DNA from: Pseudomonas sp. KBW05
GTDB taxonomy: Bacteria; Pseudomonadota; Gammaproteobacteria; Pseudomonadales; Pseudomonadaceae
Length of the DNA stretch: 63,487 nt
Direction: 5' to 3'
Assembly: GCF_003852405.1 (NCBI RefSeq)
Contig: NZ_QAJM01000014.1
Coordinates: forward strand, 1 to 63,487
Shown here: one piece after another, positions 1 to 63,487 of the stretch
How positions within the stretch are numbered: the first letter of the stretch is position 1
How the letters are laid out: each line of letters starts with the position of its first letter
The notes under the pieces: generated by a model
Told to the model about the DNA's origin: nothing
The model's input: only the letters and a program-made list of their open reading frames with translations
Databases searched by the model: none
Made by a program: the position numbers and the translations under genes

Positions 1-17
1 AGCCCGCTCCCACATTT
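1..17. repeat. REP element, right end, cut by window edge
   Basis: The first 17 bases match the end of the GTGGGAGCGGGCTTGCTCGC family in reverse orientation (AGCCCGCTCCCACATTT). The same sequence closes the complete elements at 6601-6695 and 11131-11241. It overlaps the stop codon of the patatin-like gene. Confidence 0.8.
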
Positions 18-1164
18 AGACTGGGGGCAACCCCAAGAATCGGGTGATTTCCTCACGCTTGGCCAACGCATCCCGCCGCCCCAATTCGATCAACTCGCTG
101 CAATACCCCGCCTCGAACAGCAAGTAACTCAACACCCCCGCCCCGCTCGTCTTGGTCGCCCCCGGCCCCCGCAAGAACAGACGCAACGCCGCCGGCAATT
201 CCTGGCGATGCCGTGCCGCGATCTCGTCGATGGGCTGGCTCGGTGCAATCACCAGCACTTCCACCGGCGCCAGACCACGGGCCGCGCTGTCGGCCGGTTG
301 GAAATGGCTGAACTGGTTGAGGCGTTCCAGCAATTCGATATCACTTTCCAGGCTGTCAATGAACGTACTGTTGAGCATATGCCCGCCAATCTGCGCCAGG
401 GTCGGTTCCTGGCCGGTGAACCTACGCTGCACGGCCGGCTCATTGCTACGGGGATTGCCGCTGACGCCCACCACCAGCACCCGACTGGCGCCCAGGTGCA
501 GGGCCGGGCTGATAGGGGCGGATTGGCGTACGGCGCCATCGCCGAAGTATTCCTGGTCGAGTTTCACCGGGGCGAACAGCAACGGGATCGCCGAGCTGGC
601 CAGCAGGTGCTCAACCGACAATTGCGTGGGCACGCCGATACGCCGATGGCGCAACCAGGCGTCGATGGTGCCGCCGCCCTGATAGAAGGTCACCGCCTGC
701 CCGGACTCATAGCCAAAAGCCGTCACTGCGACCGCATGCAGATGCTTGTTGCGGATGGCGTCGTCGATGCCGTCCAGATGCAGCTTGTCCTTGAGCAACG
801 CTTTGAGGGGGCTGCTGTTGAGCAGCGCCACCGGCACTTGCGCGCCCAGCCCCAGCAAACTATGGATAAAGAAACGACTCGCCTGGCGGATCACCCCCGG
901 CCAATCACTGCGCAACACCAAGTGGCTGCGAAAGCCCTGCCAGAAGGCAGTGAGGCGCTGGATCGCCGCGGTGAAATCCGTGGCACCGCTGGCCAGGCTG
1001 ACGGCATTGATCGCTCCGGCCGAGGTGCCGACAATCACCGGAAACGGGTTGGGTGCCCCCGGCGGCAACAACTCGGCAATCGCCGCCAACACCCCCACTT
1101 GATACGCCGCTCGCGCCCCACCGCCGGAAAGAATCAAGCCTGTAACCGGTTCAGCTGGGCGCAT
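16..1164 (-). CDS. Patatin-like phospholipase
   Basis: Predicted 382-residue serine acyl hydrolase of the patatin family, which cleaves acyl esters of phospholipids with a Ser-Asp dyad. Visible motifs are the glycine-rich oxyanion loop SGGGARAAYQ (residues 13-22), the nucleophile elbow GTSAG with Ser48, and the DGA motif with Asp209. I see no signal peptide, so it is probably cytoplasmic or delivered by another route. The start has no competing in-frame ATG nearby. The gene stands alone: a REP overlaps its stop codon and another REP lies upstream at 1198-1309. The family call is firm; the substrate is unknown. Confidence 0.9.
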   Translation of the reverse strand: MRPAEPVTGLILSGGGARAAYQVGVLAAIAELLPPGAPNPFPVIVGTSAGAINAVSLASGATDFTAAIQRLTAFWQGFRSHLVLRSDWPGVIRQASRFFIHSLLGLGAQVPVALLNSSPLKALLKDKLHLDGIDDAIRNKHLHAVAVTAFGYESGQAVTFYQGGGTIDAWLRHRRIGVPTQLSVEHLLASSAIPLLFAPVKLDQEYFGDGAVRQSAPISPALHLGASRVLVVGVSGNPRSNEPAVQRRFTGQEPTLAQIGGHMLNSTFIDSLESDIELLERLNQFSHFQPADSAARGLAPVEVLVIAPSQPIDEIAARHRQELPAALRLFLRGPGATKTSGAGVLSYLLFEAGYCSELIELGRRDALAKREEITRFLGLPPV

Positions 1165-1197
1165 CGCGTCACTCCATGTGGGGAAAGGTCGGTCTTA

Positions 1198-1309
1198 TTG
1201 TGGCGAGGGAGCTTGCTCCCGCTGGGCTGCGTAGCGGCCCCAACATCTTGGGAGCGCTTCGCACTCCAGCGGGACGGTGCGACGATTCGACAAGCTCCCT
1301 CGCCACAAG
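1198..1309. repeat. REP-type inverted repeat, GTGGCGAGGGAGCTTG family
   Basis: Begins TTGTGGCGAGGGAGCTTG and ends CAAGCTCCCTCGCCACAA, so the ends are perfect inverted copies. The interior carries imperfect secondary palindromes around AGCGGGA. The same family appears at 52261-52361. It lies between the divergent patatin-like gene and the 3' end of the acyltransferase gene. Confidence 0.85.
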
Positions 1310-1321
1310 TGCTCATCTGTC

Positions 1322-2257
1322 TTATCGGCGGCGTTTTTCGTACAGCTTGGGCTCGCCCGGTGGCCGGCTCTTGAAGCGGCGATGGGTCCACAGATACTGC
1401 TCGGGGCACTGACGCACCGACGCTTCAACCCACTGGTTGATACGCAAGCAATCCGCTTCATCACTTTCGCCCGGGAAGTCGGTCAACGGCGGATGGATCA
1501 CCAGCCGGTAACCACTGCCGTCCGCCAGGCGTTCCTGGGTGAACGGCACCACCAGCGCCTTGCCCAGCTTGGCGAACTTGCTGGTGGCCGGCACTGTGGC
1601 GGCCTGGATGCCGAACAGCGGCACGAAGATGCTCTGCTTGGCGCCGTAGTCCTGATCCGGCGCATACCAGATCGCACGGCCGGCGCGCAGCAGCTTGAGC
1701 ATGCCGCGCACGTCTTCGCGCTCGATGGCCAGGGAGTCGAGGTTATGGCGCTCACGGCCACGGCGCTGGATAAAGTCGAACAACGGGTTGCCGTGTTCGC
1801 GGTACATGCCATCGATGGTGTGCTTCTGCCCAAGCAGAGCCGCACCGATCTCCAGGGTGGTGAAGTGCAAGGCCATGAGGATCACGCCCTTGCCATCCAG
1901 TTGGGCCTGCTTGAGGTGTTCCAGCCCTTCGACATGGGCCAGGCGCGCCAGGCGCTGGCGCGACCACCACCAGCTCATGGCCATCTCAAAGAAGGCAATG
2001 CCGGTGGAGGCAAAGTTTTCTTTAAGCAAATGTTTACGCTCTTTCGCGGATTTTTCCGGGAAGCACAGTTCCAGGTTTCGCGCGGCGATGCGGCGGCGTT
2101 CGCCGGCCACACGGTACATCCCCGCTCCCAGCAGGCGACCAATGGTCAGCAGCGCACGGTAGGGCAACTGGGTGACCAGCCACAGCAGGCCGAGCCCCAG
2201 CCATAACAGCCAGAAACGCGGGTGAAAAAATACAGCTCGAAAACGCGGGCGATCCAT
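1322..2257 (-). CDS. htrB: Lipid A biosynthesis late acyltransferase (HtrB/LpxL family)
   Basis: Predicted 311-residue inner-membrane acyltransferase that adds a secondary acyl chain to lipid A from acyl-ACP. I chose the ATG at 2257 because residues from there (MDRPRFRAVFFHPRFW) match the family start: a short basic segment, then one hydrophobic helix (about residues 12-35). Further upstream the frame has no family character. The H-x4-D/E catalytic motif appears as HFTTLE. It is divergent from minC; P. aeruginosa likewise has a lauroyl acyltransferase gene beside the min genes. Secondary lauroyl transfer is likely, but the acylated position cannot be told from sequence. Confidence 0.9.
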   Translation of the reverse strand: MDRPRFRAVFFHPRFWLLWLGLGLLWLVTQLPYRALLTIGRLLGAGMYRVAGERRRIAARNLELCFPEKSAKERKHLLKENFASTGIAFFEMAMSWWWSRQRLARLAHVEGLEHLKQAQLDGKGVILMALHFTTLEIGAALLGQKHTIDGMYREHGNPLFDFIQRRGRERHNLDSLAIEREDVRGMLKLLRAGRAIWYAPDQDYGAKQSIFVPLFGIQAATVPATSKFAKLGKALVVPFTQERLADGSGYRLVIHPPLTDFPGESDEADCLRINQWVEASVRQCPEQYLWTHRRFKSRPPGEPKLYEKRRR

Positions 2258-2376
2258 TACAGATTCCGGTAAAGACAGGGCCGCGCATTCTACAACGGTT
2301 CGACTCGGCTTGCGGCCAGTGGATGTTCTCGTTATAAGTCTCGACACTTTTCGTGACAAGCCGCTTTATGCCGACC

Positions 2377-3114
2377 ATGAGCCAAACCGAACCGCTAGAC
2401 CAAGATCCCGTGTTCCAGCTGAAAGGCAGCATGCTCGCCATCACCGTGCTGGAACTGGCCCGCAACGACCTCGACGCCCTGGACCGCCAGCTCGCCGCCA
2501 AGGTTGCCCTGGCGCCGAACTTTTTCAACAACGCCCCGCTGGTACTGGCCCTGGACAAACTTCCGGCTGGCCAGGGCCTTATCGACCTGCCCGGCCTGAT
2601 GCGCGTGTGCCGCTCCCATGGCCTGCGCACCCTGGCGATTCGTGCCAGCCGTATCGAAGACATTGCCGCCGCCATCGCCATTGAACTGCCAGTACTGCCG
2701 CCGTCCGGCGCGCGCGAGCGTCCAATCGAACCATTGGTCGCCGAAGAGAAGAAAAAACCGGAAAAACCACCGGCTCCGACGATCAAGCCTACAAAGATCA
2801 TCACCTCGCCCGTACGCGGCGGGCAGCAGATTTATGCCGAAGGCAGCGACCTGGTGGTGATCTCCTCGGTCAGTCCCGGGGCGGAACTTCTCGCCGATGG
2901 CAACATCCATGTATACGGCCCGATGCGCGGCCGTGCCCTGGCCGGCATCAAGGGTGATACCAAGGCGCGGATTTTTTGCCAGCAATTGACCGCTGAGCTA
3001 GTGTCCATCGCAGGCCGTTACAAGGTTTCCGAAGATTTGCGCCGTGATCCGCTCTGGGGGGCGGGGGTGCAGGTCAGCCTGTCGGGCGATGTGTTGAACA
3101 TCATCCGTCTTTAA
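2377..3114 (+). CDS. minC: Septum site-determining protein MinC
   Basis: Inhibitor of FtsZ ring assembly recruited to the membrane by MinD. The frame gives 245 residues from the ATG at 2377 (MSQTEPLDQ), the usual length in pseudomonads. A GTG at 2353 and an ATG at 2368 are alternative in-frame starts. The N-terminal FtsZ-inhibiting domain (about residues 1-105) is followed by a charged proline/lysine linker ([10 protein letters not shown]) and a C-terminal beta-helix MinD-binding domain (about 140-245) with its glycine-rich turns ([16 protein letters not shown]). It is first in minC-minD-minE, with a 200-bp gap to minD, so minDE may have its own promoter. Confidence 0.95.
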
Positions 3115-3314
3115 CGGATACTGCCGCATTTTCCAAGCATCTCTAGACTCTGATAGCACAGCGAAACTGGCATTACTTGTGTAGGAACATCTGAAGGTTG
3201 GCGTTTTTCCTGCGCAAACCCGTCTTTTCCCTACAAGGGCTGTCCGCCTGCGGCGAGTATCAAGAGATGTTTTTCAGGGACTGAAACGTCCTTTTTCCTT
3301 AGGGGTGAAACACC

Positions 3315-4127
3315 TTGGCCAAGATTCTCGTGGTTACATCCGGCAAGGGTGGTGTGGGTAAGACCACCACCAGCGCCGCTATCGGTACCGGCCTCGCTCT
3401 GCGCGGCCACAAGACAGTCATCGTCGACTTCGACGTCGGTTTGCGCAACCTCGACCTGATCATGGGCTGCGAACGCCGCGTGGTGTACGACTTCGTCAAC
3501 GTGGTCAACGGCGAAGCCAACCTGCAACAGGCCCTGATCAAGGACAAGCGCCTTGAGAACCTGTACGTACTGGCCGCCAGCCAGACCCGCGACAAAGATG
3601 CGTTGACCAAGGAAGGCGTAGGCAAAGTCCTCGCTGAACTGAAGGAAACCTTCGAATACGTGGTGTGCGACTCCCCGGCCGGCATCGAGACCGGTGCTCA
3701 CCTGGCGATGTACTTCGCCGATGAAGCCATCGTCGTTACCAACCCGGAAGTGTCCTCGGTACGTGACTCGGACCGCATGCTCGGCCTGCTGGCCAGCAAG
3801 TCCCAGCGCGCCGAAAAGGGTGAAGATCCGATCAAGGAACACCTGCTGCTGACCCGTTACAACCCTGAGCGCGTCAGCAACGGCGAAATGCTTGGTGTTG
3901 AAGACGTGAAGGACATCCTTGCAGTGACCCTGCTGGGCGTGATCCCGGAATCCCAGGCCGTGCTGAAGGCATCCAACCAGGGCGTGCCGGTGATTCTTGA
4001 TGACCAGAGCGACGCCGGCCAGGCGTACAGCGATGCGGTTGATCGCTTGCTCGGCAAGACCGTGGAACATCGCTTCCTCGATGTAAAGAAGAAGGGATTC
4101 TTCGAGCGTATCTTTGGAGGCAACTAA
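3315..4127 (+). CDS. minD: Septum site-determining ATPase MinD
   Basis: Membrane-cycling ParA/MinD-family ATPase that carries MinC and oscillates with MinE to keep division at midcell. It has 270 residues. It starts at a TTG at 3315 behind AGGGGTG, the only start that leaves the deviant Walker A motif intact (GKGGVGKTT, residues 10-18). Switch regions follow (VDFDVGLRNLD and CDSPAGIE). The C-terminus is the amphipathic membrane-targeting helix (KKKGFFERIFGGN). MinE follows after 3 nt, which indicates translational coupling. Confidence 0.97.
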   Translation: MAKILVVTSGKGGVGKTTTSAAIGTGLALRGHKTVIVDFDVGLRNLDLIMGCERRVVYDFVNVVNGEANLQQALIKDKRLENLYVLAASQTRDKDALTKEGVGKVLAELKETFEYVVCDSPAGIETGAHLAMYFADEAIVVTNPEVSSVRDSDRMLGLLASKSQRAEKGEDPIKEHLLLTRYNPERVSNGEMLGVEDVKDILAVTLLGVIPESQAVLKASNQGVPVILDDQSDAGQAYSDAVDRLLGKTVEHRFLDVKKKGFFERIFGGN

Positions 4128-4130
4128 ACA

Positions 4131-4385
4131 ATGAAATTTCTCGACTTCTTTCGCGCCAACAAAAAGCCAAGTACCGCGTCGGTAGCGAAAGAGCGTCTAC
4201 AGATCATCGTGGCGCACGAACGCGGCCAACGCAGTACGCCGGACTACCTGCCAGCCTTGCAGAAGGAACTGGTCGAGGTGATCCGCAAGTACGTCAATAT
4301 CGGCAACGATGACGTGCATGTCGCCCTGGAAAACGACGGCAGCTGCTCGATTCTGGAACTCAATATCACCCTGCCTGATCGTTAA
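4131..4385 (+). CDS. minE: Cell division topological specificity factor MinE
   Basis: 84-residue MinD ATPase activator. It starts with the membrane-targeting segment [13 protein letters not shown], then the anti-MinCD helix region with the conserved [13 protein letters not shown], then the dimerisation domain ([13 protein letters not shown]...). Length and order match the family. It sits 3 nt after minD and closes the minC-D-E set. Confidence 0.97.
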
Positions 4386-4402
4386 GCGAACAGGCGGTCG
4401 CC

Positions 4403-4457
4403 ACGGCGGCTCGCGCACCTTGATCCCTTTTGGGGACCCAGGTGAGCGAGCCGCCGT
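4403..4457. terminator. Long hairpin between minE and rluA
   Basis: Two 18-base arms (4403-4420 and 4440-4457) pair with one mismatch. The 19-base loop itself can pair (TCCC with GGGA). There is no T-run after it, so it is not a textbook intrinsic terminator. It could protect the minE 3' end, terminate weakly, or sit in the leader of rluA, whose start lies 25 bases downstream. Confidence 0.5.
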
Positions 4458-4481
4458 TGGCGTTTGTTACGAGGCTGTTTA

Positions 4482-5117
4482 ATGCCGTTGTCCAATATCC
4501 ATATCATTCATCAGGACGACGCCGTCCTGGTGGTGAACAAGCCGACCCTGCTGCTCTCGGTGCCTGGCCGCGCCGACGACAACAAGGACTGCCTGATCAC
4601 TCGCCTGCAGGAAAACGGCTACCCCGAAGCCCGCATCGTCCATCGCCTGGACTGGGAAACCTCGGGGATCATCCTGCTGGCCCGCGATGCCGACACGCAC
4701 CGCGAACTGTCCCGTCAGTTTCACGACCGTGAAACCGAAAAAGCCTACACCGCCCTGGCCTGGGGCCAACCGGAACTGGACAGCGGCAGCATCGACCTGC
4801 CCCTGCGCTACGACCCGCCCACCAAGCCGCGCCATGTGGTGGACCACGAGTTCGGCAAACACGCGCTGACCTTCTGGAAAGTGCTGGAGCGCTGTGGCGA
4901 CTGGTGCCGTGTGGAGCTGACGCCGATTACCGGGCGTTCGCACCAGTTGCGCGTGCATATGCTTTCTATCGGCCACCCACTCCTGGGCGACGGCCTGTAC
5001 GCCCACGAACAAGCCCTGGCCGCCTGGCCACGCCTGTGCCTGCACGCGAGCATGCTGAGCTTCACCCATCCGCAAAGCGGCGAGCGCCTGCGCTTCGAGT
5101 GCCCTGCCCCCTTCTAA
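4482..5117 (+). CDS. rluA: RluA-family RNA pseudouridine synthase
   Basis: Predicted 211-residue pseudouridine synthase. The catalytic motif HRLDWETSGI holds the family's active-site Asp, and later motifs TGRSHQLRVHM and GHPLLGDGLY are typical. It has no N-terminal S4 domain, so it belongs to the short RluA type that in E. coli modifies 23S rRNA U746 and tRNA U32. The start is placed at 4482 (MPLSNIHIIHQDD), where similarity to the family begins; an upstream in-frame start at 4464 would add six residues. The min-rluA order matches other pseudomonads. Confidence 0.88.
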   Translation: MPLSNIHIIHQDDAVLVVNKPTLLLSVPGRADDNKDCLITRLQENGYPEARIVHRLDWETSGIILLARDADTHRELSRQFHDRETEKAYTALAWGQPELDSGSIDLPLRYDPPTKPRHVVDHEFGKHALTFWKVLERCGDWCRVELTPITGRSHQLRVHMLSIGHPLLGDGLYAHEQALAAWPRLCLHASMLSFTHPQSGERLRFECPAPF

Positions 5118-5134
5118 AGCTGGCAATACAATCA

Positions 5135-5229
5135 AAATGTGGGAGCGGGCTTGCTCGCGAATGCGGTCTGTCAGTACCAAAAATGTTGACTGACACACCG
5201 CCTTCGCGAGCAAGCCCGCACCCACATTT
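5135..5229. repeat. REPIN: paired GTGGGAGCGGGCTTGCTCGC elements
   Basis: Two REP halves in inverted orientation (TGTGGGAGCGGGCTTGCTCG on the left, CGAGCAAGCCCGCACCCACA on the right) with a 40-50 base spacer. The right arm has one mismatch (GCACCCAC for GCTCCCAC). It lies just after rluA. Confidence 0.9.
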
Positions 5230-5288
5230 GTTCTGTGCACTTTTCGCCACCGACGGTAAACTCCGCGCATTGCTGTCTGGAGCTATTT

Positions 5289-6578
5289 ATGCGCGAAGCG
5301 TTGAATCAAGGCCTGATCGACTTCCTCAAGGCCTCCCCTACTCCTTTTCATGCCACTGCTGCCTTGGCCCAGCGCCTGGAAGCCGCCGGTTACCAACGGC
5401 TCGACGAGCGCGAAACCTGGGCCACCGAGGCCAACGGGCGCTATTACGTGACCCGCAACGACTCCTCGATCATCGCCTTCAAGCTCGGCCGCCACTCGCC
5501 GTTGCAGGGCGGTATCCGCCTGGTCGGCGCCCACACCGACAGCCCGTGCCTGCGGGTCAAGCCCCAGCCCGAGCTGCAACGCCAGGGCTTCTGGCAGTTG
5601 GGCGTCGAAGTCTACGGCGGCGCGCTGCTGGCACCATGGTTTGACCGCGACCTGTCCCTGGCCGGCCGCGTGACCTTCCGCCGCGACGGCAAGGTCGAAA
5701 GCCAACTGATCGACTTCAAGCTGCCCATCGCCATCATCCCCAACCTGGCCATCCACCTGAACCGTGAAGCCAACCAGGGTTGGGCGATCAACGCGCAGAC
5801 CGAGCTGCCGCCGATCCTCGCGCAATTCGCCGGCGACGAGCGCGTGGACTTCCGCGCCGTGCTCACCGAGCAGTTGGCCCGCGAACATGGGCTGAATGCC
5901 GACGTGGTGCTCGATTACGAGCTGAGCTTCTACGACACGCAAAGCGCAGCCGTGATCGGCCTCAATGGCGACTTCATCGCCGGCGCCCGCCTCGACAACC
6001 TGCTGTCGTGCTACGCCGGCCTGCAAGCCTTGCTCACCAGCGAAACCGATGAAACCTGCGTGCTGGTGTGCAACGACCACGAAGAAGTCGGCTCCTGCTC
6101 GGCCTGCGGCGCTGATGGCCCGATGCTGGAACAGACCCTGCGCCGCCTGCTGCCGGAAGGCGATGAATTCGTACGCACCATTCAGAAATCCCTGCTGGTC
6201 TCGGCGGACAACGCCCACGGTGTACACCCGAACTACGCCGAGAAGCACGACGCCAACCACGGCCCCAAGCTCAACGCCGGGCCGGTAATCAAGGTCAACA
6301 GCAACCAGCGCTACGCCACCAACAGCGAAACCGCCGGGTTCTTCCGCCACCTGTGTATGGCCGAAGAAGTGCCGGTGCAGAGCTTCGTGGTGCGCAGCGA
6401 CATGGGCTGCGGCTCGACCATCGGCCCGATCACCGCCAGCCACCTGGGCGTGCGCACCGTGGATATCGGCTTGCCGACGTTTGCCATGCACTCGATTCGC
6501 GAGCTGTGCGGCAGCCATGACCTGGCGCATCTGGTGAAGGTGTTGGGGGCGTTTTACGCCAGTCGCGACCTGCCCTGA
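5289..6578 (+). CDS. apeB: M18-family aspartyl aminopeptidase
   Basis: Predicted 429-residue zinc aminopeptidase. The metal-binding residues of the M18 family are visible in GAHTDSP (His and Asp), NDHEEVGS (Glu pair) and the C-terminal TFAMHSIRE (His). The ATG at 5289 ([22 protein letters not shown]) fits the family N-terminus; the frame runs further upstream but through non-family sequence next to the REPIN. No signal peptide, so cytoplasmic. It is a single gene flanked by REPINs on both sides. The family prefers N-terminal acidic residues; the exact specificity here is inferred. Confidence 0.93.
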
Positions 6579-6600
6579 TCTCTGGGCTGAATGCGGTCAA

Positions 6601-6695
6601 AAATGTGGGAGCGGGCTTGCTCGCGAATGCGGTGGATCAGTCACAGATTTTTTGTCTGATCCACCGCATTCGCGAGCAAGCCCGCTCCCACATTT
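6601..6695. repeat. REPIN, nearly perfect long palindrome
   Basis: Left arm AAATGTGGGAGCGGGCTTGC and its exact inverse on the right. Pairing continues inward through GCGAATGCGGTGGATCAG and its complement to a loop of about ten bases (GATTTTTT region). It is the most complete copy in the window. Confidence 0.93.
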
Positions 6696-6786
6696 GGTTC
6701 TGCGTTAACCTGACCCATATCACTCCCACTTCCAAAAATCCGACCTAGACTTGTCAGTATTCCCACTCCGACAAGGCCGTCGCACC

Positions 6787-6963
6787 ATGATCTCCATGTC
6801 CTCCTTCCACGCCATGCTTATCCCGATCCTGATCGGCATGATCATGCTGGCCGTGGGCTTCAACTTTCGCGACAAACCCCTTGGCGTGTTCGGCATGTGG
6901 ATCGGCATGCTGCTGATCCTCGGCACCGTGGTATACAAAATCCTCGCCAAACTGGCCGAATGA
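6787..6963 (+). CDS. Small membrane protein, 58 residues
   Basis: Not recognised as a named family. From the ATG at 6787 it encodes 58 residues that are mostly two hydrophobic helices (about 6-24 and 32-52) joined by a short charged turn (NFRDKP). A longer start at 6751 would add twelve basic residues. The next gene (MscS-type channel) starts 31 nt later on the same strand, so the two may be co-transcribed. No function can be assigned. Confidence 0.65.
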   Translation: MISMSSFHAMLIPILIGMIMLAVGFNFRDKPLGVFGMWIGMLLILGTVVYKILAKLAE

Positions 6964-6994
6964 CCCCTGCCCTCGTACACTCGGTCAACCCGTC

Positions 6995-9175
6995 GTGTTC
7001 AAGGTTGACCGCCTAGTGTTCTCCCGCCTGCTTGCCCTGCCCTGCTACCTGCTGATCGCCCTGCTCACCCTGCTGCCGCTCGCGCCTGCCCAAGCGGTGA
7101 GCCTGCCTGGCTTGCTTGGCAGCAATAACAAGGCCCAGCCCCAGGCCGAAGTGCCGTTGGGGCAGTCGCTGGACGAGGTGATCAAGACCCTGGAGAACGA
7201 CCAGCAGCGCACCCAACTGCTGAGCGATCTGAAAAAACTGCGCGCCGCCACGCAAAAAGCCCAACCCGCCGCCGAAGAAGGCGTGCTGGGGTTGATCGGC
7301 GGTACGCTGGCCAACCTGGAAGCGCAGTTTTCCGGGGCCGACAGCCCGCTGGGGCGCTGGTCCAATGAATTCGATCAGGCCAAGGATGAATTCAGCGCCC
7401 TGCTGCTGCCGGCCAACGAATGGTTGCCGATCATTTTCGGCTTTGCCTTGATCCTGGCGGTGTGGAGCCTGCTGGCCTACGCACTGATCTGGCTCAGCCA
7501 CCGCGTGCGCGAACGTTTCGGCCTGCCCGAAGAGCTGCCGCAACACCCGCGCACCTGGGACATGGTGCGCTTCGCCCTGCGCAAACTGGGGCCGTGGCTG
7601 ATCGCGTTGGTGATCACGGTGTACCTGAGCTACGTGCTGCCGTCGTCCCTGGGCAAATCCCTGGCGATGGTGCTGGCCTATGCGCTGGTGGTCGGCACCT
7701 GTTTCTCGGCGATCTGTGTGATTGCGTTTTCGGTGCTCGACGGCCCGCACCGCCATCGCGCCCTGTATATCCTGCGCCACCAGGCCTTCCGCCCGCTGTG
7801 GTGGATCGGCAGCTTTGCCGCCTTCGGTGAAGCCTTGAGCGACCCAAGGCTGGTCCAGGCCCTGGGCCAGCACCTGTCCCATACGGCGGCGACCGTCGCC
7901 AATGTGATGGCTGCGCTGTCCACCGGCGTATTCATCCTGCGTTTCCGCCGGCCGATTGCCCACCTGATCCGCAACCAGCCGCTGTCGCGCCGCCTCACGC
8001 GCCGCGCCCTGAGCGACACCATCGAGATCATCGGTTCCTTCTGGTACATCCCGGCCTTGCTGCTGGTGGGCATCTCGCTGTTCGCCACCTTTGTCTCTGC
8101 CGGCGACACCAGCACCGCGTTGCGCCAATCGCTGTTGTGCACGGTGTTGCTGGTGTTGTGCATGGTGATCAACGGCCTGGTACGGCGTCACGCGCTCAAG
8201 CCTCAACGCGGGCACAAGCGCCATGCGCTGTACTCCGAGCGGCTGAAAAGTTTTGTCTACACCCTCGCCCACTTGGTGGTGTGGCTGGTGTTTATCGAAT
8301 TGGGCCTGCGGGTGTGGGGCCTGTCGCTGATTCGTTTTACCGAAGGCGACGGTCATGAAATCAGCGTCAAGCTGTTCGGCCTGGCCGGCACGTTGCTGTT
8401 TGCGTGGCTGATCTGGATCCTCAGCGACACCGCGATCCACCACGCCCTCACCCGCTCGCGCAAAGGCCTGGCGAATGCGCGTGCGCAGACCATGATGCCG
8501 CTGATCCGCAACGTGTTGTTCGTGACCATCTTTATCATCGCCGCCATCGTCGCCCTGGCAAACATGGGCATGAACGTCACGCCGCTGCTGGCCGGTGCCG
8601 GTGTGATCGGTTTGGCCATCGGTTTTGGTGCACAGTCGCTGGTGGCGGACTTGATCACCGGCCTGTTCATCATCATCGAAGACTCCCTGGCCATCGACGA
8701 CTACGTGGACGTCGGCGGCCACCTCGGCACCGTCGAGGGCCTGACCATCCGTACCGTGCGCCTGCGCGATATCGACGGCATCGTGCATACCATCCCGTTC
8801 AGCGAAATCAAGAGCATCAAGAACTACTCGCGGGAGTTCGGCTACGCGATCTTCCGGGTGGCGATCCCGTACAACATGGAAATCGACGACGCGATCAAGC
8901 TGATGCGCGACGTCGGCCAGAAGATGCGCAACGACCCGCTGCAACGCCGCAATATCTGGTCGCCACTGGAGATTCAGGGGGTGGAGAGTTTCGAGTCGGG
9001 CAGCGCGATCCTGCGCGCACGGTTCAAGACGGCGCCGATCAAGCAGTGGGAAGTGTCGCGGGCGTTCAACTTGTCACTGAAGCGGCATCTGGATGAGGCG
9101 GGGTTGGATCTGGCTACGCCGCGTTTGAGTGTGCAGGTGGTGACAGCCGGGTCGGAAAAAGAGAAGAACACCTAA
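6995..9175 (+). CDS. MscS-family mechanosensitive ion channel
   Basis: 726-residue inner-membrane channel expected to open on hypo-osmotic shock. It has an N-terminal signal-like segment (CYLLIALLTLLPLAPAQA), a periplasmic helical region (about 45-135), a multi-helix membrane part (about 140-500), and the MscS core: a pore helix rich in Gly/Ala (LLAGAGVIGLAIGFGAQSL), then the beta domain with VDVGGHLGTVEGLTIRTVRL and IPFSEIKSIKNYSR. The length places it with large MscS relatives rather than the 286-residue MscS. The GTG at 6995 is assumed; a GTG at 7016 directly before the signal segment is a good alternative. Confidence 0.88.
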   Translation: MFKVDRLVFSRLLALPCYLLIALLTLLPLAPAQAVSLPGLLGSNNKAQPQAEVPLGQSLDEVIKTLENDQQRTQLLSDLKKLRAATQKAQPAAEEGVLGLIGGTLANLEAQFSGADSPLGRWSNEFDQAKDEFSALLLPANEWLPIIFGFALILAVWSLLAYALIWLSHRVRERFGLPEELPQHPRTWDMVRFALRKLGPWLIALVITVYLSYVLPSSLGKSLAMVLAYALVVGTCFSAICVIAFSVLDGPHRHRALYILRHQAFRPLWWIGSFAAFGEALSDPRLVQALGQHLSHTAATVANVMAALSTGVFILRFRRPIAHLIRNQPLSRRLTRRALSDTIEIIGSFWYIPALLLVGISLFATFVSAGDTSTALRQSLLCTVLLVLCMVINGLVRRHALKPQRGHKRHALYSERLKSFVYTLAHLVVWLVFIELGLRVWGLSLIRFTEGDGHEISVKLFGLAGTLLFAWLIWILSDTAIHHALTRSRKGLANARAQTMMPLIRNVLFVTIFIIAAIVALANMGMNVTPLLAGAGVIGLAIGFGAQSLVADLITGLFIIIEDSLAIDDYVDVGGHLGTVEGLTIRTVRLRDIDGIVHTIPFSEIKSIKNYSREFGYAIFRVAIPYNMEIDDAIKLMRDVGQKMRNDPLQRRNIWSPLEIQGVESFESGSAILRARFKTAPIKQWEVSRAFNLSLKRHLDEAGLDLATPRLSVQVVTAGSEKEKNT

Positions 9176-9190
9176 AAGGCAACACCGTCC

Positions 9191-9301
9191 AAATGTGGGA
9201 GCGGGCTTGCTCGCGAATGCAGTGTGTCAGCTTGCATACGTATTACTGACACACCGCATTCGCGAGCAAGCCCGCTCCCACACAAGCCCGCTCCCACATT
9301 T
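9191..9301. repeat. REPIN with partly duplicated right end
   Basis: A normal REPIN, but the right terminus reads AGCCCGCTCCCAC-AC-AAGCCCGCTCCCAC: the outer 16 bases of the arm are repeated in tandem. The mirror image of this duplication occurs at 11131-11241 and 35163-35290. Confidence 0.9.
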
Positions 9302-9313
9302 GATCTGCGCTGC

Positions 9314-9535
9314 TTAAGCGAGCGCCGCACCATCCATTTTCTGACGCAGGCTCAGCGGGCGCATATCGGTCCAAGTCTCTTCGATATAGGCCAGGCACTC
9401 TTTCTTCAGGCCGCTCTTGCCCACGGTGCGCCAGCCTTCCGGCACGGCCTTGTAGTCGGGCCAGATGGAATACTGCTCTTCATGGTTGACCACTACCTGA
9501 AACAGGATGTCGTCGCGGTCAAATACTGAGGTCAT
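9314..9535 (-). CDS. MbtH-like protein of pyoverdine synthesis
   Basis: 73-residue MbtH-family chaperone. These proteins bind NRPS adenylation domains and are often needed for their activity. The signature is clear: [10 protein letters not shown], then a Gly-Trp in PEGW, and near the end TDMRP. The start at 9535 is preceded by GGAG 7 nt upstream on the minus strand. It lies just downstream of pvdH, as in P. aeruginosa, but has its own PvdS-type promoter at 9597-9620. The likely partners are the pyoverdine synthetases such as PvdL in this window. Confidence 0.93.
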
Positions 9536-9596
9536 TGCTGTTCTCCATCGCTAAAAGGCTGGCTGCGCACCACGCGCAGCGCTGATATCTGTAGAA

Positions 9597-9620
9597 ACGT
9601 ACCAAACCGCGAAAAAATTA
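9597..9620 (-). promoter_or_regulatory. PvdS-type (IS box) promoter for the MbtH-like gene
   Basis: On the minus strand the sequence is TAATT-N16-CGT, one mismatch from the PvdS consensus TAAAT-N16-CGT. It lies about 60 bases before the MbtH-like start. Its TAA (9620-9618) is the stop codon of pvdH, so the -35 element overlaps the end of that gene. Confidence 0.75.
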
Positions 9621-11012
9621 GAGGCTGGCGACCGCTGCGGCCAAGGCGCGGCCGAAGATCTCGGCCACCTGGTCCACTTCAACAGCGGTGATCACCAGTG
9701 GCGGCAGGAAGCGCACCACACTGCCATGGCGCCCACCCAGTTCCAGGATCAGGCCGCGCTTGAGGCATTCGCGCTGCACCAGCGGCGCCAGTTGGCGATG
9801 CACCGGCGGATGGCCCTGGCTATCGACGGCGCCCTGCGGATCGACCAGCTCCACCCCCAACATCAGCCCGCGACCGCGAATATCTCCCAGTTGCGGAAAA
9901 TCGCGCTGCAGGATGCGCAGGTGTTCACCCAGGCGCTCGCCCATGGCGGCGGCATGGCCGGCCAGGTCGTGTTCCTTGAGGTAGCGCATCACCGCCGAAC
10001 CCGCCGCCATGGCCATCTGATTGCCACGGAACGTCCCGGCATGCGCGCCCGGCAGCCAGGTGTCGAGCCAGTCGCGGTACACCACCACCGCCAGCGGCAG
10101 ACTGCCGCCGATGGCCTTGGACATCACCACCACATCCGGGATGATGCCGGCGTGCTCAAAGGCAAACATCTTGCCGGTGCGACCGAAACCGCTCTGGATC
10201 TCGTCGACGATCAACGCCACGCCGGCGCTCTCGGTGATACGGCGCAGGCCACGCAACCAGTCGAGATCGGCCGGGATCACGCCGCCCTCACCCTGCACCA
10301 CTTCGACAATCACCGCCGCTGGCAGCAATACCCCGGCTTCCGGGTCGTTCAGCAGGTTTTCCAGGTAATGCAGGTTGACCCGCACCCCCTCCGCGCCGCC
10401 CAGGCCGAACGGGCAACGATAGTCGTACGGGTACGGCAGGAATTGCACGCCATTACTGAGCAACGCGCCCAAGGGCTTTTTCGGCCCCAGGCTGCCCATC
10501 AGGCTCAAGGCGCCCTGGCTCATGCCGTGGTAGCCGCCCTGGAACGACAGCACCGTGCTGCGTCCGGTGGCTGTACGCACCAGTTTCAACGCGGCTTCCA
10601 CCGCATCCGTACCGGTGGGCCCGCAGAACTGGATTTTCGCTTGCCGCGCCAGTTCTGTCGGCAGCAGGCCGAACAGGTCCTGCACAAACTGATCCTTGAC
10701 CGGCGTGGTCAGGTCCAGGGTGTGCAACGGCAACTCGTCGCTCAGCACCTGCTGGATGGCGGCGATCACCACCGGGTGGTTATGCCCCAGCGCCAGCGTG
10801 CCGGCGCCGGCCAGGCAGTCGATGAAACTGCGACCTTCGACGTCTTCCACGTAGATGCCCTTGGCCCGTTTGAGCGCCAGGGGAATGCGCCGCGGGTAAC
10901 TGCGGGCGTTGGATTCCTGCTGACGCTGGCGGGCCAGCAGCGGGGTTTCGTCGAACTGGTAGAGCGTTTCGTGAAGCGGGGTGTCTTCGATATGGCTGAT
11001 AGCGACGGACAT
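9618..11012 (-). CDS. pvdH: Diaminobutyrate--2-oxoglutarate aminotransferase PvdH
   Basis: 464-residue class III PLP-dependent aminotransferase that makes L-2,4-diaminobutyrate from aspartate semialdehyde for pyoverdine. The PLP site is visible in DEIQSGFGRTGKMFAFEH and the Schiff-base lysine in VVMSKAIGGSLP; GTFRGNQMAMAAG follows. I chose the ATG at 11012 (MSVAISHIED) because the PvdS promoter ends at 11046: the longer frame to 11051 would start inside the promoter. The last PvdL adenylation domain reads as diaminobutyrate-type, which fits this supply role. Confidence 0.93.
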   Translation of the reverse strand: MSVAISHIEDTPLHETLYQFDETPLLARQRQQESNARSYPRRIPLALKRAKGIYVEDVEGRSFIDCLAGAGTLALGHNHPVVIAAIQQVLSDELPLHTLDLTTPVKDQFVQDLFGLLPTELARQAKIQFCGPTGTDAVEAALKLVRTATGRSTVLSFQGGYHGMSQGALSLMGSLGPKKPLGALLSNGVQFLPYPYDYRCPFGLGGAEGVRVNLHYLENLLNDPEAGVLLPAAVIVEVVQGEGGVIPADLDWLRGLRRITESAGVALIVDEIQSGFGRTGKMFAFEHAGIIPDVVVMSKAIGGSLPLAVVVYRDWLDTWLPGAHAGTFRGNQMAMAAGSAVMRYLKEHDLAGHAAAMGERLGEHLRILQRDFPQLGDIRGRGLMLGVELVDPQGAVDSQGHPPVHRQLAPLVQRECLKRGLILELGGRHGSVVRFLPPLVITAVEVDQVAEIFGRALAAAVASL

Positions 11013-11045
11013 TACTCGATCCCTCATCTGATTCCTGTTCTGGAA

Positions 11046-11069
11046 ACGCACCAGCGAAGGGAGGATTTA
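11046..11069 (-). promoter_or_regulatory. PvdS-type (IS box) promoter for pvdH
   Basis: A perfect match to TAAAT-N16-CGT on the minus strand: TAAAT at 11069-11065 and CGT at 11048-11046. It lies 34 bases upstream of the chosen pvdH start. It ties pvdH to PvdS and iron starvation. Confidence 0.9.
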
Positions 11070-11130
11070 GGCCTGTGGTCGCTAAAAAGCCGGAGTGGTC
11101 GAGGACATCTGCCAGATAAGCACAGATCCA

Positions 11131-11241
11131 AAATGTGGGAGCGGGCTTGTGTGGGAGCGGGCTTGCTCGCGAATGCAGAGTGTCAGTCAATACATGTGCA
11201 ACTGACCCACCGCTTTCGCGAGCAAGCCCGCTCCCACATTT
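11131..11241. repeat. REPIN with partly duplicated left end
   Basis: The left end reads TGTGGGAGCGGGCTTG followed at once by a second TGTGGGAGCGGGCTTG that continues into CTCGCGAATGC. The right arm is single and normal. It lies between the pvdH promoter and the amidase gene. Confidence 0.9.
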
Positions 11242-11274
11242 GGACCGAGTTCGACACAAGGGACGTGTATGCGG

Positions 11275-12042
11275 TCAGAGGCAGCGGTACTTTTCATTTA
11301 ACGCATACAGAATCGCGCAGGTCTGCGCATCCAGGAACCCGCCATAATCCCGCGCCCGAAAGTGCATCTGGAACGCCCGCGTGCGCTGTTCAAACGCCCA
11401 CCGGTTCTGCGCAGGTTTGTACCCGTAACGCTGAAACGCCCGCTCCACCTCGACTTCCGGCGGCAAGCCGAGGCAAAACCGTCGCTGGTACATCGCCCGC
11501 GTCGACTCGTCGAACCAGGCACCGATCCCCGCTTCATGCAAACGCTGCCACGGCAGGCGCGGGCCGGGATCACTTTTGCGCCAATACGCCACGTCCGAGT
11601 GCCCGAGGATGTCACTCGGGCCGATCTGCGGATAACGGCCAAGAATGTCGCGCACCAGTGCGATCAATACCTCGATCTGTTCCTCAGCGTACGCAGGAAA
11701 GGTAAACACACCGCCGTCATCCCGTGCCAGGTTGACGATTTCGATGCCAATCGCGCGGCTATTGAGGTTATCCCGCCCACCCCACTGGCTGACCCCGGCA
11801 TGCCAGGCGCGCTGGTCTTCGTTCACCAGGCGGAATACTCGCAGTTCCTCATAACCGGCGGCGCGGTAGCTGGGTTCATCCGGGTCGGGCAATAGATAGT
11901 GCGCGCTGACGCCATCCCGCGTCAGGGTACGCAGGGATGAACCAAAGGGCGCGGCGGTGTAATGCAGGATCAGCTGGCGCACGGCCTCGCCGTTGCGTTC
12001 ATTGAAATCCTTGGAGGGGAAACTGGTATCGATCACCAACAT
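11275..12042 (-). CDS. N-acetylmuramoyl-L-alanine amidase (AmpD/AmiD type)
   Basis: 255-residue predicted zinc amidase that cleaves the MurNAc-L-Ala bond of peptidoglycan or its fragments. Zinc ligands of the Amidase_2 family are visible as HYT (LILHYTAAPF), GHSD (ILGHSDVAYWRKSDPGPRLP: His, then the Asp of SDPGP). A C-terminal region of about 60 residues (FQRYGYKPAQNR...) resembles a peptidoglycan-binding segment, as in AmiD. I chose the ATG at 12042 (MLVIDTSFPSKDF); no lipobox or signal peptide is visible, so the compartment is uncertain. Confidence 0.88.
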   Translation of the reverse strand: MLVIDTSFPSKDFNERNGEAVRQLILHYTAAPFGSSLRTLTRDGVSAHYLLPDPDEPSYRAAGYEELRVFRLVNEDQRAWHAGVSQWGGRDNLNSRAIGIEIVNLARDDGGVFTFPAYAEEQIEVLIALVRDILGRYPQIGPSDILGHSDVAYWRKSDPGPRLPWQRLHEAGIGAWFDESTRAMYQRRFCLGLPPEVEVERAFQRYGYKPAQNRWAFEQRTRAFQMHFRARDYGGFLDAQTCAILYALNEKYRCL

Positions 12043-12092
12043 AAAAGCTGTCCTTTTCAGTCCAGGCCGAATCATTCAGCCCGTTCAAGCGC

Positions 12093-12140
12093 AAAAAAAT
12101 TACCGCCATCCTGAAGGCTTGAATTCCAGGTGGGCGGTAA
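12093..12140 (-). terminator. Intrinsic terminator of the dsb two-component operon
   Basis: Arms TTACCGCCATCCTG and CAGGTGGGCGGTAA (14 bases, two mismatches) flank a 13-base loop. On the minus strand the hairpin is followed by TTTTTTT. It lies 26 bases after the sensor kinase stop codon. Confidence 0.85.
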
Positions 12141-12165
12141 CTATTTGGGACTTGAAAGAAAAGGG

Positions 12166-13488
12166 TCAGCGCCGCAACGGCATGCCCAACTCAACCCGCA
12201 GGCCATCGGCCTGGCTGTCGAATTTCAACGAACAAGAGCAGCGCTGCACAATCGCCTGCACAATCGCCAGGCCCAAGCCGCAGCCTTCGCTGTTGCCATT
12301 GCGCCAGAAACGCTGGGTGAGGTATTGCAAGTCCTCGCTGGAGATCTGCTTGCCATGGTCACGCACGCGGAACACCACATGCTCGGCGTCGCTGAAAACA
12401 TTCAGTTCCACCCGTGTATCGGCGGGCGTGTGACGCAAGGCGTTGTCCAGCAAGTTGCGCAGCGCCGCGACCGCCAGGCCTACCGGCATTTCCACCGGGG
12501 TGTCGACGAGGTTGTCCGCCAGGATCAGGTCGATGCGCCCGTTGTCGCCGGCATTGGCGTCCTGGATGGCCAGCCGCGCGACTTGCTCGGCGCTGGATTG
12601 CAAACCGTCGTCGAAGGACAGGCTGCCTTCCACTCGCGCCAGCAACAGCAGTTGCTCCAGGGTACGGTGCAAACGGTCGGCGCCCTCCTCGGCATGGGCC
12701 AGGGACTGGTCGCGGGCCGCGCCGTCGGTCATACGAGCCACTTGCAGGTGGGTCTTGATGGCCGTCAGCGGGCTGCGCAGCTCATGGGCCGCGTCGCCGG
12801 TGAGGCGGCGCTCACGCTCGATGGCTTTGGCAATGCGCTGGAACAGTTGGTTCTGGGTGTCGAGCAACGGCTTGAGTTCGCTGGGCAGCGGGTGGATCTG
12901 CAACGGTTCCAGGGAGTCGGCACTGCGCCGCATCAGCGCGTCACGCATGCGGTTAAGCGGCACCAGGCTCTGGCCGATACCCAGCCACAACAGGCACAGG
13001 CAACCAAGCATCGCCACACCCACCGGCACCGAAGCCGCGAGCAGGATCGACAGGTTCAACGCCTCACGCTCCACCTGGCGGTCAGCGGTGGTGATCAACA
13101 GATCGCCACGGGACAAGGTGAAACTGCGCCACGCCGCGCCGTCGATGACCTGGTCACGAAAGCCACTGCGCATGGACTCCAGGCCCTCGTCCGGGGTCGT
13201 GTGGCTGCGGGCCAGGACTTCGCCGCGCAACGAACTGACCTGGCAGGCCATGCCGCCCGGCACATTCAGTGGCTTGGCGCCGAAATGCTTGCCCACACTG
13301 GAACTGGCCAGGCCCGGCATCTCTTCCATCAGCCCGGCGACCATGCGCGCCGAAGCCACCAGACGCTGGTCAAGGGAGAACATCATCTGGTTGCGCAGAT
13401 CGTTGAGCATCCAGGCAGCCGCCAGGGCCCAGATCAGTACAAAGGCGGCGCCCAGCTTGAACGTCAGGCGCAGGCGCAGGCTTTTCAC
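12166..13488 (-). CDS. Sensor histidine kinase next to the dsb operon
   Basis: 440-residue inner-membrane kinase. Two membrane helices (about 9-30 and 165-188) enclose a periplasmic sensor of about 130 residues. A HAMP-like stretch follows, then the H-box AAHELRSPLTAIKTHLQVA (phospho-acceptor His), and the ATPase boxes (NLLDNALRHTP, FRVRDHGKQI, GLGLAI). Its start overlaps the regulator stop by 4 nt. The synteny kinase-regulator // dsbD-tlpA-like-dsbG matches PA2480-PA2476 of P. aeruginosa, a pair reported as DsbRS and linked to copper and dsb control; applying that here is inference. Confidence 0.88.
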   Translation of the reverse strand: MKSLRLRLTFKLGAAFVLIWALAAAWMLNDLRNQMMFSLDQRLVASARMVAGLMEEMPGLASSSVGKHFGAKPLNVPGGMACQVSSLRGEVLARSHTTPDEGLESMRSGFRDQVIDGAAWRSFTLSRGDLLITTADRQVEREALNLSILLAASVPVGVAMLGCLCLLWLGIGQSLVPLNRMRDALMRRSADSLEPLQIHPLPSELKPLLDTQNQLFQRIAKAIERERRLTGDAAHELRSPLTAIKTHLQVARMTDGAARDQSLAHAEEGADRLHRTLEQLLLLARVEGSLSFDDGLQSSAEQVARLAIQDANAGDNGRIDLILADNLVDTPVEMPVGLAVAALRNLLDNALRHTPADTRVELNVFSDAEHVVFRVRDHGKQISSEDLQYLTQRFWRNGNSEGCGLGLAIVQAIVQRCSCSLKFDSQADGLRVELGMPLRR

Positions 13489-14165
13489 GACGCGTCCTCT
13501 CCACCGTCCGCCGGGCCCAGGCGGTAGCCGAGGCCGCGCACGGTCTCGACAATGCCGTTGCCCAACTTGCGGCGCAGGTGATGGATATGCACGTTCAGCG
13601 CGTTGCTTTCCAGTTCGTCATTGAAGCCATAGACGCTGTCCTTGAGCTGCTCGCTGGACAGTACGCGGCCCTTGTTGTGCAGCAGGGCTTGCAGCAACGC
13701 CTGCTCGCGACGGGACAGGTCCACCGGTTCGCCGCCCAGAAAGGTCTCGCGGCTGCTCGGGTCGTAGGCCAAACGGCCATGCTCGATCAGGTTGACGCTG
13801 CGCCCGGCCATGCGCCGCAACAAGGTTTGCAGGCGCGCGGCCAGCTCGCGCAGGTCGAAGGGCTTGAGCAGGTAATCGTCGGCACCGGCTTGCAGGCCGT
13901 CGACACGGTTGGTCACAGAATCGCGGGCGGTGAGGATCAGCACCGGGATTTCCAACCCCTGGCTACGCTGTTGCTGCAGCAGCTTGAGGCCATCTTCGTC
14001 CGGCAAGCCGAGATCAAGCACCATGATGTCAAACGTCGCCGCCTTGAGCATGGCCCGTGCAGCCGCCGCCGTGCCAACGCGCTCCACGGTAAAACCCTGG
14101 GCGGTGAGGCCGGCCACGATGCCGCTGGCGATCAGATCGTCGTCTTCGCAGACCAGTACGTGCAT
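13485..14165 (-). CDS. OmpR-family response regulator next to the dsb operon
   Basis: 226-residue regulator. The receiver domain has the acidic pocket (CEDDDL), the phospho-acceptor Asp in MVLDLGLPDEDG (about residue 51) and the conserved Lys in LLKPFDLREL. A C-terminal winged helix follows (about 130-220, ending ALNVHIHHLRRKLGNGIVETVRGLGYRL). It is divergent from dsbD across a 175-bp region that holds an 11-bp-period direct repeat suited to this family, so dsbD control is likely. The start has an AAGGG ribosome-binding site. Confidence 0.9.
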   Translation of the reverse strand: MHVLVCEDDDLIASGIVAGLTAQGFTVERVGTAAAARAMLKAATFDIMVLDLGLPDEDGLKLLQQQRSQGLEIPVLILTARDSVTNRVDGLQAGADDYLLKPFDLRELAARLQTLLRRMAGRSVNLIEHGRLAYDPSSRETFLGGEPVDLSRREQALLQALLHNKGRVLSSEQLKDSVYGFNDELESNALNVHIHHLRRKLGNGIVETVRGLGYRLGPADGGEDAS

Positions 14166-14273
14166 GCTGAACCCTTCATGAAAGATGGCGTGATTAGAAG
14201 TGCGGCCGATTAAGTGCAGATTATGCCGCTAAAAGATCCATGCTCAGCGATTCCCTACACTCTAGAATAGCCC

Positions 14274-14294
14274 CGGTTAATCATCGGTTAATCA
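14274..14294. promoter_or_regulatory. Direct repeat, candidate response-regulator operator
   Basis: CGGTTAATCA occurs twice, at 14274-14283 and 14285-14294, an 11-base period. Tandem half-sites on one face of the helix are typical for OmpR/PhoB-family regulators. The site is 47 bases before dsbD and 109 bases before the regulator start. Confidence 0.65.
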
Positions 14295-14340
14295 ACGCCA
14301 CACATTGTGTGCCTCACTTGCATCGAACTAAGGCTTGACC

Positions 14341-16071
14341 ATGCGGCATCTGTTTATCTTTCTGCTGGTGTTGTTCGCCGGGTTCGCCACGGCCGCGCCG
14401 GGCAATCCGTTTGAGACAAAACCCGACTTCCTCCCGGTGGGCAAGGCCTTCACCTTTACCTCCGAGCGCCTGGAAAGTGGCGAGACCCAACTGTATTGGC
14501 AGATTGCCGACGGTTACTACCTGTACCAGCAGCGCATGAAGTTCGACGGCCTGGCCGAGAAACCCGTGCTGCCCCAGGGGGAAGCCCATAGCGACGAGTT
14601 CTTCGGCGAGCAGCAAGTGTATCGCCAGGGCCTGGAGGTGAAAATTCCTGCCGGCGTTACCGGCCAGGTCAAGCTGGGCTGGCAGGGTTGCGCCGATGCG
14701 GGCCTGTGTTATCCGCCGCAGTCGATGACCGTGGACCTGGGCGGGGCAGCCAAGCCAGCAGTGGCTGGCGGTACGGCCGACGACCAGAAAATCGCCCGAT
14801 TCCTCAGTGAACGGAATCTGTTCTGGAGCTTGCTGGCTATTTTCGCGCTTGGCCTGGGCCTGGCGTTTATGCCCTGCTCGTTGCCCATGTTGCCGATTCT
14901 CGCGGGCCTGGTGGTAGGCAGTGGTGCCAGCCCGCGACGCGGCTTTGCCCTCGCCGGCAGCTACGTGGTGTGCATGGCCCTGGTGTATGCCGCACTGGGC
15001 GTGGTGGCGGCCCTGCTCGGCGCCAACCTGCAAGCGTGGCTGCAGCAACCCTGGGTGCTCGGTTCCATCGCGACGCTGTTTGTGTTGCTGGCGCTGCCCA
15101 TGTTCGGCTTCTTCGAGCTGCAACTGCCGGCCTTCCTGCGTGATCGCCTGGACAACCTCAGCCGCCAGCAAAGCGGCGGCAGCATGGTCGGGGCCGGCAT
15201 ACTCGGCGCCCTCTCCGCCCTGGTGGTGGGCCCCTGCATGACGGCCCCGCTGGCGGGACTGCTGCTGTATATCGGCCAGACCGGCGACGTGGTGTTCGGT
15301 GGCCTCGCGCTGTTCACCCTCGGCATCGGCATTGGTGTGCCGCTGCTGTTGCTCGTCACCCTGGGCAACGGCGTGCTGCCCAAGTCCGGCAGCTGGATGA
15401 ACCTGGTCAAGGGCATCTTCGGCTTCCTGTTCCTCGGCAGCGCCGTGTTGATGATCCGCCCGGTGGTCGATGCCAGCCTGTGGCTCGGCCTGTGGGGCGC
15501 ACTGGCGCTGGTCATGGCCTACTGCGGCTGGACCCTGGCCCGCGAATACGGCCTGGCCGCCAAGGTGTTTGGCGCCGGCTCCCTGGTCTTGGGCCTGTGG
15601 GGCGCAGTGCTGGTGGTGGGCGCAGCCGGTGGCAGCGATGACCTGTGGCAGCCGCTCAAGGTCTACGGCGGCTCGCCGGTGGCGGCTGCTCCCAGCGCCC
15701 ACGACGCGTTCATGACCATCAGCGACCCCGCCGTGCTGCAAAGCCAACTCGACAGCGCCAAGGCCCAGGGCCAGTGGGTGCTGGTGGACTACTATGCCGA
15801 CTGGTGCGTGTCCTGCAAGATCATGGAAAAACAGGTGTTCGGCAAACCCGCAGTGATGGATGCCCTCAAGGACGTGCGCCTGCTGCGCCTGGACGTCACC
15901 GCCGACAACGCCGCCAGCCGCGAACTGCTCGGCCGCTATAAAGTCCCGGGGCCACCGAGCTTCGTGTGGATCGGCCCCGACGGTGAAGAACGCCGCGCCC
16001 AACGCATCACCGGCGAAGTGGATGCCACCGCCTTCCTGCAACGCTGGACGCAAACCCGAGACGCCCTCTGA
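14341..16071 (+). CDS. dsbD: Thiol:disulfide interchange protein DsbD
   Basis: 576-residue inner-membrane reductase that passes electrons from cytoplasmic thioredoxin to periplasmic Dsb partners. Order: signal peptide (about 1-18), DsbD-alpha domain with its Cys pair (CADAGLCYPP), eight-helix membrane domain with the redox Cys in MPCSLPMLP and GPCMTAPLAG, and a C-terminal thioredoxin fold with WCVSC. All six expected cysteines are present. The ATG at 14341 has an AAGG seven bases upstream; a TTG at 14335 is possible. It overlaps the next gene by one base. Confidence 0.95.
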   Translation: MRHLFIFLLVLFAGFATAAPGNPFETKPDFLPVGKAFTFTSERLESGETQLYWQIADGYYLYQQRMKFDGLAEKPVLPQGEAHSDEFFGEQQVYRQGLEVKIPAGVTGQVKLGWQGCADAGLCYPPQSMTVDLGGAAKPAVAGGTADDQKIARFLSERNLFWSLLAIFALGLGLAFMPCSLPMLPILAGLVVGSGASPRRGFALAGSYVVCMALVYAALGVVAALLGANLQAWLQQPWVLGSIATLFVLLALPMFGFFELQLPAFLRDRLDNLSRQQSGGSMVGAGILGALSALVVGPCMTAPLAGLLLYIGQTGDVVFGGLALFTLGIGIGVPLLLLVTLGNGVLPKSGSWMNLVKGIFGFLFLGSAVLMIRPVVDASLWLGLWGALALVMAYCGWTLAREYGLAAKVFGAGSLVLGLWGAVLVVGAAGGSDDLWQPLKVYGGSPVAAAPSAHDAFMTISDPAVLQSQLDSAKAQGQWVLVDYYADWCVSCKIMEKQVFGKPAVMDALKDVRLLRLDVTADNAASRELLGRYKVPGPPSFVWIGPDGEERRAQRITGEVDATAFLQRWTQTRDAL

Positions 16072-16916
16072 TGTTGACCCTGACCATCGGCACCTTCGCC
16101 ATCGCCCTGAATCACCTCCTGCTGATCAGCGCGCTGATTCTCGCCACCCTGGTGGGTTGGCGCGTGGCCAAGCGTGGCGGTGAGAACCCGGAATCGGTGC
16201 TGTTCAGCCTGTTCCTGCTGGGCATGCTGGTGGCGCGACTCAGTTTTGTGCTGATGTACTGGAACGACTACAGCCACGACCCGCTGCTGATGGTGGACCT
16301 GCGTGACGGCGGCTTCCTCGCCTGGCCCGGCGTCATTGCCCTGATCCTCGGCGCGCTGGCGTACGGCTGGCGCCGCCCGGCCCTGCGCACGCCGCTGGGT
16401 GCCGGAGTGGTCACCGGCCTGGTGTTCTGGGGGCTGACCAGTTTGTCCTTGAGCCTCTACGACAAGGGCGCCCAACTGCCGGACATCACCCTGCGCACTG
16501 CCAGCGGCGAAACGGTGCAACTGGCCGACTACAAGGGCGGCCCGCTGGTGATCAACCTGTGGGCCACCTGGTGCCCGCCGTGCCGCCGGGAAATGCCCGT
16601 GCTGGAACGCGCGCAACGCCAACATCCCGACGTGACCTTCCTGTTCGTCAACCAGGCCGAAAGCATGCAAAGCGTCAGCACCTACCTCGCCACCCAGGGC
16701 CTGACCCTCGACAACGTGCTGTTCGACGCCAGCGGCCGCCTCGGCCAGGCCGTGGGCTCGATGGCCCTGCCGACTACGCTGTTCTACAGCGCCGACGGGC
16801 GCCTGCTCAACAGCCACCTCGGTGAACTGTCCCAAGCCAGCCTGGCCCGCGCCATGGAACCCTTCGACACCGCCCCTGCAAGGAAACCGACATGCCAAGC
16901 TTCCGCCACCTGCTGA
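16071..16916 (+). CDS. Membrane-anchored thioredoxin-like protein (TlpA/DsbE type)
   Basis: 281-residue protein with two parts. The first 140 residues form about four membrane helices and resemble the prolipoprotein diacylglyceryl transferase fold without being a full Lgt. The second part (about 145-265) is a TlpA-like thioredoxin domain with active site WATWCPPC and the cis-Pro loop MALPTTLFY. It should be a periplasm-facing reductase fed by DsbD. It overlaps dsbD by 1 nt and dsbG by 25 nt, so all three are one operon. The equivalent position in P. aeruginosa is PA2477. Confidence 0.88.
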   Translation: MLTLTIGTFAIALNHLLLISALILATLVGWRVAKRGGENPESVLFSLFLLGMLVARLSFVLMYWNDYSHDPLLMVDLRDGGFLAWPGVIALILGALAYGWRRPALRTPLGAGVVTGLVFWGLTSLSLSLYDKGAQLPDITLRTASGETVQLADYKGGPLVINLWATWCPPCRREMPVLERAQRQHPDVTFLFVNQAESMQSVSTYLATQGLTLDNVLFDASGRLGQAVGSMALPTTLFYSADGRLLNSHLGELSQASLARAMEPFDTAPARKPTCQASATC

Positions 16917-17653
16917 CCCTGCTGCCGCTGACGCTGGCGGCCACCCTGGCCCAGGCCGAAGACTGGCCCGCGCCGATCAAACAGATCGAAGCCAAGGGCG
17001 CCAAGATCCTCGGCAAGTTCGACGCCCCCAGCGGCCTCACCGGCTACGCCGCGCAATACCAGAACCGCGGCATGGCCCTGTACCTGACCGCCGACGGCAA
17101 AAGCGTGCTCGCCGGCAACCTGTACGACGCCCAAGGCAACGACCTGAGCAGCGCGCCCCTGGAAAAACTGGTGTACGCGCCGATGGCCAAGGAAGTCTGG
17201 GCCAAGATGGAAAAAAGCAGCTGGATCCAGGACGGCGACGTCAACGCGCCGCGCATCGTCTACCTGTTCAGCGACCCCAACTGCCCGTACTGCAACATGT
17301 TCTGGGAACAGGCGCGCCCATGGGTGAAAGCCGGCAAAGTGCAGTTGCGCCACATCATGGTCGGCATCATCCGCGAAGACAGTGCGGCCAAATCCGCCGC
17401 ATTGTTCGCCGCCAAAGACCCGCAAAAGGCCCTGGAAGAACACGAAGCCGCCGGCAAGGGCAGCAAGTTGCAGGCACTGGCGAAGATCCCGGCGAATATC
17501 GAGGCCAAGCTGGATGGGAATATGAAGCTGATGGATGAACTGGAGTTGTCGGCGACGCCGGCGATTTTTTATCTGGATGACAAGGGTGGGTTGCAGCAAC
17601 AGCAAGGGGCGCCTTCGCCGGAGAAACTAGGGAAGATCATGGGGCCGAAATAA
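16892..17653 (+). CDS. dsbG: Thiol:disulfide interchange protein DsbG
   Basis: 253-residue periplasmic DsbC/DsbG-family isomerase or reductase. It has a signal peptide (about 1-22, ending AQA), an N-terminal dimerisation domain (about 25-95) and a thioredoxin domain with CPYC in SDPNCPYCNMFW. A cis-Pro loop follows (SATPAIFYLDD). CPYC is the DsbG-type active site in many proteobacteria. It is last of the dsbD operon and is followed by a hairpin at 17677-17697. Confidence 0.92.
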   Translation: MPSFRHLLTLLPLTLAATLAQAEDWPAPIKQIEAKGAKILGKFDAPSGLTGYAAQYQNRGMALYLTADGKSVLAGNLYDAQGNDLSSAPLEKLVYAPMAKEVWAKMEKSSWIQDGDVNAPRIVYLFSDPNCPYCNMFWEQARPWVKAGKVQLRHIMVGIIREDSAAKSAALFAAKDPQKALEEHEAAGKGSKLQALAKIPANIEAKLDGNMKLMDELELSATPAIFYLDDKGGLQQQQGAPSPEKLGKIMGPK

Positions 17654-17676
17654 GTTATCCCACAGGCGAAATACAA

Positions 17677-17697
17677 GGCCTCCAACGCTCGGAGGCC
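17677..17697. terminator. GC-rich hairpin between convergent dsbG and the 903-residue gene
   Basis: GGCCTCC and GGAGGCC pair around a seven-base loop. T-runs on either side are poor, so termination is plausible but not certain. It sits in the 73-bp gap between two convergent genes. Confidence 0.55.
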
Positions 17698-17726
17698 CTG
17701 CACTGGCTACAAGTGGCCATTGCTGA

Positions 17727-20438
17727 TCAAAGTTCCTCCACCGTCACCTGAGTCACATCAAAGTCATTACCTGGATATATCCCCATCTGACGGTTTTCAA
17801 ACGTGAGCGACGCCGAACTTGACGCCGCAGTGAAGACGCCTTGGATATGTTCCCAAGTCCTAGCCGGCAACGTTACTGGCGAAATATCCACCCCATCGGC
17901 CGTAAGCACCAACCGTGGTTTATTGCCTACCCCACTATTATCACGAACCCAAGCACTGAACTTGTACTGACGCCCCACCTCCAGCCCAGTGAATGTCTGA
18001 AACAGTTTCACACTTTGCGTCGCTGGAGAGGTTGTGTTGGTGTAACCCCAGTCAAACAAGAAATACCCGCTAGGTTTCCCAGGCACTGCACCTGTTTTTT
18101 CAATCAGATCCCTGAGGTCCGAAGCACCCGGTCCTCTTTGCCAGCCGTTCCAACCTTTCCCTGCTGGATCGAAGTCTGTGTGATGGTAAAAAGCCTTGCG
18201 AAACTCCAGATTTAGCACAGGAAACTGGATTGCATTGCTCCTGACACCGGCCACATCAGGAGTCCCCTCGTAAGAAACCACCAGCGGGGTTTTGTTACGC
18301 AGTTTCTCCAACTCCGTACGCAGGAGCTTCATATCCAAACCTGCACTTACCTCTGGCTCAGTAATCGCGTGGCCGGTCGCTACTTGGATGGTATAGGGTA
18401 AGCCATTCTCGTCAGTCCCTCTGCATTCCAACCAACCATGCTGACCCAACAAAAGAAACCACCATTTGTTTACGACAACATCGGCATCACCCGGAAAGGT
18501 CCGCGTGTCGAGGATGCCGCCCTGGATGGCGTAAGGAGTCGCCTGCTTCACTGCTGGTTTAGGCAAACGTACAGCGACACTGACTTGCAGATTCAGAGGT
18601 GGTGAGATCTGCACCTTGCACGCGCTGGTCACGGTATAAGTGATCTTAATGGTTTTGCCCATACTTTCGATGACCGCTTCCGGCGGAACGAAGAAGACCG
18701 AGTCACTGCCAGGTTGGGCAGGCAGCGGCAAGCAACTGCCGTCTGGCTTGGACCAGCACACAGAGATGCTGTGGCCCGGATGCTTTCCGACGTAATCAAC
18801 CTCGACATGCACACCGTCGCGTCCATTCCAGACGGTCAGGTCATCGTCCACTGCTTCGGTCACCGAAGGCTTAAGAAGGTCCAGCGGTTCCTGCTCGACC
18901 TTGAAAGCCTGAGCAGGAAACTCGCGAGCGTTCTCCAGCCCGATCACCTCACAAAAGCTCACTGCAAAATGCAGCTCGAACTCGCTGCAATCGGCCAGTT
19001 TTTGCAGTTCAGCCCTTGGAATAGGCGCCTCCACACCTTTAGCCTTCCAATCGTGTGTCACAGGCTCATCCCGTAAAATGTCGAACCGGTATACACTGCC
19101 GTCCCCGTCCTTTCCCGTGATCCACATCCAACAAAGATTCGAACACTCGGCGTAGGCCCAAACGGGCACTGTAGCCAATGCGCCCCCTTTGAATGTGCTG
19201 AGATCCACTGTGCCGTTAGTTGCTTCTTCAATATTTGGATGAACGAACCGGGGCACCGATACGCTGACGTCCTGTGCAGGGGATGACTGCTCACTTTCGT
19301 TGAATGCAAGGGTGTAGGTCAGCGTCATCGACTTATTGAATAAACAGGCAACGATACAGGCCGATAGTTTGACCGACGCCGGATCCCCGTCATGTTCAAT
19401 GGCCACGCAGCCTAGCGGTTTCTTCGCGAATCCCGGCCCGCCCACAAAAAAACAGACGCGATCGCCCGCATAGGTATCCAGGCCGGGAACGTCTACATCG
19501 CCTCCCTCTTTAGTGAGTTCGGGATTAAGATGCCACCCACCGTTGTAGTCCACAGACTGGCGCAGATGCGGAGGAGGCAAGTCCAACCCTGGTGCCACAA
19601 TCAACGCTGCGGTCCGACGCCGCTGGATCTCCAGAGCATTCGCCGGCAATCGCGTTTCAAGGTGCGGGTCGACGTCAACTGGAGGCTCGGCAGGCAAACC
19701 GCTGGTAATCCAGGCACTTTGCAGCGTAATAGACCGCCATGGTTTGCGTCGCGCCAGCCAACCGCGTGCGATAGAGAAGCGAAGTACGTGCCCCGCAACG
19801 GCCTCTTCAGCAGTCAATTCGTGACCATAAATCACGGTATAGAACTTGTACGGCACAACGTCCTGCTCGGTAACCGCAGTGCAATAAACCCTGTCACCCG
19901 CCTTGGCAAGAGGCGGTACCGGCACCAGCACCGTCTCATCACCCGTATGATCGTGCATGTCGTAGGTAGGCGTGTTATGCACGATTTTTTCGTGGAGCAA
20001 ATAGGGTGCAAGGTTTTCACTTTCACTGGCTGGATAGAACGATATCCCCACTTCCTTGACCGATGATTGCGCTGCCTGCCCTTGCGCTTTCCCTGTATAT
20101 GAAATGAGGGCTGTAAACCCCATAAGCGTGGTCAAGTAAGCCAAAGGGATTGCTATTTTCCTCGCCCCTGACTGACCGCTTGAGTCCACAATATCCTCGA
20201 GTACAAGCTCAGGCGCGTCCTTTGCGCTGAACTTGACGGTGATAGGTGAACTGTCCATGCGTGGATCAACAGTGAGGTAAGAACCTGGCATTCGAGAGGG
20301 AACGACCGTGCCGTCCACCTCACTCGAAAGCTGCGGAGCGGCAACGTCCAGAGCTTTGGGCTTGACCGGCTTTTGAGGACTGGGGTCGACGGGATCTGAG
20401 GCAATTTTAGCTGTTATGGGTGCCTTTTCTTTAGCCAT
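17727..20438 (-). CDS. Large hypothetical protein with tandem Ig-like modules
   Basis: 903 residues, function not recognised. The N-terminal 90 residues are charged and Pro-rich. One hydrophobic segment (about 97-116) follows. Then come beta-rich modules of 100-125 residues, roughly at 130-290, 295-399, 400-524, 525-625 and 626-743. Several open with a P-x-V/I-x-x-A-type phrase and an LD.../GD... strand (PNIEEATNGTVDLS, PSVTEAVDDD, PAVKQATPYAI). The last 159 residues look like a jelly-roll carbohydrate-binding domain (FQTFTGLEVGRQYKFSAWVRD). Base composition looks AT-richer than the flanking genes, which suggests transfer. There is no clear signal peptide; the hydrophobic segment could be a membrane anchor. 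It lies 150 bp downstream of pvdL on the same strand. Confidence 0.75.
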   Translation of the reverse strand: MAKEKAPITAKIASDPVDPSPQKPVKPKALDVAAPQLSSEVDGTVVPSRMPGSYLTVDPRMDSSPITVKFSAKDAPELVLEDIVDSSGQSGARKIAIPLAYLTTLMGFTALISYTGKAQGQAAQSSVKEVGISFYPASESENLAPYLLHEKIVHNTPTYDMHDHTGDETVLVPVPPLAKAGDRVYCTAVTEQDVVPYKFYTVIYGHELTAEEAVAGHVLRFSIARGWLARRKPWRSITLQSAWITSGLPAEPPVDVDPHLETRLPANALEIQRRRTAALIVAPGLDLPPPHLRQSVDYNGGWHLNPELTKEGGDVDVPGLDTYAGDRVCFFVGGPGFAKKPLGCVAIEHDGDPASVKLSACIVACLFNKSMTLTYTLAFNESEQSSPAQDVSVSVPRFVHPNIEEATNGTVDLSTFKGGALATVPVWAYAECSNLCWMWITGKDGDGSVYRFDILRDEPVTHDWKAKGVEAPIPRAELQKLADCSEFELHFAVSFCEVIGLENAREFPAQAFKVEQEPLDLLKPSVTEAVDDDLTVWNGRDGVHVEVDYVGKHPGHSISVCWSKPDGSCLPLPAQPGSDSVFFVPPEAVIESMGKTIKITYTVTSACKVQISPPLNLQVSVAVRLPKPAVKQATPYAIQGGILDTRTFPGDADVVVNKWWFLLLGQHGWLECRGTDENGLPYTIQVATGHAITEPEVSAGLDMKLLRTELEKLRNKTPLVVSYEGTPDVAGVRSNAIQFPVLNLEFRKAFYHHTDFDPAGKGWNGWQRGPGASDLRDLIEKTGAVPGKPSGYFLFDWGYTNTTSPATQSVKLFQTFTGLEVGRQYKFSAWVRDNSGVGNKPRLVLTADGVDISPVTLPARTWEHIQGVFTAASSSASLTFENRQMGIYPGNDFDVTQVTVEEL

Positions 20439-20531
20439 GACAAGAACTCCGTGTTTAAAGGGCCAGAAACCTCAGCCAGCATGAAGCCAAGGTTTCTCCC
20501 TTTAGTGAGCTCTTTTGCCACCGTTTCGCCT

Positions 20532-20549
20532 ACTGTCAGAATTGACAGT
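20532..20549. promoter_or_regulatory. Perfect inverted repeat upstream of the 903-residue gene
   Basis: ACTGTCA-GAAT-TGACAGT. A second overlapping repeat (GTCAGAA-N7-TTCTGAC, 20535-20555) shares the centre. It lies about 95 bases before the Ig-module gene and 40 bases after pvdL. It may be an operator or a 3' hairpin of pvdL; there is no T-run. Confidence 0.4.
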
Positions 20550-20588
20550 TCTGACGTAACACGAGGTGTTGATCGACCAGCGGTAACC

Positions 20589-23500
20589 TCACAATCCCTC
20601 CAACTCCGCCATCAAATCACTCAACCGATCCACCTTCTCCGCACTGATCTCATTCACCGCCAACTCATCGATATACCCGGCCAGCTCCGCCACCGTGCTG
20701 CATTCAAACATCGCCCGCAACGGCACATCGCGCTGCAAGGTCTTCTGCACACGCGAGGCAATCTGCGTGGCCAGCAACGAGTGCCCGCCCAGTTCGAAGA
20801 AGTTGTCCTGCACCCCTACCCGCTCAACCTTCAGCACCTCGGCCCAGATCGCGGCCAGGGTGCCTTCCAGTTCATTGCGCGGCGCCAGGTAGTCCTGGCT
20901 CTGGAGCTGGCCGATCTCGAGCAAAGGCAAAGCCTTGCGGTCGAGCTTGCCGTTGGCATTCAGCGGCAAGCGCTCAAGCCACAGCCAGTGCAGCGGCACC
21001 ATGTATTCCGGCAGTTCAGCGCGCAGGCGTTGCTTGATGCGGTCCAGGCGTTCGCTCGGGTTGAGTGTTTCATCGGCAGCGACCAGATAGCCCACCAGAT
21101 GCTTGCCGTTAACGCCTTCCTGTACGCCAACCGCTGCATCACGCACTTCCGGCTGCTCATGCAGACGCGCTTCGATTTCCCCCAGTTCGATGCGGTAGCC
21201 ACGAATCTTCACCTGATGGTCGATCCGCCCGACGTATTCCAACACGCCATCACTGCGTCGACGTGCCAGGTCGCCGGTGCGATACAGACGCTCGCCCGGT
21301 GCGCCAAACGGGTTCGGCACAAACACCGGCGCGGTGCGCAGCGGGTCGCTGACATAACCCCGCCCGACGCCCGTACCGGCCACGCACAACTCACCGACCG
21401 CGCCTTGCGGCACCAGCTCCAGTGCGCCGTCCAGCAGGTACAAACGGTTGTTGTCGGTTGGCGTACCAATCGGCAAATAAGTGCCACGGGTCGATACCAG
21501 ATCGACACGGAAAAACGCCACGTCATCCGAGCATTCCGCCGGGCCATAGGCGTTCACCAGACCTATCTCGGGATAACGCTGCAGCCACTGGTGCGCCAGT
21601 TCCGGCGGCATCGCTTCGCCTGTCGGCAGCATCCAGCGCAAGCCATCGAGGCCGATGCGGTCCTGGGCCAACATGCCCTGGATCAGTGACGGCACGCTCT
21701 CCAGCACCGTAATGCCTTGCGCCTGGACATGCTCAAGCAACCCTTGCGGATCATGGGCCAGCGCGTTCGGCACGATATCCACCCGCGCACCAAACAGCGG
21801 CGCAGCGAGGAACTGCCACACGGAAATATCAAAGCTCTGCGAAGCAGTCTGCGCGATCACATCCGCGTCGCTGAGATTCAGGTACGGCACCTTGCTCAAC
21901 TGGTTGTTGAGCATGCCGCGCTGCTCGACCATCACACCCTTGGGCAGGCCGGTGGAACCCGAGGTGTAGATCACGTAGGCGAGGTTGTCCGGGCCACTGT
22001 AGACCTCAGGATTCGCCCCACGGGCCGGCACTTCTTCCCACACCAGCAACTGGCAGTCGAAGCCTTCGAGCAACTCGATGGCCTGCTCGCGGCACGCTTC
22101 GGTACATACCAGCAACGGCGTGCGGCTCAAGTCGATGATGCTGCGCAGACGCTGGCCTGGCAGGCCCGGGTCCAGCGGCAGGTAGCCGGCACCGGCCTTG
22201 AAGCTGCCAATGATCATGCCCAGCAGGTCGAGGTTACGCTCGCCGAGCAACGCCACCGGTTGATCCAGACCCACGCCGGCTTCGATCAACGCGTGGCCCA
22301 GGCCGTTGCTGCGGCGGTTCAATTCGTCATAGGTCCACTGCTGGTCCAGGCAACTGGCGGCGACCCGCTGTGGATTCGCGGCTACCTGGGCTTCGAACAG
22401 CTCGATATAGCTGCTTTCCAGCGGATAATCATGCTCACTCTGATTGCAGCCCTCTACGAGGAATTCACGCTCCTGCGCGCCAATCAACGGCAGCTCGGCC
22501 ATATCGCCATGGAAGCCCTGCACCAGTGCCAGCAGCAGGCGCTTGAACTCGCCGAGCATGCCTTGCACGGTGCTTTCGTCGAAGTAACGTTGGTCGTAGG
22601 ACAGGTGCAAACCGAGGTCATCGCCCGGGTAACACACCGCCGTCAGCGGGAAGTTGGTGTGGGTGCGCCCAGAGTCCGAAGTGGCATTCAGGCTTTGCGC
22701 ACGGTCCAGCACCGAGACTTCCACCGGCGCGTTTTCGAACACGAACAGGCTGTCGAACAGCGGCTGGCCCTTGGGCAGTTCGCTGTGTTCCTGGATCGTC
22801 ACCAGCGGCAGGTATTCGTACTCGCGCAGTTGCATATTGCTGTCGAGCAGGCCGCTCAGCCATTGGCGCACGCTGCACTTCTGATCGTCCTCGGGCAGCT
22901 TCACCCGCAGCGCGATGCTGTTGATAAACAGGCCGACGGTGCGTTGCATCTCGGGCATTTCCACCGGGCGACCGGCCACGGTGACGCCGAACAACACGTC
23001 GCGGTCGCCGCTCAAACGCCGCAGTACCAAGGCCCATGCCGCCTGGGCAAAGGTGTTGACGGTCAATTGATGAGCCTGGGCCAGCTCGCGCAATTGCGCG
23101 CCGTCACGGGCATCGAGACGGGTGTAGCAATCCCCCACCACCATGCCGCCGTGGCCTGCATGGTCACGCATGAATGGCCGGTCGCTCGGGATCGGCGTGG
23201 TGCGCTCAAAGCCTTGCAGGTTGTGCTGCCACCACTGGCGCGCCTCGTCCAGGTTTTGGCGTTGCAGCCAGGCAATGTAGTCGCGGTAGCGCGGCGGCGT
23301 GGCCAGTTGCGCCTCGCGGCCTTCGCCGAGGGCCATGTAGATATCGAAGAAGTCATTCATCAGCAATGAACGGCACCACGCATCGATAAGGATGTGGTGG
23401 TTGCTCATCATGAACCAGTAGCGCTCTGCACCGACGCGAATCAAACGCAGGTGGAACGGCGCCTGGTTGAGCAGATCGAAACCAGCTTCGCGCTCTTGCT

Positions 23501-26500
23501 TGAGCAAGGCTTGCAGGCGCGGTTCCTGTTCATCTTCCGCATCGGCGCTCCAATCCAGGTACTCAATCGGCGTGCTGCCCGGTTTGTGGATCACTTGCAG
23601 CATGTCGGCGCCGACGTTCCAGCAGAACGACGCACGCAAGGCTTCGTGACGGGCGATCACCGCCTGCCAGGCCTGGGCGAAACGCTCGGGGTCGAGGGCG
23701 CTGTTGATGCGGTAGCGGTCCTGCATGTAGTAGAGGCCGGTGCCTGGTTCCAGCAGGGTGTGCAACAGCAGGCCTTCTTGCATCGGCGTCAGCGGGTACA
23801 CGTCTTCGATGGCGCTGGCCGGCACCGGCAACACATCCAGCTGCGCTTGGGTCAGATGCGCCAGCGGGAAGTCCGACGGCGTGAGGCCACCGGCATCGTC
23901 CCGCAGGCAATGGGCGATCAGGCTGTGCAGTTCGGCGAGGTAGGCATCGGCCACTTCGCGAATGGTCTGCTGATCGTGGCGTTCGCGGCTGAAGGTCCAG
24001 CGCAGCACCAGTTCGCCGCCGTACACCTGGCTGTCGACGCTCAAGGCGTTGGGCAGCGGCGCGTCGGGGTCATGGGCGAGGCCGGCGGATTCGTCCAGCG
24101 GGTGAAACAGCGCCGCGCTGCCGAAGCTCTGGTCGAACTGGCCGAGGTAGTTGAAGGTGATCTCGGCGCTCGGCAGTGCGGCCATGGTCTGCTGGGTCAG
24201 GTCGTCCGCAAGATAGCGCAACACGCCATAACCCAGGCCTTTGTGCGCCACGCCGCGCAGTTGTTCCTTGATCGCCTTGATCGAAGCGCCCTGCTCGGCT
24301 TGCGGTGTCAGGCGCAACGGGTAAGCGCTGGTGAACCAGCCGACGCTGCGGGTCAGGTCGATGTCATCGAACAGGGTTTCACGGCCATGACCTTCCAGTT
24401 GGATCAGCGCCGAAGGTTGCCCGCTCCAGCGGCACAGCACACGGGCCAGCGCCGTCAGCAGCAGGTCATTGACCTGGGTGCGATAGGCGCTCGGCGCCTG
24501 TTGCAACAACTGGCGGGTGTGCTCGGCATCCAGGCGCACGCTGACGGTGTCGGCGTCGCGATTACGCAGGCTGCCGTGGGGACGGTCTGCCGGCAACGCG
24601 AGCGCAGGCCCGGCCAACTGCGCTTGCCACACGCCGAGTTCTTCACGCAGGGATTCGCTGCCGGCATACGCCTGCAAACGCGCGGCCCAGTCCCGCAGCG
24701 CGCTGGTCTTGGCCGGCAGGCTGACGGACTGGCCGTCGCTCAACTGGCGGTAGACGTTTTGCAGATCTTCCAGCAACACGCGCCACGACACGCCGTCCAC
24801 CACCAGGTGATGGATCGCGATCAGCAGGCGTTGCTGGCCCTCGGGACCGTCCACCAGCAAGGCGCGCAGTAGCGGCCCGTGTTCGAGGTCGAGGCTGCGC
24901 TGGGTGTCGGTGAACAACGCGGTGCACTGCGCCATGTCACGCACTTGCGCCTGCATCAGCACGCCGCCTTGGGGCACGGCCAAGTGCTCGGCATGCCACT
25001 GCGCATCGCGCTGGGTGAAGCTCAGGCGCAGGGCGTCGTGGTGTTCCAGCACCGCCAGCAACGCTTGCTCCAGGCGGTGCGGATCAAGCAGTTGCAGCGG
25101 CTTGAGCAACAGCGCCTGGTTCCAGTGCTGACGCTGGGCAATCTCGGTGTCGAAGAACCAATGCTGGATTGGCGTAAGGCCCGAGCTGCCGCTCAACACG
25201 CCCTGCTCCGCCGTGACCTGCTCGGAACGGGTGGCCACGGCGGCCAGGGTTTGTACGGTCTGGTGCTGGAACAGGTCGCGCGGGCTGAAATGAATCCCGG
25301 CCTGGCGCGCACGGCTGACCACCTGGATCGACAGGATCGAGTCGCCGCCCAGTTCAAAGAAGTTATCGTCGAGGCCGACTTGCTGCACGTTCAACACCGC
25401 GCACCAGATCGCCGCCAAGGTGCTTTCCAGCTCATTGCGCGGCGCCACGTAGTGTTGGCGGTTGGCTTCGGGGTCTGGCTGCGGCAAGGCGCGGCGGTCA
25501 AGTTTGCCGTTGGCGGTCAGCGGCATGCTGTCCAGCACGATCAGGTGCGCGGGCACCATGTAGTCCGGCAGTTGCGCTTTCAGATGGGCCTTGAGCGCTT
25601 CGCGCAATGTGGCGTGGTCGGCATCACTGACCAGGTACGCCACCAGCTGTTTGCCGCTTGGCGAATCCAGCGCCAGCACCACCGCTTCACGCACGGCTTC
25701 GTGTTCCAGCAGACGGGTTTCGATCTCGCCCAGTTCGATGCGGAAACCACGGATCTTCACCTGATGGTCGATCCGCCCCAGGTACTCCACCAAGCCATCG
25801 GCGCGTTGGCGCACCAGGTCGCCGGTGCGATACAGGCGCCCGCCATTGCGGGCAAACGGGTCGGCGACAAAACGCTCCGCCGTCATCCCCGGACGCTGGT
25901 GATAACCCTGCGCCAGACCAGCGCCACCGACGTACAACTCGCCGGTCGCGCCTTGCGGCACCAAGGCCAGGTCGGCGTCGAGAATGTACGCCACACGGTC
26001 GCCAATGATGCTGCCGATCGGCACGCTGCCAGCGCCTTCTTCCAGTTGCTCGGGCGCAAGGCTGGCCAGCGGCATCACCACGGTTTCGGTCGGCCCATAG
26101 GCGTTGAAGAACACCTCGGGCTGGAATGCCGCGCGGATACGCTGCAAATGCTCACCGGTGAGCGCCTCGCCGCCGGTGATGCACATGCGCACCGGCAAGG
26201 TCTGCTGCTGGGTCGCCAGCCACTGCGCCAATTGGCTGCCGTAGCTAGGCGTGAAGCCGAGGATATTGATGCGATGGCGGCGAATCAGCGCGCAGATTTC
26301 TTCCGCGTCCCACTGGCCCTGGGCTCGCAAGACCACCTGCGCGCCACTGAGCAACGGCACCAGCAGGCGCTCGGTGGCAGCGTCGAAATTGATCGAATAG
26401 AAGTGCAGTTCGCAGTCATCCGCGCGCATGCCGAAACGTTCGATCACTGCCTGGCAATGCATGGCGATTTCACCGTGGGCCACCACCACACCTTTTGGCT

Positions 26501-29500
26501 TGCCCGTGGAGCCGGAGGTGTAGATCAGGTACGCCTGATGCTGCGGCAGATTGATAAACGGCAGTTCATCCGCCGGGTAATTGGCGAGCACCGGCAAGTC
26601 GTCTTCCAGGCACCAGCACGCCACGGTCGCCGGCAATTCGCCGAGGGCTTCGAACATCAAAGCATCGCTGAGCAGCAGGCCGATGTCGCTGTCTTCGATC
26701 ATGTAGTGCAGACGGTCGAGCGGGTATTCCGGGTCCAGCGGCACGTAGGCGCCACCGGCCTTGAGGATCGCCAGCAGGCCGATGACCAACTCCAGGGACC
26801 GTGGCAGCGCCAGGCCGACGCGCACCTGCGGGCCGACGCCGCGTTCGCGCAGCATCCAGGCCAGGCGGTTGGCGCGCTCGTTCAGTTCGCGGTAGCTGAG
26901 GGTCACGCCGGCAAAGGTCAGCGCCGGCGCATCGCCACGGGCCAACGCCTGTTGGTTGAACAGTTGATGGATGCAGTGATCGAGGCGATGTTCGCCCTGC
27001 TCGACGCCCAGGCTGTCCTGCAGCACCCGTTGCTCGGCAGCGCTAAGCAATGGCAGTTCGCTGAGACGCTGTTGCGGATCGGCGATCAACGCTTCCAGCA
27101 AGTTGCGCCAATGTTCGGCCATGCGCGCAATGCGCGGCTCATCGAACAAATCGGTGCTATAGGTCAGGCAGCAACCCAGGCGATGGTCGAGGTCGGTGAC
27201 TTCCAGGTTGAGGTCGAACTTGGTCGCGCGGGCATCGTTGGCCAGGTACTCGACGGTCATGCCGGCCAGTTCGCGGCTTTGCTGGAACTCCCAGCGCTGC
27301 ACGTTGCACATCACCTGGAACAGCGGGTTGTACGCCGCGCTGCGCGGGGGTTGCAGGGCTTCGACCAAGTGGTCGAACGGCAGGTCCTGATGGGACTGGC
27401 CTTCGATCACGGTGTGGCGCACCTGCTCGAACAGCTCGGCCACATTCATCTGCCCGCTGAGCTGGCAGCGCAGCACCTGGGTGTTGAGAAACGCGCCGAT
27501 CAGCCCTTCGCTTTCCGGGCGGATGCGGTTGGCCACCGGCGCGCCGATGCGCAGGTCGGTCTGGCCGCTGTAGCGGTAGAGCAACACGGCCAGTGTGGCG
27601 GTCATGGTCATGAACAGGGTCAGGCCGCGTTCGGCGTTGAAGGCACGCACGCGGGCGGCCAGGTCATCGCTCAAATCGAAGCGGTACAGCTCGCCCCGGT
27701 GGCTTTGCACCGGCGGGCGTGGGCGGTCGCCGGGCAGCTCCAGCAACGGATGCTCGTTACCCAGTTGCGCGGTCCAGTAGTCCAGTTGGCGCTGGCGTTC
27801 GCCGGATTCCAGCCACTGGCGCTGCCACACGCTGTAGTCGAGGTATTGCACCGCCAGCGGCGCCAGTGGCGAGGCACGCTCGTCGATGAAGGCTTCGTAG
27901 AGCGCGCTGAGTTCACGGGCAAAGATGTCCATGGCCCAGCCTTCGGTGACGATGTGGTGCAGGGTCAGCACCAGGTAGTGCGAGCGTTCGCCGGCCTTGA
28001 CCACGCAGGCGCGCAGCAACGGGCCGGTTTCCAGGTTGAACGGGGTGTGGGCCTCATGGTCGGCCAGCTGTTGCAGGCGTTGTTGGCGCGTGGTTTCGTC
28101 CAGCACCGAGAAATCCTGCCAGTCCATGCGCAGGCCGGTTTGCGCCGCGACCTTCTGGTACGCCACGCCATCGACACTGGGGAAGGTGGTGCGCAGGGTT
28201 TCGTGACGCATGACCAAGGCCTGCAACGCCGCCTCGAAACGCCCCACATCCAGCACGCCACGCAGGCGCGCCATGCCGCCGACGTTGTACGCCGGGCTGT
28301 CCGGTTCCATCTGCCAGAGGAACCACATGCGCTGCTGGGAATAGGACAGCGGTACCGGTTGGCTGCGGTCGACCCTGGCGATGGCGGTCTGTTGGTTGCG
28401 CTGGCCCGAGGCCTGGATCAGCCCGACCTGTTCGGCAAACGTGCCCAGCTCGCTGGCTTCGAACAACGTGCGCAGCGGCAGCTCGACGTCGCAGGCCTGG
28501 CGGGTGCGCGAGATGATTTGCGTGGCCAGCAGCGAGTGCCCGCCGAGGGCGAAGAAATCGTCGCGCAGGCCGATGCGTGGCAGGCCGAGGACTTCGCGCC
28601 AGATCGCGGCGATCTGCTGTTGCAGTGCGGTTTCGGGCTCGATGTGTTCGCGGGTTTGCCACACCGGCTCCGGCAGCGCACGGCGATCCAGTTTACCGCT
28701 GGGGCTCAGGGGCATGGCGTCCAGACGCATCAGCAGCGCGGGCACCATGTACTCCGGCAGCTCCGCGGCCAGGGCGGTTTTCACGTCCTGTTCGTCCAAT
28801 TCGGTGTGGGCGGTGTAGTAGCCGATCAACTGCGCATCCCGCACCAGCACCACGGCTTGGGCGATGCCATCGAGGGCCAGCAGGCGCGCTTCGATTTCTT
28901 CCGGCTCCACGCGAAAGCCGCGCAGCTTGACCTGTTGGTCGAGACGGCCGAGGTATTCGAGCACGCCATCGGCGTTCCAGCGCACACGGTCGCCGGTGCG
29001 ATACAGGCGTGCGCCGGCCGCGCCCAGCGGGTCGGCGATAAAACGTTCGGCGGTCAAACCGGCACGACCCAGATAACCCCGCGCCAGGCCAATGCCACCG
29101 ATGCACAGTTCACCCGGCACGCCGAGGGGCAGCAGGTTGAGGTGTTCATCCAGCACGCGGCAGATCACATTGCCCAGCGGCCGGCCAATCGGCGAACGCT
29201 CACCGTCCTCGGCGCGGCAATGCCAGTGGGTGACGTTGATCGCGGTTTCCGTCGGGCCATAGCGGTTGTGCAACTGCACAGCGGGCAACTGCGCCAACAC
29301 GCGGTTGCGCAACTCGGCGGGCAAGGCTTCGCCACCGGAAAACAGGCGGCGCAGGCTGGTGCATTCGGCCGCCAGCGGTTCGTCGATAAACAGCTGCAAC
29401 AGCGGCGGCACGAAGTGCAGCGTGGTCACGCCGTGCTGCTGCACCAACTGCGCGATACGGTGCGGGTCGCGATGCTCGCCGGGGCCGGCCAGCACCAGGC

Positions 29501-32500
29501 GGCAGCCGGTGATCAGCGGCCAGAAGCATTCCCACACCGACACGTCGAAACTGATCGGTGCCTTTTGCATCAGCACGTCGGTTTCGTTGAGTTGGTAAGT
29601 GGCCTGCATCCACTGCAAGCGTTCGGCCAGGGCCGCGTGGGTGTTGCCCACGCCTTTGGGCTGGCCGGTGGAGCCGGAGGTGTAGATCACGTAGGCGAGG
29701 TTGTCACCGTGCAGGTGCAGGCCTGGTGGCTGGGTGGGCCAACTGTCGAGGTGCAGGCTGTCCATGGCGATCACGCACACGCCTTCGGCGGCTGGCAGTT
29801 GCTCCAGCAGCGAGGTCTGGGTCAGCAGCAGTTCGACGCCGCTGTCGTCGAGCATGTAGGCCAGGCGTTCAGCGGGGTAATCCGGGTCCAGCGGCACATA
29901 GGCGCCGCCAGCCTTGATGATCGCCAGCAGGCCGATCAGCAGTTGCGGCGAGCGCTCGGCGGCGATGGCCACGCGCACGTCCGGGCCGACGCCTTTGTCG
30001 CGCAGGTAATGGGCCAGGCGATTGGCCTGGGTGTGCAGTTGGGCGAAGGTCAGGCTGCCGTCCTGCCAGACCAGCGCGGGGTGGTCCGAGGTCTGGGCGT
30101 TGAGCAAATCGGGCAGCCATTGCTGGGCCGCTGCGCACGGTGCTTCGCCCCACGGTTGCGGTTGTTGTTGCATCAGCGGGAGGTCGCCGATGGCCTGTTG
30201 CGGTTGCTCGCACACGGCGTGCAGCAGGTTGATGAAATGTTCGGCCAGGCGCTCGATGGTTGCGGTGTCAAACAGTTCGTCGGCGTAGTCGAACGACAAA
30301 CTCAGGCGCCCGTTGCGGTCTTCTTCACTGTGCAGTTGCAGGTCGAACTTGGCTTCGCGGCTGTGCCACGCCAGTTCGTCGGCGAGCATCCCCGGCAGGC
30401 GGCGCAAGGCGCTGAGGTCGCGTTGCTGGTGGTTGAACATGACCTGGAACAGGCCTTGCTCGCGGGCCTGGGGAAAGGCTTCGAGCAGTTGTTCGAACGG
30501 CAGGTCCTGATGGGCCTGGGCGCCCAATGTGCTCTCGCGGGTGGCCGCCAGCAAGTGGTTGAACGGCAGCTGTCCATCCAGCTCGGCACGCAAGACCTGG
30601 GTGTTGATGAAGAAGCCGATCAGGCCCTGGGTTTCCTGGCGCGGGCGGTTGGCGTTGGGCACGCCGATGCGGATGTCACGCTGGCCGCTGTAGCGGTAGA
30701 GCAAGGTCTGGAACGCTGCGAGCAACAGCATGAACGGCGTGGCTTCGTTGGCCTGGGCGGCCTGGCGGATCGCGGCGCTGAGGCGCGCGTCCAGGCGCAC
30801 GCTGTGGCGCGAGGCGCTGTGAATATGCTGCGACGTGCGCGGGTGGTCGGTCGCCAGGCTGAGCGTTGGATGCTCTTCACCCAACTGGGTTTTCCAGTAC
30901 GCCAATTGGCGCTGGCCTTCACCTTCGGCCAGCCACTGGCGCTGCCAGCTGCCGTAGTCGGCGTATTGCAGCGCCAGTGGCGGCAGCTCCAGTGCGTGGC
31001 CTTGGGATGTGGCGGCGTAGAGGCGGGAGAACTCGTCGATGAGGATATTCAGCGACCAGCCATCGGCAATGATGTGGTGCAAGGTCACCAGCAACTGATG
31101 ATCTTCATCGTCGAGGCGCACCAGGGTCACCCACAGCAGCGGGCCTTTCTCCAGGTCGAACTGGGTGCGTGCTTCGTCCTCGCGGATTTGCTGTGCACGG
31201 GCTTCTCGCTCGGCGTTGGGCAGGTCGCTGAGGTCGATGATTTGCAGGTCGAAATCGGTGCTTGGGTCGACACGCTGGAAGGCCTGGCCGTCGCGTTCGT
31301 AGAAGCGCGTGCGCAGGGCTTCGTGGCGCTGGATCAGGTGCTGGAAGCTTTGGCGCACCGCGTCTTCGTCCAGTTCGCCGCGCAAACGCAGGGCGCCGGG
31401 GATGGTGTAGGCGCTGCTCTGCGGGTCCAGTTGCCAGGTGATCCACAGGCGGTTTTGCGCCAGGGATTGCGGCAGGTCGTCCTGGCGTGACAGCGCATGG
31501 ATAGAGCCTTGGGCGACGCCACCGTCATGCTGCAATTGCGCGACGCTGGCGGCAAACGTCGCGAGTGTCGGCGCTTCGAACAGCAGGCGCAGGTTCAGCT
31601 CCAGGCCGAGGGTTTCGCGCAGGCGGGCAACCACCTGGGTGGCGGTGATGGAGTTGCCGCCGAGCAGGAAGAAGTGATCGTCGGCGGCCACCGTCGCAAG
31701 GTTCAGCTGTTCGCACCAGATCGCGGCGATCTGGCTTTGCAGCGCAGATTCCAGCGCCGCGCCAGTGGCGGCCGCTTGCAGGTCGGGGAATTGCGCGTAG
31801 CTGTCGAGGCTGCCATCGGCATGGCGCAGGCCGCACGCCGCGCGCTGCACCTTGCCGCTGGAGGTCTTGGGCAGCGCGCCGGGGTTGAGCAACACCACCA
31901 CGCAAGGCGCTTCTTGATAAGCCTCGGCGACGGCTTGGCGGATTGCCTTGATCAGTGCTTCGGGCGGCAGGATTTTCTGCACGCTGCGGCTGATTTCAGC
32001 GGCGATGCCGATGCCTTCCAGGCCGCCGTCATTCACCGCGAATGCAGCGACCCGGCCTTTGCGCACCACCTCCACTTCGCGCTCGATGGTCTGTTCGATG
32101 TCCTGCGGATACAGGTTGTGCCCGCGCACGATCAGCAGGTCTTTCAGACGCCCGGTGATGTATACCTCGCCAAAGCGCATAAACCCGAGGTCGCCGGTGC
32201 GCAGCCAGGTGCGGCCCGCGTGTTGCACAAAGGTTTTGGCCGTGGCCTCAGGGTTACGCCAGTAACCGTGGGCGATGCTGGGGCCGGTAGCCCAGAGTTC
32301 GCCGACGCAGTTGTCCGGCAATTCGGCGAGGGTGTGCGGATCGGCGATCAACACTGCGTGCTCCGGCTGGCTGGTGCCGCAACTCATGATCGCACTGCCC
32401 TGCCCCGGCTCGGCGCGGTTGGCGGCGAGCGCTGGCTCATCGACGCGCAGCGCCGGGATGCCATGGCCACGTTTGCCGCCGGCGACAAACAAGGTCGCCT

Positions 32501-33473
32501 CGGCCAGCCCGTAGGAGGCGAAGAAATTGTCGGAGGTGAACCCACACACGGCGAACTTCTCGGCGAAGCGCTCCAGGGTGTCGAGGCGGATCGGTTCGGA
32601 GCCGGAATAGGCCACGCGCCATTTGCTCAAGTCCAGGCGTTCGAGGGCCGATTCGCTGACCCGCTCGCTGCACAGGCGGTAGGCGAAATCCGGGCCGCCG
32701 CTGATGGTGCCGCCGTATGCGCTAATCGCTTCCAGCCAGCGCAACGGTCGGCCCAGGAAGTACGCCGGCGACATCAGCACGCACGGCACGCCGCTGAAAA
32801 TCGGTTGCAGCAGGCCACCGATCAGGCCCATGTCGTGGTACAGCGGCAGCCAGCTGACGATCACGTCGTCGGGGTTGAGGTCGATGCCAAAGCCGCGGCG
32901 GATCAGCACTTCGTTGGCCACCAGGTTGCCGTGACTGACTTGCACGCCCTTGGGCAAGGCGGTGGAACCGGAGGTGTATTGCAGGAAGGCGATGTCGTCG
33001 GGCTGCAGGTCGGGGGCGATCCAGTCACCCGCATTTTCGAGGTTATCGACGCTTAACACCGGCGGTGCGTTTTCAATCTGCGACAAGCCTTCGGCGAGAC
33101 TGGCGATGGTCAGCAACAGGCGCGGCTCGGCATCGCTGATGATCGACAGCAGGCGCTCCTGGTGATGGCGGCGAGTGGACTCCGGCGGATAGGCCGGCAC
33201 CGCGATGACCCCGGCGTACAGGCAAGCAAAAAACGCCGCGACGTAGTCCGGGCCGCTGGGGAACAACAGCACCGCGCGGTCGCCCAGCTCGGCGTTGGCC
33301 TGCAAGGCGGCGGCGATGGTGCGGGCGCGCTGGTCGAGGTCACGGTAGCTGAGCACGACGCTCTGCTCGGCGGACTCGGCGAGGAAGCGCAGAGCCACCT
33401 GGTCCGGGGTCTGCGCGGCGCGACGTTGAAGGGACTGGACCAGGGTACGGGGAAGTTCGAAGGCGTCCATCAT
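20589..33473 (-). CDS. pvdL: Pyoverdine chromophore peptide synthetase PvdL
   Basis: 4,294-residue nonribosomal peptide synthetase that starts pyoverdine assembly. Approximate order: fatty-acyl-AMP ligase 1-570; carrier 1 (GGNSIT, Ser near 605); C1; A1 ([12 protein letters not shown] near 1268); carrier 2 near 1645; C2; A2 near 2323; carrier 3 (GGDSIL near 2711); epimerase ([10 protein letters not shown] near 2888); C3; A3 near 3840; carrier 4 near 4230; no thioesterase. Pocket residues aligned by hand to GrsA: A1 D-V-W-H-F-G-R-I-N (Glu-like), A2 D-A-E-G-I-G-A-V-M (expected Tyr, then epimerised), A3 D-I-W-E-L-T-A-D-D (diaminobutyrate-like). This fits acyl-Glu-D-Tyr-Dab. C2 has HHIVTEG and C3 HHILIDA instead of HHxxxDG. 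Two ATGs in tandem (33473, 33470); the second has better Shine-Dalgarno spacing. Confidence 0.95.
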
Positions 33474-33524
33474 GGGGTTCCTGCCTGAAATCGGCTTACG
33501 GGAAATTCGGGAAGTCGGGTGCGT

Positions 33525-34277
33525 TCAACCGGCGATCAATTGCCGCGACGCGCCATTGCGCCAGCGGGCCAGGTGTTCGTCGGCATAGCGACGGATGCAG
33601 CGCAGTACGGCGCTTTCGTGCTGCACGAGGAAGAAGTGGTGGCCGTCGAACATGTCCAGGGAGAAGCCGCTGGCGGCGTCGTCCTGCCAGTCAAGCAACT
33701 GGTCGGCGCGCACGCTGTCTTGCTTGCCGCCGAACACGTGGATCGGCAGGCGCAACGGCACGCGCTCGCCGTAGGTGAAGCTGCCGCAGAGGAGAAAGTC
33801 AGCGCGCAGGATCGGCAGCATCAGCGCCATCAGTTCGGGGTTGGCCAGGGCTTCTTCGGCAGTGCCTTGCAGTTCGCGCAGGCGGGCGAGCAGCTGGGCG
33901 TCGGTCTTTTCAATGGCGTATTCACTGACATCGCGGCGCGCCGGGCCCGCCGTGCCGGAGGCAAACAGTGCGAGTGGCGCCGGCAGGTTGCGTGCGCGCA
34001 GGGCGTGGGCCAGTTCGAAGGCCAACAGGCCGCCGAGGCTGTGGCCGAACAAGGCGTAAGGGCCGTTGAGGTCGCGGCCGATCTCATCGGCGAGTTGCGC
34101 CGCCAGGGCCTTGATATCGCGCTGCAACGGCTCGTCCATGCGCATGCCACGCCCGGGCAATTCCAGCGGGCACACCTGCAACCACGCCGGCATCGCCCGG
34201 CGCCAGCGGGCATACACCATGGCGCTGGCGCCCGAATAGGGCAGGCAAAACAGGCGCAGGCACGTCGGCGTACTCAT
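33525..34277 (-). CDS. pvdG: Type II thioesterase PvdG
   Basis: 250-residue alpha/beta hydrolase of the type II thioesterase family, which clears misprimed carrier domains of NRPSs. The nucleophile elbow is [14 protein letters not shown] late GHHFF motif carries the catalytic His. The N-terminal [17 protein letters not shown] is typical of the family. It lies 51 nt upstream of pvdL on the same strand, so pvdG-pvdL are probably one transcript from the PvdS-type promoter at 34389-34412. The same pvdL-pvdG-pvdS order is known in P. aeruginosa. Confidence 0.92.
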
Positions 34278-34388
34278 CCGGCGAGTACTCCAAACTGAAA
34301 CACGCTGTATGCACGATAAAAACCCATTTCGCCCTCCTGCGGGTGCTGATCCATGGCCGTTTTACGAACGGACCTGTCACCCAAGAGA

Positions 34389-34412
34389 ACGGACGGAGCG
34401 GGCAAATAATTA
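34389..34412 (-). promoter_or_regulatory. PvdS-type (IS box) promoter for pvdG-pvdL
   Basis: On the minus strand TAATT (34412-34408), 16 bases, CGT (34391-34389). It carries the same T-for-A change in the -35 element as the MbtH-gene promoter. It lies 112 bases before the pvdG start. Confidence 0.65.
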
Positions 34413-34480
34413 GTCGCAGGCTTTGCGCGAGACGTGGTTCACAGCAAACCAGAAAGCATAAGATTAGTTCGCCTTCTCAT

Positions 34481-34509
34481 TTGACAATCATTATCATTAA
34501 GCATAATTT
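34481..34509 (+). promoter_or_regulatory. Sigma-70 promoter of pvdS with embedded Fur box
   Basis: TTGACA (34481-34486), 17 bases, TAATTT (34504-34509). The spacer holds AATCATTATCATTAAGC, close to the Fur consensus GATAATGATAATCATTATC. Iron-loaded Fur bound here would block the polymerase. The start codon of pvdS is 71 bases downstream. Confidence 0.85.
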
Positions 34510-34579
34510 GTTGCCCGATGTGTAGGAGGCCTCAGCAAGGACGCCCTCCCCCAACCTCTTTGCGACAAGGTGATTTTCC

Positions 34580-35131
34580 ATGACGGAACAAGTATCCACA
34601 GGCAGGTGCGACTCACCTCTTCTGCAGGCTTTTGTCGACAATCGACTGATCCTGGTGAAGATCGCGGCACGTATTACCGGGTGCCGCTCCCGCGCCGAAG
34701 ACGTAGTGCAGGACGCCTACTTCCGGCTGCAATCGGCGCCGACGATTACCTCATCGTTCAAGGCCCAATTGAGCTATCTGTTCCAGATCGTGCGCAACCT
34801 GGCGATCGATCACTATCGCAAGCAGGCCCTGGAGCTCAAATACTCCGGCACGGAAGAGGAAGGCTTGAATGTGGTTATTCACGGCGCTTCACCGGAAACC
34901 TCGCACATCAACTTCAGCACCCTGGAAAACATCGCCGACGCCCTGACGGAGCTGCCCCAGCGCACCCGCTATGCGTTCGAGATGTACCGCCTGCACGGCG
35001 TGCCGCAAAAGGACATCGCCAAGGAATTGGGCGTGTCGCCGACCCTGGTCAACTTCATGATCCGCGATGCGCTGGTGCATTGCCGCAAGGTGTCGGGCAG
35101 CCATAGCGATACGTTTGCGCGGCGGGTCTGA
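34580..35131 (+). CDS. pvdS: Iron-starvation sigma factor PvdS
   Basis: 183-residue ECF sigma factor that directs RNA polymerase to pyoverdine promoters. Region 2 is visible in AEDVVQDAYFRLQS and LSYLFQIVRNLAIDHYRKQ. Region 4 is visible in LTELPQRTRYAFEMYRLHG and QKDIAKELGVSPTLVNFMIRDAL. It starts at an ATG behind AAGGTG. It is divergent from pvdG-pvdL and has a Fur-type promoter. Three matching promoter sites lie in this window (pvdH, MbtH-like gene, pvdG). Its activity in other strains is held back by the anti-sigma FpvR, which is not present here. Confidence 0.95.
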   Translation: MTEQVSTGRCDSPLLQAFVDNRLILVKIAARITGCRSRAEDVVQDAYFRLQSAPTITSSFKAQLSYLFQIVRNLAIDHYRKQALELKYSGTEEEGLNVVIHGASPETSHINFSTLENIADALTELPQRTRYAFEMYRLHGVPQKDIAKELGVSPTLVNFMIRDALVHCRKVSGSHSDTFARRV

Positions 35132-35162
35132 ACACGCCACAGTACTCAATGTGGAATAAACC

Positions 35163-35290
35163 AATGTGGGAGCGGGCTTGTGTGGGAGCGGGCTTGCTCG
35201 CGAATGCGGTAGATCAGTCAAAATACCTGTGACTGACACACCGTCTTCGCGAGCAAGCCCGCTCCCACAAAAAGCCCATTGCCACATTTG
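35163..35290. repeat. REPIN with partly duplicated left end
   Basis: The left end again shows TGTGGGAGCGGGCTTG twice in tandem before CTCGCGAATGCGG, as at 11131. The right end carries a degraded extra copy (AAGCCCATTGCCACATTTGG). It lies between pvdS and the solute-binding protein gene. Confidence 0.9.
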
Positions 35291-35306
35291 GATGGGTGAT
35301 AAGGCT

Positions 35307-36095
35307 TCAGGGCGTGGGCATCACATCGATGCGATACGGCTCGAAAATCTTCAGCATCTCGCCGTTCTCTCGCAAACGCTTGAGCAACCCGGCAAACGCC
35401 TCGGCGGTGATCGGCGCCTTGGGCCGCAGCAACGCGTAGTGGTGATACACCTGATCAATGCGCTCCGACACCAAAAACTGCCCCGCCATGTCCGCATTGC
35501 GCACCATGAAATCACTCAGGTACGAACGCGTCACCAGCGCGATATCGGCACGCCCGCGCGCGACCATCAGCAGGTTGCTGTCATGGGAATAGGTCAACGT
35601 GGCGTTGAAATGTTCGGCCATGTACTTGGGGTCGGGGTTGAAGTTGGCGAAGGCGTAGTGATAACCGCTGAACACCGCCAGGCGTTTGCCCGCAAGGTCA
35701 GCGAAGTAGCCCTGCTCGCGCCCGGGCGCACGCTGGGCGACGAAGACTTCCGCATCCTCCAGGCCCATGTCGACGCTGGCGTGGGCGATCTTCTGCCAGC
35801 CCCATTCGGGGTTTTCGAAGATGGCCATGTCGACCCGGCCCTGCTCGAAATCACGGAAACGGCGCGGAATGGAGGTGGGCACCAGCACAAACTGGTAGTC
35901 GCTCTGCGAGGTGTTCAGGGCCTCCACCAGTTGCGGCAGCAAACCGGTGTCGGCGCCTTGCTCAGGGCGTACGGTGTAGGGCGGGAAGTGCGCCGCGCCG
36001 ATCCTCACCAATTGCGCAGCCGAAGCCGGCACCCACCACGCGGTGCCCAGTGCCAAAAAGGTAACTCCTGCAGCCAGCCGCCATGGCGAAAACAT
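35307..36095 (-). CDS. Periplasmic solute-binding protein, family 3
   Basis: 262-residue substrate-binding protein of the amino-acid/polar solute type (SBP_bac_3 fold). The ATG at 36095 gives a signal peptide (MFSPWRLAAGVTFLALGTAW..., cleavage near ASAA). The mature part shows FPPYTV, the hinge LVPTSIPRRFRDFEQGRVDMAIFENPEW, and the second lobe (RADIALVTRSYLSDFMV). No ABC permease or ATPase genes lie beside it, so it may work with a distant transporter or as a stand-alone sensor-type binding protein. Ligand unknown. Confidence 0.85.
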   Translation of the reverse strand: MFSPWRLAAGVTFLALGTAWWVPASAAQLVRIGAAHFPPYTVRPEQGADTGLLPQLVEALNTSQSDYQFVLVPTSIPRRFRDFEQGRVDMAIFENPEWGWQKIAHASVDMGLEDAEVFVAQRAPGREQGYFADLAGKRLAVFSGYHYAFANFNPDPKYMAEHFNATLTYSHDSNLLMVARGRADIALVTRSYLSDFMVRNADMAGQFLVSERIDQVYHHYALLRPKAPITAEAFAGLLKRLRENGEMLKIFEPYRIDVMPTP

Positions 36096-36188
36096 TGAGG
36101 CACACACCGTTGAATACTCTGATGGCGATAAGCTAGGCGTTTTTGTCGGGAGAGACAACTTTCCACCGCCAAATTAATAGCTTGCTCA

Positions 36189-36812
36189 TCAATCGGCTTT
36201 AAGCACCATCAGCAGCGCTTCTTCGGCCAACTGCTCCAGGGTCAGGCTGCCTTCGGCGCGAAACCAGGTGGTGGTCCAGGACAACGCCCCGGTCAGAAAG
36301 CGGCGGGTGATAAACACATCGCCCCGGATATAGCCCGCCGCCTTGGCCTCGCCCAACACCTGCAACCAGATCTCTTCGTACACATCACGCAGCGCCAGCA
36401 CCTGCGCCTGGCCTTCGGCCGACAGCGAGCGCCACTCGTACACCAGCACCGCCATGGCCTCGCCGCTGCCGCCCATGATCGATTGCAACTCGCAGCGGAT
36501 CAGCGCCAGCACCCGCTCGCGCACATCACGCGCTTCTTCCAGGGAGGCGCGCATCATCGCGGTGTTGTAATGGATGGTTTCTTCCATCACTGCCCGCAGG
36601 ATCTCGTCCTTGCTCTTGAAGTGATGAAAAATGCTCCCGGACTGAATGCCCACGGCACTCGCCAGGTCACGCACGGTGGTGCGTTCAAAGCCTTTGTTGC
36701 GGAACAGGTGCGCCGCCGTTTGCAGCAACTTGCCCCGGGCACTGTCGGGGTCGGTCAACTGGCCGCCATCGACCATGGTGCGCATCACCCGCAGGGCTTT
36801 GTGCTCATCCAT
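36189..36812 (-). CDS. atuR: TetR-family repressor AtuR
   Basis: 207-residue TetR regulator. The helix-turn-helix is visible in GFERTTVRDLASAVGIQSGSIFHHFKSK (about residues 42-69). The ATG at 36812 (MDEHKALRVMRTMV) is used because the longer frame reads back through both operator sites. It is divergent from atuA and the two 16-bp inverted-repeat sites lie between them, as described for AtuR of P. aeruginosa, which represses the acyclic terpene genes. The inducer is expected to be a terpenoid acyl-CoA, but that is inference. Confidence 0.88.
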   Translation of the reverse strand: MDEHKALRVMRTMVDGGQLTDPDSARGKLLQTAAHLFRNKGFERTTVRDLASAVGIQSGSIFHHFKSKDEILRAVMEETIHYNTAMMRASLEEARDVRERVLALIRCELQSIMGGSGEAMAVLVYEWRSLSAEGQAQVLALRDVYEEIWLQVLGEAKAAGYIRGDVFITRRFLTGALSWTTTWFRAEGSLTLEQLAEEALLMVLKAD

Positions 36813-36870
36813 GCCACTCTCCTCTACTTCTACTGACGTCTTGGCCGGCAATTTAGGCCGTGGCCGCCAC

Positions 36871-36886
36871 CCAAGCAAGCGCTTGG
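36871..36886. promoter_or_regulatory. AtuR operator 1
   Basis: CCAAGCAAGCGCTTGG: arms CCAAGC and GCTTGG around AAGC. It is the exact reverse complement of operator 2; the centres are 43 bases apart (about four helical turns). Confidence 0.85.
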
Positions 36887-36913
36887 GCAAAATCTGTGTC
36901 GGGAGTTTACAGA

Positions 36914-36929
36914 CCAAGCGCTTGCTTGG
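36914..36929. promoter_or_regulatory. AtuR operator 2
   Basis: CCAAGCGCTTGCTTGG, the mirror copy of operator 1. It lies 37-52 bases before the atuA start. P. aeruginosa is reported to have two 13-bp inverted repeats about 40 bp apart in the same place. Confidence 0.85.
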
Positions 36930-36965
36930 TAGTCTCAGCAACAGCCATCAGAGGAAGGATTTCTC

Positions 36966-38744
36966 ATGCGTGACACGGTTCGTATCGGCTGCGCCAGCGC
37001 CTTTTGGGGCGACACCTGCACCGCCGCCGCCCAGTTGGTGCACGGCGGCGCGCTGGATTACCTGGTATTCGACTACCTGGCGGAAGTCACCATGTCGATC
37101 CTCGCCGGCGCGCGGATGAAAGACCCCAAGGCCGGCTACGCCACGGATTTTGTCGAGGTGCTCACGCCGCTGCTGGCCGATATCCAGCGCCAAGGCATCC
37201 GTGTGATCAGCAACGCCGGCGGCATCCACCCCCAGGCCTGTGCCGCTGCCCTGCAAGCGGCCTGTGACAAGGCCGGCATCGCGCTGAAAATCGCCGTACT
37301 GCTGGGCGATGACCTGCAACCCGAACTCAAAAAACTCCACGGCATCACCGACATGTTCAACGGCGCGCCCCTGCCGCCCGTGTGCGTGTCCGCCAACGCC
37401 TACCTCGGCGCGCCGGGCATCGCACACGCGCTGGCACTGGGCGCCGACATCGTCATCACCGGCCGCGTCGTCGACAGCGCCGTGGTCAGCGCCGCCTTGG
37501 TGCATGCCTTCGATTGGTCCTGGCACGACTACGACCGCCTCGCCCAAGCCGCCCTGGCCGGGCATATCATCGAATGCGGCGCGCAGTGCACCGGTGGCAA
37601 CTTCACCGATTGGCGCGACGTGCCGGACTACGCACATATCGGCTTCCCCATCGTCGAAGTCAGCGCCGACGGCACGTTTACCGTGAGCAAAGTCGCGGGC
37701 ACGGGCGGGCTGATCAGCGAGCTGAGCGTGGCCGAACAGCTGTTGTACGAGATTGGCGACCCGCGCGCCTATCTACTGCCAGATGTGATCTGCGACTTCA
37801 GCCAGGTCACCTTGCAGCAGCAGGGCGAAAACCGCGTGCACCTGCACGGCGCCAAGGGCCTGCCACCGACCGACCACTACAAGGTCAGCGCCACCTACCC
37901 CGATGGTTTCCGCTGCACCGCCAGTTGCCTGATCGCCGGGATCGACGCCGTGGCCAAGGCCGAGCGGGTCAGCCAGGCGATCATCGACAAGACCGCCGAA
38001 CTGTTCAGCCAGCGCGGCTGGGCGCCGTACACCGAAGTGAATATCGAACTGCTCGGCAGCGAAGCGACCTATGGCGACCACGCGCGGCGCCACGATTGCC
38101 GGGAAGTGGTGGTGAAATTGGCGGTGCGCCATCCGAACAAACAGGCGCTGGTGTTGTTTGCCCGCGAGATCGCCCAGGCCGCCACCGGCATGGCGCCGGG
38201 GCTGACCGGGATCGTTGGTGGGCGGCCCACCGTGTATCCGTTGATTCGCCTGTTTTCATTCCTGGTGGATAAAGCGTTCTGCACGCCAGTAATCGACTTC
38301 CAGGGCGAGCGCCACGCCGTCGCACTGCCCATCGCCCACCCACTGCAAACACCGGCCGGGGCAATCGATCCGCCCCAACCCCAAGGCCTTGCCGACGCCA
38401 ACGTGCCCCTGGTCAAACTCGCCGTGGCGCGCTCCGGCGACAAGGGCAACCACAGCAATATCGGGGTGATCGCCCGCGCCCCCGAGTACCTGCCGTGGAT
38501 CGCCGAAGCGCTGACGCCCGCAGTGATCGTCGACTGGATGAGCCACGTGCTCGACCCGCTGCACGGCCGCGTCGAGCGCTGGTACCTGCCCGGCAGCCAC
38601 AGTCTCAACTTCCTCCTGGAAAACGCCCTGGGCGGCGGCGGTATCGCCAGCCTGCGCATCGACCCGCAAGGCAAGGCGTTCGCCCAGCAATTGCTGGAAA
38701 TCCCCATCGCCGTGCCGCAACACCTCGCCGATCAACTCAACTGA
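36966..38744 (+). CDS. atuA: Acyclic terpene utilisation protein AtuA
   Basis: 592 residues, the same size as AtuA of P. aeruginosa. Members of this family (DUF1446) are needed for growth on citronellol/geraniol, but the reaction is not settled. Conserved-looking stretches are the N-terminal [25 protein letters not shown] and [11 protein letters not shown]. The C-terminal 110 residues (after [12 protein letters not shown]) form a separate domain with [17 protein letters not shown]. It is first of the operon, with AGAGGAAGG upstream. AtuB starts 13 nt after its stop. Confidence 0.92.
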
Positions 38745-38757
38745 CAGGAGCGTTGCC

Positions 38758-39630
38758 GTGGCCTTCGACTCGATCTTCAAAGCCGGCCTGTTCCAGGGGC
38801 ACACCGTGATTGTCACCGGCGGCGGCAGCGGCATTGGCCGTTGCACCGCCCATGAACTGGCGGCCCTCGGTGCCCAGGTGATTCTGGTGGGGCGCAAACC
38901 CGAGAAACTGCAAACCGTCGCCGCAGAAATTGCCGAAGATGGCGGCAACGCCCATTGGCAGGCCTGCGACATTCGCGATGAAGAGGCGGTGAAGGCGCTG
39001 GTCACGCAGATCCTCAGCGACCACGGGCCGATCCACGGCCTGGTGAACAACGCCGGCGGTCAATACCCGTCACCGCTGGCGTCGATCAATCAAAAAGGCT
39101 TTGAAACCGTGCTGCGCACCAACCTCGTCGGCGGTTTCCTGATGGCGCGGGAAGTGTTCAACCAGTCGATGAGCAAACACGGCGGCGCCATCGTCAACAT
39201 GCTCGCCGACATGTGGGGCGGCATGCCCGGCATGGGTCACTCGGGTGCGGCGCGCGCAGGCATGGACAACTTCACCAAGACCGCCGCGTTTGAGTGGGGC
39301 TGCGCCGGGGTGCGGGTCAACGCGGTGGCGCCGGGCTGGATCGCCTCCAGCGGCATGGACACCTACGAAGGCGCGTTCAAGGCGGTGATCCCCACCCTGC
39401 GCGAGCATGTGCCGCTCAAGCGCATCGGCACCGAATCGGAAGTCAGCGCCGCTATCGTGTTCCTGCTCAGCCCCGCCGCTGCATTTATCAGCGGCAGCAC
39501 CCTGCGCATCGACGGCGCCGCCAGCCTGGGCAGCCGCGCCTGGCCCTTGCACAAGGCACAGCCGCCGAGCGAACCCTTCAATGGTTTCCACCGCGCGTAC
39601 TTGCCAGACGTGCTCAAGGCGGAGCAATAA
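38758..39630 (+). CDS. atuB: SDR-family protein AtuB with altered active site
   Basis: 290-residue short-chain dehydrogenase/reductase. The nucleotide-binding motif TGGGSGIGR (residues 20-28) and NNAG are intact. The active-site Tyr-x3-Lys is not: the motif reads HSGAARAG, so Tyr is Ser162 and Lys is Arg166. As I recall, the same HSGAARAG occurs in the peroxisomal trans-2-enoyl-CoA reductase group, so an enoyl-CoA substrate rather than an alcohol is plausible. It begins at GTG with AGGAG upstream. AtuC begins 3 nt after the stop. Confidence 0.9.
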   Translation: MAFDSIFKAGLFQGHTVIVTGGGSGIGRCTAHELAALGAQVILVGRKPEKLQTVAAEIAEDGGNAHWQACDIRDEEAVKALVTQILSDHGPIHGLVNNAGGQYPSPLASINQKGFETVLRTNLVGGFLMAREVFNQSMSKHGGAIVNMLADMWGGMPGMGHSGAARAGMDNFTKTAAFEWGCAGVRVNAVAPGWIASSGMDTYEGAFKAVIPTLREHVPLKRIGTESEVSAAIVFLLSPAAAFISGSTLRIDGAASLGSRAWPLHKAQPPSEPFNGFHRAYLPDVLKAEQ

Positions 39631-39633
39631 ACC

Positions 39634-41250
39634 ATGCCGCCGATTGAATCTCTGATCGACCCCCACAGCGCCCAGTTCGCGCAGAACCGCGAGGCCATGC
39701 TGGTGGGCATCCAGCACCTGCGCCAACTGGAACAGAACCTGCTGGACAAGGCCGAAGAAGCCCGCGCCAAGTTCGACCAGCGCGGCCAATTGCTGCCCCG
39801 TGAACGCCTCAACCTGCTGCTGGACCCCGGCGCGCCGTTTCTCGAACTGGCCAGCCTGGCCGGCTACAAGCTGCACGACGACAAGGACGGCAGCGCCGCC
39901 GGCGGTGGCTTGATCGCCGGCATCGGTTACGTCAGCGGCGTGCGCATGTTGGTGGTGGCGAACAACAGCGCGATCAAGGGCGGCACGATTTCCCCCAGTG
40001 GCCTGAAAAAATCCCTGCGCCTGCAACAGATCGCCCTGGAAAACAAACTGCCGGTGGTAACCCTGGCCGAAAGCGGCGGCGCCAACCTCAACTACGCCGC
40101 CGAGATTTTCGTCGAAGGCGCACGCAGTTTTGCCAACCAGGCACGCATGTCGGCCATGGGCTTGCCGCAGATCACCGTGGTACACGGCTCGGCCACGGCG
40201 GGCGGGGCGTATCAGCCGGGGCTGTCGGATTACGTGGTGGTGGTACGGGGCAAGGCCAAGCTGTTTCTCGCCGGGCCGCCGCTGCTTAAAGCCGCGACCG
40301 GCGAAGTGGCGACGGATGAAGAACTGGGCGGCGCCGAGATGCACGCACAAATCGCCGGCACCGCCGAATACCTGGCGGAAAACGATGCGGACGGCGTGCG
40401 CATCGTGCGTGAAATCGTCAGTGCCTTGCCGTGGAACGACCGTCTTCCAGCGGCAGCACAGCGCACTTACCGCGAACCGCTGTACCCCATCGAAGACCTG
40501 CTGGGCCTGATCCCCGACGACCCGAAAAAGCCCTACGACGTGCGCGAAATCCTCGCGCGCCTGGCGGACGCGTCGAACTTCCTCGAATTCAAAAGCGAGT
40601 TCGACGCCCACACCGTCTGCGGCCACCTGCACATCCACGGCCACGCCGTCGGCGTGATCGGCAACAACGGCCCGATCACGCCCAAGGGCGCGAGCAAGGC
40701 CGCGCAATTTATCCAACTGTGCGACCAGAGCCGCACGCCGCTGCTGTTCCTGCACAACACCACCGGCTTTATGGTGGGCACCGAGTCGGAACAGCAAGGG
40801 GTGATCAAACACGGCGCGAAGATGATCCAGGCGGTGGCGAATGCGCGGGTGCCTAAACTGACGATTGTGGTCGGCGGCTCCTACGGCGCCGGCAACTATG
40901 CAATGTGCGGCCGTGGCCTGGACCCGCGGTTTATCTTCGCCTGGCCCAACAGCCGCACGGCCGTGATGGGCGGCCCGCAAGCGGGCAAGGTGCTGCGGAT
41001 TGTCACCGAGGCCAAGCAGTTGAAAAACGGTGTGGTGCCCGACCCCAAGGTGCTGGACATGCTGGAGCAGGTCACCGCGCAGAAGCTCGACAGCCAGTCC
41101 ACGGCGCTCTACGGCAGTGCCAACCTGTGGGACGACGGGCTGATCGACCCACGGGATACGCGGACCTTGCTCGGCTTGTTGCTGGATATCTGCCACGAGG
41201 CCGACGTGCGCGAATTGCAACCCAACAGCTTTGGTGTGGCGCGTTTCTAA
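39634..41250 (+). CDS. atuC: Geranyl-CoA carboxylase beta subunit AtuC
   Basis: 538-residue carboxyltransferase subunit. With biotin-bearing AtuF it carboxylates geranyl-CoA to isohexenylglutaconyl-CoA. Glycine-rich oxyanion segments are visible in both halves (AESGGANLNYAAE and GSATAGGAYQPG in the N-terminal half; NTTGFMVGTESEQQG and GGSYGAGNYAMCGR in the C-terminal half). Length matches AtuC and LiuB. Since LiuB (methylcrotonyl-CoA carboxylase) is a close relative, the terpene role rests on the atu neighbours. Confidence 0.92.
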   Translation: MPPIESLIDPHSAQFAQNREAMLVGIQHLRQLEQNLLDKAEEARAKFDQRGQLLPRERLNLLLDPGAPFLELASLAGYKLHDDKDGSAAGGGLIAGIGYVSGVRMLVVANNSAIKGGTISPSGLKKSLRLQQIALENKLPVVTLAESGGANLNYAAEIFVEGARSFANQARMSAMGLPQITVVHGSATAGGAYQPGLSDYVVVVRGKAKLFLAGPPLLKAATGEVATDEELGGAEMHAQIAGTAEYLAENDADGVRIVREIVSALPWNDRLPAAAQRTYREPLYPIEDLLGLIPDDPKKPYDVREILARLADASNFLEFKSEFDAHTVCGHLHIHGHAVGVIGNNGPITPKGASKAAQFIQLCDQSRTPLLFLHNTTGFMVGTESEQQGVIKHGAKMIQAVANARVPKLTIVVGGSYGAGNYAMCGRGLDPRFIFAWPNSRTAVMGGPQAGKVLRIVTEAKQLKNGVVPDPKVLDMLEQVTAQKLDSQSTALYGSANLWDDGLIDPRDTRTLLGLLLDICHEADVRELQPNSFGVARF

Positions 41251-41266
41251 CCGGAGAACAATAAGA

Positions 41267-42424
41267 ATGATCTTTACCCAAGAACACCAGGAACTGCGCC
41301 GCACCGTTCGCGCCTTCGTCGACCGTGAAATCAACCCCCATGTGGATGAATGGGAAAAAGCCGGGCGCTTCCCCATCCACGAAATCTTCCGCAAGGCCGG
41401 CGACCTCGGCCTGCTGGGCATCTCCAAGCCGGAACAATTCGGCGGCATGGGCCTGGACTACAGCTACTCCATCGTCGCCGCCGAAGAATTCGGCACCATC
41501 CGCTGCGGCGGCATCCCCATGGCCATCGGCGTGCAGACCGACATGTGCACCCCCGCCCTCGCCCGCTTCGGCAGCGATGAACTGCGCGACGAATTCCTGC
41601 GCCCGGCTATCAGCGGTGAGCAGGTCGGCTGCATTGGCGTCTCGGAAGTCGGCGCCGGTTCCGATGTGGCCGGGCTCAAGACCCATGCGCGCAAGGACGG
41701 CAGCGACTACGTGATCAACGGCAGCAAGATGTGGATCACCAACTCCCCCAGCGCCGACTTCATCTGCCTGCTGGCCAACACCTCCGACGACAAGCCGCAT
41801 ATCAACAAGTCGCTGATCATGCTACCGATGAACACGCCGGGTATCAGCGTCAGCCCGCCCCTGGAAAAACTCGGCATGCACAGCTCCGAGACCGCCCAGG
41901 TGTTTTTCGACAACGTGCGCGTGCCGCAACGCAACCGCATCGGCCACGAAGGTGCGGGCTTCATGATGCAGATGCTGCAATTCCAGGAAGAACGCCTGTT
42001 TGGCGCGGCCAATATGATCAAGGGCCTGGAGTACTGCATCGACAGCACCATCGCGTACTGCAAGGAGCGCCAGACCTTCGGCAAGGCGCTGATCGACAAC
42101 CAGGTCATCCACTTCCGCCTGGCCGAACTGGCCACCGAGATCGAATGCCTGCGCGCGCTGGTGTACCAGGCCACCGAGCAGTACATCAAGGGCCAGGACG
42201 TGACCCGCCTGGCCTCCATGGCCAAGCTCAAGGCCGGGCGCCTGGGCCGCGAAGTTAGCGACAGTTGCCTGCAATACTGGGGCGGCATGGGCTTTATGTG
42301 GGACAACCCGGTGGCGCGCGCCTACCGCGATGTGCGGCTGGTGTCGATTGGCGGTGGTGCCGACGAAATCATGCTGGGCATCATCTGCAAACTGATGGGC
42401 ACCTTGCCGGGGAAAAAACCATGA
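41267..42424 (+). CDS. atuD: Acyl-CoA dehydrogenase AtuD (citronellyl-CoA)
   Basis: 385-residue FAD-dependent acyl-CoA dehydrogenase. The ATG at 41267 (MIFTQEHQELRRTVR) is used: it follows GGAGAACAATAAGA and starts the usual N-terminal helical domain. The FAD/substrate motifs CIGVSEVGAGSDVAGLKT and KMWITNS are clear, and the C-terminal GGGADEIMLGIICKLMG is typical. The atu context points to oxidation of citronellyl-CoA to cis-geranyl-CoA. The stop overlaps the start of atuE (ATGA). Confidence 0.9.
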   Translation: MIFTQEHQELRRTVRAFVDREINPHVDEWEKAGRFPIHEIFRKAGDLGLLGISKPEQFGGMGLDYSYSIVAAEEFGTIRCGGIPMAIGVQTDMCTPALARFGSDELRDEFLRPAISGEQVGCIGVSEVGAGSDVAGLKTHARKDGSDYVINGSKMWITNSPSADFICLLANTSDDKPHINKSLIMLPMNTPGISVSPPLEKLGMHSSETAQVFFDNVRVPQRNRIGHEGAGFMMQMLQFQEERLFGAANMIKGLEYCIDSTIAYCKERQTFGKALIDNQVIHFRLAELATEIECLRALVYQATEQYIKGQDVTRLASMAKLKAGRLGREVSDSCLQYWGGMGFMWDNPVARAYRDVRLVSIGGGADEIMLGIICKLMGTLPGKKP

Positions 42425-43182
42425 ACACCTTGCTACTGGAGCCGCATAACGGCGTGCTGCACATCACCCTCAATCGCCCGCAAAGCCGCAATGCGATGAG
42501 CCTGGAGATGATCAACGAACTGCACGGGGTGCTGACGCAGCTGGATGGCCACACGCGAGCCGTGGTCATCAGCGGCGCCGGCGGGCACTTTTGCGCCGGG
42601 GCGGATGTGAAGGACCTGGTGACTGCTGGCGACCAATTGCAGGCGCTGAACCGCGCGTTCGGCACCTTGCTGCAAGCTGTCGAGGCGGTGCCCCAGGTGG
42701 TGATCGTGGTGCTGCAAGGCGCAGTGCTCGGCGGTGGGTTTGGCTTGGCCTGCGTAAGTGATATCGCGATTGCCGACCACCAGGCGCAGTTCGGCTTGCC
42801 GGAAACAGGCTTGGGCTTGCTGCCGGCGCAGATTGCGCCGTTTGTGGTCAAGCGCATCGGGCTGACCCAGGCCCGCCGACTGGCGCTGACGGCGGCGCGG
42901 TTTGACGGGGTGGAGGCGCAGCGGCTGGGCGTGGTGCACTTTACCGAGCGTGATCCGCAGGCGTTGGCCGAGCGGTTGGATGAGGTGCTGGGGCAGGTGC
43001 TGCGGTGTGCGCCGGGGGCGAATGGGCGGACCAAGGCCTTGTTGCTGGCCAGTGTGGATGAGCCGCTGGCGGTGGTATTGGATCGGGGGGCGCAGTGGTT
43101 TGCCGAGGCGGTGACCAGTGAGGAAGGGATTGAGGGGACGCAGGCGTTTGTGCAGAAGCGCAAGCCAGGGTGGTGCAAATGA
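42421..43182 (+). CDS. atuE: Isohexenylglutaconyl-CoA hydratase AtuE
   Basis: 253-residue enoyl-CoA hydratase/isomerase family member. The oxyanion-hole segments are GGHFCAGADVKDL and GAVLGGGFGLACVSDIAIA. The ATG at 42421 overlaps the atuD stop, which indicates coupling. In the pathway it hydrates the product of AtuC/AtuF. It is the last gene before a REP pair that separates it from atuF. Confidence 0.9.
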   Translation: MNTLLLEPHNGVLHITLNRPQSRNAMSLEMINELHGVLTQLDGHTRAVVISGAGGHFCAGADVKDLVTAGDQLQALNRAFGTLLQAVEAVPQVVIVVLQGAVLGGGFGLACVSDIAIADHQAQFGLPETGLGLLPAQIAPFVVKRIGLTQARRLALTAARFDGVEAQRLGVVHFTERDPQALAERLDEVLGQVLRCAPGANGRTKALLLASVDEPLAVVLDRGAQWFAEAVTSEEGIEGTQAFVQKRKPGWCK

Positions 43183-43186
43183 CGCT

Positions 43187-43253
43187 TTCGCGAGCAAGCC
43201 CGCTCCCACATTTTGAAATGCGTTCCACCTGTGGGAGCGGGCTTGCTCGCGAA
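43187..43253. repeat. REP pair in opposite (tail-to-tail) orientation inside the atu cluster
   Basis: Order is TTCGCGAGCAAGCCCGCTCC then, after about 20 bases, GGAGCGGGCTTGCTCGCGAA. This is the reverse arrangement of the other pairs in the window, where the GTGGGAG ends face outwards. It lies directly after the atuE stop. Confidence 0.9.
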
Positions 43254-43293
43254 GAGGCCAGCACAAACACCCCATCAGCCAAGGGATAACCCC

Positions 43294-45177
<1,884 letters not shown>

Positions 45178-45249
45178 CGCCTAGGCGGAACTACGCGGCC
45201 GGGCTACGCTCTATCCCCATCAAGAAGGGAAGAGACGGGAACCTGCACG

Positions 45250-45792
45250 ATGCCTCATTGGCTGATTATTGACCTTGAAGCCACTACGGATGACGGCGGT
45301 TGGCCCGTGACGGAGATGGAAGTCATCGAGATCGGCGCGAGCCTGGTGAACCGCCAGGGCCGCGAGCTGGATCACTTCCAGCGCTTTGTCCGGCCGTTGC
45401 GCCGGCCCTTGCTGACGCCCTTTTGCCGCCAACTGACCCACATCACCCAGGCGAATATCGACGCTGCCGCGCCGATCACCGAGGTGTGGCCGCTGTTCGA
45501 GCGCTGGCTGGGCCAACACCACGCGCGCCTGGAAGGCTGGGCCAGTTGGGGTGACTACGACCGCAAACAGCTGGAACTGGAGTGGCAGCGCCATGGCCTG
45601 GCCAGCGCACTGGTACAAACGGCCCATGTGAACCTCAAGCAACGCTTCGCCAAGGCGCGCCGCCTGGACAAGCCGCTGGGGCTCAATGGTGCGCTGCAAT
45701 TGGCGGGAATGCAGTTCAACGGCCAGCAACATCGGGCGCTGGAGGATGCGCGCAACACCGCACGCCTGTTGCCGCTGATTTTGCCGGTCTAG
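45250..45792 (+). CDS. 3'-5' exonuclease, DEDDh type (KapD/ERI-1-like)
   Basis: 180-residue nuclease domain. The DEDDh residues can be read as DLEAT (Asp, Glu), the Asp of SWGDYDRKQL, and the His and Asp of QHRALEDARNTA. The fold matches the DnaQ superfamily, closest in layout to ERI-1/KapD proteins acting on RNA ends. Whether its substrate is RNA or DNA is not visible. The start is an ATG after GGGAAC; it stands alone between atuF and ppnP. Confidence 0.85.
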   Translation: MPHWLIIDLEATTDDGGWPVTEMEVIEIGASLVNRQGRELDHFQRFVRPLRRPLLTPFCRQLTHITQANIDAAAPITEVWPLFERWLGQHHARLEGWASWGDYDRKQLELEWQRHGLASALVQTAHVNLKQRFAKARRLDKPLGLNGALQLAGMQFNGQQHRALEDARNTARLLPLILPV

Positions 45793-45855
45793 GCAGCTCC
45801 CCTGCCCTTGGGCATACTGGCCGACCTTTCCAGACCCTTTTCCGAGGATTCACCC

Positions 45856-46140
45856 ATGTTTAAAGTCAACGAGTACTTCGACGGCACCGTCAAGTCGATC
45901 GCTTTCGGCACCGCAGAAGGTCCGGCGACCATCGGCGTGATGGCCCCGGGTGAATACGAATTCGGCACCGCCCAGCGTGAAATCATGCACGTGGTGTCGG
46001 GCGCGCTGACCGTCAAGCTGCCAGAAGCCAGCGAGTGGGAAACCTTCGCCGCCGGCAGCCAGTTCAACGTACCGGCCAACAGCAAGTTCCAGCTGAAAGT
46101 CGCCGTCGACACCGCTTACCTGTGCGAATACCGCGGCTAA
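45856..46140 (+). CDS. ppnP: Pyrimidine/purine nucleoside phosphorylase PpnP
   Basis: 94-residue small cupin (DUF1255). The family splits several nucleosides with phosphate to base and ribose-1-phosphate. Visible: [17 protein letters not shown] at the start, [23 protein letters not shown] and [13 protein letters not shown] in the barrel. The ATG at 45856 (preceded by CGAGGATTCACCC) gives the family's usual size; an upstream start at 45808 would add 16 unrelated residues. A strong terminator follows. Confidence 0.92.
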
Positions 46141-46160
46141 GTTTCACACCCGGTAAAAAG

Positions 46161-46191
46161 AAAGCCCGTCTCGCAGGAGACGGGCTTTTTT
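46161..46191. terminator. Bidirectional intrinsic terminator
   Basis: A perfect 12-base stem (AAAGCCCGTCTC / GAGACGGGCTTT) around GCAG, with a T-run on the plus strand and an A-run on the left that serves the minus strand. It ends ppnP and the convergent MOSC gene, whose stop codon starts at its last T. Confidence 0.93.
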
Positions 46192-46997
46192 CATTCCAGG
46201 ATCGTTACCGGCATCCCCACCGCCAACTGGCCGACGCCATCGTTGACCAGGTTCTGGCCAAAAATGGCGCCGCCCTCGGTCTTGCGATACGCCTCCAGGG
46301 TCACGAAGGGTTCGCGGTCGGCGCTGCGCTCGCCGGTCTGCGGGTCGATGGTGGTGAGGATGCAACGCGAGCATGGCTTGACCGCGCGAAACTCCACGTC
46401 GCCGATGCGCAGGCGCTTCCAGCCATCTTCGGCAAACGCAGCGCTGCCTTCGATCACCAGGTTGGGGCGAAAGCGCAGCATCTCCATGGGCCGGCCGACG
46501 CGTTGCGACAGGTCGTCCAGGGAGGCCTGGCCGATCACCAGCAACGGATAACCGTCGGCGAACGCGACCTGGTCATCGTCCTTGCCGTAACCCGCTTCGG
46601 TGGTACGCGCACGTTCCAGGGGGATTTGCACCAGGCGTGTGGGCTTGCCGATAAAGTCACTGACCCAGGCGGCAGCGGCATCGCCCGCATCCGGGACGCG
46701 CAAGGTGTCGCGCCAGATGGTCACGCCGCGCAACTCGGCGTCGCTGCCGGGCAGCGCCACGTCCAGGGTGGGGTAGCCGGCTGAGCTGAGGGTCAGGCCA
46801 CCGTCGCTGTTCCACAGTGCCGACAGCTGGCTCATCTTCGCCACGGCGCGCTGGGTGAGGAAACGCCCGCTGGCCTCATCCACCAGCATCCAGCGTCGAT
46901 CGCCGTCCAACCCCAGCTTATCCAGGCCGATCTGCTGCAAGACTTCGGCCTTGCCGGACTTCAAGGGGTAACGGTACAACGCGCTGAGACGGAGCAT
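46191..46997 (-). CDS. MOSC-domain protein (YcbX-like)
   Basis: 268 residues. An N-terminal MOSC_N beta-barrel domain (LSALYRYPLKSGKAE..., about 1-120) is followed by a MOSC domain with the Cys pair in VKPCSRCILTTIDPQTG, the proposed molybdenum-cofactor ligand site. Relatives (YcbX) reduce N-hydroxylated bases but carry a C-terminal ferredoxin domain; this protein ends without one, so it would need a separate electron donor. It starts 39 nt after cheV on the same strand. Confidence 0.85.
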   Translation of the reverse strand: MLRLSALYRYPLKSGKAEVLQQIGLDKLGLDGDRRWMLVDEASGRFLTQRAVAKMSQLSALWNSDGGLTLSSAGYPTLDVALPGSDAELRGVTIWRDTLRVPDAGDAAAAWVSDFIGKPTRLVQIPLERARTTEAGYGKDDDQVAFADGYPLLVIGQASLDDLSQRVGRPMEMLRFRPNLVIEGSAAFAEDGWKRLRIGDVEFRAVKPCSRCILTTIDPQTGERSADREPFVTLEAYRKTEGGAIFGQNLVNDGVGQLAVGMPVTILE

Positions 46998-47036
46998 GGG
47001 CCTGCAATCCTTGGGGGTAAAGACGCTACCCTAAGG

Positions 47037-47972
47037 TCAAGCGGGCACTTCGTCCAGCATCAGGCGTTCACGCACCACGTCCACCAGCTTGTCCGGCTGG
47101 AACTTGGAGAGGAAGTTGTCGCAGCCGACCTTCTTCACCATGGAGTCGTTGAAGCTGCCCGACAGCGAGGTGTGCAGCACCACATACAACCCACGCAGGC
47201 GCGGGTCGTTGCGGATCTCGGTGGTCAGGCGGTAGCCGTCCATCTCGGGCATTTCGGCGTCGGTGAAGACCATCAGCAGCTTGTCGGTCATCACCACGCC
47301 GCTGTCGGCCCAGGCCTTGAGCATGTTCAGCGCCTTGAGGCCGTCGCTGGCGATGTGCATCTTCAGCCCCAACTGGCCGAGGGTGCCGCGCAGTTGCGAG
47401 AGGGCCACGTTGGAATCGTCCACCAGCAGCACTTCACGGCCACGGGCACGCTCCAGCACCGGGTCTTCGAGTTTTTCGCGGGAGACCTTGGCGTTGTACG
47501 GCACGATTTCGGCGAGGACTTTTTCCACGTCGATGATTTCCACCAACTGGTCATCGACCTTGCTGATGGCCGTGAGGTAATGCTGGCGCCCGGCGCTGGT
47601 CGGCGGGGGCAGGATCGCTTCCCAGTTCATGTTGACGATGCGGTCCACGCCGCCCACCAGAAACGCCTGCACCGAACGGTTGTACTCGGTGACGATAATG
47701 GTGCTGTTCGGCCCCGGCACCAGCGGGCGCATGCCGATGGCCTGGGACAGGTCGATCACCGGCAGCGTCTGGCCGCGCAGGTTGACCACACCGCAGACAA
47801 ACGGATGGCGCTGGGGCATCAGGGTCAGCTTGGGCAATTGCAGGACTTCCTGCACCTTGAACACGTTGATCGCAAACAGCTGCCGCCCGGCCAGGCGGAA
47901 CATGAGGATCTCCAGGCGATTCTCACCGACCAGTTGCGTACGTTGATCTACCGTGTCGAGAATGCCGGCCAT
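47037..47972 (-). CDS. cheV: Chemotaxis coupling protein CheV
   Basis: 311-residue hybrid of an N-terminal CheW domain (about 15-165; VNLRGQTLPVIDLSQAIG) and a C-terminal receiver (about 185-305; VLLVDDSN, phospho-acceptor Asp in VFTDAEMPEMDGYRL). It couples chemoreceptors to CheA and can be tuned by phosphorylation. A clear CAGGAG ribosome-binding site lies 6 nt before the ATG. No receptor or cheA gene is nearby, so it acts in trans. Confidence 0.92.
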   Translation of the reverse strand: MAGILDTVDQRTQLVGENRLEILMFRLAGRQLFAINVFKVQEVLQLPKLTLMPQRHPFVCGVVNLRGQTLPVIDLSQAIGMRPLVPGPNSTIIVTEYNRSVQAFLVGGVDRIVNMNWEAILPPPTSAGRQHYLTAISKVDDQLVEIIDVEKVLAEIVPYNAKVSREKLEDPVLERARGREVLLVDDSNVALSQLRGTLGQLGLKMHIASDGLKALNMLKAWADSGVVMTDKLLMVFTDAEMPEMDGYRLTTEIRNDPRLRGLYVVLHTSLSGSFNDSMVKKVGCDNFLSKFQPDKLVDVVRERLMLDEVPA

Positions 47973-48489
47973 TAAAAGCTCCTGATGCGCGAAAGGATTG
48001 TGCAGCTCATTAAGGTCTGTTATCGGCGGCGAGCGCCAGATCTTGACCCCGGTAAAATGCCACGTAAATCCATTGATGTCACACTGACATCATGCTTTAC
48101 TGCCATGCCTCTTCATATGGCACTACAGCGACGTTGCGCGACATTCAAAGCGACGCAAGGTTCCGCTGCCTAAGGGATTCCCCTAGTAACAATCGGGCCC
48201 AACCTGATATTCGCAATATCTAATAGCCATTAATGTGACGCCATTCTCATTGCATGAATGGAGTCAGGCTTTTGTTTGCGATGCCCAGCCCACGACCCAC
48301 GGGTCTTCCAGCGCTTCATATGTGCGCCCACACGATGCGGGTCATGCACGGCTATCGCGATCATTACAATAAACTTCCTACTAAAAGTTCAGACGCGAAC
48401 TACAGATCTCCGTCATATTTCAGCGGTAGTTTTACGCCATTCACCCGACGCGGCATCTCATCACCCGACCTGACGTTGTGGAGACTTGC
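47973..48489. other. 517-bp gap upstream of cheV with no convincing gene
   Basis: AT-richer than its surroundings. Short open frames exist (for example 47985-48173 and 48254-48493) but have no family character and no good ribosome-binding site. It probably holds the divergent promoters for cheV and the small gene at 48490; I could not identify their -10/-35 elements with confidence. Confidence 0.5.
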
Positions 48490-48939
48490 ATGATGAATAG
48501 CGCAAACGAATGGCAAACCGCACTTCCCGAGTTCCTGCTGGAAGCTGAAACCTTACTGGCGAAGTCAGAAGAATGCCTGAGCCACCTGCACCTGATTCGC
48601 AATGACAGCGATGCCATTGAGTGCATGACCAGCAGCCTCACCCGGCTCGCCGAAAAGGCCGATAACCTGGCCCTGCAGGCCATCAGCGAATTTTCCCGGC
48701 ATATCCAGTACCTGATCGCCAATGCGGCCAACCCGCTGCAATTGCATGACCAGGCCCTGGATGCCCTGCACGCGTGCCTCACATTGCTGGCCTGGCAGTT
48801 GGAACTGATCGACACGCGTACCGGCGAACTGGGCCTGGATGAAAGTGAGCAAACCACCTTGATTGCCACAGTGACCTTGCAGATCCCGCAAAAGAACTTC
48901 AGCTTTAAACCCGAGCAGCGCCTGCATCGAGCGTCATGA
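48490..48939 (+). CDS. Small helical protein of unknown function
   Basis: 149 residues from the ATG at 48490 (a second ATG follows directly). It is almost entirely helical by composition (ALPEFLLEAETLLAKSEECL, LTRLAEKADNLALQA...). The layout recalls a histidine-phosphotransfer bundle, and it lies upstream of a kinase/regulator pair, but the diagnostic HxLKG is absent. No function is assigned. The 229-bp gap after it (48940-49168) shows nothing recognisable. Confidence 0.55.
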   Translation: MMNSANEWQTALPEFLLEAETLLAKSEECLSHLHLIRNDSDAIECMTSSLTRLAEKADNLALQAISEFSRHIQYLIANAANPLQLHDQALDALHACLTLLAWQLELIDTRTGELGLDESEQTTLIATVTLQIPQKNFSFKPEQRLHRAS

Positions 48940-49168
48940 ATGCCGCTTGGCGTGGTGGTCGCTTTTAATCCGCTACTTGCCCATAAACGACAGGGGCAAC
49001 TTACGCGCGCGCGTCAGTTATATGCAGATAAAGTACGAGCCGTTATAACTTCCCCGAACAGGGAAACTGCGCGATTGACGTCTGGCGACCAGCGGTAATC
49101 AAAGTGTTACCATGCCGCCCTCGAAGTGACTCAACTTCATGATGCATACAACGTGAAAAGCATCCGCT

Positions 49169-50062
49169 ATGTACGCCAGCCTCAGGTCACTCCTCGTCAA
49201 ATCCATCTCCCGCAGCCATGCACGCCGAATCATTCTCGCGCTGTGCCTGTGTTCGCTGCTGGTCAGCCTGTGGGCCTACGTCCTTGCCGCGCCGGTGCCT
49301 CTGCTGCTGTTGATCCTCAACCTGGGCACGCTGGGCGTGGTTGCGCTGCAACAATGGGTTTCACGCAAATCCATCAAGTTCCAACCCCAGGAACTGGCTG
49401 ACCGCCTGCTGCAAGTCCAGGAAAACGAACGCCACCGCCTGAGCCGGGAACTGCACGACGATATCGGCCAATTGCTCACCGCCGCCAAATTGCAAAGCGA
49501 ATGGCTGCAGCGCCGCTTGCCCCAGGAGCTGCAAGGCCAATGCTCGGTGCTCGGCAACACCCTGAGTGAAACCCTGGCCAAGGTGCGCGATGTCTCTGCC
49601 ATCCTCAACCCGCGCCAACTGAGCAGCCTGGGCCTGGAAGCGAGCCTGCGCGCGCACTTGCTCAAGACCCTGGAAAACAGCCCCACGCACTGGAGCCTGG
49701 AATGCCAGCAACGGCTGACCGGCATCCCCGAGGAAATGGCCGTGGCGGCGTTCCGCATCACCCAGGAAGCGGTAACCAACATGCAACGCCACGCCCAGGC
49801 ACACAACCTGGTGGTGCGCCTGCAACGCCTGCCCGAAGGGCTGTCGCTGACGATCTACGACGACGGCCAAGGCTTTTCACCCGCCCTCGACCCCGGCCGC
49901 GAAGGCCAACGGGGCATGGCCGGCATGGCCGAGCGCATCGATCAACTGGGCGGCTCCCTGTCCGTTGTCAGCCATCCGGGCAAAGGCACGCGGATCGACG
50001 CGCTTTTCCCCTGGGCGCCCCGCGCCCTCGAACGGGCCAGTGCGCCTAAGGTGCTCGAGTGA
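49169..50062 (+). CDS. NarL-type sensor histidine kinase
   Basis: 297 residues. Two close hydrophobic segments (about 20-40 and 44-66) anchor it with almost no periplasmic loop, so it may sense the membrane or a cytoplasmic signal. The HisKA_3 motif ERHRLSRELHDDIGQLLTA holds the phospho-acceptor His. The ATPase domain shows ITQEAVTNMQRHAQA, DDGQGF and RGMAGMAERI. Its stop overlaps the start of the regulator by 4 nt (GTGA), a typical cognate pair. Confidence 0.9.
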   Translation: MYASLRSLLVKSISRSHARRIILALCLCSLLVSLWAYVLAAPVPLLLLILNLGTLGVVALQQWVSRKSIKFQPQELADRLLQVQENERHRLSRELHDDIGQLLTAAKLQSEWLQRRLPQELQGQCSVLGNTLSETLAKVRDVSAILNPRQLSSLGLEASLRAHLLKTLENSPTHWSLECQQRLTGIPEEMAVAAFRITQEAVTNMQRHAQAHNLVVRLQRLPEGLSLTIYDDGQGFSPALDPGREGQRGMAGMAERIDQLGGSLSVVSHPGKGTRIDALFPWAPRALERASAPKVLE

Positions 50063-50718
50063 CCTGTAATTTATTGCTGGTGGATGATCACGCGCTGATC
50101 AGGGCCGGGGTGCGCGCGCTGATCCTCGATATTCCCGGCTACGCGGTGGTCGGCGAAGCCAGCGACGGCGCGCAGTTGCTCGCGCAATTCAATGCCCTGC
50201 AACCGGATATCGTGCTGCTGGACCTGTCGATGAAACACACCGGTGGCCTCGACGCCTTGCAGCAACTCAAGAGCGCCCATCCCAAGAGCAAGGTGTTGAT
50301 CCTGTCGATGCACACCGACCCGGAACTGATCATGCGCGCCCTGGAGTCCGGCGCCCACGGCTACCTGCTCAAGGACACCAGCGCCAGCGAGCTGGAACAC
50401 GCCCTGTTGGCGTTGCGCAACAACGAACGCTACCTGAGCCCGGCGATTGCCCACACGGTGATCAACCAGGCACTGGTGCGTAATCAGGCCCCAGCCTCCC
50501 CCGTGGTCCACAGCCACAACCTCACGGCGCGCCAACTGGAGATCCTGCGCTTGATCGTGCGCGGCAAGTCCACCCGGGAAATCGCCCACGGCCTCGGCCT
50601 GAGCATCAAGACCGTGGAAGCGCACCGGTCGCAGATCATGAAGCGCCTGCAGATTTTCGACGTGGCGGGCCTGGTGTTATTCGCGGTGCGCGAGCAGATC
50701 ATCAGCCTCGACGACTAG
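50059..50718 (+). CDS. LuxR/NarL-family response regulator
   Basis: 219 residues. The receiver starts LLLVDDHALIRAGVRAL, with the phospho-acceptor Asp in IVLLDLSM. The C-terminal LuxR helix-turn-helix is LTARQLEILRLIVRGKSTREIA...SIKTVEAHRSQIMKRL. It starts at a GTG inside the end of the kinase gene. The last 42 bases overlap the 3' end of the convergent YegS-like gene. Targets are unknown. Confidence 0.9.
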   Translation: MTCNLLLVDDHALIRAGVRALILDIPGYAVVGEASDGAQLLAQFNALQPDIVLLDLSMKHTGGLDALQQLKSAHPKSKVLILSMHTDPELIMRALESGAHGYLLKDTSASELEHALLALRNNERYLSPAIAHTVINQALVRNQAPASPVVHSHNLTARQLEILRLIVRGKSTREIAHGLGLSIKTVEAHRSQIMKRLQIFDVAGLVLFAVREQIISLDD

Positions 50719-51594
50719 CGGCGAACCCACCGGAAGGTGCACACGCAAAGCCTTGGGCAAGGCGACAAAACGCAAGTCATCACCCTTTAGCGGCTCGCCA
50801 TCCAGATTGATATACAACCCGTCGGCGACCTTGATCTCGACCCACGGCAAACGCGCGCGCACAAAGATGTTGTCCAGCCCGCCGTCGCTCATCAGCGTCA
50901 GCAAGGTGCCGACCACTTCCTGGGGTGCCGGCAGGATGCTGATGTCGAGCAAACCATCATCCACCACCGCGCCCGGGCACAGCACATGCCCGCCGCCCGC
51001 CTGGCGCCCGTTGCCGATGCCCAGTGCGAGCAGGTCGCCCTTCCAGTGGAAGCCCGGCCCTTCCAACTCACCGTAAGCGGCCTTCAACTCACTGAAGCGG
51101 GTCAAGCCGGTAAACAGGTAGGCCGCGCCACCGAGGACTTTCTTCAAGTCTTCAGAGGTGTTGGCCGTGACCTGGCTGCCGAAGCCGCCGGTGGCCATGT
51201 TGAGGAAGATCTGCCCACCGGCCTGGCCCAGGTCGATAGCCGTCGGCGGCACCTCCAGCAGCGCCAGCGCCTGGGCTGGTTCCAGCGGCACACCAGCGGC
51301 GCGGGCGAAGTCATTGGCGGTGCCCAGGGGCATCAGCACCAGGCTGGCGTCGGTCTTGGCCTGCGCCATCGCCTCGGCCACATCACGCAAAGTGCCGTCA
51401 CCGCCACCGGCGATCAGATGCGTGTAGCCGGCGTCGAGAGCTTCATGGACCAGGCGCTTGGCGTCGCCGCCCTCCCATGTGACCCGTACCGCCAGCTCCC
51501 AGCCCTGCTCACGCCGGGCCTGCACGGCCGCGCGCACGTCCTCGTTGAGGGCTTGCTTGCCGTGGAGGATCAACAGTGCCTTGGGGCTGGTCAT
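50677..51594 (-). CDS. yegS: YegS-like lipid kinase
   Basis: 305-residue kinase of the diacylglycerol kinase catalytic family. Nucleotide motif GGGDGTLRDV, then PLGTANDFARAAG, and the C-terminal GDDLRFVALPKALRVHLP. The ATG at 51594 (MTSPKALLILHGKQ) fits the family; the frame extends 26 residues further upstream without similarity. E. coli YegS phosphorylates phosphatidylglycerol in vitro; the substrate here is not known. Its 3' end overlaps the LuxR regulator by 42 bases. Confidence 0.88.
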   Translation of the reverse strand: MTSPKALLILHGKQALNEDVRAAVQARREQGWELAVRVTWEGGDAKRLVHEALDAGYTHLIAGGGDGTLRDVAEAMAQAKTDASLVLMPLGTANDFARAAGVPLEPAQALALLEVPPTAIDLGQAGGQIFLNMATGGFGSQVTANTSEDLKKVLGGAAYLFTGLTRFSELKAAYGELEGPGFHWKGDLLALGIGNGRQAGGGHVLCPGAVVDDGLLDISILPAPQEVVGTLLTLMSDGGLDNIFVRARLPWVEIKVADGLYINLDGEPLKGDDLRFVALPKALRVHLPVGSPLVVEADDLLAHRE

Positions 51595-51686
51595 AGCGGG
51601 CTTACTCCTGGTTGCAAAGGTGCATGAAGGATGTGGACCTTTGCCGGCGGAAAAAAAGCCATGGTGACGCAAATTAATTGCGCCGG

Positions 51687-52238
51687 TCAGAAATTATCCA
51701 TCGCGTTGCACATCGGGACCTTGCTCACCGGTGTCGGTTCGATCCGCTGCCATTGCTTGCCATCCACCGGCAACTCGTCGAGCAGGAACGAACAATCCGC
51801 CGACATCGACGCCTGCACCATGTAATCGCGCCCGGGCTTGGGCACGAACGTCATGGTCTTGGCGCACTGGCGAGGGTATTGCAGCCGCCCCAGGTAGTGA
51901 AATGCGATGGGCTTGTTGGCCGGCACCTCCAGCTCCGACGTGACCGCGCCCGCCCACGAATAGATCGGCCCGGGCATGCCGAGGCTGGCGCCGTTGTGAT
52001 CCGGGAATCCGGCTTTGACCGATGCCATCACGCCTGCGCCGGGCACACTCCAGTCCAGGCAATCACGCCCCGGCACGGCACGCACCAGGCCATCGGTGAC
52101 CAGGCGCACGCGGGCGGTTTCACCGCTTTGCGGCGGCACGTAGCCGGTGGACAGCGAACGGATGTTCGCCACCTGACCGCAACCGCCAAGCGCCAACAGC
52201 AGCACGGCGGGGATAACAGGCAACAGTCTCATCGGCAT
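51687..52238 (-). CDS. Predicted lipoprotein, 183 residues
   Basis: N-terminal signal with lipobox LALGGC (Cys20), so it should be lipidated; the residue after Cys is Gly, which suggests outer-membrane sorting. The mature part is beta-rich with three further Cys residues (GRDCLDW, RQCAKTM, ADCSF). No family is recognised. Ribosome-binding GGAG precedes the ATG at 52238 by five bases. A REP pair separates it from the lipoprotein gene upstream. Confidence 0.75.
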   Translation of the reverse strand: MPMRLLPVIPAVLLLALGGCGQVANIRSLSTGYVPPQSGETARVRLVTDGLVRAVPGRDCLDWSVPGAGVMASVKAGFPDHNGASLGMPGPIYSWAGAVTSELEVPANKPIAFHYLGRLQYPRQCAKTMTFVPKPGRDYMVQASMSADCSFLLDELPVDGKQWQRIEPTPVSKVPMCNAMDNF

Positions 52239-52260
52239 AAGTACTCCATGAAAACGCTGA

Positions 52261-52361
52261 ACCTGTGGCGAGGGAGCTTGCTCCCGCTGGGCTGCGCAGC
52301 AGACCCAAAAAGCATGGGAGCGCTTCGCACTCCAGCGGGAGCAAGCTCCCTCGCCACAGGT
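52261..52361. repeat. REP-type inverted repeat, GTGGCGAGGGAGCTTG family
   Basis: Ends ACCTGTGGCGAGGGAGCTTG and its perfect inverse. It is the same family as 1198-1309, including the inner GCTGGGCTGCG segment. It divides the two downstream lipoprotein genes. Confidence 0.9.
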
Positions 52362-52388
52362 TGAGTGTTCATCCTTAACGGACGGGCG

Positions 52389-52715
52389 TCAGGGCTGGCG
52401 GCAGTTCTGGTTGACCGACAAGTTCGGCGCCGGCTCATAGCTCACGCGCTGCAAGCCATCGGCGCCCTGGAACAGGAAGTACTTGGCGCGGCAGTCCTTG
52501 AACATCGGCGAATACCCCTCGGCCCGGAAGCCCTGGCCATCGACCTGTTTGGTCACGGTGTTGTTGCGGCTGACCACGGCAAGGACCTTCTGATAACTGT
52601 CACCCATGTTCACCCCGGGCTCGCCGGTGATCGCCGCCGACGAGGCGCAACCGCCCAGGGTGGTTGCCGCCAGCGCCAGTGCGGCGCCGTACAGTCCATT
52701 GCGTAAAGTGTTCAT
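52389..52715 (-). CDS. Predicted lipoprotein, 108 residues
   Basis: Signal peptide with lipobox TLGGC (Cys23). The mature region is about 85 residues with a Cys pair (DCRAKY, NQNCRQP). No family is recognised. It starts 24 nt after the stop of the lipoprotein gene at 52740 with AAGGA as ribosome-binding site, so it is probably on the same transcript as the cdi-type genes. Confidence 0.75.
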   Translation of the reverse strand: MNTLRNGLYGAALALAATTLGGCASSAAITGEPGVNMGDSYQKVLAVVSRNNTVTKQVDGQGFRAEGYSPMFKDCRAKYFLFQGADGLQRVSYEPAPNLSVNQNCRQP

Positions 52716-52739
52716 TGCGTGTGTCCTTTGGGTGATGGA

Positions 52740-53045
52740 TTAGCGGCGGCCTTCGCATACCGGTGATTCGCCGATGCGGCCGAGCTTGCACATGTCCACG
52801 TTATCCTTGCGCTTGAAGCCTGAGTCTTTCATGCAATAGAAATTTGTCAGTCTCACATCGATTGGCGACCTGTCTCCCGCCCCATCAATATTGGTATACC
52901 CGCACGCACGCATCGCACTCTTGATGCCGGCTTGGGATACACCCTCCTTGTACCACTTGGTGTAATCCGGAGGCGGCGGTTGAAACGGCGTGCAGCCAGC
53001 GACAATCAGCATGCCCAGGCCGAACAGTAGTGCACGTTTGAACAT
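52740..53045 (-). CDS. Small Cys-rich lipoprotein in the immunity-gene position
   Basis: 101 residues from the ATG at 53045. Lipobox IVAGC (Cys18), then a Pro-rich stretch (PFQPPPPDY) and a compact domain with four more Cys (ACGYTN, FYCMKDSGF, DMCKLG, PVCEGRR). The gene follows cdiA after 11 bases and its AAGGAA ribosome-binding site overlaps the cdiA stop codon, so translation is coupled. That is where cdiI immunity genes normally lie. A membrane-anchored immunity factor would suit a lipase-type toxin acting in the envelope. The immunity role is inference; the family is not recognised. Confidence 0.7.
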   Translation of the reverse strand: MFKRALLFGLGMLIVAGCTPFQPPPPDYTKWYKEGVSQAGIKSAMRACGYTNIDGAGDRSPIDVRLTNFYCMKDSGFKRKDNVDMCKLGRIGESPVCEGRR

Positions 53046-53056
53046 GCTTGCATTCC

Positions 53057-53812
53057 TTAAGGTTGAGGTTTGACTTTGACGAACTCTGATCGTCCTTCTT
53101 TGGAACCCTCCCAATATTTAGCACATCCCGCTGAGGCGCTGAGATAGCAGTTATGGACACTTTCATCGGCAAAAAACACCTTGACCCACTCCCACAGCGG
53201 GTTACTGCCCTTCGGGATCGTACCGCCGGTCCCGGGGTTAAAACCTACGCCCAGCGACCGAGCCACGGGATCGTAATTATGATTCTGGTAAGCCAACGTC
53301 AGCGCTTCGCGCTGCGACTCAGAGCTGACCGCCGAGCGGTTCTGCAAGACTCCCAACAACGTATCGGCTTTTTGCACGCCGTACGCGGCCCCGAAAAAGT
53401 TCATCGACGTATCGCCTAACACGCCAACATTTGCCGGATCACGGGCCAATGATTCCATGGCATTGCCCGTGGTCATTGTGCCCCGGCTATGCCCGTCGAT
53501 ATGCAGCCCACTCTGGCCGAACTGGACCATGTATTCCTTGGTCTGCACAGTCGCGTTGGACAGCCCCCAGAAATCGTTCTCAAGGTTTTTCTGGTACGCC
53601 GCGATCATTATCTCGGACGTGAAGTTATTGGCCTTCTCAAAGTGGATCAGGTACTGCGGACCGGTGTCCGCCGAACTGTGCTGATCGGCATACCTGGCCG
53701 CACCGTCGGCGTCGTTGAAAATACCGTTGTTGGCGATATGCACCTTGCCGTCCGGCCCCGGCTTGAGGTGCTGCTTTTCTTCGTCGCTCAACTCGCGATA
53801 GCGAACCTTGTC
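53057..53812 (-). other. C-terminal effector region of CdiA, lipase-like
   Basis: About residues 2340-2590. The nucleophile elbow GHSRG places Ser2448; DPV in NHNYDPVARSLG gives Asp2520; His2559 lies in ESVHNCY. Spacing and order (Ser, Asp, His) fit a lipase/esterase triad. Composition here looks lower in GC than the repeat trunk. Cutting site and exact substrate are unknown. Confidence 0.65.
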
Positions 53813-56800
53813 ATTCTCGTCCCGCAACGCCTTGCCATCCTCACCCTTCAGCACCTCATACACCCGCGCTTTCTCAAGGAAGATCTTGCGATAGGCCTCA
53901 TCCGCCAACATCGACACTTGGTTATAGAACTCTCGCTTGATCTCCTGCTCCGCCTCAACCTTGCGCCCCATTTCCGCCACGTCCAGGCGCTCCACGGCAG
54001 CGTGGGCGGCCTCGGTATTGCGGTTGAGGGTGGCAATCGTCTGGTCGACGCTCATGCCGGCGACCACACGCTGGCGCTCGGCATTGGTGATGACCAGGGT
54101 GCCGGCGCTGATGGCGCTGCGGGTGTCGCTGGCGGCGGAGTCGGAGTCCGAACCGTTGGCGAGGCTGTTGGCAAGCAGCGCCTTGGCCGTGCCGAGCTTG
54201 CCGTCGAGCATGTCCGAACTGAGCTCCACCCCGGAAGTCTTGACGCTGGCTTCGGAGGTGTTGTGGATGTCGGCCACGGTCAGCGTGCCGGTGGTCAGGC
54301 TGTTCTTGCCGTCGGCGATGGCCTTGTCGGTGCTGGAAATCACGCCGCCCTTGAGGTCGGTGTTGCCGCGCACGTTGAGGTCGAAACCGCCATCGCCAGC
54401 ACGAATGCCGGATTGCTCGATGACGCTGGCAAAGTTGGACTTTTGCTTGGTGTTGCTGGAGCTGAAGCTGGCCGTCGCGGCACCCGCGCAGACCGGCGGG
54501 ATGCAGATGCTGATGCCGGCGCTCATGCTCTTCTGCTCGGAGGCAAATTTGCTGGTGTCTTGCAGGCTCTCGATATTCAAGTCGCCGCCGACGTCGGCCT
54601 TGACCTTGTCGGCCGAGACCACCGCGCCGCGCAGGGTGGTGTCCTTGCCGGACACCAGGGTGGCCTGATTGCCCGCCGTCACATGGGTATTGCTCCAGAC
54701 CAGGTCGTTGCCATCGGCATTGCCGCGGCTTTGGGACGCCGAAGCGTTGAAGCTCAGGCCGTTCTTCTCGCTGCCAAAGGAGATGCCGATCCCCAGGCTG
54801 CCGTTCACGCTTTTGTTGGTGCTGTGTTGCTCGATGGTGTTCTCAGCACCCGCCAGCAGGATATTGCCGTCGGCCTTGAGCAACGCATCGTTGCCGGCAG
54901 TGATCTGGCTGCCCTGCACCGTCAGGTCGTTATTGCGCTTGCCGCCGGTGGCCACAATCGACACATCGTGCCCCGCCGCCACCGTCGAGCCGGCGGCGGT
55001 GTTGGAGGTTTGCTCGCTTTTGTTCTCGCTCTTGTTCATGCCCAGGGCGATGCTCAAGTTGATCCCGCCTGCTGCAGCCGGGTCAGCCATCACTTGGGTA
55101 TACGCTTCGTTGGTGGCCCACACGGTGTTCAGCGCGGCCAGGGTTTTCATGCGTTTGTCGTCGGTGCGCTCGGCGGCCTTGTTCATTCGCTGGCCGGTTT
55201 GCACGGCGTTGACGATCGGGTTGGTCAGGGTCAGGCTTACGCCGGTCTGCTTGAAGCGCTGCTCCTGTTGCTGCGCACTGAGGTTGCGCGCTTCGAGGAT
55301 ATTCACCTCGGAGGCGTCAATCGACACATCGCCCTTCGGTGCGCTGACATTGCTGCCGACTTGGCGGTATTCGCCACCCGAACTGATCAACACGTTGCCA
55401 TCGGTGGAACCAATACTGCTGGCCGCCGCCGTGGTCTGCTGGCTGCTGTCCTTGTTGGTCTGTTGCTGCGAGCCGATAGTGACGGCAATCCCGCCGCCGC
55501 TGAACATGCCGCTGGTCTTCACGTCCTTGGTGTGTTTTTCGTCGAGGGTCTCGGTGGCCGCCAAGACCTTGATGTCATTGCCCGCCACCAGCGCCGTGCC
55601 CGAGGTCGAGACCACGTTGCTGCCGGTAATGGTGATGTTGTTGCCGGCCTGCATCACCGCCTGCTCGCCGCTGAAGGTCGAGCCTTGCGCGGTGGTCTGG
55701 GCCACCGTGTCGCGGGTGGTGGTGGTCTTGCTGGAGAACATGCCGTTGCTGCCCTTGACCTTGTGCGCCTCGTCCGCCGTGCTGAAGCGCTCGCTGGCCG
55801 CGACGTTGATATCGCGGTTGGCGCTGACGGCCACGGCACCGGCGTCACTGTTGACCAGCGCGCCGCGTGCCTGCACATCACGCCCGGCACCCAGGCGGAT
55901 ATCGCCCGTGGCCTGCACTGAACTGCCGACTTCGCTGCGCCCGGCTTCCTTGCGCCAGTTGTCGCCATCCCATTGGTTGGACTGGGTGAAGGACTCGTTC
56001 ACCGTGCTCAAGGTGATGTCGTTGCCCGCCACCAGCGCCGTCTTGCCGCCGACGCCGGTGTTGCTGACCTGGGCCGCTTGCAGGTTGATGTTGTTGCCGG
56101 CGGTGGCAATCAGGTTGGCCGCCGGTGCCGACACATACAGCCCCGCCACCCGCGACAAGGCCGTGCGGGTGCCCTGCGCGCTCTCGCTGTCGGTGGTGAT
56201 CGAGCGCACGTTGATGTCGTTGCCGGCATTCAGGGCCAGGCGACTGTTGGCGCTGATCAGGCCGCCGATGTTGTTCAGGTCCTGGCTGGCATTCAACGAC
56301 ACGTCGTTGCCCTGGATGCGCCCGCCGAGGTTGTTGAGGTTCTGCACACTGACGTTCACGCCATCGCGCCCGGAAAGACTGCCGCTGTTGACCAGGTCAC
56401 CGCGCACGTCGAGGTTCAGGGTACGCCCGGCCATCAGCGCGCCGGAGCCGTCGATGTCACCTTCGCGAACCCGTACGTACACCTGCGGCACCAGCACCTT
56501 GCGCACTTCGCCGCTGGCCAGGGTCACGTCCTTGGACACCAGCCACACGATATCGCTGGTCAACTGCGCCATTTGCGCGGCAGTCAGCGCCACGCCCGGG
56601 ATCAGCTTCCACTGATCGGCCAGGGTCACGGCGCTGTCGATCATGCCGCGATACTGCGCTTCGTCACTGGCATAGCCGTCGACAAAACGGCGCCCGGTGA
56701 GTTGGGCGACTTGTTCGCGGATCAGCTTCTGCTCGTAGAAGCCGTCGCCGAGGCGCTGCTGGGTACCGGCCGGGTCGAGGTTCAGGCGTTCGAGCATGTA

Positions 56801-59800
56801 GTCCGACGACAGCCACTTGCCGTAGTTGGCGAAGCGCGGGTCGGTCTCCACCAGGTAACCGGCGGTGCTGTTGGGGTTGATCTGGTACAGGCTGCTGTTG
56901 GGCAGGTCGGGGTTGAAGCCACCGGTGCGGATCTGCTCTACCGCGCCGCCCGCGTTCTGCTGGGTCAGTGCTTGCACTTCGCTGATCGGGCTCACCGCAT
57001 AGGTGCGCCCGGCACCGGCCAGATCACCGGTGCCGGCCGCGCTGTCGGTGACCTTGGCCAAGACCAGTGCGCCGACCTGGGTGCCCGTGCCGTTGATGGC
57101 CGCGTACTCGGTAAACACCGTCGGTTTCAGCGAGATCTGCTCGATCAACGGCGCCGGGGTATACGCCGTGACGTTAAGGCCCTGGCGGTCACGGCCTTTG
57201 CGCTGGATACGGTAGTAGCTGGCCAACGTGCCGCTGTCGGAAGTGACTTTCTGGCCGCTCAATTCGGTGTTGATGACCGAACCGACGCTGGCATTCAGCG
57301 CCTGGCCGGCGATGATCCGGCTCTTGTCGTTGTACACCTGGTCGGCAATCAGGTTGATGTTGCCACCGGCGAGGATCTGCGCCGGATCCGAGGCGACGAT
57401 CTGCGTCTCGGTGACGGTGCGGTTGTAGTCGTAGCGGAGCCAGCGCGTGCCGTAGCCTTCCGGGGTAACCAGGTGCAGGACCTCATCGTTGTACAGCGAG
57501 ATCTGCCCCGGCAGGTAGCGGTTGGTCGAACCCGACAGCAGGTACTCCTGCAACGCCTGGGTGGACACCTGCACTTGCTGGGTGGCGAAGTGCTCGTTGG
57601 TGTTGTTGATCTGCTTGGCGTTGAGGCTCAGGCTGCCCAGCGCTTCGACGGTGGCGCTGGCGTTGTTCAGCACCTGCGCCTGGCCCGTGGCCTGGTCATT
57701 GGCATCCAGCGCGCCGCCGATCAGCAGGTTGCCGGTGCTGAAGATCAAGCCGTGTTCACGGTTGTTGATGACCTGCGCGCCGATATCCAGGCGGTTGCGT
57801 GCGGCAATCGTCGCGGCGGATGCGCCTTCAACGGTGTTGTTCAGGGTGCCGGCGGAGAGGGCGAGCAGATCGCCATAGATGCGCCCGGTGCCGAGGTTGT
57901 TCAGGGTCGCGGTGGTCAGGCGCGTAGCCTCGCCGTCGATCAGGCCACGGTTGTCCAGTTGCGTCGCCGCGTTGACCTGCACTTTGGGTGCACTGATCAC
58001 GCCGCTGGCGGTGTTGTCGACAACGTTGGCGTCCAGGCGCAGCAGGTTGCCGGCCTGCAGCGCGCCCAGGTTGGTCAGGCGCCCGCTGGTGGCCAGCGAC
58101 ACGTTGCCGTTGGCCTGGAACAGGCCGCTGTTGACGAAGTCCTGGGTCAGGCGGAACGTCAGGTCACCCAGGCTGAGGACCTTGCCGTTGCCGCCATAGT
58201 TGGCGCTGTCGAGCAGCAACGATTGCCCGGCAATCAAGGTGCCCGCGCCGTTATTGATGGCCTGGCGTTTTTGCGCGAGGTCGCGGTCAGCCACGGTCAG
58301 CGTGCTGCCGGCCGAGATGATCCCCTGTTCGTTGTCCAGGGTGCCGCTGCCGGTGACGCTCAGCGTCGTATCGGAGACGATCGAACCGCTGCGGTTGCTG
58401 ACGCTGTCCACGTCCAGCGCGACAGACTGGCCCTTGATGCCCTGGTTGGCGCCTTGGGTGCTGCTGTTGTCCACGCTGGCGGCGGTCAACAGCAGGTAGC
58501 CGTCGGCGCGCAACAGGCCGGCCTGGTTGCTCAGGTGCTGGGCGTTGACGTCGAGGGTGGCGGCGCTGCCGATAAAACCCTGGTCGTTGAGCAACTGGCC
58601 CGCACGCACGCTGACGTCGCGCTGGCCGAGGATGCCACCGGTGCTGCCGGAATTGCGGTTGCTCAGCTGTTGGCCGTGGGTGTCGATCTTCAGGCTCGAC
58701 TTGGCCTGCACGATGCCGCCGTCGTTGTTCAGCACGCCGCTGTCGACGGTCAGGGTATCGCTGGCATTCAGGGTGCCCTGGGCGTTGTTCAGTTGCTGGC
58801 CCTGGGTATTGAGCAACAACTGCGCGCCGGTGATCACCCCGCTGCTGTTGTTCAGGCCTTGGGCGTTGAGGGTCAAGGCCTTGGCGGCTTCCAGACGGCC
58901 GCCGGTGTTGTCGAGCGCCGTTGCGTCGCTGTTGAGCAGCAGGTCGCCCGCAACCGAGCCGAGGGTGCCGCCTTGGTTCAATACGCTGCCCGCCTTGACC
59001 GTCAGCGTCTGCGTCGCCGCGACGGTGCCCTTGGCGTTGTTCAATTGCGCGGCGGTGACTCCCAGCGCGCCGCCGGCGGTGATCTGCCCGTTGCTGTTAT
59101 CCAGGGTGCCGCCGTTGAGGGTCAACTGCGCGGCGCTCACCAGCTTGCCGTTTTGGTTGGCCAGGTGTTGGCGTGCGGTGACGGACAAGTCGCCAAGCGC
59201 ACCGGACTGCACCAGGCCGCCGCCGTTGTTCAGGCTGTCGGCACTGACGTCGAGGCCGCCGCCGCTGGCAAGGATGCCGCTGCTGTTGTCGAGGTTGCGC
59301 GTGACGCTCACACGCATGCCGGCAGTGCCGGTCTGCACCCATTTGCCGCCGACGTTGGACAGGTCCAGCGCCGTGACGCCGATCTGCGCCGCGCCGACCT
59401 GGGCGGCATCGCTGAGCAAGGCCTGATTGGCGTTGGCGGTCAGCGCCTGGCTGGCGGTGACGCGGCTGCGGCGCAGGTCCAGGTTGCCAGCGGTGCTGGT
59501 CAACGCGACGGTCTGGGCCGAGGTCTGGCTGTCACTGAGGTCAACCTGCGCGGCGCTGGCGGTGAGCTTTTGCGCCGCAAGGTTCTGCCCCTTGGCCGTG
59601 ATCGTGCCGGCCGAAGTCAGGGTCAGCGAACCGCTGTCACCCAGCTTGCCGGCGCTGTCGACGCCCGCCGCGAGTGCGGAACCGGCGTGGCTGCGAATCG
59701 CCCCCTTGGCGGTCAGGCGGGCATCGCCCTGGGCGGACGCAATGCCTTTGTTGTCGATATCTGCGGCGCTCTTGAGGTCCAGATTGCCTTGAGCGTACAG

Positions 59801-60829
59801 CGTGCCGCTGTTGTCGATGCCCTTGTCAGCCGTGGCCGTCAGCTGGGTGGCGCTGCTGATCTGGCCACGGTTTTCGATGCGCCCGTCACTGCCAATCACC
59901 ACTTCACCGGCGCTGGAGCCGATCTGCCCGGCGTTGCGCACGCCCACGCCGGCGCCGTTGCCCACCAGGGTGATCTTGCCGGCATACATGCCGCCCAGTT
60001 GCGCCACGTCGATGGCCACGGCGGGCGTATCAGCCGGCGCGGCACCGGTGGTGCCGGCCTTGATGGTCAGGTCCTTGGACCAGATGCCCGCGTTCACTTC
60101 GACCGTGCGCGCAATGATCTCGGTGTAGTCGGCACGGCTGGTGTCCATGCCTTCGCCACCGATGCTGATCTTGCCGCCCGAGACCTGATAGCCACTGATC
60201 AGGCCGTTCTCGAACTGTGCGCGCCCGGTGGTCAGCGTGGCGCGGTCGGCGTTGATAAAGCCGCAACCTTCGCACGCAATGCCCGATGGGTTGGCAATCA
60301 CCACCTGGGCCTTGGAACCGGCCACTTCGACAAACCCGCGCAACTGGCTCGGGTTGCTCGAATTGACTTCGTTGAGAATCACCCGCGCGCTGCCGTTGGC
60401 CAGCGCACGGTTGCCTTCGATCCAGCCAGCCAGCTGGGTCTGGCTGTTGGTCGCGGCGTTATTGAGGATCACCCCGCGCTTGTCCACGTCGAACTGCGAA
60501 TAGGTGTTGCGCGACACGCCTGCGTCGCTCGGGCGGGTGATGTCCACCACCGGCGCGCCATTGCCTGCGGCACCGATGGTCGGGCGCTGGCCTGCGGGTG
60601 CCGAGCCATCGGCCACGACCTGGGCCTGCACCGGCGCCACCAGGGTGACCCAGCCCATGCCCACCATCAACGCAAAGTGCAGCGGCGTGAGGGTTGCGGT
60701 GACCGGGCTTACCTGGGACACGCCGCGCGTGGTGCCGGGGGCCTTGCAGGCGCTCTTGACGTTCTCGGCCACCACCATCAGCAGGCCGCGGGCCTTGTTG
60801 AATACAACTCGAAACAGATGCTTATTCAT
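53057..60829 (-). CDS. cdiA: CdiA-like two-partner secretion exoprotein with lipase-like C-terminus
   Basis: 2,590 residues. An extended signal peptide (about 1-70, with FNKARGLLMVVAE and a hydrophobic core MVGMGWVTLVAP) is followed by the TPS secretion domain (about 80-330; NPSGI and GFINADRATL). Long stretches of filamentous-haemagglutinin beta-helix repeats follow (LNNSSGVITG-type), then an FHA-type region and the pre-effector phrase AGTLVITNAERQ. I see no VENN motif. The C-terminal 250 residues look like an alpha/beta hydrolase (separate entry). The ribosome-binding site is AAAGGA. It starts 24 nt after the acyltransferase gene. The partner transporter is encoded first in the operon. Alternative: a large adhesin rather than a growth inhibitor. 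Confidence 0.88.
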   Translation of the reverse strand: MNKHLFRVVFNKARGLLMVVAENVKSACKAPGTTRGVSQVSPVTATLTPLHFALMVGMGWVTLVAPVQAQVVADGSAPAGQRPTIGAAGNGAPVVDITRPSDAGVSRNTYSQFDVDKRGVILNNAATNSQTQLAGWIEGNRALANGSARVILNEVNSSNPSQLRGFVEVAGSKAQVVIANPSGIACEGCGFINADRATLTTGRAQFENGLISGYQVSGGKISIGGEGMDTSRADYTEIIARTVEVNAGIWSKDLTIKAGTTGAAPADTPAVAIDVAQLGGMYAGKITLVGNGAGVGVRNAGQIGSSAGEVVIGSDGRIENRGQISSATQLTATADKGIDNSGTLYAQGNLDLKSAADIDNKGIASAQGDARLTAKGAIRSHAGSALAAGVDSAGKLGDSGSLTLTSAGTITAKGQNLAAQKLTASAAQVDLSDSQTSAQTVALTSTAGNLDLRRSRVTASQALTANANQALLSDAAQVGAAQIGVTALDLSNVGGKWVQTGTAGMRVSVTRNLDNSSGILASGGGLDVSADSLNNGGGLVQSGALGDLSVTARQHLANQNGKLVSAAQLTLNGGTLDNSNGQITAGGALGVTAAQLNNAKGTVAATQTLTVKAGSVLNQGGTLGSVAGDLLLNSDATALDNTGGRLEAAKALTLNAQGLNNSSGVITGAQLLLNTQGQQLNNAQGTLNASDTLTVDSGVLNNDGGIVQAKSSLKIDTHGQQLSNRNSGSTGGILGQRDVSVRAGQLLNDQGFIGSAATLDVNAQHLSNQAGLLRADGYLLLTAASVDNSSTQGANQGIKGQSVALDVDSVSNRSGSIVSDTTLSVTGSGTLDNEQGIISAGSTLTVADRDLAQKRQAINNGAGTLIAGQSLLLDSANYGGNGKVLSLGDLTFRLTQDFVNSGLFQANGNVSLATSGRLTNLGALQAGNLLRLDANVVDNTASGVISAPKVQVNAATQLDNRGLIDGEATRLTTATLNNLGTGRIYGDLLALSAGTLNNTVEGASAATIAARNRLDIGAQVINNREHGLIFSTGNLLIGGALDANDQATGQAQVLNNASATVEALGSLSLNAKQINNTNEHFATQQVQVSTQALQEYLLSGSTNRYLPGQISLYNDEVLHLVTPEGYGTRWLRYDYNRTVTETQIVASDPAQILAGGNINLIADQVYNDKSRIIAGQALNASVGSVINTELSGQKVTSDSGTLASYYRIQRKGRDRQGLNVTAYTPAPLIEQISLKPTVFTEYAAINGTGTQVGALVLAKVTDSAAGTGDLAGAGRTYAVSPISEVQALTQQNAGGAVEQIRTGGFNPDLPNSSLYQINPNSTAGYLVETDPRFANYGKWLSSDYMLERLNLDPAGTQQRLGDGFYEQKLIREQVAQLTGRRFVDGYASDEAQYRGMIDSAVTLADQWKLIPGVALTAAQMAQLTSDIVWLVSKDVTLASGEVRKVLVPQVYVRVREGDIDGSGALMAGRTLNLDVRGDLVNSGSLSGRDGVNVSVQNLNNLGGRIQGNDVSLNASQDLNNIGGLISANSRLALNAGNDINVRSITTDSESAQGTRTALSRVAGLYVSAPAANLIATAGNNINLQAAQVSNTGVGGKTALVAGNDITLSTVNESFTQSNQWDGDNWRKEAGRSEVGSSVQATGDIRLGAGRDVQARGALVNSDAGAVAVSANRDINVAASERFSTADEAHKVKGSNGMFSSKTTTTRDTVAQTTAQGSTFSGEQAVMQAGNNITITGSNVVSTSGTALVAGNDIKVLAATETLDEKHTKDVKTSGMFSGGGIAVTIGSQQQTNKDSSQQTTAAASSIGSTDGNVLISSGGEYRQVGSNVSAPKGDVSIDASEVNILEARNLSAQQQEQRFKQTGVSLTLTNPIVNAVQTGQRMNKAAERTDDKRMKTLAALNTVWATNEAYTQVMADPAAAGGINLSIALGMNKSENKSEQTSNTAAGSTVAAGHDVSIVATGGKRNNDLTVQGSQITAGNDALLKADGNILLAGAENTIEQHSTNKSVNGSLGIGISFGSEKNGLSFNASASQSRGNADGNDLVWSNTHVTAGNQATLVSGKDTTLRGAVVSADKVKADVGGDLNIESLQDTSKFASEQKSMSAGISICIPPVCAGAATASFSSSNTKQKSNFASVIEQSGIRAGDGGFDLNVRGNTDLKGGVISSTDKAIADGKNSLTTGTLTVADIHNTSEASVKTSGVELSSDMLDGKLGTAKALLANSLANGSDSDSAASDTRSAISAGTLVITNAERQRVVAGMSVDQTIATLNRNTEAAHAAVERLDVAEMGRKVEAEQEIKREFYNQVSMLADEAYRKIFLEKARVYEVLKGEDGKALRDENDKVRYRELSDEEKQHLKPGPDGKVHIANNGIFNDADGAARYADQHSSADTGPQYLIHFEKANNFTSEIMIAAYQKNLENDFWGLSNATVQTKEYMVQFGQSGLHIDGHSRGTMTTGNAMESLARDPANVGVLGDTSMNFFGAAYGVQKADTLLGVLQNRSAVSSESQREALTLAYQNHNYDPVARSLGVGFNPGTGGTIPKGSNPLWEWVKVFFADESVHNCYLSASAGCAKYWEGSKEGRSEFVKVKPQP

Positions 60830-60853
60830 GCAGATCCTTTGCGCGGTGGCTGA

Positions 60854-61375
60854 TCAGAGCGCGTCGCTGGGTAACGGGTGAGTGGCAAACCAGGCTTGCG
60901 CCTCCAGGTCCAGGACGGCGATGCCCTGGAAATTCAAGACGCGCAAGCCGCGCTCTTCGCCTTTGTGGTGCAGCGCGCGGAACACCTTGGTGGGCCACAA
61001 GCGGCGGCGCAGCAAGCTGCTGATACGCTGGGTGTGGCCAAACGGCGCGACCCAGTCGTTGATCCACAAGCGCTCGCCGCTGTCCCAATCCTCCGCTGGC
61101 AGGCACACCGCCGGCGTGCGCAGGTAACGCGCCTCGGCGTCGGCACTGAGGTTGAGCCACGAGAGGAAAAACACCGGCCGCCCGCCTTCGCTGATCAAGA
61201 TGAACTGGCGCCGCTTGATCGCCGGCAACAACAGCGTCGACAGGCTGTGCAACGGTGCATCGCGATGAGCCGCCGAGTGCATCCACAGCCACACCGCCGA
61301 GCCCAGCACCTGGGCTTCGTCGATGGGGCTGTCGGCCCGCTCGGGGGCGAGCACCTCCAGGGTGTCGTGGTGCAT
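60854..61375 (-). CDS. HlyC-family toxin-activating lysine acyltransferase (CdiC-like)
   Basis: 173 residues. The family transfers an acyl chain from acyl-ACP to internal lysines of a secreted toxin. Alignment by eye to HlyC is clear: VLGSAVWLWMHSAAHRDAPL with catalytic His37, LLLPAIKRRQFIL, PVFFLSWLNLSADAEARYL, and DWDSGERLWINDWVAPFG with Asp107. Both catalytic residues of HlyC (His23, Asp92) are thus kept. The ATG at 61375 has GGAGG five bases upstream. It sits 11 nt after cdiB and 24 nt before cdiA, in one operon, so CdiA is its likely substrate. Confidence 0.88.
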   Translation of the reverse strand: MHHDTLEVLAPERADSPIDEAQVLGSAVWLWMHSAAHRDAPLHSLSTLLLPAIKRRQFILISEGGRPVFFLSWLNLSADAEARYLRTPAVCLPAEDWDSGERLWINDWVAPFGHTQRISSLLRRRLWPTKVFRALHHKGEERGLRVLNFQGIAVLDLEAQAWFATHPLPSDAL

Positions 61376-61386
61376 GCTGGCCTCCT

Positions 61387-63132
61387 TCAAAATGACCAGT
61401 TGGCGCTGAAGCCACTGGTCACGTCGGCGGTCTGGAAACCCTTGGGTTTTTCCAGGGGCTTGCCGGTGTAGATGTCATAGGAAAACTGCTTGTAGCCGCC
61501 GCGCAGGCCCACCACCGCACCGGCCAGGCGCCGGCCCGAGAGGTACTGGGTGGAATGCCCGCCGACTTCGCCATAGTCCACGCCCAGGTAAAGTTCCTGG
61601 CCGGTGTTGGCCAGGCTCAGGCCGAGGTCGTTGCTAAAGGTCCAGCCGCGTTCGGCCGAGAGGATCTGCTCGCCGTCGAAACCGCGCACGGTGTAGCGCC
61701 CGCCAATCGAAAAGCGGTCCTGGGGAATCAGCGGCGTGCGGTTCCACTGCCCGCGCCAGCCGGCGATATAGCGCAGGCGCTGGTCGGCCAGGGTGAACGG
61801 CAGCTGCAATTGGGCGTTGGCGGTAATGATCTGCGAGCGCGAGGTGCCTTCGCCGTTTTCCTCTTCAGGCGCGCGCAATGCATCACGGGCGCCGGTGCCA
61901 CGGCGATAGCCGACGCCGAGGTCGAGGGTGCTGGCGCCGATGAATTCACGGTGGTTGATCCCGGCCTGCCAACCGGCCATGCGCCGGCGTTGCAGTTCGA
62001 TTTCGGTGTCTTCGATGTAGTTGCTGGACGTGCGGCTCCAACCGCCGACCGACACGGTGGTCTTGCGCACGGCATCGCGGTAGATCACCCGCGACAGCTG
62101 CACCTCATTGGTCCGGCTGCGACCACTGTAGGAATACGCCTGGTTCACCCCGGCAATCGTCTGGTGGTAGTCGTACTCGCTGGACGTCAGGCTCAGCTGC
62201 CAATAGTCGTAGGGCACCGAGTAATGCACGGTATGGCCCTTGGAACCACGGTCGCCACTCTGGCCACCGCCCAAATCATGGTTGAAGCTGATGTAGAACA
62301 GATCGTTGAGGCTCGCCAGGTTGTCCAGCGACAGCGCGACGTTGCCTTGGTACTTGCCGGTCTGCTTGCTGCCGGAGTCATCCACCGACAGGCTGACGCG
62401 CACTGGAATCGCCTGCTTCCAGGCAATCACCACATCGCTTTCACCCGGCTGCGCATCCGCGCCTTCGGCCGGGGTGATCTGCACGTCGGCTTCGGCCGTG
62501 GGCACGCGCTTGAAGTTCTCCAGCGCCTGCTCGATATCGCGCAGGTTCAGCACATCGCCAGGCGATGCGGGCATGGCGTTCCAATAATTGGCGCGGGCGG
62601 AGGTGCCTTCGGCAAAGCGGATGTGCTTGATCCGACCCGGCACCAGCACCAGCGACAGCGTGCCCTGGTTCAAATCCTGGGCCTCGGCGAGGACGCGAGT
62701 AGTGATGAAACCCTTGGCGATGATCGCGTTTTGAATGCGCTTCATCGTCAGGTTGATACCGGCGGAACCGACACAACGGCCTTGCACCGGATCGTCTGTC
62801 GGGTTGGCGGCGCGCAGGGCCCACTGGAAGTCTTCGGCCTGGTCGCCACTGAGCACAACGCGGTCGATCTTGAAGCACGGCGTTTCATTGCGCGGCAAAC
62901 GCAAGTTGCCGGCGCTGTCCAGCGGCGCTTCCAGACGGACGTCAGGGGATTGCTCCAACTGCTCGCGCTGGGCGCGTTCACGTTGTTGCTGCAGGAGTAG
63001 TTGTTGGGCAGGCGCTTGCGGCTCAGCCGCCAAAGCCGCTGCGCTGGTCAGGAAACCGACAAGGGAACAGGTGGCGACGCAAGACTGCAGCAAAACAGAC
63101 GGTTTTGTTCTAGGTAAAGCGTCGAAAGACAT
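61387..63132 (-). CDS. cdiB: Two-partner secretion transporter CdiB (FhaC/ShlB family)
   Basis: 581-residue outer-membrane protein that exports CdiA. It has a signal peptide (about 1-38), a Gln-rich N-terminal linker helix (QQLLLQQQRERAQREQ), a POTRA pair (about 75-230; FKIDRVVLSG, LVPGRIKHIRF) and a 16-strand barrel. The conserved VRGF/E lid loop is RYTVRGFDGE, and the protein ends in a hydrophobic final strand with terminal Phe (FSANWSF). The ATG at 63132 (MSFDALPRTK) is chosen: the longer frame starts with unrelated Cys-rich sequence. First gene of the operon. Confidence 0.93.
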   Translation of the reverse strand: MSFDALPRTKPSVLLQSCVATCSLVGFLTSAAALAAEPQAPAQQLLLQQQRERAQREQLEQSPDVRLEAPLDSAGNLRLPRNETPCFKIDRVVLSGDQAEDFQWALRAANPTDDPVQGRCVGSAGINLTMKRIQNAIIAKGFITTRVLAEAQDLNQGTLSLVLVPGRIKHIRFAEGTSARANYWNAMPASPGDVLNLRDIEQALENFKRVPTAEADVQITPAEGADAQPGESDVVIAWKQAIPVRVSLSVDDSGSKQTGKYQGNVALSLDNLASLNDLFYISFNHDLGGGQSGDRGSKGHTVHYSVPYDYWQLSLTSSEYDYHQTIAGVNQAYSYSGRSRTNEVQLSRVIYRDAVRKTTVSVGGWSRTSSNYIEDTEIELQRRRMAGWQAGINHREFIGASTLDLGVGYRRGTGARDALRAPEEENGEGTSRSQIITANAQLQLPFTLADQRLRYIAGWRGQWNRTPLIPQDRFSIGGRYTVRGFDGEQILSAERGWTFSNDLGLSLANTGQELYLGVDYGEVGGHSTQYLSGRRLAGAVVGLRGGYKQFSYDIYTGKPLEKPKGFQTADVTSGFSANWSF

Positions 63133-63487
63133 TTCGCATCCTTGTGAGTGAAACTTCCTACATTCGCAGGCTTGGTCACCACAAAGACATAAAAGTGCCA
63201 TGGGGATGTATGGCCCTGTGACACATTTCGCAAAAACGGGGGGTTGGGAACGGCTTGGCTTTTTGGGTGGAAGGCTCTATTTCAAGGCCTGGAGCTGATT
63301 TAGCCGAATTCGACAATAATTCAACTTTTGTACAGGTTTGTGTCCTGATGCAATGAGCCTCTGCACAAACCCATCAAATTGGCGGCAGCCAGACAGACCG
63401 AGGTGTCTGCATCGCAGGCAAGCCAGCTCCCATAAAAAAGCGGTGAACGACACGAGCAATACCGGTCGGCTTTAAGGCCGCCGCGCT
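63133..63487. other. Region upstream of cdiB, no gene seen
   Basis: AT-rich near 63290-63330. On the minus strand TTGAAT (63324-63319), 16 bases, TAAATC (63302-63297) is a weak sigma-70-like candidate for the cdi-type operon. No open frame here looks like a gene. Confidence 0.4.
63396..63432. repeat. Single REP half-element, third family
   Basis: GACCGAGGTGTCTGCATCGC followed by AGGCAAGCCAGCTCCCA. Read on the other strand it starts TGGGAGCTGGCTTGCCTGCG, a REP type known in fluorescent pseudomonads and unlike the two families seen elsewhere in this window. No inverted partner lies before the window end. Confidence 0.7.

Follow-up and report, generated by a model that had tools for sequence, protein, structure and literature searches.

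Class IV CDI and the locus in Pseudomonas sp. KBW05

Contact-dependent inhibition (CDI) loci of the form cdiBCAI have already been described (Ogier 2016, PMC5131962), in a report that also notes orphan cdiI genes and, for Pseudomonas fluorescens and P. syringae, orthologs of cdiC. In class IV CDI, a single lysine of the CdiA receptor-binding domain is acylated by CdiC (Halvorsen 2021, PMC8510554); by that account, the acyl group makes CdiA bind its target better, and an effector lacking it retains significant activity. Characteristic of the class is inhibition on contact, for which the LPS core serves as receptor. CDI toxins are described as delivered to the cytosol, and most of those characterised are nucleases (PMC4725963).

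We analysed a window, the whole 63,487-nt stretch of Pseudomonas sp. KBW05 DNA, for which an earlier note had proposed an acyl-activated CDI system. That proposal is right in outline but already in print (PMC5131962, PMC8510554), the acylated-CdiA part being a published mechanism extended to another Pseudomonas. The less expected part is a filament tip that looks like a hydrolase, together with small lipoproteins of the envelope, which resemble an antidote to it. Taken as a whole, the locus is likely to be a cdiBCAI operon of the class IV type, with CdiA acylated on Lys1211, a hydrolase-like C-terminal module (CT) acting in the periplasm or envelope, and lipoprotein 1 (lp1) as immunity protein. 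The sequences show gene order, homology, conserved residues, CT exchange, covariation of CT with lp1, and lipoproteins that survive without the toxin; that CdiA is acylated and kills, and on what substrate and where it acts, we infer.

All operon genes lie on the minus strand, with intergenic gaps of 11, 24, 11 and 24 nt from cdiB through cdiC, cdiA and lp1 to lp2 (Table 1). The earlier note had listed a two-partner transporter, an HlyC-family acyltransferase, a 2,590-residue exoprotein and small lipoproteins, and this operon with its gaps was confirmed. Both lp1 and lp2 were confirmed, but a third gene, lp3, had been overlooked; it is a further member of the operon, lying beyond a REP pair from lp2. 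The 26-mer of this pair has 139 genome copies at ≤2 mismatches (70 forward, 69 reverse).

Table 1 Features of the operon in the window and of the encoded CdiA
Feature	Position	Strand	Basis
cdiB, two-partner outer-membrane transporter, 581 aa	61387..63132	-	Pfam ShlB 1.2e-104, POTRA_2, POTRA_3; start placed at 63132, end 61387, longest ORF starts at 63201
cdiC (hlyC), HlyC-type lysyl acyltransferase, 173 aa	60854..61375	-	Pfam HlyC 1.7e-33
cdiA, exoprotein effector, 2,590 aa	53057..60829	-	ESPR, TPS, Fil_haemagg, Fil_haemagg_2 (Pfam)
TPS secretion domain, CdiA residues 69-319	59873..60625	-	Pfam TPS 3.4e-46
Receptor-binding region, class IV-like, residues about 1091-1520 (bounds set in this analysis)	56270..57559	-	alignment
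Lys1211 codon, predicted acylation site, RKGRD context	57197..57199	-	Lys conserved
FHA-2 region, residues about 1521-2200 (bounds set in this analysis)	54230..56269	-	Fil_haemagg_2
C-terminal hydrolase-like toxin domain (putative), residues 2331-2590 (start set in this analysis)	53060..53839	-	conserved residues; low-confidence model
Lipoprotein 1 (lp1), predicted cognate immunity, 101 aa	52740..53045	-	lipobox Cys; covariation with CT
Lipoprotein 2 (lp2), 108 aa, lipoprotein module	52389..52715	-	adjoins CT in relatives; kept in orphan modules
REP pair between lp2 and lp3	52265..52357	-	repeated 26-mer
Lipoprotein 3 (lp3), 183 aa	51687..52238	-	3' of same CT in relatives; kept in orphan modules

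The cdiB-hlyC-cdiA arrangement recurs in relatives and is not due to chance. Among 41 distinct HlyC-containing loci (47 rows, less six duplicate copies of a locus), 40 have as longest ORF 5' of hlyC one of 564-618 aa, separated from hlyC by 8-19 nt, the exception being L073 (540 aa, 161 nt from hlyC). In 38/41, a CdiA of 2,072 aa or more that matches the TPS region of the window is encoded downstream; of the other three, L043 and L050 are short contigs and L080 has an HlyC just 39% identical.

As described in PMC8510554, the class IV system of Escherichia coli STEC_O31 shares with the window the close-set cdiB-cdiC-cdiA order, an HlyC-type CdiC with His37/Asp107, a conserved acceptor lysine followed by Gly within the receptor-binding domain, an FHA filament and a variable CT. 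Unlike that system, known here by its description, the window has a CdiA in which no VENN motif was found and lipoprotein genes behind the CT. The reported cdiBCAI locus of Xenorhabdus doucetiae FRM16 has the same gene order, whereas there a VENN motif precedes the CT, a Mg-dependent DNase, and the locus has a single CdiI (PMC5131962). In two enteric plasmid relatives, cdiC and cdiA are separated by a gene for an Ail/Lom-type barrel, which is absent in the window.

The C-terminal module of CdiA

The CT carries a putative catalytic triad, consisting of Ser2448 in a GHSRG motif (16/16 relatives), Asp2520 (16/16) and His2559 (15/16); against this counts the distant relative L119, with NQSRS in place of GHSRG. 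An AlphaFold model of low confidence (mean pLDDT 50.3) places strand 243-247 and helix 249-262 on either side of Ser248 in model numbering, with the residue order Ser-Asp-His, and on this model the CT looks like an alpha/beta-hydrolase. Comparison with Pfam, PADLOC and PHROGs matched no known toxin family, and PDB sequences gave chance-level matches at best (E 0.18-0.35). The earlier impression that the C-terminus is enzymatic agrees with these catalytic-looking conserved residues and the hydrolase-like character, but the description "lipid-acting" was just a guess.

Zhang et al. (2012, PMC3482391) list for Tox-ABhydrolase-2 the signature NG, [DE], [KR], HSxG, D and H, which the CT fits by eye with Asn2368-Gly2369, Glu2406, Lys2414, His2447-Ser2448-Arg-Gly2450, Asp2520 and His2559. 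The comparison is with this listed signature. For the same family the paper gives FilH repeats and type V secretion; the immunity listed is Imm-SUKH, whereas the window has lipoproteins. The same paper lists Imm65, a lipobox-bearing immunity family, for a different toxin.

Different CTs appear on the same chassis. Compared in blocks of 100 residues, the CdiA proteins of L041 and L042 share 94-100% identity up to residue 1500 and 17-44% from residue 1601. A Pfam scan of other CTs, covering 23 of the 26 comparison loci (without the irregular L060 and L073, which are short, and L072, which has an odd tail), matched Ntox15 in six and Endonuclea_NS_2 in two. On this chassis, the GHSRG hydrolase-like CT stands where others have nuclease toxins. 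At the sequence level, the CT is polymorphic and has a predicted cognate immunity gene downstream.

Pre-toxin models at E ≤ 0.01 matched other CTs (DUF637 in 13/23, PT-VENN in 4/23) and none of the 12 of this CT type. Since the DUF637 matches viewed in detail fell mostly under Pfam's own cut-off, the case for a missing entry region leans more on length: from a shared motif to the C-terminus there are 308-320 aa in 9/12 CdiA of this type and 570-791 aa in 16/26 others, a length available for the 25/38 CdiA that hold the motif. The domain received by the target cell would be alpha/beta-hydrolase-like, its triad being Ser2448-Asp2520-His2559, and a CT of this kind, having no pre-toxin or entry region, would therefore most likely act in the target periplasm or on the envelope.

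Among the literature matches listed, none was a CDI system whose immunity protein is a lipoprotein or whose CT is a lipase, and words beginning "lipase" or "hydrolase" are absent from the main text of a 2022 CDI review (PMC9086364). The CT module matters more than the acylation part: if the reading is true, the cargo of CdiA filaments extends to enzymes that act on the envelope, and outer-membrane delivery is separable from inner-membrane entry by experiment. Pairing of an HSRG CT with a lipoprotein gene in distant Gammaproteobacteria, whether CdiC is present or not, would make this a widespread toxin-immunity class.

Lipoproteins beside the putative toxin and without it

The lipobox Cys18 of lp1 and four other cysteines are invariant in 10 aligned copies. 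Neither lp1 nor lp2 has a Pfam match; lp1 weakly matches phrog_21928 (E 1.6e-7) and PADLOC PDC-M02A (E 0.0026), and tblastn at E 0.01 found no phage copy of it. On the cdiC+ chassis, lp2 adjoins the CT in 10/12 loci, and lp3 lies 3' of the same CT type in 11/12. The gene 3' of cdiA has a strict lipobox in 14/18 loci with this CT versus 0/26 with other CTs, the 26 here including the irregular L060, L073 and L072. A relaxed rule gives 18/18 versus 3/26, and the strict result is the unbiased figure because the rule was relaxed after the four misses were known. The test omitted L098, L101, L102 and L103 (cut, small or remnant) as well as L116 and L117; outside it, L117 passes and the downstream ORF of L116 fails both rules.

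Distances between CTs covary with those between lp1 proteins (partial r 0.73, p 0.0006, 10 loci), with leave-one-out correlations of 0.55-0.81 that fall to 0.55-0.56 without L038 or L039. The partial correlation of the CT is 0.21 with lp2 and 0.18 with lp3. Both proteins follow the chassis (r 0.78-0.95 with TPS, RBD and FHA2), not the CT, and for that reason were rejected as specificity determinants.

The lipoproteins also occur apart from the toxin. Matches to lp1 were found in 33/299 genomes of the genus, 25 of them outside the 13/399 genomes with a CT match; a stricter count (≥62% identity over ≥88 residues) gives 18 genomes, 13 without a CT match. Four genomes retain lp1-lp2-lp3 at the window's own site without cdiBCA, with both flanks matching and the second flank 95-98% identical. 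Orphan copies have no stops in the aligned stretches and a median dN/dS of 0.13-0.18. Such natural genome pairs with and without the toxin suit a test of the value of orphan immunity.

For the lipoproteins, a role as immunity is preferred to one as co-effectors, given that lp1 covaries with the CT and the set survives without the toxin. In this proposal, lp1 would be an envelope-anchored immunity protein that travels with the toxin and protects sibling cells, and lp2 and lp3 would belong to the same module. A toxin paired with envelope immunity would hence act in the target's periplasm. The more specific claim of an enzymatic periplasm or envelope CDI toxin, which draws on the missing entry region, the serine hydrolase-like CT, the lipoprotein immunity and the weapon-less genomes that keep their shields, we consider evenly balanced. 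Type VI lipase effectors (Tle) have periplasmic lipoprotein immunity (Tli), and the window resembles these, by description, in pairing a serine hydrolase-like effector with an envelope immunity lipoprotein; Tle delivery is by the type VI needle, unlike the two-partner filament here.

Alternatively, the CT could enter the cytosol like other CDI toxins, with the lipoproteins serving as accessory export or assembly factors and the real immunity encoded elsewhere. The coupling of lp2 and lp3 to the chassis fits this idea, as does BcpO, a predicted lipoprotein accessory gene reported in Burkholderia bcpAIOB loci (PMC9086364, PMC4725963). We nevertheless consider it unlikely: lp1 tracks the CT rather than the chassis, genomes that lack cdiBCA still have the set, and for the 26 CdiA that carry other CTs the 5 kb downstream holds no lp1, lp2 or lp3 relatives besides an orphan set in L070 and an 18-residue lp2 match (E 0.35) in L060.

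Many TPS exoproteins act as adhesins, and CdiA might likewise be an adhesin or biofilm factor whose CT is a maturation domain and no toxin, in keeping with the missing VENN motif and the lack of a toxin model match for the CT. This is improbable, as Ntox15 and endonuclease domains replace the CT on the same chassis, the catalytic-looking residues of the CT are invariant, and the CT-linked lipoprotein set is retained separately.

CdiC and the predicted acceptor lysine

The catalytic pair of CdiC, His37 (40/41 aligned relatives) and Asp107 (41/41), has the residue numbers given for the published CdiC (PMC8510554), and a solved relative is ApxC (4whn, E 1.2e-27). As the earlier note proposed, this HlyC enzyme appears to serve the two-partner exoprotein: cdiC is the sole HlyC match in the whole genome, an acceptor-lysine motif is present, and the RTX pore-forming domain PF02382 has no match in the genome, being likewise silent in all 14 control genomes. 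For a separate RTX toxin elsewhere, which that note had named as the true substrate should one exist, the genome offers nine RTX-repeat (PF00353) matches across seven frames, of which the largest, the one looked at, is a VWA/cadherin adhesin-like tail, and no second HlyC gene. That CdiC acylates an RTX toxin from another locus, its position in the operon being incidental, is highly improbable: HlyC enzymes classically acylate RTX toxins, and one of the seven RTX-repeat frames was inspected, but beside the single HlyC gene and the PF02382 result (silent in controls too), the place of hlyC between cdiB and cdiA is conserved among relatives and the same arrangement has published biochemistry (PMC8510554).

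CdiB would export CdiA, and CdiC, in the cytoplasm, would move a fatty acyl group from acyl-ACP onto Lys1211 of the receptor-binding domain, where it would strengthen binding of the filament tip to the target outer membrane; this step is proposed from the published system and from residue conservation. The long surface protein thus probably carries a fatty-acid tag for gripping neighbour cells, and it is the receptor-binding domain rather than the toxin that is predicted to bear the acyl group. The earlier claim that the exoprotein works only when acylated goes too far, since in the published system the acyl group serves to improve binding and significant activity remains without it.

The receptor-binding region aligned in 38/38 CdiA and is 41-44% identical (427 aligned residues) to that of two enteric cdiC+ plasmid CdiA, through which, rather than the STEC_O31 CdiA sequence, the class IV match was judged. 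Lys1211 is the counterpart of Lys1467 of CdiA-STEC4 (PMC8510554), the order Arg-Lys-Lys-Gly-Lys at Lys1467 being deduced from the text of that paper and not from sequence. The position is Lys in 38/38 aligned CdiA. Two genomes count against the link, keeping the Lys without an HlyC match: L098 (a draft of about 410 contigs) and L099 (5'-truncated). In six distant genomes, the Lys-Gly motif was present in 2/2 with HlyC and 0/3 without it, the sixth being unaligned there.

Organization of the operon and its relatives

The operon comprises, in minus-strand order, cdiB (a two-partner transporter gene), the HlyC-type acyltransferase gene cdiC, the gene for the 2,590-aa exoprotein CdiA and two lipoprotein genes, separated by 11, 24, 11 and 24 nt; this reproduces exactly the gene set and spacing given in the earlier note. 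Pfam domains are unambiguous for the first three genes (ShlB and POTRA; HlyC; ESPR, TPS and haemagglutinin repeats). A REP pair sits between the second and third lipoprotein genes, and its 26-mer has 139 copies in the genome (6.5 Mb, 69 contigs) at ≤2 mismatches. Two more two-partner exoproteins, with frames of 2,151 and 4,202 aa, are encoded on contigs C35 and C24 of the same genome (G000), and its single HlyC gene is located away from both. Elsewhere in the window, a non-ribosomal peptide synthetase of 4,294 aa containing condensation and adenylation stretches, four of each, whose size is reminiscent of PvdL of pyoverdine synthesis, adjoins a 903-aa ORF that has no match in Pfam (E 1e-4) or NCBIfam (E 1).

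Positions of features in the window and in compared loci
Feature	Position	Strand	Remark
lp1, first lipoprotein gene	53045-52740	minus	
lp2, second lipoprotein gene	52715-52389	minus	
lp3, third lipoprotein gene	52238-51687	minus	Operon extends to lp3
Peptide synthetase gene	20589-33473		
903-aa ORF	17727-20438		
Beta-barrel gene, Rahnella plasmid	L051:15606-16181		
Beta-barrel gene, Enterobacter plasmid	L052:15605-16180		
Lipoprotein-like ORFs, distant gammaproteobacterium	L118:9606-12405		
Locus L150, holding the lp1 array	G244:C2:1904500-1914500		

Relatives of the HlyC gene were compared at 41 separate loci (47 rows minus six second copies). The longest upstream ORF (564-618 aa) stops 8-19 nt before hlyC in 40 of the 41, and in 38 a CdiA of no less than 2,072 aa that matches the window's TPS region lies downstream. 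At E≤0.001, 34 of the 399 genomes sampled in the genus contain an HlyC relative, and some of these HlyC are remote (27-38% identity). In its sequence-testable features, the window locus fits the published cdiC-bearing class of contact-dependent inhibition (CDI) systems, whose gene arrangement received the name cdiBCAI in 2016; PMC5131962 also reports orthologs of CdiC from P. fluorescens and P. syringae. According to a 2021 study (PMC8510554), E. coli CdiC attaches 3-hydroxydecanoate to Lys1467 in the CdiA receptor-binding domain, this acylation promotes binding and full killing, and the receptor is the LPS core. The earlier note's central proposal, an acyl-activated CDI system, is correct in kind and was already in print (PMC5131962, PMC8510554). 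Two enteric plasmid loci of the class, in Rahnella and Enterobacter, carry an outer-membrane beta-barrel gene between cdiC and cdiA, annotated as Ail/Lom family in L052; the window has no such gene.

The acyltransferase and its predicted acceptor lysine

The catalytic pair assigned to the window CdiC, His37/Asp107, bears the same residue numbers as that of the published CdiC (PMC8510554). The receptor-binding region of CdiA is 41-44% identical to those of two enteric cdiC+ plasmid relatives, and Lys1211 is a lysine in all 38 aligned CdiA. E. coli CdiA residues 1465-1469 read Arg-Lys-Lys-Gly-Lys, as deduced from the wording of PMC8510554 and not from the sequence, and the window has Gln-Arg-Lys1211-Gly-Arg; by deduction, Lys1211 would be the equivalent of E. 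coli Lys1467. Six distant genomes were found via the C-terminal module, two with HlyC and four without, one of the four being unaligned in the receptor-binding region. The Lys-Gly motif is present in both genomes with HlyC and absent from the three aligned ones without it, although this is not a point loss, because the whole receptor-binding regions of the three are dissimilar. Two loci, L098 and L099, are counter-examples: both retain the lysine, yet a HlyC match was found in neither genome, one being a draft of about 410 contigs and the other having a cdiA cut at its 5' end.

A hydrolase-like C-terminal module and its probable lipoprotein partner

Comparison of the CdiA sequences shows that the C-terminus is exchanged as a module. 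L041 and L042, whose chassis are nearly identical, share 94-100% identity in 100-residue blocks to residue 1500 and 17-44% from 1601. The window-type C-terminal module (CT, residues 2331-2590) occurs in 12 of 38 CdiA. A Pfam scan (E≤0.01) of 23 of the 26 other C-termini, three irregular CdiA being omitted, gave Ntox15 in 6, Endonuclea_NS_2 in 2, DUF637 in 13 and PT-VENN in 4, the DUF637 matches viewed in detail being mostly under Pfam's own cut-off; none of the four was detected at this threshold in the 12 window-type CTs. A common motif, which is missing from 13 loci, lies 308-320 residues from the C-terminus in the window type (9/12 with the motif) versus 570-791 in the others (16/26), and the window CdiA is therefore at least 250 residues shorter where the others hold a pre-toxin/entry region.

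Across 16 CT sequences, including distant ones, Ser2448 (within HSRG) and Asp2520 are conserved in 16/16 and His2559 in 15/16, following one another as in the triad of an alpha/beta-hydrolase, and each member of a cysteine pair is conserved in 14/16. Together with Asn2368-Gly2369, Glu2406 and Lys2414, this candidate triad fits, by eye, the printed signature of Tox-ABhydrolase-2 (Zhang et al. 2012, PMC3482391); those authors could not link the family to lipases. No significant match to Pfam or PDB sequences was found for the CT. An AlphaFold model places a strand, Ser248 and a helix as expected, but proves nothing because of its low confidence (mean pLDDT 50.3, pTM 0.37).

A strict-lipobox gene starts ≤300 nt from the cdiA stop codon in 14 of 18 window-type CT loci versus 0 of 26 others (Fisher p 2.7e-8); a relaxed rule, set afterwards, gives 18/18 versus 3/26 (p 1.3e-9). 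In all 13 CT-positive genomes (of 399 sampled in the genus), an lp1-type gene adjoins the CT match, L078 being recognised only by its lipobox and FQPPP motif, and L102 and L103 lying beside remnants. With the chassis removed, CT and lp1 distances are correlated over ten complete loci (partial r 0.73, permutation p 0.0006; leave-one-out 0.55-0.81, lowest without L038 or L039), and no significant partial correlation was seen in these loci for lp2 (0.21, p 0.08), lp3 (0.18, p 0.12) or HlyC (-0.06). L038 and L039 are 99% identical in both CT and lp1 versus 84% in the receptor-binding domain. Such covariation is, at the sequence level, the behaviour of a toxin and its immunity protein. The lp1 product has four invariant cysteines besides the lipobox cysteine. 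At L118, in a distant gammaproteobacterium without HlyC, several lipoprotein-like ORFs stand in a row after an HSRG-type CdiA.

The part worth keeping is the predicted combination of a hydrolase-like CT with lipoprotein immunity; a literature search, mostly at title level and with most subscription journals outside its range, found no such pairing.

Lipoprotein genes without toxin and a proposed model

When fragments and a second subfamily (about 35% identity) are counted, 33 of 299 genomes in the genus have an lp1 match, and 25 of the 33 are outside the set with a CT match. At ≥62% identity over ≥88 residues, 18 genomes have lp1, 13 of them without a CT match. A CT search at E 1e-3 in 20 lp1 loci gave no matches, and a tail-like scrap was noticed by eye in L166. 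Four loci (L153, L155, L162, L163) have lp1-lp2-lp3 between the window's flanks with cdiBCA gone; their yegS, luxR and kinase genes are 84-92% identical to the window's, three genes on the other side are 95-98% identical, and cdiB scraps remain in three. At L070, the three genes lie behind a C-terminus of another type. The orphan copies have no internal stops in aligned stretches, lp3 of L150 being only a 60-residue piece, and their median dN/dS is 0.13-0.18 versus 0.15-0.16 for toxin-adjacent copies, as computed over pairs among orphans and not strictly on orphan branches.

The sequences themselves establish the operon and its homologies, the conserved active-site residues, the exchange of modules, the link between CT and lp1, and the keeping of the lipoprotein genes. 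By analogy with the published class, we propose that CdiC would acylate Lys1211 from acyl-ACP and that the filament tip would be anchored in the target's outer membrane. The toxin's site of action would be the periplasm or the envelope, because the pre-toxin region is missing, the predicted immunity protein is a lipoprotein, and lp1 has four extra invariant cysteines and the CT a cysteine pair; a lipid is a possible substrate. The lp2 and lp3 products may assist immunity, or may serve the chassis like BcpO in Burkholderia; the immunity role is favoured because both genes are absent behind other C-termini (L070 apart) and are kept in orphans.

L150 has three lp1 copies in about 1.5 kb with no toxin match, a small orphan immunity-like array. 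The second lp1 subfamily (L164-L169; 32-35% identity, several with frames of close to 220 aa) has a different genomic context with no CT match, and phrog_21928 matches lp1 at 1.6e-7.
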